NCBI GenBank assembly: GCA_949282945.1
Contig: CASDQQ010000122.1
Coordinates: forward strand, 1-38,650
Reading direction: 5' to 3'
Source: an uncultured Eubacteriales bacterium
Lineage (GTDB): Bacteria; Bacillota; Clostridia; UBA1212; CASDQQ01
Length of the DNA: 38,650 bases
This document shows positions 1 to 38,650 of this stretch, one piece after another. The number at the start of each line of letters is the position of its first letter. Position 1 is the stretch's first letter. The notes under the pieces are model-generated. The model had not been told where the DNA came from, did no database searches, and worked only from the letters and a program-made list of their open reading frames with translations. Made by a program: the position numbers and the translations under genes.

Positions 1-145
1 ATAATGTACGCAAAAAAGCCGCGGTCTCCGGTTTTGCTATAGGTACATAATGTTCTGACGCGTATCTCTCCATAGCCGCCATAAGCCCATCAGAGCTTTT
101 AAGATTTTCTCTTATAAATTTAGTTACATTTTCTTCTACTATCAT
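1..145 (-). CDS. trmR: TrmR/YrrM-type O-methyltransferase (tRNA 5-hydroxyuridine), N-terminus only
   Basis: Partial gene running off the left edge; only the first 48 or so codons are present. The translation begins MIVEENVTKFIREN and continues through GLMAAMERYASEHYVPIAKPE, the typical N-terminal helical region of the SAM-dependent O-methyltransferase family that includes Bacillus YrrM/TrmR. The SAM-binding motifs lie outside the window. The ATG at 145 is only 5 bases past the mltG stop, so the two genes are almost certainly co-transcribed. A mltG-yrrM order is also known in Bacillus, which supports the call. By family knowledge the enzyme would methylate 5-hydroxyuridine at tRNA position 34. 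The assignment rests on a short N-terminus plus synteny, and another small O-methyltransferase is possible. Confidence 0.7.
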   Translation of the reverse strand, partial: MIVEENVTKFIRENLKSSDGLMAAMERYASEHYVPIAKPETAAFLRTL

Positions 146-150
146 TATTG

Positions 151-1305
151 TTATTGCTGATTCTTATTTGCTTCATGTTCTTTTAAGGTCTTGGCAAACA
201 AATGGCTTCCCGAAGATGATTTGCTGTCCAAAACGAAGAAGTAGTAATCGTGCTTTTCCAAATTTAGCACTGCTTTTATAGATTCTATGCCCGGGCTGCA
301 TATAGGTCCGGGAGGAAGCCCCTTATGAATATAAGTATTATACCTGTCTTCTATCTTTTCATCCTCGAGAGTAAGAACATCTTTTATAAAGCCTGTATCA
401 CGTTCTATTATATATTGAAGAGTAGCGCAGGATTGAAGATATTCAAGAGAGCTGTCGAAAGGATTTGTAAGACGGTTATAAAATACTCCCGCCACCTTTC
501 TTCTCTCAGCGGATATTCTGCACTCTCTTTCAACGATAGACGCCAGTATTATTACCTCATCCATCGTAAATCCTAATTTCTCTGCTTTAGTATAATAATC
601 AGGAGTATATCTGTCGTAAAAATTATCCAACATTATCCTTATAATTTCTTCCGGCGTAGCCGCAAGATCAAAAAAGTAGGTGTCCGGGAAAAGATAACCT
701 TCAAGGGCAAAATCTCTGTCAGGTAAATTTTTCAAAAAAGGATATTCCTCTAAAAATTCCTCATCTTTTACTATACTGTTAACCGTATTCATAAACTCTT
801 CAGCGCTGCACAGATCATTGGCCTCAAGTCTCGCGGCTATTTTTTTTACAGTAAATCCTTCCGGAAAAGTGACTTTTTTAGTTACAGTGTCTGAAGAGAG
901 GATTTTCATTATATCTTTCATCTCAAGACCTTTCTTCAGATAATGACTGCCGGTCTTGTACTGCCCGTCGTACCCGTCAAGTTTAGAAAAAAGTTTAAAT
1001 ACAGTTACATTGCTGATCAGGCCCATATCTTTAAGGCTTTCGGCTATCTGCGTGGTAGTCATACCGTTTGTTATTACAAACAGTATCTGCTCTGATTCTT
1101 CTATAACTATATCTCCCTTTTGAGACTGACTTGAAAAATCAGCTAAGATATAGCTATAAGTAAACAAACAACTTATCAGCGCCAAAATAACAAAACATGA
1201 TATAAGTGGTATCAAAAATGGTCTTGCCACTCCGTTTTCATTTTTCTTTTTCTTATTTTGGTCATCCGAAGTTTTAGCCTTCTTCAAACGTCTGTCATTA
1301 TCCAT
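151..1305 (-). CDS. mltG: Endolytic murein transglycosylase MltG
   Basis: 384-residue YceG/MltG family protein. It cleaves nascent glycan strands inside the chain and is thought to set glycan length or terminate synthesis at the membrane. A charged cytoplasmic N-terminus (about 1-28) leads into one membrane helix (about 30-54), then a LysM-like region (about 70-140) and the catalytic YceG domain. Conserved LEGYLFPDTY lies at 201-210 and LASIVERE at 254-261. E259 matches the catalytic glutamate of E. coli MltG (E218). The LQSCATLQYI segment near 290-299 replaces the LQTDPTV found in E. coli, as in clostridial homologues. GAGG lies 5 bases before the ATG. It follows typA by 7 bases, so it belongs to the same operon. 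Confidence 0.95.
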   Translation of the reverse strand: MDNDRRLKKAKTSDDQNKKKKNENGVARPFLIPLISCFVILALISCLFTYSYILADFSSQSQKGDIVIEESEQILFVITNGMTTTQIAESLKDMGLISNVTVFKLFSKLDGYDGQYKTGSHYLKKGLEMKDIMKILSSDTVTKKVTFPEGFTVKKIAARLEANDLCSAEEFMNTVNSIVKDEEFLEEYPFLKNLPDRDFALEGYLFPDTYFFDLAATPEEIIRIMLDNFYDRYTPDYYTKAEKLGFTMDEVIILASIVERECRISAERRKVAGVFYNRLTNPFDSSLEYLQSCATLQYIIERDTGFIKDVLTLEDEKIEDRYNTYIHKGLPPGPICSPGIESIKAVLNLEKHDYYFFVLDSKSSSGSHLFAKTLKEHEANKNQQ

Positions 1306-1312
1306 ATAAACC

Positions 1313-3136
1313 TCACTGTGAGGCCGCGCTTTTAGCTTTGGCTCTCATTTCGCTGTTGAGTATTTTCTTTCTCAATCTTATTGACTTAGGTGTCATTTCT
1401 ACAAGTTCGTCATCCGCAATAAACTCCAATGCCTGTTCAAGACTCAATATTTTCGGAGGAGTGAGTTTCAGAGCTTCGTCAGACCCTGACGCCCTCATAT
1501 TGGTAACATGCTTTTTCTTACAAACATTGACAACTATATCCTCGTTTCTCGCGTTCTCCCCGACTATCATCCCTTCGTAAACTTTGGTTCCCGGGGTAAT
1601 AAACAGAGTTCCCCTTTCCTGAGCGTTATAAAGTCCGTATGTCACAGCCTCTCCTGTCTCCCATGCCACCATGGAACCACGTGTTCTTGAATTTATATCT
1701 CCTTTATATTCTTCAAATCCGCTGAACACATGATTCATTATACCATTTCCCCTTGTCGCAGTCAAAAATTCTGATCTATATCCAATAAGTCCTCTGGCAG
1801 GTATGTTATACTCTAATCTAACATACCCCTGGGTAGCTGAAGTCATATTCACCAACTCAGCTTTTCTGGGTCCGAGAGCCTCCATTACAACTCCCATATA
1901 ATCTTCAGGAACATCTATCATAAGGCACTCCATAGGTTCAAAAAGCCTGCCCTCAACTTCTTTATATATTACTCTGGGCTTTGATACCTGAAATTCATAG
2001 CCTTCTCGTCTCATAGTCTCTATAAGTATCGAAAGGTGAAGCTCTCCTCTCCCTGATACTTTAATTGAATCCGGAGACTCTGTGTCTTCTACTCTCATAC
2101 TGAGATTTGTCTCCAATTCTTTGTAAAGTCTTGCCCGCAAATGTCTTGACGTTACAAATTGTCCCTCTGTTCCGGCAAAAGGACTGTTATTTACTGAAAA
2201 TGTCATAGAAAGAGTAGGCTCGTCAATTTTTACAAAAGGCAGAGCGTCAGGAGCTCCGACTTCACATATGGTATCTCCTATGGTTATATCCGCTACGCCT
2301 GAAACGGCTACTATGTCTCCATAATAGGAGCTTTCCGTCTCAACTCTCTTCAATCCGTCAAAAGTATAAAGTTTTGTTATTTTGATCTGGCGGGTTTTAT
2401 CGCTCCCCAGGCTGCATATAACAGCCTGCTGTCCCATATTTATCTTTCCCCGCTCTATTCTTCCTATAGCTATTCTGCCAACATATTCGTCATAGTCTAT
2501 GTTGGAAACAAGGAGCTGAAGCGGCTTATCAGCTTCACCGTCAGGAGCCGGAATATATTTTAATATATTTTCAAACAGCGGCTCCAGGTCCGCGCGCTCT
2601 CCGTCCGGACTTTCCATAGCATAGCCGTCTCTTGCCGACGCGTATACCACCGGAAAATCAAGCTGTTCATCATCCGCTCCAAGTTCCATAAAAAGTTCCA
2701 GTACCTCGTCTACTACCTCCGCCGGCCGGGCTCCGTCCCTGTCTATTTTATTAACTACTACTATAGGCTTAAGTCCTATCTGCAGCGCCTTTCTCAACAC
2801 AAATCTGGTCTGCGGCATCGCGCCCTCAAAAGCATCCACCAAAAGCAGGACACCGTCCACCATTTTTAATATACGCTCAACCTCTCCGCCAAAATCGGCA
2901 TGTCCCGGAGTATCCACTACGTTGATTTTATGTCCCTTATATTTTAATGATGTATTTTTGGCAAGTATTGTTATACCTCTCTCCTTTTCAAGGTCGTTGG
3001 AATCCATCACTCTTTCTTCCACCTGCTCGTTGGCCCTAAAAGATCCGCACTGTTTGAGCATTGCGTCTACAAGCGTTGTCTTTCCGTGATCTACATGCGC
3101 GATTATAGCTATATTTCTTATGTCCTCTCTAATCAT
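1313..3136 (-). CDS. typA: Ribosome-associated translational GTPase TypA/BipA
   Basis: 607 residues, the usual TypA/BipA length. The cytoplasmic GTPase binds the 70S ribosome and helps 50S assembly and stress adaptation, by family knowledge. G motifs are clear: AHVDHGKT at 13-20, RGITI at 53-57, DTPGHAD at 75-81 and NKID at 129-132. The EF-G-like domains follow, and the BipA-specific C-terminal region is intact (RGLIGYRSEFLTATRG and GTLFITPGTKVYEGMIVGE). The start is chosen from MIREDIRNIAIIAHVDHGKT, which places the G1 motif at the usual distance. The ribosome site is weak (AAGG just before the ATG). It lies 26 bases after the MBL-fold gene and 7 bases before mltG, consistent with a single transcript. 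Confidence 0.97.
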   Translation of the reverse strand: MIREDIRNIAIIAHVDHGKTTLVDAMLKQCGSFRANEQVEERVMDSNDLEKERGITILAKNTSLKYKGHKINVVDTPGHADFGGEVERILKMVDGVLLLVDAFEGAMPQTRFVLRKALQIGLKPIVVVNKIDRDGARPAEVVDEVLELFMELGADDEQLDFPVVYASARDGYAMESPDGERADLEPLFENILKYIPAPDGEADKPLQLLVSNIDYDEYVGRIAIGRIERGKINMGQQAVICSLGSDKTRQIKITKLYTFDGLKRVETESSYYGDIVAVSGVADITIGDTICEVGAPDALPFVKIDEPTLSMTFSVNNSPFAGTEGQFVTSRHLRARLYKELETNLSMRVEDTESPDSIKVSGRGELHLSILIETMRREGYEFQVSKPRVIYKEVEGRLFEPMECLMIDVPEDYMGVVMEALGPRKAELVNMTSATQGYVRLEYNIPARGLIGYRSEFLTATRGNGIMNHVFSGFEEYKGDINSRTRGSMVAWETGEAVTYGLYNAQERGTLFITPGTKVYEGMIVGENARNEDIVVNVCKKKHVTNMRASGSDEALKLTPPKILSLEQALEFIADDELVEMTPKSIRLRKKILNSEMRAKAKSAASQ

Positions 3137-3162
3137 AAGCCTTATATTTTTCCCTTTCTATT

Positions 3163-4188
3163 TCAATTTATATTTATGTTAATTCTTTTTCCATCTGTAC
3201 TAAATACAATATCTCCGGTTTTTCCAAGTACGTAAGTTGTGGCTACTGAATTTTCAAGCCTTTCGATTACTGATTGGCTTTCATTTCCTTCTTTGCAGGT
3301 TATCACTGCATATTTAGGATCCACAGCATTTACAAAAGCTTCTCCGGTCGCGTCCGATCTTCCGTGATGAGCTATTTTGACCACATCAGCCTCAAGACCC
3401 GAGTATCTTGCCAATATATCGTATTCAGCGTCAGATTCAACGTCTCCCATAAACAGAAAAACTTTCTCTCCGAAAGCCACTCTTAATACAATAGAGCTGT
3501 TATTTGAAGCAGACTGGCTATAACTTTTTATCGGAGCCAATATACTGCAATTGGCCTGTCCAAGATCAAACTCTTCCGTTCTGATCCCCGGCTCAGGAAC
3601 CTTCATTTCCAGATTTTTTTCTTTCAAAGCGTCCAACAGATTCTCGTAGTGTTTGGAATCTTTAACAAATCCGCTCATATAGAAATTTTCAACATTAATA
3701 TTCTCTATAACCGTATCCATTCCGCCTATATGGTCCTGATCAGGGTGGGTGGCTATTAGATAATGAATAGTTTCTACTCCCTCATTCTGTAAATATTTCA
3801 AAACTTTTTTACCGTCGCTGCTTTCGCCGGCGTCAATAAGCATATTATATTTTCCGCATTTCACAAGTATGGAATCAGCGTCTCCTAAATTTATAAAATG
3901 AACCTGCATTGTTTCCCCGTCTGTAACATCCTTTGCCGGGGAAAAAGTAACTTTGGGCACTGTTTCTGCGGGATCTAATGTTTCAGTCCCACCCGTTTCG
4001 TTTTGAGCCGTTCCCGTTTCGTCCTGAGATTGCGAAAAATTTGTGCCCGTATTTTCCGGAGTCTTCGAGGCCTCAGGTTTGTCTGTAAAATTTTCTTCCA
4101 AAAATATTAACGCGGCTAACAAAGCAACAAATATTAATATTAAAATCGCCGCCAATTTTAAGTTTTTACTTTTATAAGTTTTGTCCAA
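3163..4188 (-). CDS. Membrane-anchored ComEC/Rec2-like MBL-fold hydrolase
   Basis: 341 residues. One N-terminal membrane helix (about 10-30) is followed by a Thr/Glu-rich spacer (about 36-90) and a metallo-beta-lactamase domain of the type fused to ComEC channels. Metal-site motifs are THPDQDHIGG (147-156), FMGD (246-249) and AHHG (273-276). The ComEC-like SNNSSIVLR is at 228-236. The ComEC transmembrane channel is absent, so this is a stand-alone extracytoplasmic hydrolase; nucleic acid or phosphodiester substrates are a family-based guess. The start codon is TTG, chosen because an AAGGAGGAGG site lies directly upstream and it includes the whole membrane helix. The gene heads the transcript that continues into typA and mltG and has a good sigmaA-like promoter. 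Confidence 0.88.
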   Translation of the reverse strand: MDKTYKSKNLKLAAILILIFVALLAALIFLEENFTDKPEASKTPENTGTNFSQSQDETGTAQNETGGTETLDPAETVPKVTFSPAKDVTDGETMQVHFINLGDADSILVKCGKYNMLIDAGESSDGKKVLKYLQNEGVETIHYLIATHPDQDHIGGMDTVIENINVENFYMSGFVKDSKHYENLLDALKEKNLEMKVPEPGIRTEEFDLGQANCSILAPIKSYSQSASNNSSIVLRVAFGEKVFLFMGDVESDAEYDILARYSGLEADVVKIAHHGRSDATGEAFVNAVDPKYAVITCKEGNESQSVIERLENSVATTYVLGKTGDIVFSTDGKRINININ

Positions 4189-4219
4189 AGCCTCCTCCTT
4201 CTTATTGAGTTAACAATTT

Positions 4220-4247
4220 ATTATACAATATTTCAGAAAATTATCAA
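4220..4247 (-). promoter_or_regulatory. SigmaA-type promoter of the MBL-typA-mltG operon
   Basis: On the minus strand a -35 TTGATA (4247-4242) and a -10 TATAAT (4225-4220) are separated by 16 bases. The -10 lies about 30 bases upstream of the TTG start of the MBL-fold gene. No other good promoter was seen between here and mltG. Confidence 0.7.
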
Positions 4248-4316
4248 GCGGCCCGCAAAAAAGCCATACCTTTTACTTTTCACGCTCTCCGGCCAAATAT
4301 ATTTAACTAAAAAAAG

Positions 4317-4346
4317 CCCTGACGGACAGCTAAGTTTCCGCCAGGG
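4317..4346 (-). terminator. Rho-independent terminator of the CBM6-like gene
   Basis: Ten-base arms (4317-4326 and 4337-4346) form a GC-rich hairpin with one non-Watson-Crick pair around a 10-base loop. On the minus strand the stem is followed by a run of seven T. It lies 25 bases past the stop of the CBM6-like gene and separates that gene from the MBL-typA-mltG operon. Confidence 0.8.
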
Positions 4347-4371
4347 TTTAAGCTCGATTTAATATTTGAAA

Positions 4372-5199
4372 TTATCCCTTTTTCTTTTTAAGATAAATTC
4401 CCGCTGCTACACCTGCTACTATGATAACGGCGGCAACGATCACTATCACGATGATAAGCGTACTGCTGTTTTCCTCCCCTTCCTCAACATCAGTGCTTGC
4501 CGTATTTGTAGACGTAGCCCTTGCTGTAGTCTGGACAGGCATATTTGTCTGGGTAGCGGTAGGCTCTTCCGTAGGAGTATCAGTAGGTTCAGCAGTAGGA
4601 GTAGATGTATCTGTTCCTGGTTCCGGAGTCTTTTCCTCTCCTTCTCCTTTTACAAATTCAAAAGTTCTGAGATTAGCTATAAAAGGATTTGTGGAAGATG
4701 TAGTTCCTCTTAATACTACATACACAGTATGCGTTCCGGTAATAACAGCATCCAACTTTCCGTTTGTATCTTCGTAAGAATCCCAGTTTCCTCCAGTGGG
4801 TTCCAAATTTATAGTTCCCATTTTTGTCCCGCCGGACCCTTCATCATAACCGTCTATCCATATTTCCATAGTCGAATCTTCAGAACATCTTCCCGAGTTA
4901 TTACAATAATTGACATTTACCGAAACAGCTCCTACCGTTCCAAAGTCATATGAATCATATTCAAGCCAGGCTCCGTCATATGTACCGCCGACATTTGTAC
5001 CTGCTTCTTCTGTTCCCTCAAATTTGATAAGATCCTGATGGAACTCGTTATACCCCTCGGTATCCCAATCAAACTCCTGAGCCTCCACAAATTCAATCTC
5101 CGTATAAGGATTAGCCGCGGCAAAGATATCCACACTGTAAAGTGAAAAAGCCAGAGCAAGAATAATCATTACAGTAATTACCGCATTTTTCTTCTTCAT
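4372..5199 (-). CDS. Surface-anchored CBM6-like carbohydrate-binding protein
   Basis: 275 residues. A signal peptide (about 1-28) leads into one beta-sandwich module (about 33-184) that resembles family 6 carbohydrate-binding modules. It opens with IEFVEAQEFD, has a GAWLEYDSYDFG segment and ends with a TVYVVLRG strand. A Thr/Pro/Glu-rich linker (about 185-245), a membrane helix (about 248-268) and a KKKKG tail follow. There is no catalytic domain and no LPXTG motif, so the lectin is probably held on the outer face of the membrane by its C-terminal helix. The ribosome site is AGGAGG. It has its own terminator and a possible promoter overlapping the end of the preceding gene. The CBM6 family call is from pattern similarity only; another galactose-binding-like fold is possible. 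Confidence 0.7.
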   Translation of the reverse strand: MKKKNAVITVMIILALAFSLYSVDIFAAANPYTEIEFVEAQEFDWDTEGYNEFHQDLIKFEGTEEAGTNVGGTYDGAWLEYDSYDFGTVGAVSVNVNYCNNSGRCSEDSTMEIWIDGYDEGSGGTKMGTINLEPTGGNWDSYEDTNGKLDAVITGTHTVYVVLRGTTSSTNPFIANLRTFEFVKGEGEEKTPEPGTDTSTPTAEPTDTPTEEPTATQTNMPVQTTARATSTNTASTDVEEGEENSSTLIIVIVIVAAVIIVAGVAAGIYLKKKKG

Positions 5200-5232
5200 A
5201 TTTTTCTCCTCCTAAGCATAATAAGTTGCATA

Positions 5233-5260
5233 TTTATATTATTATATAACCATTATTCAA
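5233..5260 (-). promoter_or_regulatory. Possible promoter of the CBM6-like gene
   Basis: Minus-strand TTGAAT (5260-5255) and TATAAA (5238-5233) are spaced 16 bases apart, about 35 bases upstream of the start codon. The -35 overlaps the stop codon region of the upstream DUF4097-like gene. The area is AT-rich, so chance matches are likely. Confidence 0.4.
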
Positions 5261-6020
5261 AATATACAACGCCATTTTCAGCATTTACAATAATTTTTGC
5301 ACATTTATCGGACATTATATTTACAGGCTCACTTTCATTATATTCCCCGTATACGGCAATAGCGTATACATCAAAATAAATATTCTCATTCTCTTTATCT
5401 TCTATCTTTACTGCGCCTGTACCCACTGAAAATTCATAATTCTCTGCTTCTTTAAATTTTGAATCTATGTATATAGTTCCTTCTTTAAGTATATTTACTT
5501 TTGAGCTCCCCTCAAGATTTCCTGATTTTAAAGAAACATAGCCTTCTTCCGCCTCAAGATCTATCCTTCCGCAAAAACCATTAACAGAAGCTGAAACTTT
5601 TTCGGATCTCACATATAAAATACTCTTTATTTTGCAGTCTATATTAAGCTCGCATATTTGGGAGAAAATATATATATTGTATATTCTGTCAGGAATATAG
5701 ATATCTATGGTTCCGTAATTTTCCTTCTGGTTTTTTAGATACAAGATTTTTTCAGACACTGATTGAGAAATGTCAGCATTTTTGGAGGCTACTACTATGT
5801 ACTCCGATTTGGGATCGACGTAAACATTGATCTTTGCATGGGCCGAGTCGATATTTATCCCTGAAATATTCTTATAGGATATTTTCTCAGCGGCATATTC
5901 TATACCGGTTAATTCTTTTGTATCTTCTTCCGCTCCGGTAAAAATATTCTCACCGGTATAAAGAGATAAATATACGGCCGCGGACAAAATAAGCAACAGG
6001 GATATTATGACCTTTCTCAT
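5253..6020 (-). CDS. Exported DUF4097-like beta-repeat protein of unknown function
   Basis: 255 residues. An N-terminal hydrophobic segment (about 4-22) acts as a signal peptide or single anchor. The rest has short alternating beta-strand blocks (ISGINIDSAHAKINVYV, YGTIDIYIPD, GRIDLEAEEGYVSLKSG, GTIYIDS, GAVKIED). This resembles the adhesin-like beta-solenoid of DUF4097/DUF4098 proteins, which often act near sensors or envelope-stress systems. No catalytic motif is visible. GGAGG lies 9 bases before the ATG. It sits 56 bases after the phosphorylase gene and 53 before the CBM6-like gene, so it may be co-transcribed with the former. The family call is tentative and the role unknown. Confidence 0.6.
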   Translation of the reverse strand: MRKVIISLLLILSAAVYLSLYTGENIFTGAEEDTKELTGIEYAAEKISYKNISGINIDSAHAKINVYVDPKSEYIVVASKNADISQSVSEKILYLKNQKENYGTIDIYIPDRIYNIYIFSQICELNIDCKIKSILYVRSEKVSASVNGFCGRIDLEAEEGYVSLKSGNLEGSSKVNILKEGTIYIDSKFKEAENYEFSVGTGAVKIEDKENENIYFDVYAIAVYGEYNESEPVNIMSDKCAKIIVNAENGVVYFE

Positions 6021-6076
6021 ACCTATAAACCTCCGGAATCCATAAGTTATTTAATATCCCTATGCTATTTTATTTC

Positions 6077-6895
6077 TCAGATTTTAGCAATTATTTCCCC
6101 TACAAGCTTTGAAAAGCTATTTTCTACCTTTTTCCCCGTTTCCATAACCTCTTCGTGGGTAAGCGGAACATTAAGTATTCCTGCGGCCATATTCGTAATA
6201 CATGATATGCCCAATACCCTCAATCCTCCGTGTACCGCCGCTATAACCTCTTGAACGGTAGACATTCCCGCAGCGTCTCCTCCCAAAGCCCTTATTGCCC
6301 GTATCTCGGCCGGAGTTTCAAACATTGGTCCTTTACAATAGCAATATACTCCTTTCCTGAGTTTAATCCCAGTCTCTTCAGCGGCATTGTAAGCGGCCTC
6401 TGTCAGCTTTTTATCATAGGCGCTTGTCATTGAAGGAAATCTCGTTCCAAAACGTTCGTCATTTTCTCCCGAAAGAGGTGAAGGGCAAAAAAGTCCTATA
6501 TGATCTTCTATGATCATCAGGTCTCCTACATCAAATTCTGTATTTACAGCTCCGGCGGCGTTGGTGACAATCAAAATTTTTACCCCCATAAGCTGAAAAA
6601 TCCTCACAGGCAGCGTTACGTCATCAGGTCCGTATCCTTCGTACATATGAAATCGCCCCTGCATAGCTATGATATTTTTTCCTCCGGACTTACCAATAAT
6701 AAGCTTTCCTGCATGTCCCTGAACTGTCGAACGCGGAAACATGGGAATATCCTTATATTCTATCTCGGTCCTGTCCTCGATTCCGTCCGCGAACTTTCCA
6801 AGCCCCGATCCCAGGATAACCGCGATTTCCGGCATATATCTAATTTTAGATCTTATATAATTCAAAGCCTCTGACGCTCTTTCGTACTGTTTCAT
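6077..6895 (-). CDS. punA: Purine-nucleoside phosphorylase (trimeric PNP-I type)
   Basis: 272 residues, typical for the inosine/guanosine-cleaving trimeric family. The enzyme converts a purine nucleoside plus phosphate to free base plus (deoxy)ribose 1-phosphate in the cytoplasm. Recognised motifs are the phosphate-binding GSGLG (29-33), VQGHAGK (57-63), MQGRFHMYEGY (77-87), NAAG (111-114), GPMFETPAE (188-196), AGMS (208-211) and the base-contacting TNMAAG (233-238). The start is set at 6895 because GGAGGAGGA lies 5 bases upstream; an open frame extends 8 codons further but has no such site. In Bacillus this gene neighbours dacF; here dacF is close but separated by three TadE/DUF5702 genes. 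Confidence 0.95.
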   Translation of the reverse strand: MKQYERASEALNYIRSKIRYMPEIAVILGSGLGKFADGIEDRTEIEYKDIPMFPRSTVQGHAGKLIIGKSGGKNIIAMQGRFHMYEGYGPDDVTLPVRIFQLMGVKILIVTNAAGAVNTEFDVGDLMIIEDHIGLFCPSPLSGENDERFGTRFPSMTSAYDKKLTEAAYNAAEETGIKLRKGVYCYCKGPMFETPAEIRAIRALGGDAAGMSTVQEVIAAVHGGLRVLGISCITNMAAGILNVPLTHEEVMETGKKVENSFSKLVGEIIAKI

Positions 6896-6918
6896 TACTG
6901 TCCTCCTCCAAATTTTCA

Positions 6919-6948
6919 TGTGATAAAATCTATTACGATTTTACCACA
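6919..6948 (-). repeat. 12-bp inverted repeat between the TadE-like and PNP genes
   Basis: Arms at 6919-6930 and 6937-6948 flank a 6-base loop. On the minus strand the stem pairs fully with a single G-U. It starts 2 bases after the TadE-like stop and ends 9 bases before the PNP ribosome site. There is no T-run after it, so it is not a standard terminator. A processing hairpin, attenuator or operator is possible. Confidence 0.55.
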
Positions 6949-6950
6949 GA

Positions 6951-7931
6951 TCAGTACTTTTTTACAGTGAGAATGACCATTCTGCTCAAAGCATATTTCC
7001 TTGCTTTCTCCAGTTGTTCTGCCGCGAAGGCTGACTCTTCTCCCCTTGGTATTACCAATATAAGCTCTCTTATTGATATATCCTCTCTTTTTATCACAAT
7101 ATTTTCTTTGCCAAACGGTATTTCCGTACCATAGTATCCTTTAAGTCTGTCGATCATACCCTTTATACTTGTATAAAGCGCCCCTTCTTTTAAATACGTC
7201 TTTTTTCTGTAATCTATGCTTTTTATCATCGACGCTCTTCCGTCTTTAAATATAGCTATAACAGGAAAATTTTCCGGAAGATTAGCGCCCATAATGCTTC
7301 TTAGTTTTCTCCCCCTTTCAAAATTACTCATTTCCCATATATCTTCCTCTTCAGTATCCTCCCCGACTCCGCTCACCCAAGTATTTACTCTTATGCGGCA
7401 TCTCATATCCACAGAAAATTTTTCAAATATAAGCGGTACCTTCAATCCAAATTTAAGATCGAGCAGTATGGTATTGTCTTTTTCAAAAAAGCTGCTTTCG
7501 CTGAAATCCAGATATTCAAGTCTTCCGGATACACTTTTATCCATATAGAAGCTCATAAATATTCCCTTAGCTATGGGCATATAAACTTGAGACTCTGCGC
7601 TGTCTATAATGCTTTCACCGTACTCTTTCATATATTCCTTTATATTTATTACTTCACATATTTTATCCGGTACGGCGGACATTAATTGGTCTACTCCCTC
7701 TTCAAGCTCACTGTAAGCCTTATCCTCAAATTTTTCCATAAACTTTGAAATTATTTTTTCATGGTAAATATAAGCGTAATCCGACATATAAACAGCAGTG
7801 CCGTTAAGGCTCTCCCTTATTTTTATATAATCAAGGCATAAAGTTATAATGGCTGATCCCAGTATCAGCACTATCATTACTACGGGAAAAATGATCGCGG
7901 TTTCTACTGTAACAGAACCTTTATTTTGCAT
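6951..7931 (-). CDS. TadE/TadF-like pseudopilin-type membrane protein
   Basis: 326 residues. The N-terminus QNKGSVTVETAIIFPVVMIVLIL is the class of short leader plus hydrophobic helix seen in TadE/TadF minor pilins (small residues, then a Glu early in the helix). The remainder (about 45-326) is an extracytoplasmic domain without recognised motifs. The start is placed at 7931: AGAGGTGG lies just upstream and the pilin-like leader then begins at the usual place. An upstream in-frame ATG at 7982 would add 17 residues inside the preceding gene. It overlaps that gene by 11 bases, suggesting translational coupling. The same GSxTVExAII signature occurs in the 79-residue gene two places upstream. Confidence 0.72.
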   Translation of the reverse strand: MQNKGSVTVETAIIFPVVMIVLILGSAIITLCLDYIKIRESLNGTAVYMSDYAYIYHEKIISKFMEKFEDKAYSELEEGVDQLMSAVPDKICEVINIKEYMKEYGESIIDSAESQVYMPIAKGIFMSFYMDKSVSGRLEYLDFSESSFFEKDNTILLDLKFGLKVPLIFEKFSVDMRCRIRVNTWVSGVGEDTEEEDIWEMSNFERGRKLRSIMGANLPENFPVIAIFKDGRASMIKSIDYRKKTYLKEGALYTSIKGMIDRLKGYYGTEIPFGKENIVIKREDISIRELILVIPRGEESAFAAEQLEKARKYALSRMVILTVKKY

Positions 7932-9297
7932 ATGCCACCTCTGTATACAGTTTGATTTCTCTTTTTTTAAAATAAAATACACAACTTGCTTTGATTGCTG
8001 AAATCCCGTCGGCTAAAGTAAGACCTTTTGGCAAAAAGCAATTAAGATATATAAGATCCATGATCCTGGCTATTTTAACGTCTTCGGGTATCATAAGAAG
8101 AAAAAGCCGCAGATAATCATTATAGCTCAGGCTTAAAACAGATTCTGCTCTTTTATTATAATGTATCCACGTTTTCCATTGCTCCCTTTTCTTAAATAGA
8201 GGAACCTTTCCATTATTTTTTAAAATTTTATAATCTTCATTGGATTCAATTAAATTCCATGAAAGGATGATTGCCTGTTTGGCCGCGTCCTTTCCCTGAA
8301 ACTCTACTGCTATAGTAGCCGCATATGCCAGAGCCTCAGCAATCGTATTAATTTCTTTATCCTGATATATATAAATAGAATTGAATAAAAACCTTATGAG
8401 TATAGTAAGAAATTTGAAATAATCAGCATTGGTCCCGTCGCTTTTATTTCCAAAAATAATATATTCAATTTCATTTTCCAGAAAATTTTCTTTATCAATT
8501 ATATTTACACCCGAGTTAAATACTTCGATAATATATTCGTTTATAAGAAAGCTTTCATAAATCTTGTCAAATTTAAAATCCTCTCCTTTAAAAATATTTT
8601 CTGCATAACCGGCAGCTTTCTCGGCTTCGCCTCCTTCAAGCAAAGAAAGTTCATCCAGATAATTTTTTATATACTCTCCTAAAGCGTTTTTACCTATACT
8701 TCTTGAAGGAAGCCTTTTATAAATATCGTCGCTTATTTCCTTGTCCCCGTCCTTTTTCCGGTTCATCGATTTTAAAAGTTCTGCGGCTTCTTTTCTCATA
8801 TCATAGTTTTTGCCTTTGTTTTTTTCCGCTTCCTCTGACCTTTCATATTCGCCGGCTTCACTTTCTGTCACTTTGCCAAAGCTCAAAAAATCCGTTATAC
8901 TATTAAATTTTTTCAAAAAATTTTCTGCGGTCTTAACCGGAATCCGATATTTGCAAAATTCTAAAATCTGTCTTTTGATTTCACCTGGATCTTCCAAGGT
9001 TCTTTCCATACAATTTATATTCTTATATTCCAGAGGTATAAAACCGTTTTTTCTTTCATATCCGGTATTCTCCTCTATATATCCCTTTAGCCCGATTTCC
9101 GCAGGCCATGACGACATCATACAATAAATACCGTACTTTTCTCTTATTTCCCTGTTATAATCAGCCATAACGGAATATACGGAATTTTCCAATATTTCTC
9201 TGGAAATAATTTTTGCCCCCGTATATTTTATTTCGTTCATAAGCGTTCCATAGAAAAACAGAAGTATACTCAAAATCACAGCAATAAACGAAGTCAT
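7921..9297 (-). CDS. DUF5702-like Tad-associated membrane protein
   Basis: 458 residues. A single N-terminal hydrophobic helix (about 3-20) is followed by a long, charged extracytoplasmic domain rich in Lys, Glu and Ile. The opening (FYGTLMNEIKYTGAKIISREILENSVYSVMADYNREIREKYGIY) matches the DUF5702 pattern, a family that accompanies TadE genes in Clostridia. The start overlaps the stop of the upstream TadE-like gene by 4 bases (ATGA), and the end overlaps the next TadE-like gene by 11, so the three genes form one translationally coupled unit. No catalytic residues are recognised. The role in pilus assembly or surface structure is inferred from gene company only. Confidence 0.68.
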   Translation of the reverse strand: MTSFIAVILSILLFFYGTLMNEIKYTGAKIISREILENSVYSVMADYNREIREKYGIYCMMSSWPAEIGLKGYIEENTGYERKNGFIPLEYKNINCMERTLEDPGEIKRQILEFCKYRIPVKTAENFLKKFNSITDFLSFGKVTESEAGEYERSEEAEKNKGKNYDMRKEAAELLKSMNRKKDGDKEISDDIYKRLPSRSIGKNALGEYIKNYLDELSLLEGGEAEKAAGYAENIFKGEDFKFDKIYESFLINEYIIEVFNSGVNIIDKENFLENEIEYIIFGNKSDGTNADYFKFLTILIRFLFNSIYIYQDKEINTIAEALAYAATIAVEFQGKDAAKQAIILSWNLIESNEDYKILKNNGKVPLFKKREQWKTWIHYNKRAESVLSLSYNDYLRLFLLMIPEDVKIARIMDLIYLNCFLPKGLTLADGISAIKASCVFYFKKREIKLYTEVAYAK

Positions 9298-9533
9298 TTT
9301 TCTTTATCACCTCCGAGTATATTTTCTATATATTCGGATATAAGCTCCGTATTGTTTATTATTTCAGCAGGGCATCTTCGCAGTTCTTCTGAGCTTTCCT
9401 TTATATCAGAAAGTTCTTTTACGGCCATATTATATCGTTTCATGGTAAGCATAAGAAAAACGGCGATAATACCTGTTATAAAAGGCACGATTATCGCCGC
9501 TTCCACTGTAAAACTTCCTTTTTCTCCACTCAT
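9294..9533 (-). CDS. Small TadE-like pseudopilin
   Basis: 79 residues. The N-terminus MSGEKGSFTVEAAIIVPFITGIIAVFLML has the TadE-type leader and membrane helix with a Glu at the +5-like position. A short hydrophilic tail follows (about 32-79, ending GGDKEK). The start is chosen at 9533 because GGAGG lies 9 bases upstream. A longer frame would need a TTG at 9587 or an ATG at 9572, neither with a ribosome site, and would bury the leader. Its stop overlaps the next gene (ATGA). Major Tad genes (ATPase, TadB/TadC, prepilin peptidase, Flp) are not in this window, so the protein may be assembled by machinery encoded elsewhere. Confidence 0.75.
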   Translation of the reverse strand: MSGEKGSFTVEAAIIVPFITGIIAVFLMLTMKRYNMAVKELSDIKESSEELRRCPAEIINNTELISEYIENILGGDKEK

Positions 9534-9622
9534 TAAATTATACCTCCCATACTTTTGTAAGGATTTTCTCATTTTTTTATCCAACAAATAAGCATTGGGA
9601 AATAATTCCGAAAGTTACTTTT

Positions 9623-10816
9623 TTAAAATATACTCGCCCATATTCCTACGATCTCTTTCCAAAAATCTCCGAAACTTTTTTTATCTATACTTTCCGCTAT
9701 TTTCAAATCACATACGGCGATATTTTCATCCTTACAGGTTATATAAAGTTTCCCTATGAGGTTATTCCCCGCGCACGGCGCGTTTATTCTTTCCGGCGCC
9801 GAAATCTTAATCTCATAATCTATTTTTTCATCTTCGCTCATAGGCAATGTAACATCGTCTGTACAAAGCAATTTTACCTTTCCCTGTTTCCCTTTTATAA
9901 CATCTATCTCAGTAATGATCTGATCCTCTTTAAGCAGCTCTTTCATCGAATATTTATCAAAAGAATAGTCAAGAAGCTTTCTTGAATCGGCAAAACGCGA
10001 CTTTTTATCATCACATCCCAAAACTACCGTTATTATCTCCATACCGTCTCTTTCCGCTGAGGCTACCAGGCATCTTCCCGCGTTTCCGGTAAAGCCGGTC
10101 TTAACTCCGGTCGCTCCCTGATATGTAAAAAGTAAATCATTTGTATTTCTCAGGCTTCTTCCGGATATATATGTTTCAGCCGTGGATACAACTGTCCTGA
10201 AAGTCTCATTTTTCATGCACTCAGCCGTAATGATCGCCATATCATAAGCTGTAGAATAATGATCATCATCATCCAGGCCGTGAGGAGTTACAAAATGGGT
10301 GTTCGTGGCTCCAAGCTGTTCGGCTTTTTTATTCATCATTTCCACGAATTTTTCTTCACTGCCTGCAATATGTTCTGCCAGCGCTACCGCCGCGTCATTT
10401 CCCGAACAAAGCATAAGTCCGTAAATAAGGTCTATTACCTTTATTTTTTCTCCTACGGACAATTTGATCGTAGATCCCTGAGTATAGGCGGCTTTCTGGC
10501 TTACAGTAACCACCTCGTCAAACTTTCCATATTCTATGGCTAAAATAGCCGTAACTATCTTTGTAGTGCTTGCTATAGCTTTTTTTTCATAAGGGTTTTT
10601 GGAAAAAAGTATTCTTCCTGTGGAAGCCTCTATAGCTATTGCGCTTCGCGCGTTCAGCACCATGCTTTCATCCTGTGTCTGAAAGGTCTCATAGGTCAGA
10701 TCTACCTCATATTCATCGTCCGGCAAAACATCATCGGCGTAAATTTGGTTAAAAGCGCAGGCTATGCTCAAGATCAGCGCTGCAAATAAAACGCAAAACT
10801 TTTTTCTGTACATCAT
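9623..10816 (-). CDS. dacF: Serine-type D-Ala-D-Ala carboxypeptidase (DacF-like PBP)
   Basis: 397 residues. A signal peptide (about 1-27, cut after YA) leads into a peptidase S11 domain. The three active-site motifs are S83-T-T-K86, SGN (138-140) and KTG (239-241). A PBP5-type beta domain (about 290-375) and an amphipathic C-terminal helix (FGDFWKEIVGIWASIF) should hold it on the membrane surface. It removes the terminal D-Ala from peptidoglycan stem peptides. The start is either of two adjacent ATG codons (10816 or 10813); the ribosome site is weak. It is divergent from the acyltransferase-like gene and 89 bases upstream of the TadE cassette. The dacF name rests on family and on nearby punA; a dacB-type role is possible. 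Confidence 0.88.
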   Translation of the reverse strand: MMYRKKFCVLFAALILSIACAFNQIYADDVLPDDEYEVDLTYETFQTQDESMVLNARSAIAIEASTGRILFSKNPYEKKAIASTTKIVTAILAIEYGKFDEVVTVSQKAAYTQGSTIKLSVGEKIKVIDLIYGLMLCSGNDAAVALAEHIAGSEEKFVEMMNKKAEQLGATNTHFVTPHGLDDDDHYSTAYDMAIITAECMKNETFRTVVSTAETYISGRSLRNTNDLLFTYQGATGVKTGFTGNAGRCLVASAERDGMEIITVVLGCDDKKSRFADSRKLLDYSFDKYSMKELLKEDQIITEIDVIKGKQGKVKLLCTDDVTLPMSEDEKIDYEIKISAPERINAPCAGNNLIGKLYITCKDENIAVCDLKIAESIDKKSFGDFWKEIVGIWASIF

Positions 10817-10918
10817 AAAAACCTGATTTTTTCAAATAATCCTGATTATAAATATGTTTCTAAAAGCACAAAAATGTATTATAATTTTGAAATTGATAAT
10901 TATGGGAGTTTGTTTTAT
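10817..10918. promoter_or_regulatory. Divergent promoter region, dacF / DUF1624-like gene
   Basis: This 102-base AT-rich gap separates divergent genes. A plus-strand TATAAT is at 10880-10885 without a convincing -35. A minus-strand TATAAT is at 10850-10845, with TTGTGC (10871-10866) at a short 15-base spacing. GGGAG at 10904-10908 supports the plus-strand ATG at 10919. Confidence 0.4.
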
Positions 10919-11689
10919 ATGGACAACGTTGAAGATAATAAATCCAATAGAATATGGGAACTTGACTTCATAAGAGGTCTGGCTATACTTGGTATGATAT
11001 TCATACATTTAAATTTTTCACTTGGGGAATACTGGGGCATAAATATTCTTTCCGGAGTTCCCAATTTTGCTAAAGTAGTAGATATCGTAATGGAATACGG
11101 AGGGCTTATATTCATCCTCATTTCAGGAATATGCTGCTGCTTCAGTAAAAATAATCTTAACAGAGGCCTTTCTCTGTTTTTTGTAGCCATGGTCGTAACC
11201 TACGTGACATTTATGTATCAGATATACGTAGATCCGGAGAACATTTACACAGTGCTTTTCGGCGTTCTGCATCTTCTGGCCGTATCAATGATCTTAGGCC
11301 ATTTTATACTGAAAACTTCTAAAAAAAATATACGGCTGTGGGCGCTTTATTTTATTGCCGCCGTCATGATCATATTTCTCGGAGTTTACGCAAGAAAGAA
11401 CCATATAAATATTCCTGTACTCTGCGGATACAGCGTTGATCCGTACTTTATATCTTCAGATTTTTTCCCTGTATTTCCCTATACCGGCTGGTTTATATTG
11501 GGAATCTTTATAGGTAAGTTTTTTTATCTCAACGGCAAGCGGATCATCAAATCAGAAATAGCCGGAAAATATTTCCCAATAAAGCAGATCTGTTTTATTG
11601 GCAGGCATTCTTTGCTAATATACCTTTTACATCAGCCTGTAATTTTTGGTATAATATTTTTATTGGAGCAATTTGGATTGCTTAACTAG
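10919..11689 (+). CDS. DUF1624 / heparan-alpha-glucosaminide acetyltransferase-like membrane protein
   Basis: 256 residues with about seven membrane helices. The opening [21 protein letters not shown] is the signature of the DUF1624 (COG3503) group, part of the YeiB/OpgC/HGSNAT acyltransferase superfamily. The closing [16 protein letters not shown] segment is also typical. Members are thought to move acyl groups across the membrane onto sugars, but the acceptor here is unknown. The start is 10919, where GGGAG lies 10 bases upstream; the frame is open 15 codons further without a ribosome site. It ends 40 bases before gltX with no terminator between, so the aminoacyl-tRNA synthetase genes are probably on the same transcript. 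Confidence 0.8.
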
Positions 11690-11729
11690 ATATATTGTTA
11701 ATAATATTTTTAAAAGAGAGGTTTTATTT

Positions 11730-13184
11730 ATGGCCAAGGAAATACGTACGCGTTTTGCGCCAAGCCCAACTGGATATATGCATATAGGCAATCTCAGGAC
11801 AGCGCTTTATGAATATCTCATAGCTAAATCCCAGGGAGGAAAATTCATACTGCGAATTGAGGATACGGACCAGGAACGTTATATTGAAGGCGCTACGGAT
11901 ATAATATATGAAACATTAAAGCAAACAGGCATGCAGCACGATGAAGGCCCCGACGTAGGCGGAGACTATGGACCGTACATCCAAAGCGAAAGAAAGGATA
12001 CTTATCTTCCTTACGCTAAAAAGTTAGTAGAAAATGGCGCGGCATATTATTGCTTCTGTACAAAGGACAGGCTGGAAGAGATAAAAGCAAATTCGGCGGA
12101 TAAGGTAGCCGGCTACGACCGTCACTGCCGTGATCTTTCCAAAGAAGAAGTGGAAGCGAAATTAAAAGCCGGCACGCCCTATGTTATACGTCAGAAAATG
12201 CCTCTTTCAGGTAAAACCTCATATACCGACGTGGTGTACGGACTGGTAGAGATAGAAAATTCCGAGCTTGAAGACCAGATACTGGTCAAATCTGACGGTA
12301 TGCCAACATATAATTTTGCAAATGTTATAGACGACCATCTCATGAATATAACTCACGTTGTAAGAGGTAACGAATATCTTTCCTCTACCCCGAAATATAA
12401 TTTACTTTATGAGGCCTTAGGCTGGGATATTCCCGTCTATATACATCTTCCTCCGGTCATGAAGGACGCTCAGCATAAACTTTCCAAAAGGAACGGCGAC
12501 GCTTCTTTCCAGGACCTGCTAAAAAAAGGCTATCTTCCTGAAGCTATACTTAACTATATAGCTCTTTTGGGCTGGAGTCCCAGAGATAACAGAGAGTTTT
12601 TTACATTAAACGAGCTCGTGGAAAATTTCTATATAGAAGGACTCAGTAAGTCTCCCGCTGTTTTTGATATAGTAAAACTAAGATGGATGAACGGAGAATA
12701 TTTAAGGAACATGGATCCTGATAAGTATTATGCCCTTGCCCTTCCCTACCTGAAAAAAGCTGTTGCCTCTCCGGATATAGATTTGAAAAAAATAGCTTCC
12801 CTGGTGCAGGGCCGTGCGGATACATTTATGGATATCGCTCCTTTAATAGATTTTATAGACGCTCTTCCGGAGTATTCTACAGATATTTACTGTCACAAGA
12901 AAATGAAGACAGATAAAGTAAACTCTCTTGAAAATCTTAAAGCGGTCCTTTCCCTCTTAAAGGGAATAGACAAAAGGGACTGGAACGAGGAAAAACTCCA
13001 CGACAGTTTAATAAATCTGGCGTCCGAGAAGGGTGTAAAAAACGGCCAGATCATGTGGCCGGTAAGGACTGCTCTAAGCGGAAAGGACGTAACTCCGGGC
13101 GGGGCCATAGAGCTTTTGTATATTTTAGGAAAAGAAGAATCTCTTGCAAGAATAGAAACCGGTATAGACATGCTTGAAGAATGA
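11730..13184 (+). CDS. gltX: Glutamate-tRNA ligase
   Basis: 484 residues, normal for bacterial class I GluRS. It charges tRNA-Glu in the cytoplasm. The HIGH-type motif is HIGN (18-21) within [20 protein letters not shown], and the KMSKS-type motif is KLSKR (250-254). C108-x-C110 and C133 fit the zinc-binding pattern seen in many GluRS enzymes. The start is 11730, giving [15 protein letters not shown] with GAGAGG just upstream; the frame runs 19 codons further upstream but overlaps the previous gene. The next gene is glnS. With a separate glutaminyl-tRNA synthetase, this GluRS is likely to be the discriminating type, though specificity cannot be proven by eye. Confidence 0.97.
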
Positions 13185-13216
13185 TATTAACCTATTTGAA
13201 AGGATCGTATATTACT

Positions 13217-14881
13217 ATGGATGAAAATAAAAACTTTATTTGTGAATTTATTGAAGAAGATATTTCCAAAGGAGGGCGGTTTGAGGGAAAAAGAGTTCAT
13301 ACCCGTTTTCCTCCGGAACCTAACGGATATCTTCATATAGGACATGCAAAAGCTATCTGTATAGACTTTGCGACCGCGGAAAAATACGGCGGCCTCTGTA
13401 ACCTTCGTTTTGACGATACTAATCCTGTAAAAGAGGATACCGAATATGTGGACGCTATAAAGGAGGATATAAAATGGCTCGGTTTTGACTGGGGAGACAG
13501 ACTTTTTTATGCCTCCGATTATTTTGAAACCATGTACGAATGCGCCGTTACACTTATAAAAAAAGGCCTTGCCTATGTATGCGGGCTTACTGCGAATGAA
13601 ATAAAGAAATATAGAGGAACTCTTACGGAACCGGGAATAAACAGTCCTTACAGAGACAGGAGCGTGGAAGAAAATCTGGATCTGTTTAAACGTATGCGCG
13701 ACGGGGAATTTCCCGACGGAAGTATGATACTGCGCGCAAAAATAGATATGGCGTCTCCTAATATAAATATGCGGGATCCCGCTCTTTACAGGATACTTCA
13801 TACTGCTCATCATAAAGCCGGAGATAAATGGTGTATCTACCCTATGTACGACTTTGCTCATCCTATAGAAGACTCTATAGAAAATGTCACGCATTCTCTA
13901 TGTTCTTTAGAATTTGAAAATCACAGGCCTCTTTACGACTGGGTCTTAGAAAATGTAGACCTTCCGTGTAAATCAAGACAGATCGAATTTGCCCGTTTTA
14001 ACCTGACATACACTGTTATGAGCAAGCGTTATTTAATGCGTCTTGTAAAGGAAAATTTTGTAAACGGCTGGGACGACCCGAGAATGCCCACGCTTTGCGG
14101 GCTCAGAAGAAGGGGATATACTCCCCTTTCCATAAGAAATTTCATGGATAAAGTAGGAGTTTCAAAAGCTATAAGCACGGTAGACTATGCTTTATTAGAG
14201 CATTGTATACGAGACCACTTAAATGCTTCCGCAGAGAGAGGAATGGCTGTTTTAGATCCTGTCAGGCTCATAATAGACAATTATCCTGAAGGACAAATTG
14301 AGGAATTTGAATTTGATATCAACACGGAAGATCCTGGCGCCGGGAAAAGAAAAGTATATTTTTCAAAAGAGCTTTTCATTGAAAGAAGCGATTTTTGCGA
14401 AAATCCTCCCAAAGGTTACTTTAGAATGTTTCCTGGCAACGAGGTACGCATAAAGCATGCTTATTACGTAAAGTGTACCGGCTGTGATAAAGATGAGAAT
14501 GGAAATATAACGGCTGTACACGGAGAATACGATCCTGAATCCAAGGGCGGCTGGATAGAAGGCGGAAGAAAGGTAAAAGGAACTATACACTGGGTATCGG
14601 CTCACAACGCCGTAGACGCTGAAGTAAGGATATATGAGCAGCTATTTTCTGTAGAAGACCCCGGAGACACTTCGGACGGAAAGGATTTCACAGAAAAGCT
14701 CAATCCTGATTCTTTAAAAATAATAAATAACGCGAAAGTAGAACCCTATCTCGCCAAGGCTGATAAAGGAGATAAATTCCAATTTCTCAGAATAGGTTAT
14801 TTCTGCGCCGATAAAGACCATACTCCCGAAAAACCTGTATTTAACAGGACAGTAACTTTAAAGGATACTTTCGGTAAATAA
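13217..14881 (+). CDS. glnS: Glutamine-tRNA ligase
   Basis: 554 residues, the length and architecture of bacterial GlnRS. It attaches glutamine directly to tRNA-Gln. [17 protein letters not shown] contains HIGH at 40-43. The second signature is VMSKR (267-271), followed by [21 protein letters not shown], which is diagnostic of GlnRS over GluRS. The C-terminal anticodon-binding beta-barrels are present. The start [16 protein letters not shown] is chosen by family alignment. An in-frame ATG at 13181 overlaps the gltX stop (ATGA) and would add 12 residues; AAAGGA upstream of 13217 is rather far (12 bases), so the start is not certain. A bidirectional terminator follows. Confidence 0.96.
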
Positions 14882-14887
14882 AAAAGG

Positions 14888-14915
14888 GCTGCGAAAACAT
14901 TTTAAGTTTCGCAGC
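14888..14915. terminator. Bidirectional terminator between glnS and the GH78 gene
   Basis: A perfect 9-base stem (14888-14896 and 14907-14915) has a 10-base loop. On the plus strand it is followed by TTATTTTTT; on the minus strand by a pyrimidine run with six T. It can end both the plus-strand gltX-glnS transcript and the converging GH78 transcript. Confidence 0.88.
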
Positions 14916-14954
14916 TTATTTTTTACCTTTTTACCTTGGCCATACTTTATGCTT

Positions 14955-17699
14955 TTATTTTTTCTCTCCGTTTTCAAACAGATATTTCCCGGAAAGCAGC
15001 GTGCATATCCTGTATTCAATATTTCCGTCCTGATCATAAAAAGGTATATGTACCTCAGCTTTGGAATTTACCGGAACTGAAATGTTGAATTTGATCGATC
15101 TTTCTTCTCTTTTCCACCCGGAATATATTTTCCCCATTGGAGTATCTATCTCACAGTTCGCATATGTCAGATCCCCGAGAATATACGGTTTAACAGTAAA
15201 CTCTTTAAATCCCGGTTTATTCGGCTGTATTCCTCCTAAATATTTAAACAGCCACTCGTCTCCAGTCCCTAAGAAGTAATGGTTAAATGACCTTGAACTA
15301 AGTTCCCACCCTTCGTACATGGAATCCGCTCCGTTCGCTATAAGATATCCCCAACTCGGATATGTAGTCTGAACGGCTATTTTATAAGCAAGTTCTCCAT
15401 ATCCATATTCCGTAAGGGCCGGGAGTATAAACTTTGTTCCCACAAAACCTGTATCAAGATGAGGACCCTGGGGATTGCTTTCTATTTCTTTGGCAAGACG
15501 GTCAACTACTTTTCTGGCGATTTCTTCGTTTGGAGTCTTTTTCCACACTATGGGAGCAACATTCGATGTCTGCCTGTAACCCATTACCGCAAAACTCCCG
15601 TCATTTAATTCATAGGTTCCGGTATAATCTTTTTTATTGTTGCTCACCCATCTTGTAAGATACTCATCTTCATTTACAGAAAGGAAATTTTCATTCATAG
15701 CGTTTTTAGTTAATTCCGACTGTTTAAAATAATATTCTTCCTCCTCTTTTCTGCCAAGAATACCAGAAATCTTTGAAAATGCCAAAAAAGCCTCCGAAGC
15801 AAATACATTGCAGGTTATATCCGGACCTTCAGGGGCATTGGCGTCAGAACGTCTTTTATTGCAGCCAGGAGCTACCCAGTCGCCCATGTTGCTTGAAGAA
15901 AGATTGTCTTTAAGCCTCCTCACATCCGCCTCCATAACTTTCTTCACCCTGTCGTAATTATTTTTTAAAAGCCCTATATCTCCGGTATACAGATAAATAT
16001 ACCAGGGGATCAATATAGCCGCCGTCTGCCACTCGGCTCCGTATATATATCCCCAGTCCTTTCCGGTAGGAGCAATCTGGGACACTCCGCCGTCTTCATT
16101 CAACGTATCCAAAATATCATTGCAATATTTCTTAAAAAATTCTCTGCAATCCATATTAAGTAACGCGTCCTCTATTATTACGTTAGCGTCGCCGAGCCAT
16201 CCGTTTTTCTCATATGTGGGACAGTCGGTAGGCTTACCATGAAAATTGTTGAGCATTGTGGAAACCATATTTCTGTTTATCTTATTTAAAATTCCATTTG
16301 AGCACTGGAAATGCCCGGTGAGCTCAACGTCATTATAAAATCTTTCAGCAATAACATTTTTTTCAGTTAAAGCGTATTCCTCTCCCTCGGGCATTCCAGA
16401 TACGACCACATATCTGAAGCCTTTATAATTATATTTCGGTGCGAAGCTTTCCTCTTCCCCTCCTTTAAAAATATAGTAATCCATCTGTGGCAGTCCCGAT
16501 TCGTCGCTCACATTCCAATAAACGACATTTTCATCCGAGTCGAGTTTTTCTCCGCACGCTATCTTAATTCTTGTACCTTCCGGAGCTTTCGCAGTAAGCA
16601 CCACACGTCCCGCGATTTGTTTTCCCACATCAAAAACATAATTTCCTGCTCTGTTCTTATAGCATCGTACAGCGTTAAATCTATCCGTAACTCTTACCGG
16701 GGGCAAAAGCATGGAAGTCATTTTCCCTGTCGGCGCAAAATCATTTACGTTACGCGCCCTGTCCCATGCGCTGTCGTCAAAGCCGGTATCGGTCCAACCG
16801 GGCATTTCCTTTCTAGCGTCGTAATTCTCTCCGCAATATATGCAATTATATGTTACCGGACCATCCATGGTCATCTTCCAACTTTCGTCGCTCAAAATAG
16901 TTTCCCCGGAGCCGTCCGGATATTTTATTTCAAGCTGCACTCTTAGCTTGGGATTACTTCTGTAATCGCAGTGGTGCCATTCCCACGGACTGTTTTCATA
17001 TATATTATAAAATCCTCTTCCAAGTTCCGCGGCAATCGCGTTCTGCCCCTTTTTAAGCAGATCCGCTACATCTATTACCCTGTAAGGCACGGTAGCGGAA
17101 TAACCTGTGTGAGCAGGCTCTATAAGGCTGTCGCTGGTTTCTTTCCCATTTATGTAGCTATAACATATTCCAAGTCCGGATATAGAAAGTATAGCCCTTA
17201 CCGGTTTATCTTTTAAGAAAAATTCCTTCCTTAATCTGGGCGCCGCGTCTTCTTTTTCCGGAAGTCTTCTTTCCTTACGTCCGTCAATTACAAGCGGCGT
17301 GTTGTCTAAAGGCGTGTATACGCCTTCATATCCTATCCAGTCAGCTTTCCATTCTTCCTGTGAAAAATATGCCGTTTCAAAATATGCCGTTTCGCTCCAC
17401 GGGCTTAAATTACCCGCCTCATCCCTGCATCTTACTTTCCAGTAGTATCTTGTGCAGGATTTAATGGATTCTCCGTCGTACTCTACCCAAAAATTCTGAT
17501 CTGACCCGTCCTTCTTTACATGCCATATATTTCCTTCACATCCGCTGATCTTTTCCAACGAATCAGCCACTATGATCTCATAGCCTGTCTGAAACTTTCC
17601 AAAACCTTCAGAGTCAAGCTTCCATGAAAAATATGGTTTAGAATTTTCAATTCCGAGAGGATCTTTTAGTCCGTCTGTCCGCAATTCTTTAATATTCAT
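14955..17699 (-). CDS. GH78 alpha-L-rhamnosidase
   Basis: 914 residues without a signal peptide, so cytoplasmic. It hydrolyses terminal alpha-L-rhamnose from glycosides or oligosaccharides. The order is the usual one: N-terminal beta domains (about 1-450, with the rhamnosidase N-domain around 160-340), an (alpha/alpha)6 catalytic barrel (about 455-830) and a C-terminal beta domain. Catalytic-region motifs are TDCPTYEKNGWLGDAN (491-506; D492, E497 and D504 are the conserved acidic residues), HLDTGFVGT (747-755), PSWGYLIANGADSMYEGWE (781-799; E796 matches the family general base) and SFNHYFLGT (804-812). AAGGAG lies 8 bases before the ATG. It is divergent from a GH116 gene 161 bases away, suggesting joint control. 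Confidence 0.93.
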   Translation of the reverse strand: MNIKELRTDGLKDPLGIENSKPYFSWKLDSEGFGKFQTGYEIIVADSLEKISGCEGNIWHVKKDGSDQNFWVEYDGESIKSCTRYYWKVRCRDEAGNLSPWSETAYFETAYFSQEEWKADWIGYEGVYTPLDNTPLVIDGRKERRLPEKEDAAPRLRKEFFLKDKPVRAILSISGLGICYSYINGKETSDSLIEPAHTGYSATVPYRVIDVADLLKKGQNAIAAELGRGFYNIYENSPWEWHHCDYRSNPKLRVQLEIKYPDGSGETILSDESWKMTMDGPVTYNCIYCGENYDARKEMPGWTDTGFDDSAWDRARNVNDFAPTGKMTSMLLPPVRVTDRFNAVRCYKNRAGNYVFDVGKQIAGRVVLTAKAPEGTRIKIACGEKLDSDENVVYWNVSDESGLPQMDYYIFKGGEEESFAPKYNYKGFRYVVVSGMPEGEEYALTEKNVIAERFYNDVELTGHFQCSNGILNKINRNMVSTMLNNFHGKPTDCPTYEKNGWLGDANVIIEDALLNMDCREFFKKYCNDILDTLNEDGGVSQIAPTGKDWGYIYGAEWQTAAILIPWYIYLYTGDIGLLKNNYDRVKKVMEADVRRLKDNLSSSNMGDWVAPGCNKRRSDANAPEGPDITCNVFASEAFLAFSKISGILGRKEEEEYYFKQSELTKNAMNENFLSVNEDEYLTRWVSNNKKDYTGTYELNDGSFAVMGYRQTSNVAPIVWKKTPNEEIARKVVDRLAKEIESNPQGPHLDTGFVGTKFILPALTEYGYGELAYKIAVQTTYPSWGYLIANGADSMYEGWELSSRSFNHYFLGTGDEWLFKYLGGIQPNKPGFKEFTVKPYILGDLTYANCEIDTPMGKIYSGWKREERSIKFNISVPVNSKAEVHIPFYDQDGNIEYRICTLLSGKYLFENGEKK

Positions 17700-17741
17700 T
17701 TTTATTCTCCTTATTTGTGAATTTGATATTGCTGTTTTTTT

Positions 17742-17768
17742 ATTGTATCATATTTTTCAAAATTTCAA
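17742..17768 (-). promoter_or_regulatory. Possible promoter of the GH78 gene
   Basis: Minus-strand TTGAAA (17768-17763) and TACAAT (17747-17742) are spaced 15 bases apart, about 43 bases upstream of the start codon. The spacing is short and the region AT-rich, so this is only a candidate. Confidence 0.35.
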
Positions 17769-17809
17769 TATAAAAATTTGATTTTTTTTACCACTATTCT
17801 CATCGGATA

Positions 17810-17818
17810 TGTTAGAAT
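17810..17818 (+). promoter_or_regulatory. Possible extended -10 promoter of the GH116 gene
   Basis: TGTTAGAAT fits the extended -10 form (TG, one base, then a TATAAT-like hexamer). It lies about 42 bases upstream of the GH116 start. No clear -35 is visible. Confidence 0.35.
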
Positions 17819-17860
17819 GAAATATAAATCTTAATCAAAAATTCACGGAGGAATAAAAAT

Positions 17861-20503
17861 ATGGAAAAGACAGATTATTTTAAAATGACGGATCATAAAG
17901 GGCCAAGCGGTGTACCTCTGGGCGGAATAGGCGCAGGGTATTTTTCTATAGATCCGTCCGGTTATATAAACCGTATAAACGTAAATAATATACACAAAGA
18001 TTTTTTTCCTAAAAATCAGAAAGGATTTTTTGCGGCAGTATGGCAGGGAGGAGAAAGCCCCCGCGCGGCAAGAATACAGCTTGGCAAGGAAAAAAAGTTA
18101 GGTTTAGAAGGTTTTGATCATATTGAATACACGGGAATATTTCCCTTTTGCACATTAAAGGCTGAAAATGATACTCAGCTATTTGATTTTGACGTATCTT
18201 TAAAAGGTTATTCTTCTCTTATACCTCACAATATAAAGGATTCTTCTCTTCCCGCTGCATGGATAGACATATGCCTCTCAAACCGTACGGACCAAAATAT
18301 CGAGGTAGCGGCGGCTCTCTCCTGGGGAGACGTAATTTACAGGGGAATGAAAGATTTTAATGAACCTGTGTCAAACGCCAAATTCAGCGGCGACTCTCTT
18401 CCTTTTATCAAACCTGTAAATACCGCCGCAAAGCCTGTATATATAGACGCGGGGATGAATAGATACGCCGGTGTAAAGCAGTACGCCAAAGAAATATATT
18501 CTCCCGTAAAATGGACCTTTCAAAGTTATAACAGCGAATTTTTAATACTTGCTGAAGAAAGTGAAGACTGCGAAATTTCCATGATACCGGCCTATGGATT
18601 CGGCAGCGGATATTTCCCGCAGACATTTGAAAAAAGCGGATGTTTTGCAGATACTCCGTCAGATTATACAGTAGATCTCAGTTATGGAGGCGATCCCAAT
18701 AACGTATGCGCCGCTTCGGCAGTTTCTATCAAATCTTCTCTTGCCCCATTTGAAGAAAAAACCTTCCGCTTTATGCTTCTTTGGTTTATGCCCAAAACAA
18801 ATCCTGAGGAAATCCAAAAAGGTCCTGAAGGTTCTTTCTTTAAAAACTGCGATTACGGAAAATATTATCATAACTGGTTTGATAATTCCGAGTCTTTGGC
18901 CGCATATGTATCTGCCATAAGAGAGGAAGCTGTTTATAAAACTGAAGAATGGCAGGCTCCTATACTTATGAGTTCTCTTCCTCAATGGCTTAAATTTAAA
19001 GAGATAAACTCAGCGTATGCTCTTTATACCAACACTGTACTTACAGAGTCAGGTCTTTTTTCCACTCTCGAAGGTGAAATGGGAGGCTTGGGAGGAACTC
19101 AGGATCAAAAGCTTTCCTCACATCCCGTATATCAAAAATTCTTTACCGAACTTGATATCCAGGAAAATATGCAGTATTACAATACTATAGGAGACGATGG
19201 CGAGATACTTCACTTTGATCTTCATTACTATCATGGTATTTCAAGTTCTGATCCCGGTAAAAAAGAATCGGCCACTCCTCTCGGGTGTATGATAGACAAT
19301 GGAGGCTCATGGATAATACAGAATGCAAAAACCTACGATCAAACCGGTAACAAAAAACTTTTAGAGAGTATATATCCAGGGGTAAAAAGCTGTATGGATT
19401 TTATATACGGGAAGATTCCCGAAGAGGGCATGCATATCCCATGCTTTAGTACCACGTATGACGACGCGCAGCATCCTCCTGTTTTTATATATTCCGGAAC
19501 AATATATCTTGCCATACTTAAAGCCGCAATACATATTGCCGAGGCAATGGAAGACATCCAGACCGTCCGGAAATACAAAGCAGAATTTGAAAAAACTCTC
19601 ATTTCTTTAGAAAAACTTTTTGTAGAAAATCCTTCCGGCGAGGGCTTTTATTGCTTTGGTTCAGAAAAAGACGGCTCTGATCTCAGAACCAATATAATAT
19701 TTTCAGGCCATCTTGCCGGCCAGTTTATAAGCAGATACTGCGGGTTAGGAGATATACTTCCCTTTGAAAAATGTATATCTTCAATGAAAAAACTGCTTAC
19801 AACTTCAGTTCAGTCCGCAAAGGATTATTACGCCGCAAAAATATGGGATTTTGAAAAAAATCTGTCTCTTGATAATGCCGGTTCAAGATGCTGGCCTTTT
19901 TACCTTGAAAGCTATACGGCTATGGCCGCTATACAGCTTGGATATGTTGAGGACGGCTTAAAGATAATGGCGCATATACAAAAAGTCCACTATGACCTGG
20001 GATATACGTGGACGCAGAATCTCTGGAATCCCGCCGAAGTAACATATATGACAGTTCCGGTAACATGGTTTATAAACGATGTACTTACCGGAGCCGCTCT
20101 GGATGTAAACAGTCATACTCTTACATTAGGTCCCGTACTTCCGGAAAACAAAGAGGAGCATATTACGATTCCCCTTTACTATCCTGATTTTTGGGCTGTT
20201 TTAGACTTTTGTGAGGCTGACGGCACTTGCAGCTTTGAAATACTAAAAACATACGGCGATACCATTCACAGTATAAACAATATCCGTATACTTCCCTCCG
20301 GGCGCCCCTCGTCCGAAGCTGTAACGAAAACGCTTGAAAAGGATTTTATCATACAAGAAGGCAATATTCTCGATCTTGGCTTCTGCTGTGAAGAGTTTAA
20401 AAAGAGCAGAAAAATACCTTCTGTATTAAAGCCGGTTCCTCCATATTCTGAGAACCTCTCTTCCAAAACAGAGATAGACACCGGAGAGTCCCTTTATATT
20501 TAA
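17861..20503 (+). CDS. GH116-family glycoside hydrolase (beta-glucosidase/xylosidase type)
   Basis: 880 residues without a signal peptide. An N-terminal beta-sandwich (about 1-350) opens with GVPLGGIGAGYFS (17-29), a hallmark of GH116/GBA2-like proteins. An (alpha/alpha)6 catalytic domain follows (about 360-780). FSTLEGEMG (400-408) aligns with the nucleophile segment of the family, suggesting E404, and STTYDDAQ (530-537) with the acid/base segment, suggesting D534. Known members act on beta-glucosides, beta-xylosides or glucosylceramide; the substrate here is unknown. CGGAGG lies 9 bases before the ATG. Divergent GH78 suggests joint processing of rhamnose- and glucose-containing plant glycosides. 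The last 90 or so residues look like an accessory tail. Confidence 0.85.
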   Translation: MEKTDYFKMTDHKGPSGVPLGGIGAGYFSIDPSGYINRINVNNIHKDFFPKNQKGFFAAVWQGGESPRAARIQLGKEKKLGLEGFDHIEYTGIFPFCTLKAENDTQLFDFDVSLKGYSSLIPHNIKDSSLPAAWIDICLSNRTDQNIEVAAALSWGDVIYRGMKDFNEPVSNAKFSGDSLPFIKPVNTAAKPVYIDAGMNRYAGVKQYAKEIYSPVKWTFQSYNSEFLILAEESEDCEISMIPAYGFGSGYFPQTFEKSGCFADTPSDYTVDLSYGGDPNNVCAASAVSIKSSLAPFEEKTFRFMLLWFMPKTNPEEIQKGPEGSFFKNCDYGKYYHNWFDNSESLAAYVSAIREEAVYKTEEWQAPILMSSLPQWLKFKEINSAYALYTNTVLTESGLFSTLEGEMGGLGGTQDQKLSSHPVYQKFFTELDIQENMQYYNTIGDDGEILHFDLHYYHGISSSDPGKKESATPLGCMIDNGGSWIIQNAKTYDQTGNKKLLESIYPGVKSCMDFIYGKIPEEGMHIPCFSTTYDDAQHPPVFIYSGTIYLAILKAAIHIAEAMEDIQTVRKYKAEFEKTLISLEKLFVENPSGEGFYCFGSEKDGSDLRTNIIFSGHLAGQFISRYCGLGDILPFEKCISSMKKLLTTSVQSAKDYYAAKIWDFEKNLSLDNAGSRCWPFYLESYTAMAAIQLGYVEDGLKIMAHIQKVHYDLGYTWTQNLWNPAEVTYMTVPVTWFINDVLTGAALDVNSHTLTLGPVLPENKEEHITIPLYYPDFWAVLDFCEADGTCSFEILKTYGDTIHSINNIRILPSGRPSSEAVTKTLEKDFIIQEGNILDLGFCCEEFKKSRKIPSVLKPVPPYSENLSSKTEIDTGESLYI

Positions 20504-20517
20504 TAAATCAGTCTAAA

Positions 20518-20561
20518 AAAGCCTCTGACCTTCCCGTAAGCCGGGAATTATCAGAGGCTTT
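20518..20561. terminator. Bidirectional terminator between GH116 and the Gfo/Idh operon
   Basis: Perfect 11-base outer arms (20518-20528 and 20551-20561) enclose an inner 6-base stem (20531-20536 with 20542-20547). T-rich runs follow on both strands. It can stop the plus-strand GH116 transcript and the minus-strand LacI-led operon, which ends 32 bases away. Confidence 0.88.
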
Positions 20562-20592
20562 AATTTTTATATCACTTTACAATTTCAGATTT

Positions 20593-21642
20593 TTAAACGG
20601 AAATGCTCTTCCCTGTCTTTCCTGACTCAAAAATAGCGTCCATGACCCTGAGCACCGCAAGAATTTCTTCTGGCTTTACCACAAGCTCGGCTTTTCCATC
20701 TATAGCGTCAAAAACATTTTTGTAAAAATCTGACCAATGAGTATTTACTGTAGGAAGAGGTATTTCTTTCGTAGTCTCTATAGGTCTCGGAGCCATAGAT
20801 CTTGTAGGTCCGGCGGCGGTATACACGATTTTTTCCTCCCAGGCCATAGTAGAATCACCGTTTAAAGCCACCATCTTTCCGTTACAGTCCCAGTCGTTTA
20901 TGACTGCCGTTCCGTCGCTTGCTGATATATGCCATCTCGGATGAAGGATAAAGCAGTTCATAGAAACCTCTATCAGGGCGCTTATACCATTTTCAAAGCG
21001 TAAGATTGCTTTGAAATTATCGTCTACTTCGTCAGTAAAAATATAGAACAGATCGGCATAAACCTCTTTTACTGGAGATTTAATCATCCACATCATCTGG
21101 TCTATAAGATGGACTCCCCAGTCGTAAACCATTCCTCCTCCGTTTACAGCGGATCCTCTCCACCCATGAAGTACCTGCCTTGAACCCTGTACGCGGCTTT
21201 CTATCATATAGATATCGCCTATAGTTTTGTTATCGTAAATATTCTTCACGATATTAAAATCTCTGTCCCATCTTCTATTCTGATGAGTAGTCAATATTCT
21301 GCCGTTTTTAAGGGACGCTTCAATTATTTCTTCATAGTCGGCGGCGCTCATTGTAGCAGGCTTTTCTGTAACCACGTTTTTCCCCGCGTTTAAAGCTTTT
21401 ATAGCTATAGGCTTATGGGAATCGTTTGGAGTAGCTATCGTCACAAGCTCTATTTCATCGTCGGCAAGTATTTCTCCTATTGAAGAATATGTATAAAGAC
21501 CTTCCTTCATGGCGGCTTCAAGCCTCTCCTGCCGTATATCGTAAACCCCCTTGACCTGCAATATATCAGAAAGTTCGTTTTTTATAGAGGAGCAGTGCCA
21601 GCTTCCCATTCCTCCGTACCCTATTACAGCCATTTTTCTCAT
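20593..21642 (-). CDS. Gfo/Idh/MocA family oxidoreductase (copy A, last gene of the operon)
   Basis: 349 residues. An N-terminal Rossmann fold has GYGGMG (8-13). EKP (93-95) carries the lysine usually counted as catalytic. The C-terminal alpha/beta domain contains VYDWGVHLIDQ (172-182), where H178 and D181 match the usual active-site pair. The family oxidises or reduces sugars and inositols with NAD(P); some members oxidise C3 of intact glycosides. GAGGTG lies 7 bases before the ATG. It is the last gene of the LacI-led operon and is only a distant relative of the other Gfo/Idh copy, so the two probably catalyse different steps. Substrate unknown. Confidence 0.9.
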   Translation of the reverse strand: MRKMAVIGYGGMGSWHCSSIKNELSDILQVKGVYDIRQERLEAAMKEGLYTYSSIGEILADDEIELVTIATPNDSHKPIAIKALNAGKNVVTEKPATMSAADYEEIIEASLKNGRILTTHQNRRWDRDFNIVKNIYDNKTIGDIYMIESRVQGSRQVLHGWRGSAVNGGGMVYDWGVHLIDQMMWMIKSPVKEVYADLFYIFTDEVDDNFKAILRFENGISALIEVSMNCFILHPRWHISASDGTAVINDWDCNGKMVALNGDSTMAWEEKIVYTAAGPTRSMAPRPIETTKEIPLPTVNTHWSDFYKNVFDAIDGKAELVVKPEEILAVLRVMDAIFESGKTGKSISV

Positions 21643-21677
21643 TTTACAACACCTCTTACTCAGCTTATATTACTCTA

Positions 21678-22598
21678 TTATATCAGCGGTCTTAAATTAT
21701 CAAGGGCGATCTCAAGACCTTTTTGTACTTTTTCAAGAGAGCCTTCATACTTCGGATCTTCATGTTCAATACTGATGACTCCGTCATACCCCGCGTCCTT
21801 TAAAGCGTCTATCCACGCCTTAAAATCTATATCCCCAAGACCCGGCATGGTAGGTACCCAATAACTTTCTCCGGGACGGTCGAAAAGCTGTTTATTGAAT
21901 ACGCCAACTTCTGAAAGAACTTTTTCTTTGACTAACACATCCTTCGCGTGAACATGGAAAATCCTGTCTTTGAACTCTTTTATAGGAGTTATATAGTCCA
22001 TAAGCATAAAGCGGAGGTGCGAAGGGTCGTAATTAAGGCCAAAATTTTTATTTGGCACTCTGCTGAACATCTCTCTCCACAGTTCGGGCGAAAACGAAAT
22101 AGTGCCCGGGAGTCCTGCCACCTGCCAACCGGTCATAGGACAGTTTTCGATCATAACCCTTATATTTTTCTTTTCCGCATAGTTTACGATATCGCTGAAT
22201 ATCTTTTCAAAAAGGATAAAATTATCCTGTAGAGAAATGGTATGATCTCTTCCAACAAAAGTTCCTATGGTATCCACATGAAGCATCTCAGCCGCGTCTA
22301 TGACTTTGTATACATGATTGTTTACAGTTTCTCTTAATTTCAGGTCGGCGGCAAGATTATTATCATAGTATGCCAGCGACGATATAGTAAGTCCCATTTC
22401 TTTTAAATAAGCGTTTATTTCGTCGGCTTTCTCCTGTGTAAGAGCAGCAACGTCAATATCCGTAGCGGAATAATCTCTGTCATTAAGTTTAGGCCAACAT
22501 GAAATTTCTATAGATTTCATACCGTGGTCCGCGGCCCATTGCGCTTTTTCTTTTAGGGGTATATTCCCCATACATCCAGTTAAAAATCCCAAATGCAT
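21678..22598 (-). CDS. Xylose isomerase-like TIM-barrel sugar isomerase/epimerase
   Basis: 306 residues, the size of AP endonuclease 2 / sugar phosphate isomerase (IolE, DgpB-like) proteins. A single TIM barrel carries the expected metal ligands: E151 (VMIENCPM), D191 and H194 (LNYDPSHL), H217 (FHVHAKD) and E278 (ISIEHED). It probably isomerises, epimerises or eliminates on a keto-sugar or keto-glycoside made by a neighbouring Gfo/Idh enzyme. AAAGGAG lies upstream of the ATG. The gaps are 35 bases to the downstream Gfo/Idh gene and 33 to the upstream ThuA-like gene. The exact reaction cannot be read from sequence. Confidence 0.88.
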   Translation of the reverse strand: MHLGFLTGCMGNIPLKEKAQWAADHGMKSIEISCWPKLNDRDYSATDIDVAALTQEKADEINAYLKEMGLTISSLAYYDNNLAADLKLRETVNNHVYKVIDAAEMLHVDTIGTFVGRDHTISLQDNFILFEKIFSDIVNYAEKKNIRVMIENCPMTGWQVAGLPGTISFSPELWREMFSRVPNKNFGLNYDPSHLRFMLMDYITPIKEFKDRIFHVHAKDVLVKEKVLSEVGVFNKQLFDRPGESYWVPTMPGLGDIDFKAWIDALKDAGYDGVISIEHEDPKYEGSLEKVQKGLEIALDNLRPLI

Positions 22599-22631
22599 AT
22601 AATCACTCTCCTTTTGTTTTTAATGTATTTT

Positions 22632-23345
22632 TTAATCTTTCCCTGCTTCTGCAGGTTTAGAATTAGGGCAGCCTATCTGCTCTCTGCGTACCATCGGAGC
22701 AGCCCATTTCACAGCGTTTTTCAATATCCTGACAATATTTTTATCATAATATGTCGGAAACTGCTCATGACCAGGCTGAAAATAAAATATCTTCCCATAT
22801 CCTCTTGTAAAGGTACAGCCTGAGCGGAAAAGCTCTCCTCCTGCAAACCACCCCATAAAAACGATATCGTCAGGTTTAGGTATATCAAAATACTCTCCGT
22901 ACATTTCTTCCCTTGGCAGCTCAAAATGTTCAGGAAGACCCTGGGCAATAGGATGAGAAGGCGCGGTCACCCATAATCTCTCCCGGTCGTCATCTCTCCA
23001 TTTCAGAGTACATGACGTTCCCAATATCCTTGTGAACGGTTTTGAAAGGTGCGCCGAATGAAGAGCTATAAACCCCATTCCCTTTAAAACTGCTCTATGT
23101 ACCATATCCACTACACAGTCCGGTACCTGTCCGTGGGCGCAGTGTCCCCACCACAGCATTACGTCGGTCTTATCGAGCAAATCTTCTGTAACCACCTTTT
23201 CTACATCTTCTAAAGTAGTTACCGTAATATTATTTCCGTCAAAATCCAAAGCCTGTTTTAAAGCTCCGTGTATTCCCTCCGGATAAATCTGCTTCATCCA
23301 CTCTTCTTTATCATGGACGCCTTCGTTGTATATTAAAATATTCAT
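22632..23345 (-). CDS. ThuA-like protein (class I amidotransferase-like fold)
   Basis: 237 residues. The body matches the ThuA/trehalose-utilisation family: LIYNEGVHDKE near the N-terminus, DVMLWWGHCAHGQVPD (81-96), GFIALHSAHLSKPFTRILG and the late GRGYGKIFYFQPGHEQFPTYY (written here as TRGYGKIFYFQPGHE in the protein). The fold is a class I glutamine-amidotransferase type without the nucleophile Cys triad. Members often sit beside Gfo/Idh dehydrogenases in sugar catabolism, and some are linked to keto-disaccharide metabolism. The biochemical role is not settled. AGAGG precedes the ATG. It lies 20 bases after the upstream Gfo/Idh gene in the same operon. Confidence 0.85.
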   Translation of the reverse strand: MNILIYNEGVHDKEEWMKQIYPEGIHGALKQALDFDGNNITVTTLEDVEKVVTEDLLDKTDVMLWWGHCAHGQVPDCVVDMVHRAVLKGMGFIALHSAHLSKPFTRILGTSCTLKWRDDDRERLWVTAPSHPIAQGLPEHFELPREEMYGEYFDIPKPDDIVFMGWFAGGELFRSGCTFTRGYGKIFYFQPGHEQFPTYYDKNIVRILKNAVKWAAPMVRREQIGCPNSKPAEAGKD

Positions 23346-23365
23346 ATTCCAGTTCCTCTTTCAGA

Positions 23366-24448
23366 TCAGTTAAAATACACCGGTTTTCCTGTTTTAGAAG
23401 ATTCATATATAGCTTCAAGAATTTCTGTAACGACGCATGCCTGCTCAGGTTTTACGCATACTTCTCCACCGTTCAAAATAGCGTTATAGAAAATACTAGC
23501 CTCTATTTCCTCCGGCTTTCCTCCTGTGGAACCTTCAAAGAAAGCCACTCCCCCTCCGTTAAGATCAGGTTTTTCAATGTACTGTCTGTTATGCTTTACA
23601 CCGTTTATACGTATTCCGTCTTTCATATCTATACCTGCTTTAGTTCCACAAAGAGTGGTCTGGGCTTCTACTCCGTCTAAAATATTCAGGGCCCAACTGC
23701 TTTCAAGAGAAATTACCGCTCCGTTTTCCATAACTATAAATCCGAAAGCCGAATCCTCCACGGTAAAATCCGCAGGATCCCAGTCTCCCCACGCGTTTCC
23801 TGTATCCTTCTGTTCATTTAGCTTTTTAAAGGTCTTTCCCACGACCATTTTAGGCTTATAGTTATTCATCATCCAGAGCGTCAGGTCCAAAGCGTGAGTT
23901 CCGATATCAATAAGCGGTCCTCCGCCCTGCTCATATTCATTTAAAAATACTCCCCATGTGGGAACGGCCCTTCTTCTTAGTGCGTGGGCTTTCGCAAAAT
24001 AAATATCTCCCAACTCTTCTGATTCGCAGACGCTCTTCATATAAAGAGAATCGTTTCTATATCTGTTCTGATATCCTATGGTAAGGATCTTTCCGGTCTC
24101 CTTCGCGGCTTTGACCATAGCTCTGGCTTCCTCGGCAGTCTTTGCCATAGGTTTTTCGCATAAAACATTCTTTCCTGCATGCAGAGCATCTATAGTTATA
24201 AAGCTGTGAGACCTGTTTGGAGTACATACGTGAACGGCTTCTATTGTTTCATCCTTTAAAAGCTCCTTATAGTCCACGTAAACTTTGGCATCCTCAGTAC
24301 CGTAATCGGCTCTGGCCTTTTCGGCCCTCTCCTTGATAATGTCACAGAAAGCCACTATCTCAACTTCCTTGATACTTCTCAAAGACGGCATGTGTTTTCC
24401 GTTGGCGATACCGCCGCATCCGATTATTCCTACTCTTATCTTTCTCAT
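23366..24448 (-). CDS. Gfo/Idh/MocA family oxidoreductase (copy B, first enzyme gene of the operon)
   Basis: 360 residues. The Rossmann motif is GCGGIA (10-15), and EKP (98-100) gives the conserved lysine. PLIDIGTHALDLTLWMM (178-194) holds D181, H185 and D188, the usual active-site trio. QNRYRNDSLYMK after residue 126 is typical of the sugar-dehydrogenase branch. It is more canonical than copy A and might oxidise the sugar first. AGGAGG lies 9 bases before the ATG. It starts 13 bases after the LacI-type regulator gene, so the regulator and enzymes share one transcript. Whether the substrate is free rhamnose or glucose, a uronate or an intact glycoside is not known. Confidence 0.92.
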   Translation of the reverse strand: MRKIRVGIIGCGGIANGKHMPSLRSIKEVEIVAFCDIIKERAEKARADYGTEDAKVYVDYKELLKDETIEAVHVCTPNRSHSFITIDALHAGKNVLCEKPMAKTAEEARAMVKAAKETGKILTIGYQNRYRNDSLYMKSVCESEELGDIYFAKAHALRRRAVPTWGVFLNEYEQGGGPLIDIGTHALDLTLWMMNNYKPKMVVGKTFKKLNEQKDTGNAWGDWDPADFTVEDSAFGFIVMENGAVISLESSWALNILDGVEAQTTLCGTKAGIDMKDGIRINGVKHNRQYIEKPDLNGGGVAFFEGSTGGKPEEIEASIFYNAILNGGEVCVKPEQACVVTEILEAIYESSKTGKPVYFN

Positions 24449-24461
24449 AATAAATTTCCTC

Positions 24462-25451
24462 CTATTTTCTTACTGAATCTCTTATTACAAGCTTGTGTTC
24501 AAGCATTATAAGCCTTGTTTTAGCCTTTAGGGACTTCATTCTCTCAAAAAGCAGCTCCACCGCCTTTTTCCCCATTTCTTCCCGAGGTTGCGACACTGAA
24601 GAGAGCGATGGGATATACATGTCCGCTATCCGCGTATTGTCAAACCCTATTATAGAAATATCCTTTCCTATTACCATTTTATTTCTAACAAATTCTCTCA
24701 TCGCGCCTATGGCTACCGCGTCGCTCACTGTTAAAAGTCCATCCGGAATATCCTTCATTTTTAAAAATTTAGCAGCTGCCTCCGCTCCGCTAGAAAACCC
24801 GTATTCCCCTCTTATTATATAATTTTTGTTAAACCGTATTCCGTTTTCTTCCAAAGCTCTCCTATAACCGAGTTCCCTTGAATATGTAGTTCCGTAAACT
24901 TCCATTCCGGAGGCCATGGCTATCTTTCTATGCCCCCTGGATACAAGATAGTTTACAGCGTCAAAAGCCGCTTTTTCGTTATCGATGGTAACCCCGGAAA
25001 CATCCGCGTCAATATATTCGCAGCACTGGACCAAGGGAAACCTCCTGCTCAGCTTTTCAAACTCCTCCCTGCTTTGTGTAGTGGAAAAAAAAATTGCTCC
25101 GTCTACATAGTGCGTCTCTAACATTGAAAGAAGATGAAGTTCATTATATTTATTATTGTTTGTGGTACAGGTCAAAACGGTATAACCGCGCTGCTGACAT
25201 TCTGAGTTTATAGACGATATCATTTTCTGGTACATTGGATTGGAAATGGACGGCAAAAGCACCAATATCTTTCCTGACCTTGCCATTCTGAGTGAACGTC
25301 CTATGGAGTTGGGCACATACCCATATTCCATTACTACTTTTTCAATACGTGCGCAGGTTTCCGGGTGCAGTAATTCTTTATTATTAAAATACCGCGACAC
25401 CGACGCTATGGAAACATTTGCTTTTTCCGCAATATCCTTAATTGTCACCAT
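24462..25451 (-). CDS. LacI-family transcriptional regulator
   Basis: 329 residues. The N-terminal helix-turn-helix (TIKDIAEKANVSIASVSRYFNNK, about 3-25) and hinge are canonical, followed by a periplasmic-binding-protein-like sensor domain (about 58-329). The start is ATG 25451: AGAGG lies 9 bases upstream; the frame can only be extended two codons to a TTG. It heads the operon of two Gfo/Idh dehydrogenases, a ThuA-like protein and a TIM-barrel isomerase, and probably responds to the pathway's sugar. A 16-bp palindrome centred on CG overlaps the transcription start, fitting autorepression. The ligand cannot be inferred. Confidence 0.93.
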   Translation of the reverse strand: MVTIKDIAEKANVSIASVSRYFNNKELLHPETCARIEKVVMEYGYVPNSIGRSLRMARSGKILVLLPSISNPMYQKMISSINSECQQRGYTVLTCTTNNNKYNELHLLSMLETHYVDGAIFFSTTQSREEFEKLSRRFPLVQCCEYIDADVSGVTIDNEKAAFDAVNYLVSRGHRKIAMASGMEVYGTTYSRELGYRRALEENGIRFNKNYIIRGEYGFSSGAEAAAKFLKMKDIPDGLLTVSDAVAIGAMREFVRNKMVIGKDISIIGFDNTRIADMYIPSLSSVSQPREEMGKKAVELLFERMKSLKAKTRLIMLEHKLVIRDSVRK

Positions 25452-25466
25452 ATCCAAAAGCCTCTT

Positions 25467-25482
25467 TTGAAATCGTTTTCAA
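25467..25482 (-). promoter_or_regulatory. LacI/cre-type operator
   Basis: TTGAAATCGTTTTCAA is an inverted repeat with a central CG; only one symmetric pair (positions 7 and 10) is mismatched. It also fits the cre consensus WTGNAANCGNWWNCAW. It sits immediately downstream of the predicted transcription start and upstream of the ribosome site of the LacI gene, where bound protein would block transcription. Autorepressor and CcpA are both possible binders. Confidence 0.75.
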
Positions 25483-25490
25483 CATACTCA

Positions 25491-25519
25491 ATTTTAAAAC
25501 CGGCAAAAATGTAAGTCAA
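25491..25519 (-). promoter_or_regulatory. SigmaA-type promoter of the LacI-Gfo/Idh operon
   Basis: Minus-strand TTGACT (25519-25514) and TAAAAT (25496-25491) are separated by 17 bases. The predicted start site is near 25484, directly at the edge of the palindromic operator. Confidence 0.75.
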
Positions 25520-25578
25520 TAAATACTTTTTATTTTCATAAATTTTCATTTCTGCCAGTTCGTAATATATACTGAATA

Positions 25579-27870
25579 TTAATCGTTCTTTTTAAATTTT
25601 CCCGCAACAAATTTTACAAAAGCCTCCATTGCGGAAAATTGAGCCTTATTTTCATTTATAAGATACGTCCATGTGGCCGCCGGTACTTCCAGGCCCATTT
25701 TTTCAAGCTCAATGCCGTTTTTTCCGACGTCCGCGCTAAGGAAAGATTCTATTACGTTGCTGTCAATTTCGGCGGTCATATTGGAAAAAGCGTTTACAGC
25801 TATACGGTTATACTCGTCCACCGGATCTTTTTGGCCTATTATAACAAGGTGTATGCCTTCCTTTTCATATTCCATATAATCTATATACTCGGACCATGCC
25901 TTCCGGGTATGATAAAGAGTCAGGTCCCTTTCGCATTTTTTTGCCACGTTCTCTCCAAACTTCTCACAAACCTGATTATATTTTTCCCCGCAGTTATTTT
26001 TAAGCAGCGTGAATTCAGTCTGTCCGTTAAGTATACTCATACATTTATCATGTATTATCCTTCTTTGCTGTTCTATTACATAAGTATATTTTAAAAGCTG
26101 TATACGCGCGTTTTCATTATAGGTTTCTACTCTTCTTTGAAGCCACGCCACCGCTTCCGTAACATTCTTATCTTCTATGACGCCGTTTTCATCACAGGAA
26201 AAACCTTTTTCCGGCAGAAAATTTTTCACCTCGTATTTTTTCATCATATCGTCTTCCAGACTGACAAAAAACCTTGTCTTTCCAGGGTCGCCCTGTCTTC
26301 CTGCTCTTCCCCTGAGCTGATTGTCTATACGCCTGCTCTCATTCCTGTTGGTTCCTATAACGTAAAGACCGCCAAGCTCAAAAACCTTTTCATAGTCCTT
26401 CTGATCAAAACCCCCGAGCCTTATATCCACCCCTCTTCCGGCCATATTGGTTGAAACGGTCACCGCCCCGTAAGCACCGGCGTTTTTGATTATGTCGGCT
26501 TCCTCCTCGTCGTTTTTGGCGTTAAGTACTTCACACTCAATTCCTTTTTTCTTCAGTTCCTCGTAAAGCCCTTCCGACTCCAAAACGCTTCCCGTTCCTA
26601 TCAGGACGGGCTGGCCGTTCAGGTGCGCGTCCTCAATTTCCTTCACGAGCATTTTCATTTTACTCTCTCTGTCTTTAAAAATAATATCGGGAAGATCCTT
26701 TCTTATACATTTTATATGGGGTTCTATCCTTACTATTTCAAGATTATAATATTCAAAAAATTCATCCCCGGCTGGGTTCGCGGTACCGGTCATGCCTGAA
26801 ATCTTCTTATACATGCTTAAAAAATGCTGAAGGGGTATGGAGTTTAATATCATGCTCTTCTGGCTGCTTATGATTCCCTCCTTCATCCTTACGGCGTCCT
26901 GAAGTATATCGGGATACTGACGCTTCTCAGCTACTCTTCCAGTAAATTCGTCCACGATTTCTATATCCCCGTCTCTGACAATATAATCCTTATCTTTTTT
27001 TAATATAAAATTGGCATAAAGCGATGAAAGAAGGACCTCTAGCATTTCTGTGTTTTCTTGGCTGTACAGATTTTCAACTCCAAGCAGTCTTTCAGCAAGA
27101 GACAGTCCCTCTTCCGTAAGGCTAACCTTTTCTGCGTATTTATTTAGTTTAAAATCTCTTTCCGCTTCAAACTCTTTAACATAACTATTTATTTTTATTA
27201 AAAATGAATTATCCCTCTTAACGTTTCCGGCTATCACAAGGGGTATCCTCGCCTCATCCACAAGTACAGAATCCGCCTCGTCCACTATGGCAAAGTTAAA
27301 TTCTCTCTGAACTATATTGTCGGCGCTGCTTGCCATAAAATCTCTCAGATAATCAAATCCGGCCTCTTTTGCGCATATATACGTTACATCACATCCATAC
27401 AGTTCTCTTCTTCTTTCCCTTGGCGTATCTTCGGTTATATACCCCACCGTCACGCCTAAAAGGTCGTATACTGGTTTCATCCACAGAGCATCCCTTTTAG
27501 CAAGATAATCATTAAATGTCAATATGTGGACGCCTTCGCCCCTTAGACTGTTAAGATAAGCCGGTAAAACCGCCGCAAGCGTCTTTCCCTCTCCCGTATC
27601 CATTTCCACTATATGTCCCGTGTGCAAAGCAGAAGCGGCCATGATCTGAGTATCAAAAAGCTCAAGGCCAAGAGCTCTTTTTACAGCCTCTTTAACCAGA
27701 GCAAATGCTTCTGTCATAAGCTTGTCTAACTTTTCGCCATTTATCGCCCTATGTCTGAGTTCATCTGACATGTTAAACAATTCATCTTCGGTACATGCAG
27801 AAAGATCATATTTATTTACTAAGGCAAGTTCTTTTTCGTATATTCCGCTCTTCTTTTTAAATCCAAACAT
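25579..27870 (-). CDS. secA: Divergent SecA-type preprotein translocase ATPase (possible accessory SecA)
   Basis: 763 residues, shorter than the roughly 840 of canonical Firmicute SecA. The helicase core is intact: MDTGEGKT (90-97), VDEADSVLVDEARIPLVIAG (196-215), KKISGMTGTA, STNMAGRGVDIRLGG and RRIDNQLRGRAGRQGDPG. The segment DVTYICAKEAGFDYLRDFM (161-179) departs from the near-universal TNNE-FGFDYLRDNM of housekeeping SecA. The C-terminal zinc motif is missing; the protein ends KFVAGKFKKND. The start is 27870, where AAGGAG lies 7 bases upstream; the longer frame runs into the previous gene. One base separates it from the radical SAM stop, so the two are probably translationally coupled. Accessory function is an inference; a diverged sole SecA cannot be excluded from this window. 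Confidence 0.85.
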   Translation of the reverse strand: MFGFKKKSGIYEKELALVNKYDLSACTEDELFNMSDELRHRAINGEKLDKLMTEAFALVKEAVKRALGLELFDTQIMAASALHTGHIVEMDTGEGKTLAAVLPAYLNSLRGEGVHILTFNDYLAKRDALWMKPVYDLLGVTVGYITEDTPRERRRELYGCDVTYICAKEAGFDYLRDFMASSADNIVQREFNFAIVDEADSVLVDEARIPLVIAGNVKRDNSFLIKINSYVKEFEAERDFKLNKYAEKVSLTEEGLSLAERLLGVENLYSQENTEMLEVLLSSLYANFILKKDKDYIVRDGDIEIVDEFTGRVAEKRQYPDILQDAVRMKEGIISSQKSMILNSIPLQHFLSMYKKISGMTGTANPAGDEFFEYYNLEIVRIEPHIKCIRKDLPDIIFKDRESKMKMLVKEIEDAHLNGQPVLIGTGSVLESEGLYEELKKKGIECEVLNAKNDEEEADIIKNAGAYGAVTVSTNMAGRGVDIRLGGFDQKDYEKVFELGGLYVIGTNRNESRRIDNQLRGRAGRQGDPGKTRFFVSLEDDMMKKYEVKNFLPEKGFSCDENGVIEDKNVTEAVAWLQRRVETYNENARIQLLKYTYVIEQQRRIIHDKCMSILNGQTEFTLLKNNCGEKYNQVCEKFGENVAKKCERDLTLYHTRKAWSEYIDYMEYEKEGIHLVIIGQKDPVDEYNRIAVNAFSNMTAEIDSNVIESFLSADVGKNGIELEKMGLEVPAATWTYLINENKAQFSAMEAFVKFVAGKFKKND

Positions 27871-27871
27871 T

Positions 27872-28744
27872 TTATTCTCCTTTAAATCTGCTTCTGTAGC
27901 CGCACCTTCTGCAAAGTTCCTCCACAGCCCTTCCATTTGTGAATCCATTATAAATTTTTATTGCTCTTTCTGAATTTAATATATCCGAAAGAGGTTTTTG
28001 AAAAATATTTCCCAGATTTATTTTTCCCTCTCCGTCGAGGCAGCAGGGTACCACGCTCCCGTCGCATAAAACGGCGAACTGATTCCTGAGTCCAAGACAA
28101 AATGCCCGTCCGTTTTTTATATCACCATTAAGATCCGGCCATTCAAACCTGTCGGCCTGACATAAAAAAATCCGCCTTCTCAATCTTATTCCGTTTATAG
28201 ACTTCATACTGTCAGTAACTTTAAATGCAAGTCCGAATCTGTTTTCTATTTCTTCTATAAGCCTTTTACTATGATAGCTGTTTTCATAATCCGAGTTTAA
28301 ATTCCATATTCTAAGCTTGCATGTAAACATATCCTGCTCCCCCGCTCTTTCCGCAAAAGAAAAAACATCAAAGATATATTTATCAAACTCCTCTTCGCGC
28401 CCTTCAATGCTGTGCAGAGAAATATTTACCGTACGGAGAGCCTTAGAACCTAATAAAATATCGCTTTTTTTACATAACAGCGTACCGTTGGTAGTTATGT
28501 TAGCCTTTATATCATATAGCTCGCACAGTCCTAATATCTCCTCAAGATACGGATTTAAAAGCGGTTCACCCATAACGTGAAGATAAATTTCCTTAGCCAA
28601 CGGCTTTACCTGCTTTAATATGTGTTCAAAATCCGCAGCCTTCATAATTGAATTTTTTATATTATAAGTGCGTTTTCCCATAGGACAAAAGCCGCAGGAC
28701 AAATTACACATATTGGTTATTTCTATATAAGCTCTTTTATACAA
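27872..28744 (-). CDS. Radical SAM/SPASM-domain protein
   Basis: 290 residues. ITNMCNLSCGFCP gives the Cys-x3-Cys-x2-Cys [4Fe-4S] site (C13, C17, C20). GEPLLNP and TTNGTLL are typical radical SAM segments. The C-terminal part has a SPASM-like pattern (CLGL, LCDGSVVPCCLDGEG, INLGNI, LCRRCGYRS) that should hold an auxiliary cluster. The start codon is TTG at 28744 with GGAAGG about 9 bases upstream; the next ATG would begin immediately before the cluster motif and remove a core strand. No precursor-peptide gene was found next to it. The substrate is unknown. It lies 40 bases after plsC and one base before secA. Confidence 0.85.
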   Translation of the reverse strand: MYKRAYIEITNMCNLSCGFCPMGKRTYNIKNSIMKAADFEHILKQVKPLAKEIYLHVMGEPLLNPYLEEILGLCELYDIKANITTNGTLLCKKSDILLGSKALRTVNISLHSIEGREEEFDKYIFDVFSFAERAGEQDMFTCKLRIWNLNSDYENSYHSKRLIEEIENRFGLAFKVTDSMKSINGIRLRRRIFLCQADRFEWPDLNGDIKNGRAFCLGLRNQFAVLCDGSVVPCCLDGEGKINLGNIFQKPLSDILNSERAIKIYNGFTNGRAVEELCRRCGYRSRFKGE

Positions 28745-28784
28745 AGATTTTTACCTTCCATATCGCTTTTATTACTTTTTTGCA

Positions 28785-29516
28785 TTAATTATCATACTCA
28801 TCCAAAAGCTTCTGTATCTTGCATTTTATAAACTCCGCGCAATTTTTTCTTTGATCCTCCGGAATATCTTCCTGTCTTACCGGTTCTCCAAAGATCAGCT
28901 TACATTTGCTTCCCCGTATCCTTTTCTTTTTCCCGGAGGATTCAAAAATCTTATCTGTACCTATCAAAGCTACCGGTATTATAGGGCATCCGGTCTTTTC
29001 AGCAAGTTTTAGACTTCCGGGCTTAAAATGCCCCATCTCGCCTGTTTTACTTCTGGTACCCTCCGGAAAAATGAACATAGAATCTCCGGCCTTTATCATT
29101 TCTATACCTTTAAGTATAGTTTTTATTCCGGCCCTAGGTGAAGACCTGTCAATAAACAGACATCCAAGACACCTCATCCATAAATTCATTATGGGCACCT
29201 TATCTATTTCTTTTTTAGCCACAAATCCCGCCACCTTATTGGTGTACCCATAAAATGCCGGTATATCAAAAAGGCTTCTATGGTTTCCTACAAATAAAAC
29301 AGCTTCCTTTTTAAGGATATTCTCCCTGCCTATAACTTCAACTTTAGATCCGCTGAAAACTATAAGCATTCTCGCCCATATTCTTGCTAAAAACATTGCC
29401 GTTTCTCTCTTTGCTCTTAGACTGAACAGGCCTATTATATAGGTCAAAAGCAAAAACGGAAGTGTAATTATAAGAAAAATGAACAGTGATACTATTATCA
29501 GCACGCTTCTGAACAT
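28785..29516 (-). CDS. plsC: 1-acyl-sn-glycerol-3-phosphate acyltransferase family protein
   Basis: 243 residues. An N-terminal hydrophobic stretch (about 3-32) anchors it in the membrane. The acyltransferase motifs are NHRSLFD (78-84; H79 and D84 of HX4D), CLFIDRSS (118-125), FPEGTRS (149-155) and CPIIPVALIG. It probably adds the second acyl chain to lysophosphatidate during phospholipid synthesis. GGAGG lies 10 bases before the ATG. It follows apgM by 5 bases and precedes the radical SAM gene by 40, so it is an inner gene of the apgM-plsC-rSAM-secA operon. Confidence 0.92.
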   Translation of the reverse strand: MFRSVLIIVSLFIFLIITLPFLLLTYIIGLFSLRAKRETAMFLARIWARMLIVFSGSKVEVIGRENILKKEAVLFVGNHRSLFDIPAFYGYTNKVAGFVAKKEIDKVPIMNLWMRCLGCLFIDRSSPRAGIKTILKGIEMIKAGDSMFIFPEGTRSKTGEMGHFKPGSLKLAEKTGCPIIPVALIGTDKIFESSGKKKRIRGSKCKLIFGEPVRQEDIPEDQRKNCAEFIKCKIQKLLDEYDN

Positions 29517-29521
29517 CTTAT

Positions 29522-30724
29522 TTATACCTCCAAAAATTTTTCAATTAATTTATGTCCTTCTGAAACAAATATTCCTGTTTTAGCTCCATTTTCTTCATTA
29601 TACACATAACCATTTCCACAATCTTTTCCGCTCCTGTATATCAAAAACGGGACCGGATCACTAGTATGAGTCCTGAGCCTAAGAGGCGTAGGATGATCTG
29701 GCAGTACCATTACTGAAAAATCTTCTTCCGTATTTTTCAAATAATCTAATACCGGACCAACAACCTTCTGGTCTATAAGTTCTATGGATCTAACCTTATT
29801 TTCTATATCCATCTGGTGCCCGCACTCGTCCGGAGCCTCAAAATGAGCATATATAAAATCCTGGCCCCTCCGGAATTCTTCTATTATAGCCATGGCCTTC
29901 CCGTCAAAATTTGTATGGACTGTTCCGGTGGCACCTTCTACATCAACGGAATTAAGTCCTGCGCATATTCCGATTCCCTTTATCAGATCAACAGCCGATA
30001 TCACAGACCCTTTCAATTTAAATTTTTCGTTAAAATTTTCAAGCATAGGTTTTTTTCCCTCTCCCCAAAGCCATATGGAGTTCGCAGGATTAAGGCCCTT
30101 TTTAATCCTTTCCCTGTTTACAGGATGGTCTTTTAAAAGCTCATAGCTTTTTTTCTGCAATTCTGAAACGATATTATTTTTTGGCATATATTCCGTTATT
30201 TTTCTTTCAAGTATATCGTGAGGCGGCGTACACCCTAGACCTACGGTCCCGTTGTCCCATATTAAACAATGCCTGTAGCTTACCCCTGAATAGAATTTCA
30301 GTATATTGTTTCCGAGCTTTTCATCTATATAATCTATAAGCTCGCCAGCCTCCTCCGAGGAAATCTCTCCCGCGCTGTAATCTTTCATTACTTTATCTTC
30401 ATACGCGTCTTCTTCCTGCGATAAAGTTACCAGATTACACCTTACGGCAAGGTCCGTATCCTTCATGTTAATGCCTATGCTCACAGCCTCAAGAGGCGAC
30501 CTGCCACTGTAAAATATCTTCGGGTCATATCCCATTACAGAAAGATTTGCCACGTCGCTAGCAGGCTTCATACCGTCAGGCACTGTCTTTACAAGGCCAA
30601 GTTCACCCTTTCTAGAAAGGCCGTCTATATTCGGCTTTTTAGCTGCTTCTAAAGGAGTCAGCCCGCCAAGTTCATCTACTTTATAATCTGCCATTCCGTC
30701 GCCAAGAACTAATAAATATTTCAT
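29522..30724 (-). CDS. apgM: ApgM-type cofactor-independent phosphoglycerate mutase (or proposed homoserine kinase)
   Basis: 400 residues of the archaeal-type, metal-dependent PGM family in the alkaline phosphatase superfamily. MKYLLVLGDGMADYKVDELGGLTPLEAA opens the protein and carries the metal-binding DGMAD; SDVANLSVMGYDP and YSGRSPLEA follow; VLPDHPTPLRLRTHTSDPVPFLIY is the C-terminal metal site. The usual reaction interconverts 2- and 3-phosphoglycerate. A branch of this family in Firmicutes and Bacteroidetes is annotated as a proposed homoserine kinase, and sequence alone does not decide. The start is 30724, with AGGAG 8 bases upstream; 16 further codons lack a ribosome site and overlap the promoter region. 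It heads a four-gene operon. Confidence 0.9.
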   Translation of the reverse strand: MKYLLVLGDGMADYKVDELGGLTPLEAAKKPNIDGLSRKGELGLVKTVPDGMKPASDVANLSVMGYDPKIFYSGRSPLEAVSIGINMKDTDLAVRCNLVTLSQEEDAYEDKVMKDYSAGEISSEEAGELIDYIDEKLGNNILKFYSGVSYRHCLIWDNGTVGLGCTPPHDILERKITEYMPKNNIVSELQKKSYELLKDHPVNRERIKKGLNPANSIWLWGEGKKPMLENFNEKFKLKGSVISAVDLIKGIGICAGLNSVDVEGATGTVHTNFDGKAMAIIEEFRRGQDFIYAHFEAPDECGHQMDIENKVRSIELIDQKVVGPVLDYLKNTEEDFSVMVLPDHPTPLRLRTHTSDPVPFLIYRSGKDCGNGYVYNEENGAKTGIFVSEGHKLIEKFLEV

Positions 30725-30763
30725 ATATTTTCTCCTGTTTTCTATATCTATAATAACTAATAC

Positions 30764-30792
30764 ATTATACAATATCGTGTGTTGAGTAACAA
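30764..30792 (-). promoter_or_regulatory. SigmaA-type promoter of the apgM-plsC-rSAM-secA operon
   Basis: Minus-strand TTGTTA (30792-30787) and TATAAT (30769-30764) have a 17-base spacer, with the -10 about 40 bases upstream of the apgM ATG. A small dyad (TGTTG...CAACA, 30780-30794) overlaps the -35. The rest of the gap up to the terminator near 30949 holds no gene or clear motif. Confidence 0.72.
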
Positions 30793-30948
30793 CATTTTTA
30801 TATTTGAATGTATACCCTTCCTATTTATGTACAGTAAAATTTCAAACAATATAACTCTTGGATATGGCAATTCATATTTAATAAATGTTAGTTAAATTTC
30901 GGCTGACACTGGGTCCAAATATAAAATCCATATTAAAAATGCAAAAAC

Positions 30949-30968
30949 GCCGTCCCTAACGGGGCAGC
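30949..30968 (-). terminator. Terminator of the polysaccharide deacetylase gene
   Basis: Eight-base GC-rich arms (30949-30956 and 30961-30968) with a 4-base loop pair with one mismatch and one G-U on the minus strand. GTTTTTGCATTTTT follows. It lies 40 bases past the deacetylase stop. Confidence 0.75.
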
Positions 30969-31007
30969 ATTTCTTAGTATACATTTTTCATCTTACTAAG
31001 CAGTCTT

Positions 31008-32087
31008 TTACGGCTTTAATGAATGGTAGACTCCACCGCCTTCTCCTCCCATAGCACGTATCTGCAGCAGCTCGGGAACTGTTACTAGCGTATAGCCCTC
31101 TTCTATAAGACGGTCTATCATATCTCCCACCGTATCTACTGTTTCAGTATAAATGTCATGCATCAATATAATAGCTCCGTCCTTCACCCCATATCTGCCC
31201 TCTTTGAAGGTCTCTTCCAAAATTTTATTTTTATCACGGCTTTCCCAGTCCCGGGTATCCACCGACCACATAATAATACGTTGGTAAGAATTTTTGGCGT
31301 AAGAAATTACATTATCATTGTAGTTCCCTCCCGGCGGTCTCATCAAAGCCGGAGCAACTCCCAGTATATCGGAAAGAACCCGGACGCTTTTATTCATATC
31401 CTCCGCGATTTCCTGAGGAGTGAGATTTGTAAGACGTTTATGTGAGTAAGAATGAGTTCCTATTGCATGTCCGTCCTCAGCCACCTTCTTTACCACTGCA
31501 GGATACATCTCGGCTTTTTCCCCCAACATAAAAAAGGTAGCTTTCACATTTTTCTCTTTCAGAATTTCTAACAGTCTCGGAGTGGTAAGTTTTCCAGGCC
31601 CGTCATCAAAAGTCAACGCAACAAATTTAGCGTCGGAAGGGTATACAGGCTGACTTCCCTGAAGCCCTGCAACTTGGTCGCGCAGCAGGTCTATTTCCTT
31701 TTGAGCCTCACTAAGAGCTTCTTTAAGTTCATCATTATATTTTTTTAAGTCTGACAATTTCCTATCAGCGTCTTCAAACTTCTCCTTATATTGCTCGGCT
31801 GCTTCTGTCTGGATCTGCAGCTCTGATTTTATCTGCTCTACAGCTTCCGCTATCTTTTGCTCCTGATCTGACAATGAGCTTTGAAGGTTTTCTATATCTT
31901 TCTGCAGCTGCAGATTATCATTTCCAAGACGTTCTGCTTCATCCCTATATCTGTATATATCCGCGATCGCCAACCCAGTTACGATACATAAGGCTATCGT
32001 CACAGCTATGCTGACGATTAAGCCTGTCTTTAATCTTTTCTTCGACAAATTTCCTTTTTTTCTGACGTTTTTTTCTCGTTCATTCAT
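31008..32087 (-). CDS. Membrane-anchored NodB-type polysaccharide/peptidoglycan deacetylase with coiled coil
   Basis: 359 residues. A basic N-terminus (1-20), one membrane helix (about 21-43), a long coiled coil (about 48-142) and a C-terminal NodB domain (about 153-345) that lies outside the cell. Catalytic motifs are TFDDGP (159-164; D161, D162), HSYSH (212-216; metal ligands H212 and H216), RPPGG (250-254), DTRDW (277-281) and LMHD (308-311). It probably removes acetyl groups from N-acetyl sugars of the cell wall. The start is ATG 32087 with GGAG 9 bases upstream; the longer frame begins at a TTG without a site. It is a single-gene unit with its own terminator. The coiled coil suggests self-association or reach through the wall. 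Confidence 0.92.
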   Translation of the reverse strand: MNEREKNVRKKGNLSKKRLKTGLIVSIAVTIALCIVTGLAIADIYRYRDEAERLGNDNLQLQKDIENLQSSLSDQEQKIAEAVEQIKSELQIQTEAAEQYKEKFEDADRKLSDLKKYNDELKEALSEAQKEIDLLRDQVAGLQGSQPVYPSDAKFVALTFDDGPGKLTTPRLLEILKEKNVKATFFMLGEKAEMYPAVVKKVAEDGHAIGTHSYSHKRLTNLTPQEIAEDMNKSVRVLSDILGVAPALMRPPGGNYNDNVISYAKNSYQRIIMWSVDTRDWESRDKNKILEETFKEGRYGVKDGAIILMHDIYTETVDTVGDMIDRLIEEGYTLVTVPELLQIRAMGGEGGGVYHSLKP

Positions 32088-32173
32088 CTTTTGTATCTCC
32101 AAATTTCAACATATATTTTTATATTATCACATATTTTTTCTTGCACAAGCTTATATTTTCATTTGTAATCAAG

Positions 32174-32188
32174 CTGTAATTTTTACAG
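32174..32188. repeat. Small palindrome upstream of the deacetylase gene
   Basis: CTGTAA-TTT-TTACAG is a perfect 6-base inverted repeat in the 242-base divergent gap (32088-32329). It could be an operator for either neighbouring gene, but it has no partner copy that was recognised. A TATAAT at 32291-32296 is a possible -10 for the plus-strand gene, without a good -35. Confidence 0.3.
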
Positions 32189-32329
32189 TTTATTCTATAT
32201 ATTTGTTATGTTTATCTGTATATAGACAATAACCTTTATATAAGCAATAACCATTCTTTTAGTTCACCCATTTTTTCATTTCACACATAATATAATAAAT
32301 AGAAACTGAATTATTTCAAGGTAAAAAAT

Positions 32330-32887
32330 ATGAATTTTTCAAAATGCGGATATACTCTCCGCCAGGTTGAAATCAAGAATAATTTGCGTATGCTCTGGGA
32401 ACAGCATGTGCACTGGACCCGTTCTTTTATTATAAGTACGGCGGCGGACCTTGAGGATTTAAGCGAGGTAACGCAGCGACTGCTGAGAAATCCTCAGGAT
32501 TTTTACTGCTTTTTAAAGCCTTTTTACGGTGAAAAAACAGCCTGCGAATTTAAAGAGCTGTTGACTCAGCACCTTTTGATCGCGGCTGATCTGGTCAATG
32601 CGGCAAAGGCCAAAGATGAACAGGCCGTTTCCGCGGCACGCTGCAAATGGTATGCAAATGCTGAATGTATTTCAGCTTTTCTTGCAAAAATAAATCCATG
32701 CTGGAATGAGGAAAAATGGAAGTGCTTATTCTTCAGTCATTTGGAAATGACCGAAAAGGAAGCTGTCTTAAGATTAAACTGCAGATTTGCCGAGGATATC
32801 GCAATATACGACATGATAGAATCTGAGGCTCTTAAAATGGCTGACTATATGGCATGCGGAATCATAAATCAGTTCCGCATATGCTGA
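32330..32887 (+). CDS. Conserved Clostridia helical protein, unknown function
   Basis: 185 residues, predicted all-helical and soluble, no signal peptide or membrane segment. Recognisable blocks are LRMLWEQHVHWTR (18-30), RLLRNPQDF (50-58), PFYGEKTACEFKELLTQHLLIAADLVNAAKA, RCKWYANAECISAFLAKINPCW and AEDIAIYDMIESEALKMADYM. I recognise this as a family found in many Clostridia with no established role, sometimes annotated as acetylglutamate kinase, which the sequence does not support. Conserved His, Trp and Glu residues at the helix starts could bind a ligand or metal, but that is speculation. AAGG precedes the ATG. It stands alone between two minus-strand genes. Confidence 0.8.
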   Translation: MNFSKCGYTLRQVEIKNNLRMLWEQHVHWTRSFIISTAADLEDLSEVTQRLLRNPQDFYCFLKPFYGEKTACEFKELLTQHLLIAADLVNAAKAKDEQAVSAARCKWYANAECISAFLAKINPCWNEEKWKCLFFSHLEMTEKEAVLRLNCRFAEDIAIYDMIESEALKMADYMACGIINQFRIC

Positions 32888-32915
32888 TTTAATATAAAAA
32901 ACCCGGAAATACAGC

Positions 32916-32976
32916 GATATGCTCCTCCTAATGTAGACAGCAAAAATATCAAAGTCTATCTTAGAAGGAGCATATC
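32916..32976. mobile_element. Imperfect 23-bp inverted repeat, possible IS3-like end pair or MITE relic
   Basis: Arms 32916-32938 and 32954-32976 face each other across 15 bases and match at 19 of 23 positions by eye. The arm sequence (GATATGCTCC...GTAGAC) resembles terminal repeats of IS3-type elements in Firmicutes. There is no transposase between the arms. It lies in the gap between converging genes and might also serve as a weak terminator, but it has no adjacent T-run. Confidence 0.45.
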
Positions 32977-33029
32977 ACTTTTGCGGCGTCTTTTCCATTT
33001 TGGTCCATTCGCCATACTTTTTTCCGTTT

Positions 33030-34058
33030 TTATTTTTTACTTTTTTTATTAATGATTATTATTCCGCATACGACGATTGCTACAGTAAGAATGACAACTG
33101 TGACAATTATCCACAGATCTCCGGAGTTTTCGCTTTCTTCCCCTGGTGTTTGGGAAATATTTTCAGAAGTTTCCTGGATATTTTCTGTAGGGTCTACGGT
33201 TTTTTCAGTTTGTTCAGGTGTTTGGGAAGGCGCCTCTGTAACGACTTCTTCTACAAACGGAGTAGTATAAAGTTCTGAAATATTCTCAGCGCTGAGAGCA
33301 ACATCATAGGCTCTTATCTCATCTATCGCGCCGTCGCTCATGGGCCAATCCCAATATCCTCTTCCAAGACCATTAAAATAATCTTTCTTATTACCATCCA
33401 TACTATTCAGGGCATACGCGTCATACATTTTATAGCTGTCGGCGGTTTCCACAAGAACTCCGTCCACATAGAATTCAAACTTATCAGCTTCTTCACCCTT
33501 TATACATGTTAAAGTGTACATATGCCACCCTACTATCGAAACCTCATTCTTTTCAAGATAATTTCTGTTCTCGGCGTCGCCCTCCGGCGTAGAAAATACG
33601 CACATTCTGCCATTTTTCACTTCAAAGCACATATAAAATTCTATTCCGAGTCCGCAAAAGTGCAGCGGCATAGAACCTTCCGGCGTATTCTCAGTACCCA
33701 TATACCAAAAAGATATGGTAAATTCATCTTCAAACTGAGCTAACATCCTTTCCGGAAGCTGTATCCAGGAAGTGGTAGCCGGATCCCCCGCAACCAGTTT
33801 TGCAGCCTTCCCGTATCCTTCCATGCTATCCACCGTTCCGTTAAATTCCGCGTCATCAGGCATATACCAATCCCCAACTGTAAGGAACGCGTCTCCGCTC
33901 AGTTCCCCGCTGTTTTCCAACTCCTCCGCTCCGTCAAAGTTATAGTAAAACATTAAATTGTCGGAAAAATTAGGTTCTGCTCCATAACATACGGTTCCAA
34001 CAGAAAGAATCACAGCTATAACTGTAAGCAATGCAAATGATTTTACTAATTTTTTCAT
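33030..34058 (-). CDS. Surface LamG/concanavalin-like lectin protein, membrane-anchored copy
   Basis: 342 residues. A signal peptide (about 1-26) leads into one LamG-type jelly-roll module (about 29-269), with SWIQLPERMLAQFEDEFTISFWYMG, WHMYTLTCIKG, FYVDGVLVE and the closing SDGAIDEIRAYDVALSAENISELY. A Thr/Glu/Pro linker (about 270-313), a membrane helix (about 315-337) and KKSKK follow. No enzyme domain. AAGGAGG lies 6 bases before ATG 34058; a longer open frame to 34232 overlaps the next gene and is rejected. It is the last gene of the GH172 operon and a tandem duplicate of the gene before it: 269 codons align without gaps. After ELYTTPFV the two copies become unrelated. Probably displays a glycan-binding module at the cell surface. 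Confidence 0.85.
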   Translation of the reverse strand: MKKLVKSFALLTVIAVILSVGTVCYGAEPNFSDNLMFYYNFDGAEELENSGELSGDAFLTVGDWYMPDDAEFNGTVDSMEGYGKAAKLVAGDPATTSWIQLPERMLAQFEDEFTISFWYMGTENTPEGSMPLHFCGLGIEFYMCFEVKNGRMCVFSTPEGDAENRNYLEKNEVSIVGWHMYTLTCIKGEEADKFEFYVDGVLVETADSYKMYDAYALNSMDGNKKDYFNGLGRGYWDWPMSDGAIDEIRAYDVALSAENISELYTTPFVEEVVTEAPSQTPEQTEKTVDPTENIQETSENISQTPGEESENSGDLWIIVTVVILTVAIVVCGIIIINKKSKK

Positions 34059-35100
34059 AAATACCTCCTTAAAAGGCAGTAACATTAACGTTACTGGCCT
34101 TATATAACTAAAACAATTATTTTTTCTTAAGCCTAAGCCCTCCAACTGCGGAAACCACTCCCGCCGCAAAAATGTAAAGTACTGAAATATCTCCTGTCTT
34201 AGCCGGAGTATCTTTGTTACCATCATTTTCATTGTTATTATTACCTTCTTCGGTACCGCCCTGATTTCCAGGATCCTCAGTAGGGGTTTCTCCTACAAAG
34301 GGAGTAGTATAAAGCTCTGAAATGTTCTCCGCGCTGAGCGCAATATCGTACGCTCTTATCTCATCTATCGCTCCGTCGCTCATAGGCCAATCCCAATATC
34401 CTCTTCCAAGGCCGTTATATAAATCTTTTCTATTTCCGTCTGCCTTATTCATAGCATATGCGTCATACATTTTATAGCTGTTTGCGGTTTCAACAAGAAC
34501 TCCGTCCACGTAAAACGCAAACTCATCTGTCTCCTCTCCCTTTATGCAGGTTAAAGTGTACATATGCCATCCTACTATCGAAACCTCGTTCTTTTCAAGA
34601 TAATTTCTATTTTCAGCATCGCCCTCCGGAGTAGAAAATACGCTCATTTTCCCATTTTTCACTTCAAAACACATATAAAATTCTATTCCGTTTCCGCAAA
34701 AGTGCAGCGGCATTGAGCCTTCTGGCGTATTCTCAGTACCCATGTACCAAAAAGATATAGTAAATTCCTCTTCAAATTGAGCCAGGATCCTTTCCGGAAG
34801 CTGTATCCAAGAGGTAGTAGCCGGATCCCCCGCAACTAATTTCGCCGCTTTTCCGTATCCTTCCTTGCTATCCACAGTTCCGTTAAATTCCGCATTCTCC
34901 GGTTTAAAAAAATCCCCTACGGTCAGGAAAGCGTCTCCGCTCAGCTCCCCGCTGTTTTCCAATTCTTCCTCTCCGTCAAAGTTATAGTAGAACATTAAAT
35001 TGTCGGAAAGATTGGGTTCCGATCCGTAGCACACTGACCCAAACAAAAGAATGGTCGCTATAACCGTAAACACTGCAAACAACTTTACTAATTTTTTCAT
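33252..35100 (-). repeat. Tandem gene duplication (two 807-bp copies)
   Basis: The copies are 33252-34058 and 34294-35100, both running from the start codon to the same codon (Val of TTPFV), equal in length with no indel. By eye about 26 of roughly 238 aligned mature-domain residues differ, and many differences in the DNA are synonymous. Sequence 3' of the shared block is unrelated between copies. Confidence 0.85.
34117..35100 (-). CDS. Surface LamG/concanavalin-like lectin protein, PAKTG-tail copy
   Basis: 327 residues. Signal peptide (about 1-26), one LamG-type module (about 29-269) nearly identical to that of the downstream copy, then a Gly/Asn-rich linker (about 270-298) and a sortase-like sorting tail: PAKTGD at 299-304, a hydrophobic helix and LRLKKK. 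PAKTG is a loose LPXTG variant of the kind used by some clostridial sortases; no sortase gene is in this window. The other copy lacks any such motif and ends in a plain membrane helix. GGAGG precedes the ATG. It begins 11 bases after the GH172-like gene. Probably binds a carbohydrate near the wall, but the ligand is unknown. Confidence 0.85.
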   Translation of the reverse strand: MKKLVKLFAVFTVIATILLFGSVCYGSEPNLSDNLMFYYNFDGEEELENSGELSGDAFLTVGDFFKPENAEFNGTVDSKEGYGKAAKLVAGDPATTSWIQLPERILAQFEEEFTISFWYMGTENTPEGSMPLHFCGNGIEFYMCFEVKNGKMSVFSTPEGDAENRNYLEKNEVSIVGWHMYTLTCIKGEETDEFAFYVDGVLVETANSYKMYDAYAMNKADGNRKDLYNGLGRGYWDWPMSDGAIDEIRAYDIALSAENISELYTTPFVGETPTEDPGNQGGTEEGNNNNENDGNKDTPAKTGDISVLYIFAAGVVSAVGGLRLKKK

Positions 35101-35111
35101 AGATATCCTCC

Positions 35112-37169
35112 TTAAATTTTTGTTTTTATTTTAAAAATATAATATATAACTAAAATCAAAGCGCTCAGAGGTATAGCAAACAGCAGCCACATCCACGATA
35201 TCTTATGGTGCGTTATTTCGACATATATTTCACTGTCTTGGCTTTTTTCATAGGAAAATATCTGATATGATGTCTCGCCGAATTTATATCCTTCTAATGT
35301 TTTAAATGTTATAGAAACAGTTTCCTTTCCCTCAACAAAGCTCTCAGGAATATAATAATCATCATATCTCATGAAGTCTTCGGAGCCTCTGTTAAACGTA
35401 TTGATCCAATTGCCCACAAATTTTCCGTCCACATATACCGCGGCACCCTGCTTAGCGTCATCCATTTTAAATAACCTGCGGATCATTAATCCTTTTGATT
35501 TTCCCGAAAGTTCCGCTTTTATTTCGGACGTTCCGTCAAGCAGTCTTTCTGTTACTCTTTCAGATGATTCAGACGTGCTGTAATACCCTTCAAGTTTTAT
35601 CTTTACCGTGCGTTCCTCTCCGCTTCCGTCTACCACATCTGAAATAACATTGGAAGCAATTTCTTTACATAAAGCGTTTTCCTTATGATAATAAATGGTA
35701 AGGACATTGGCATATACGCCTTTTGAATCATTAGACCCTCCGTGTTCTATAGTCATATCAATCCCATTGTCAAAATATATCGGACAATATGACATAAATC
35801 TATACGCGTTATTTTTAGTACTTCCGTCCTCTTCTGTTTTTAAAACAGTACATCCGGAAAATTCATTAGAAAAAGTACCTCCCACATAGTACCATGCGCC
35901 TCCATAAAAATCTTCCGTTCCGGTCCCGTGTATCGCATGGCTTTTAGAGCCGTTAATATACGCTATTTCATCCCCTTCTAAATGGCCCCAACCTTCCGGA
36001 GATTTAAGAGACTGTATCACTCCCACGATCTTTCCCGCTCCGGAGGATTTCAAAATAGTTATAGGTTCCCCTTCTTTACAGGTATCATATGTATTATTCT
36101 GAGTTTTTAAATAAGCAATATTAGAAAAATCCGTATTTTCATCTAACGTTTCTTTCTGTATCTCCACAATTACATTTTCCGCTTCGGGAATATATTCAGT
36201 ACAGTTAAGACGTATATCTATACTTTTTTCATAGGGCATTGGAAGGTAAAAATACGCGGTTCCATCCGCCGTTATTCCCTGAGACAATCCCTTTACGCTA
36301 TAGTAATCAAATTCTCCCATTCCCAATAACATTCCGAGAGTCCCTTCAATGTCCGGTTCTTTTTTTCCGTCATAGTATACTTCCAAAGAAAGATTCTTGA
36401 AAATTTCCCCTCTTTCCTCCTTAGTAAAACTTCTGAAATCCGGAATATCTATTATTATCCCCCTTATTATACCGGGACCATTTTCCCCTAAAACTTCGAT
36501 AGTCGCATTCTTTTTTAAAGAAACTGTTTTTTTCACACTTTCGTACTGTCCCAGATTAGGATTATCGCCCACTTCCACAGAATACCACTCAGGAAGATCA
36601 GGGGTATCCGCGGCCTTGAAAGATGTTACACTGTAGTCAGCGGGAAACAAGGTATAATCAATGTCATAATAACTGGCGTATGTCTGGACTATCTTTATGG
36701 ATTTCTGAAAGTAAATAGGCATGTGAGTATATACGCCTCCTCCACTTTTACTTCCGCTTCCCACCCATGGAGACAATAGAGGCGCTTTGTTTCCGCTGAA
36801 AAATTCATTGTAAGAAAGAGACACCTCCGGAGTTTCCTGTCCGTCAATATAAATAGACAAAATACTAGACTGCATATGTTCTGCATATCCGGCTATAAAA
36901 ATACGGTTTACTACTCCTGGGCCTTCTGCTTCTAAAAGAACAGATTCTTCTTTGCTGACCTCTCCGCTCAAAGAAAAACCGTCAGCGTTTCCTCCTGTCA
37001 AATCGTAACTTGACGCGCTCCTTGTCTGCATTCCCGGGATCAGTTCATAAAGATTTGAAAAATCATTTTTATATTGTTTCGTTTTGTCCTGATTTCCACA
37101 TACATTTAAAGAAAAAGTTATAATCAATACAGAAAAATATAAAAATGCTGCAATTACGCTCTTTAACAT
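35112..37169 (-). CDS. DUF2961 / GH172-like surface glycosidase, membrane-anchored
   Basis: 685 residues. A signal peptide (about 1-26, LNVC is only a poor lipobox) is followed by a DUF2961 jelly-roll catalytic unit (about 36-500), a C-terminal beta domain (about 515-645) and a membrane helix (about 657-680) ending KIKTKI. GWGHLEGDE (394-401) and HGTGTEDFYGGAWYY (414-428) are the family hallmarks. E398 and E419 are 21 residues apart, the same spacing as the two catalytic glutamates (E270, E291) reported for the GH172 difructose-anhydride enzyme. Known GH172 members act on alpha-fructofuranosidic or D-arabinofuranosidic bonds; the substrate here is unknown. It heads an operon with two LamG proteins and faces an AraC gene. 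Confidence 0.85.
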   Translation of the reverse strand: MLKSVIAAFLYFSVLIITFSLNVCGNQDKTKQYKNDFSNLYELIPGMQTRSASSYDLTGGNADGFSLSGEVSKEESVLLEAEGPGVVNRIFIAGYAEHMQSSILSIYIDGQETPEVSLSYNEFFSGNKAPLLSPWVGSGSKSGGGVYTHMPIYFQKSIKIVQTYASYYDIDYTLFPADYSVTSFKAADTPDLPEWYSVEVGDNPNLGQYESVKKTVSLKKNATIEVLGENGPGIIRGIIIDIPDFRSFTKEERGEIFKNLSLEVYYDGKKEPDIEGTLGMLLGMGEFDYYSVKGLSQGITADGTAYFYLPMPYEKSIDIRLNCTEYIPEAENVIVEIQKETLDENTDFSNIAYLKTQNNTYDTCKEGEPITILKSSGAGKIVGVIQSLKSPEGWGHLEGDEIAYINGSKSHAIHGTGTEDFYGGAWYYVGGTFSNEFSGCTVLKTEEDGSTKNNAYRFMSYCPIYFDNGIDMTIEHGGSNDSKGVYANVLTIYYHKENALCKEIASNVISDVVDGSGEERTVKIKLEGYYSTSESSERVTERLLDGTSEIKAELSGKSKGLMIRRLFKMDDAKQGAAVYVDGKFVGNWINTFNRGSEDFMRYDDYYIPESFVEGKETVSITFKTLEGYKFGETSYQIFSYEKSQDSEIYVEITHHKISWMWLLFAIPLSALILVIYYIFKIKTKI

Positions 37170-37227
37170 AAATAAAGTCCATCCTTCCTTTTTTAATTTT
37201 TACAGTTATTCTTTATTTTTATTTTAC

Positions 37228-37255
37228 AGAATACATTTTTGTTTTTAAATAGCAA
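37228..37255 (-). promoter_or_regulatory. Candidate promoter of the GH172-LamG operon
   Basis: Minus-strand TTGCTA (37255-37250) and TATTCT (37233-37228) are spaced 16 bases apart, about 59 bases upstream of the start codon. Both hexamers are weak, as expected for a promoter that needs an activator. The -35 abuts the direct repeats at 37253-37284. Confidence 0.4.
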
Positions 37256-37284
37256 CAATTCATTTATATTTTACAAAAATTCAT
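37253..37284. promoter_or_regulatory. Direct repeats: candidate AraC-type operator
   Basis: CAACAATTCAT (37253-37263) and CAAAAATTCAT (37274-37284) differ at one position and are spaced exactly 21 bp centre to centre, two helical turns. This is the usual arrangement for AraC-family half-sites. They overlap the upstream edge of the candidate GH172 -35 and lie just before the araC-type gene. Confidence 0.5.
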
Positions 37285-37303
37285 CTGTTTTTATTTTTTT
37301 TTA

Positions 37304-37332
37304 TTTACTCCAAAATCCTGATATGTTATATT
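37304..37332 (+). promoter_or_regulatory. Possible promoter of the AraC-type gene
   Basis: TTTACT (37304-37309) and TATATT (37327-37332) are spaced 17 bases apart. The predicted start would leave a leader of only about 12 bases containing the CAGGAGG ribosome site, so the match is doubtful. Confidence 0.3.
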
Positions 37333-37350
37333 ATTATCAGGAGGCATTCT

Positions 37351-38220
37351 ATGCAGGAATTTAATAATATTTCACCTTATATAAGATTAGCCACACATTG
37401 TCACCTTTTGGCGCCCTGGCATATATGTCCCAGAGTCATTTGGGACTATGAATTAATTTTCCTAAAGAAAGGAAACTTTTTAGTTAAAGTAGAAAATAAA
37501 GAATTTCATGCTCAGGCGGGAGATATACTTTTCTTCAGGCCTTTGCAGGAACATGAAATCATTTTACTCGACGACGACTACTGCCTTCAGCCTCATATAC
37601 ATTTTGATCTTATCCAGGACGAGCTGTCTCCTCAAATAAAAATATGTTTCAGAAATTTCAATAGTCTGACCGATTATGAAAAGACTTTATTCCGTCCCGA
37701 TATAACTTCCCAGGGAGACTCTGTCCTTCCTTCTCTGATAAGGCTTAAAAATTCTTCTTCTTTTGAAAACATGCTTTATGACATTATCGATGAATTTAAC
37801 AGTAAAATGCCTTTTTATGAAATGCGCATGAAAGGAAAATTTATTGCTCTTTGGGCATATCTTTTGACTGCAAATTACAAGAAAAATAACGAAATTCTTT
37901 ATGGCAATTATCAGGAACTTCTGGATATTAAAGAATACATTGCCGCTAACGCAAACCGTTCTCTGACATTGGACGAACTCTCTTCAAAATACAATATAAA
38001 CAAACGCTATCTGCTGAAAAAATTTAAATGTGCTTTCCGTATTACTCCCATGCACTACCATAACGCTCTGCGCTTTGAGAAGGCCAGAGAGCTTTTACAG
38101 TATACTAACAAGTCCATCAGTGAAATTTCTACCGAATTGGGATTTACTAACGCAATGGTATTTAGCAGAGCCTTCAAAAATTTTGACGGGGTTCCGCCGT
38201 CTTATTACCGTCTGAGGTAA
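37351..38220 (+). CDS. AraC-family transcriptional regulator
   Basis: 289 residues. An N-terminal cupin-type sensing domain (about 1-150, with YELIFLKKGNFLVKVENKEFHAQAGDILFFRP) is joined to a C-terminal double helix-turn-helix (about 185-289, with LTLDELSSKYNINKRYLLKKFK and ISEISTELGFTNAMVFSRAFKNFDGVPPSYYR). CAGGAGG lies 6 bases before the ATG. It is divergent from the GH172-LamG operon by 181 bases and is the obvious regulator of it; two direct half-site-like repeats lie in between. Sugar-binding is a family inference; the effector is unknown. It is followed by a plus-strand deacetylase-like gene, with no clear terminator in the 94-base gap. Confidence 0.92.
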   Translation: MQEFNNISPYIRLATHCHLLAPWHICPRVIWDYELIFLKKGNFLVKVENKEFHAQAGDILFFRPLQEHEIILLDDDYCLQPHIHFDLIQDELSPQIKICFRNFNSLTDYEKTLFRPDITSQGDSVLPSLIRLKNSSSFENMLYDIIDEFNSKMPFYEMRMKGKFIALWAYLLTANYKKNNEILYGNYQELLDIKEYIAANANRSLTLDELSSKYNINKRYLLKKFKCAFRITPMHYHNALRFEKARELLQYTNKSISEISTELGFTNAMVFSRAFKNFDGVPPSYYRLR

Positions 38221-38314
38221 TTCATTGAATTTATTTTTCCCACAGTCTTTTCATATTTTTAATTTAGCAACATAAATTGTCATAGACTGACTGTTTATGG
38301 GAAGGCATAAATTT

Positions 38315-38650
38315 ATGAAAAACTTTATCGTCAAATATAAATACATATTAGGAATTACAGCCGTACTTATTTTTACGGCCGCCATGTTTTCGGCGCAAGT
38401 TATCGGCGTTCATGAGAGCCTGACAGATCCGAACTTCATTGAAGCAGGAGAAGTATTGGCGCAGGCTTTGCCTACCGCTCCTTCCTCTTCATACTCAAAG
38501 CTTGTCATTATAATTGACGATTTCGGACAAAACAGAGAAGGAGTAAAAGAAATGCTGGAACTGCCCGCCGCGCTTACTACAGCTGTTATGCCCTTTCTTG
38601 ACTATAGCGAGGCTGACGCCAACGCCGCTTTAGCAGCAGGTCATGAAGTA
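38315..38650 (+). CDS. YibQ-type divergent polysaccharide deacetylase, N-terminal part
   Basis: Partial gene running off the right edge; 112 codons are present. The product has an N-terminal hydrophobic segment (about 8-30, signal or anchor) and then the start of a divergent polysaccharide deacetylase domain (PF04748 type): KLVIIIDDFGQNREGVKEML (62-81), LPAALTTAVMPFLDYS (83-98) and AAGHEV (107-112). These correspond to the IDDLG, LP-VTLA--P and GHEV signatures of the YibQ family. GGAAGG lies 9 bases before the ATG. In other bacteria related proteins act on the cell envelope, often near peptidoglycan hydrolase genes. The call is from the N-terminus only. Confidence 0.8.
   Translation, partial: MKNFIVKYKYILGITAVLIFTAAMFSAQVIGVHESLTDPNFIEAGEVLAQALPTAPSSSYSKLVIIIDDFGQNREGVKEMLELPAALTTAVMPFLDYSEADANAALAAGHEV

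Follow-up and report, generated by a model that had tools for sequence, protein, structure and literature searches.

The window analyzed here, which is the whole of contig C122 (38,650 nucleotides), carries two tandem LamG genes, A and B, that are duplicates of each other up to a sharp break and end beyond it in tails of two different classes; the tail of A shows DNA-level kinship with the tail of a C108 gene, five tandem pairs in the same draft genome are split between the two tail classes, and the genome holds a class B sortase (C-numbers denote contigs of this genome). The draft genome, 84% complete, totals 1.92 Mb over 153 contigs. The named relatives of apgM, a housekeeping gene in the window, come from bins of Clostridia sampled in goat rectum and water-deer colon (57-60% identity), so the source organism is probably an uncultured clostridium of the herbivore gut. 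The locus is headed by a divergent AraC-family regulator gene (37351..38220, plus strand), and a gene for a DUF2961 (GH172-type) surface enzyme (35112..37169, minus strand) lies upstream of A in the same direction, 11 nt away. Gene A (34117..35100, minus strand) encodes 327 aa with a signal peptide, a Laminin_G_3 domain, an acidic linker and a PAKTGD sorting-signal-type tail, and gene B (33030..34058, minus strand) encodes 342 aa with a signal peptide, a Laminin_G_3 domain, a Thr/Pro/Glu linker, a transmembrane helix and a KKSKK end. The two lie in tandem on the same strand downstream of the DUF2961 gene, and both are complete, in frame and provided with ribosome-binding sites; the start of B was taken as the ATG at 34058, and an alternative longer ORF (400 aa, from 34232) would overlap gene A. 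No transporter was recognized among the window ORFs adjoining the A/B pair, while the enzyme and the AraC regulator are both present, and anchored-protein genes occur in AraC/glycosidase loci.

By change-point fit the duplicated segment covers codons 1-277 of each gene, that is the signal peptide, the ectodomain and the start of the linker (A, 34270..35100; B, 33228..34058; both minus strand). The N-terminus of A, read from the sequence, is hydrophobic and signal-peptide-like (MKKLVKLFAVFTVIATILLFGSVCYG). Residues 95-261 of both proteins matched Laminin_G_3, in A (34318..34818, minus strand) with E = 6.7e-16 and 59.2 bits and in B (33276..33776, minus strand) with E = 4.1e-15 and 56.7 bits, both exceeding the Pfam gathering cut-off of 27.6 bits. 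As the original prediction of two LamG genes with gap-free shared codons had it, codons 1-269 align without a gap, 237 of the 269 residues being identical and the codon differences amounting to 66 synonymous and 32 non-synonymous ones; the ectodomains match with E = 5e-175 at 88% identity. Over the shared region dN was 0.064 and dS 0.748 (dN/dS ~0.09), and dS was fairly even along residues 31-269 (0.62-0.81). These values indicate that the duplication is old and that the ectodomains are under strong purifying selection, and the dN/dS of ~0.09 makes it plausible that A and B bind the same ligand. An AlphaFold model of A built on a two-sequence alignment had a mean pLDDT of 37.7 and was unusable. 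A contig scan of genomes returned no relatives of the LamG pair, and none were found in phages; among 57 other genomes, LamG gave two weak matches only, both within one genome of the class.

The tails had been predicted to switch abruptly at codon 269. The switch itself and the lack of relatedness between the tails hold, but the exact codon does not, since anything from 269 to 277 fits almost equally well, the best position being codon 277 (lnL gain 94.9, against 94.4 for codon 271 and 91.2 for codon 269). Nucleotide identity between A and B is 85% to the left of the break and 29% to the right; codons 270-277 retain some leftover in-register similarity (E271, T274, E275, P277), and past codon 277 the two tails show no detectable homology, 99 of 300 shuffles scoring equally well. 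The interval first given for the feature, 33252-35100, leaves out B's own tail (33033-33251), and the reading of A as PAKTG plus a helix and of B as a Thr/Glu-type linker plus a membrane helix is borne out for both genes. In A the PAKTG motif (residues 299-303; 34192..34206, minus strand), recognized in the sequence and by an 11-gene tail profile, is followed by D304 and then by a hydrophobic stretch and an LRLKKK end (34120..34188, minus strand) whose maximum 18-residue hydropathy of 2.08 is typical of its class; this arrangement of an LPXTG-variant motif (PAKTGD), an 18-residue weak helix and LRLKKK is of the sorting-signal type. In B the Thr/Pro/Glu linker leads into a strong Ile/Val transmembrane helix (LWIIVTVVILTVAIVVCGIIII; 33051..33116, minus strand; maximum 18-residue hydropathy 3.25), followed by NKKSKK.

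When the genome itself was searched with A and B, many genes matched just in their last 50-70 residues. Donors of the tails had been proposed as a thing to look for, and C108 yielded a tail of possible donor type for A, on a gene whose ectodomain is unrelated to that of A. This tail is the closest to A's (48% protein identity, E = 3e-10), and at the DNA level the two are 70% identical over the last 93 nt, all other tails reaching 37-55%; the local DNA score was 123, with shuffles reaching at most 36. The alignment runs on in register for about 24 nt beyond the stop codon, up to a terminator-like hairpin in both, although this post-stop kinship is weak by itself (61 of 2000 shuffles). The hairpin of the A-B gap (GGCCAGTAAC-GTTACTGCC followed by TTTT; 34073..34101, minus strand; -12.9 kcal/mol, z -1.85) is terminator- or attenuator-like, and its position matches that of the GGTCCG..CGGACC-TTTTTT terminator of the C108 gene. 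The nearest LamG ectodomain outside the pair, on C30 (E ~1e-13 to 1e-16), is joined to a tail of the B type, which makes the tail of A the probable later arrival. Taken with the match between the A and C108 tails, this suggests as the simplest order that the duplication came first and that the tail of A was replaced later, and we infer both the direction and the recombination mechanism from these relationships. The A-B gap was also considered as holding a remnant of the 3′ end of the DUF2961 gene (TTG-TTTTAGTTATATA, 12 of 1000 shuffles), an idea that is weakened because the same bases also align in register with the 3′ flank of the C108 gene.

The two kinds of tail recur through the genome. 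Profile searches gave 11 strong matches to the A tail and about 20 genes for the B tail, and the compiled set has about 13 tails of the A type and 20 of the B type, counts that rest on these searches and on reading of the stretches around the matches. The classes differ in maximum helix hydropathy (A mean 2.16, range 1.82-3.05, versus B mean 3.46, range 2.92-3.73; p ~2e-6) and in linker make-up, which is D/N/G/E-rich in A (0.50) and T/P/S-rich in B (0.44), each difference having p ~1e-5 to 2e-6. Most of the 11 strong A-type members have PxKTGD, and their helices are mostly weaker than those of the B class. Five tandem homologous pairs were found in the genome, and every one of them combines one A-type with one B-type tail, over a range of 40-88% ectodomain identity and at least four domain families: genes A and B on C122 (LamG, 88%), a second LamG pair on C148 (63%), a weakly CBM35-like pair on C17 (47%; its A partner is truncated at the contig end), a family without a Pfam match on C95 (42%) and a further such family on C80 (40%). 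By label permutation the split of 5/5 pairs has p = 0.020 (12 A and 22 B labels), a post hoc and modest value. The differing identities and families imply that the split pairs arose in several separate events. The A-type members on C80 and C17 have the motifs PKTAD and PVTAD, and may escape sortase cleavage because both are without the Gly of TG. Splits occur outside tandem pairs as well: a CBM6 protein of the window (4372..5199, minus strand) has a B-type tail and its homologue on C93 (40% over 77 aa) an A-type tail, and among PA14 homologues the one on C47 is A-type and those on C128 and C60 are B-type. The membrane partner of the C148 pair (locus L102, 1911-5035) has an added calcineurin-like phosphoesterase domain and Big_2, and this pair adjoins a GxGYxYP lipoprotein-like enzyme. 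A clear same-tail pair of the genome consists of B-type homologues on separate contigs, C48 (4288-5193, L049) and C73 (7146-8045, L051), which are 53% identical with near-identical tails.

In G004 and G006, two genomes from another family of the same order, small B-type proteins are likewise frequent, and homologous tandem partners can both end in a transmembrane tail, for example on contig C16 of G004 (76% ectodomain identity). One F5/8C-like tandem pair has two different tails, kept in both species (G004 C124, 2880-4617, L164; G006 C353, 2136-3799, L171), and one of its tails has NPGTND, which recalls the motifs of class B sortases. Anchored binders are thus commonly duplicated in tandem within the order, and the splitting of tails is a tendency and no rule, since these relatives hold same-tail tandem pairs. 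The C95 and C80 ectodomain families were not found in 30 further genomes of the order, nor was that of C80 found in 390 other genomes of the class. The B-tail profile matched 23 of 31 genomes of the order (E <= 1e-4), but because it is partly a generic membrane-helix signal, B-tail counts outside the own genome were left aside.

With moderate confidence, we propose that a small secreted LamG carbohydrate-binder, encoded behind a GH172-type enzyme in an AraC-controlled glycan-use locus, was duplicated in tandem, and that the C-terminal tail of copy A would then have been replaced by one of the sorting-signal kind seen on the C108 gene, the join falling within the disordered linker just past codon 269-277, while in copy B the older tail, a Thr/Pro/Glu linker plus a membrane helix, would have been retained. 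The ectodomains would be held alike by purifying selection, A would most likely be cut between the Thr and Gly of PAKTG by the housekeeping sortase of class B and then linked to peptidoglycan, and B would stay in the membrane, such that the same glycan might be held at two envelope depths beside the enzyme. Duplication followed by tail exchange, as originally predicted, is well supported by tails without detectable homology and by the presence of a donor-type A tail in the genome. It is unlikely, in our estimate, that the tails were never exchanged and that A and B are older paralogues with differing tails, whose ectodomains were equalized up to the linker by gene conversion. A sharp border at the linker would be equally expected from such homogenization, and the other split pairs are far more divergent (40-63%), as old unconverted pairs would be; however, dS is fairly even over residues 31-269, so any conversion of the ectodomains must be old, and the kinship of the A and C108 tails together with the B-type tail of C30 is explained most simply if A acquired its tail.

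A sortase that might accept PAKTG had also been suggested as something to seek, and a candidate class B enzyme is encoded on C136 (11080-12021; 183.6 bits against the cut-off of 153.75 for NCBIfam model TIGR03064), its acceptance of PAKTG being putative. Four more sortases lie in pilus-like clusters, and 3 of the 4 score above the class C cut-off; clusters on C61 (L055) and C25 (L056) carry proteins of LPETGG/LPFTGG/LPQTG type, and these two clusters together have 3 class C sortases and 1 unclassified. SrtB of C. difficile acts on (S/P)PKTG (PMC5118464), and its substrates bear SPKTG or PPKTG (PMC5118464, PMC5569036). By this analogy PAKTG would be a plausible but less than ideal class B substrate, since the Pro at motif position 2 that is favored by C. 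difficile SrtB is missing. From the tails we infer A in the wall and B in the membrane, a placement that sequence alone cannot fix for A because a sorting signal left uncut can itself keep its protein in the membrane, as in C. difficile, where a protein whose motif or sortase was removed remained there unprocessed (PMC5569036). That same observation, with the degenerate motif of some pair members (PKTAD, PVTAD), speaks for an arrangement to which we give little probability, namely that PAKTG is a poor substrate, that the tail of A is a weaker membrane anchor, and that both proteins sit in one place with the exchange functionally minor; the prevalence of PxKTGD among the 11 strong A-type members, their mostly weaker helices, which are like those of sorting signals, and the class B sortase in the genome argue against it. 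Gradual divergence of a single ancestral tail into two is refuted by these data and very improbable: linkers do evolve quickly and both tails have a helix and a basic end, but the tails align like shuffled DNA while synonymous sites of the adjacent ectodomain are still alignable (dS 0.75), and the tail of A has a nearer relative in another gene than in B. The least probable explanation is the wrong joining of two genes in a fragmented metagenome bin (153 contigs, 84% complete), given that A and B are complete and in frame with ribosome-binding sites and that the same split occurs in four further pairs on other contigs. The window also encodes a second SecA-like translocase (25579-27948, minus strand; 751.7 bits against a cut-off of 725 for the NCBIfam mycobacterial SecA2 model), which could serve the export of some surface proteins.

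The A/B pair is made of known parts, and it is the repeated split of tandem duplicates within one genome that is unusual; our literature search for paralogues with swapped sortase and membrane anchors found no direct precedent. The substrates of C. difficile SrtB likewise combine a signal peptide, a P-x-K-T-G-type motif, a hydrophobic stretch and a basic end, and a class B sortase is present here too, but the motif here is PAKTG and not (S/P)PKTG, the helix ends in a recurring GGLKLRKK, and cleavage is predicted. The best-known precedent for one family with different anchors is that of the Listeria internalins, in which one ectodomain family carries different C-terminal anchors (LPXTG in InlA/F/H/J/K, GW modules in InlB; PMC4010754). 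There, however, sortase anchoring is set against GW/teichoic acid binding, whereas here a sortase-type tail is set against a membrane helix in tandem genes, and within a single genome the split recurs in at least four ectodomain families unrelated to each other. The Csc clusters of Lactobacillus plantarum and others are similar in serving carbohydrate use and in combining a C-terminal transmembrane anchor on CscA with LPxTG on CscD (PMC1534035), but Csc proteins with differing anchors are mutually non-homologous, whereas the partners here are duplicates, and no WxL proteins were noticed in passing here. The locus resembles gpPULs in its AraC-type regulator, glycosidases and surface sugar-binding proteins; a gpPUL is defined by a degrading enzyme, a transporter and a regulator (PMC5320581), whereas here there are a regulator, a surface enzyme and two lectin copies, with no transporter found directly beside A/B. 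The recurrence of the split across the genome outweighs the single A/B case and suggests that wall-type and membrane-type forms of a single binder have been produced here repeatedly, with tails that appear to behave as exchangeable DNA cassettes. Such splits amount to a natural replicated experiment on anchor choice in Gram-positives: in matched pairs with near-identical ectodomains the anchor's own contribution becomes measurable, and two-depth display of glycan binders becomes a testable hypothesis. More speculatively, and with low probability in our estimate, double anchoring might be systematic in the lineage, binders being duplicated and re-tailed so that wall and membrane copies jointly pass glycans from the outer wall on to membrane-bound enzymes, and tail cassettes moving between unrelated genes via linker recombination.

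The neighboring enzyme matches DUF2961 with E = 9.2e-46, and in an alignment its Glu398 and Glu419 correspond to the catalytic residues E270 and E291 of alphaFFase1 (7v1v), with a spacing of 21 in both. The substrates of characterized GH172 enzymes are alpha-D-arabinofuranosides or alpha-D-fructofuranosides (PMC10115798, PMC8605356). The C95 pair adjoins a DUF2961 enzyme carrying the same Glu motif, and next to the LamG gene on C30 lie two genes for GH127 enzymes (beta-L-arabinofuranosidase). For a profile of six LamG proteins the best solved relative was an extracellular arabinanase, matched in its LamG-like domain (5ho0/5hon; E 2.5e-14 to 4e-14), a similarity that, together with the glycosidase neighbors, suggests carbohydrate binding by A and B. 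Because of the GH172 and GH127 neighbors and the arabinanase-like LamG, the ligand is probably a furanose-containing glycan, with arabinofuranose or fructofuranose. Elsewhere in the window, an ORF at 6951-7982 (minus strand) has a TadE-like N-terminus (NKGSVTVETAIIFPVVMI) and a C-terminus matching the CDI toxin EC869-like nuclease model (E = 2e-7), an odd combination in which the nuclease match may be spurious. The stretch 14955-23345 holds a GH78-type rhamnosidase, a GH116-like enzyme, ThuA and sugar dehydrogenase/isomerase-like genes, and with no surface anchor among them it forms a second sugar locus of the window, of an intracellular type.
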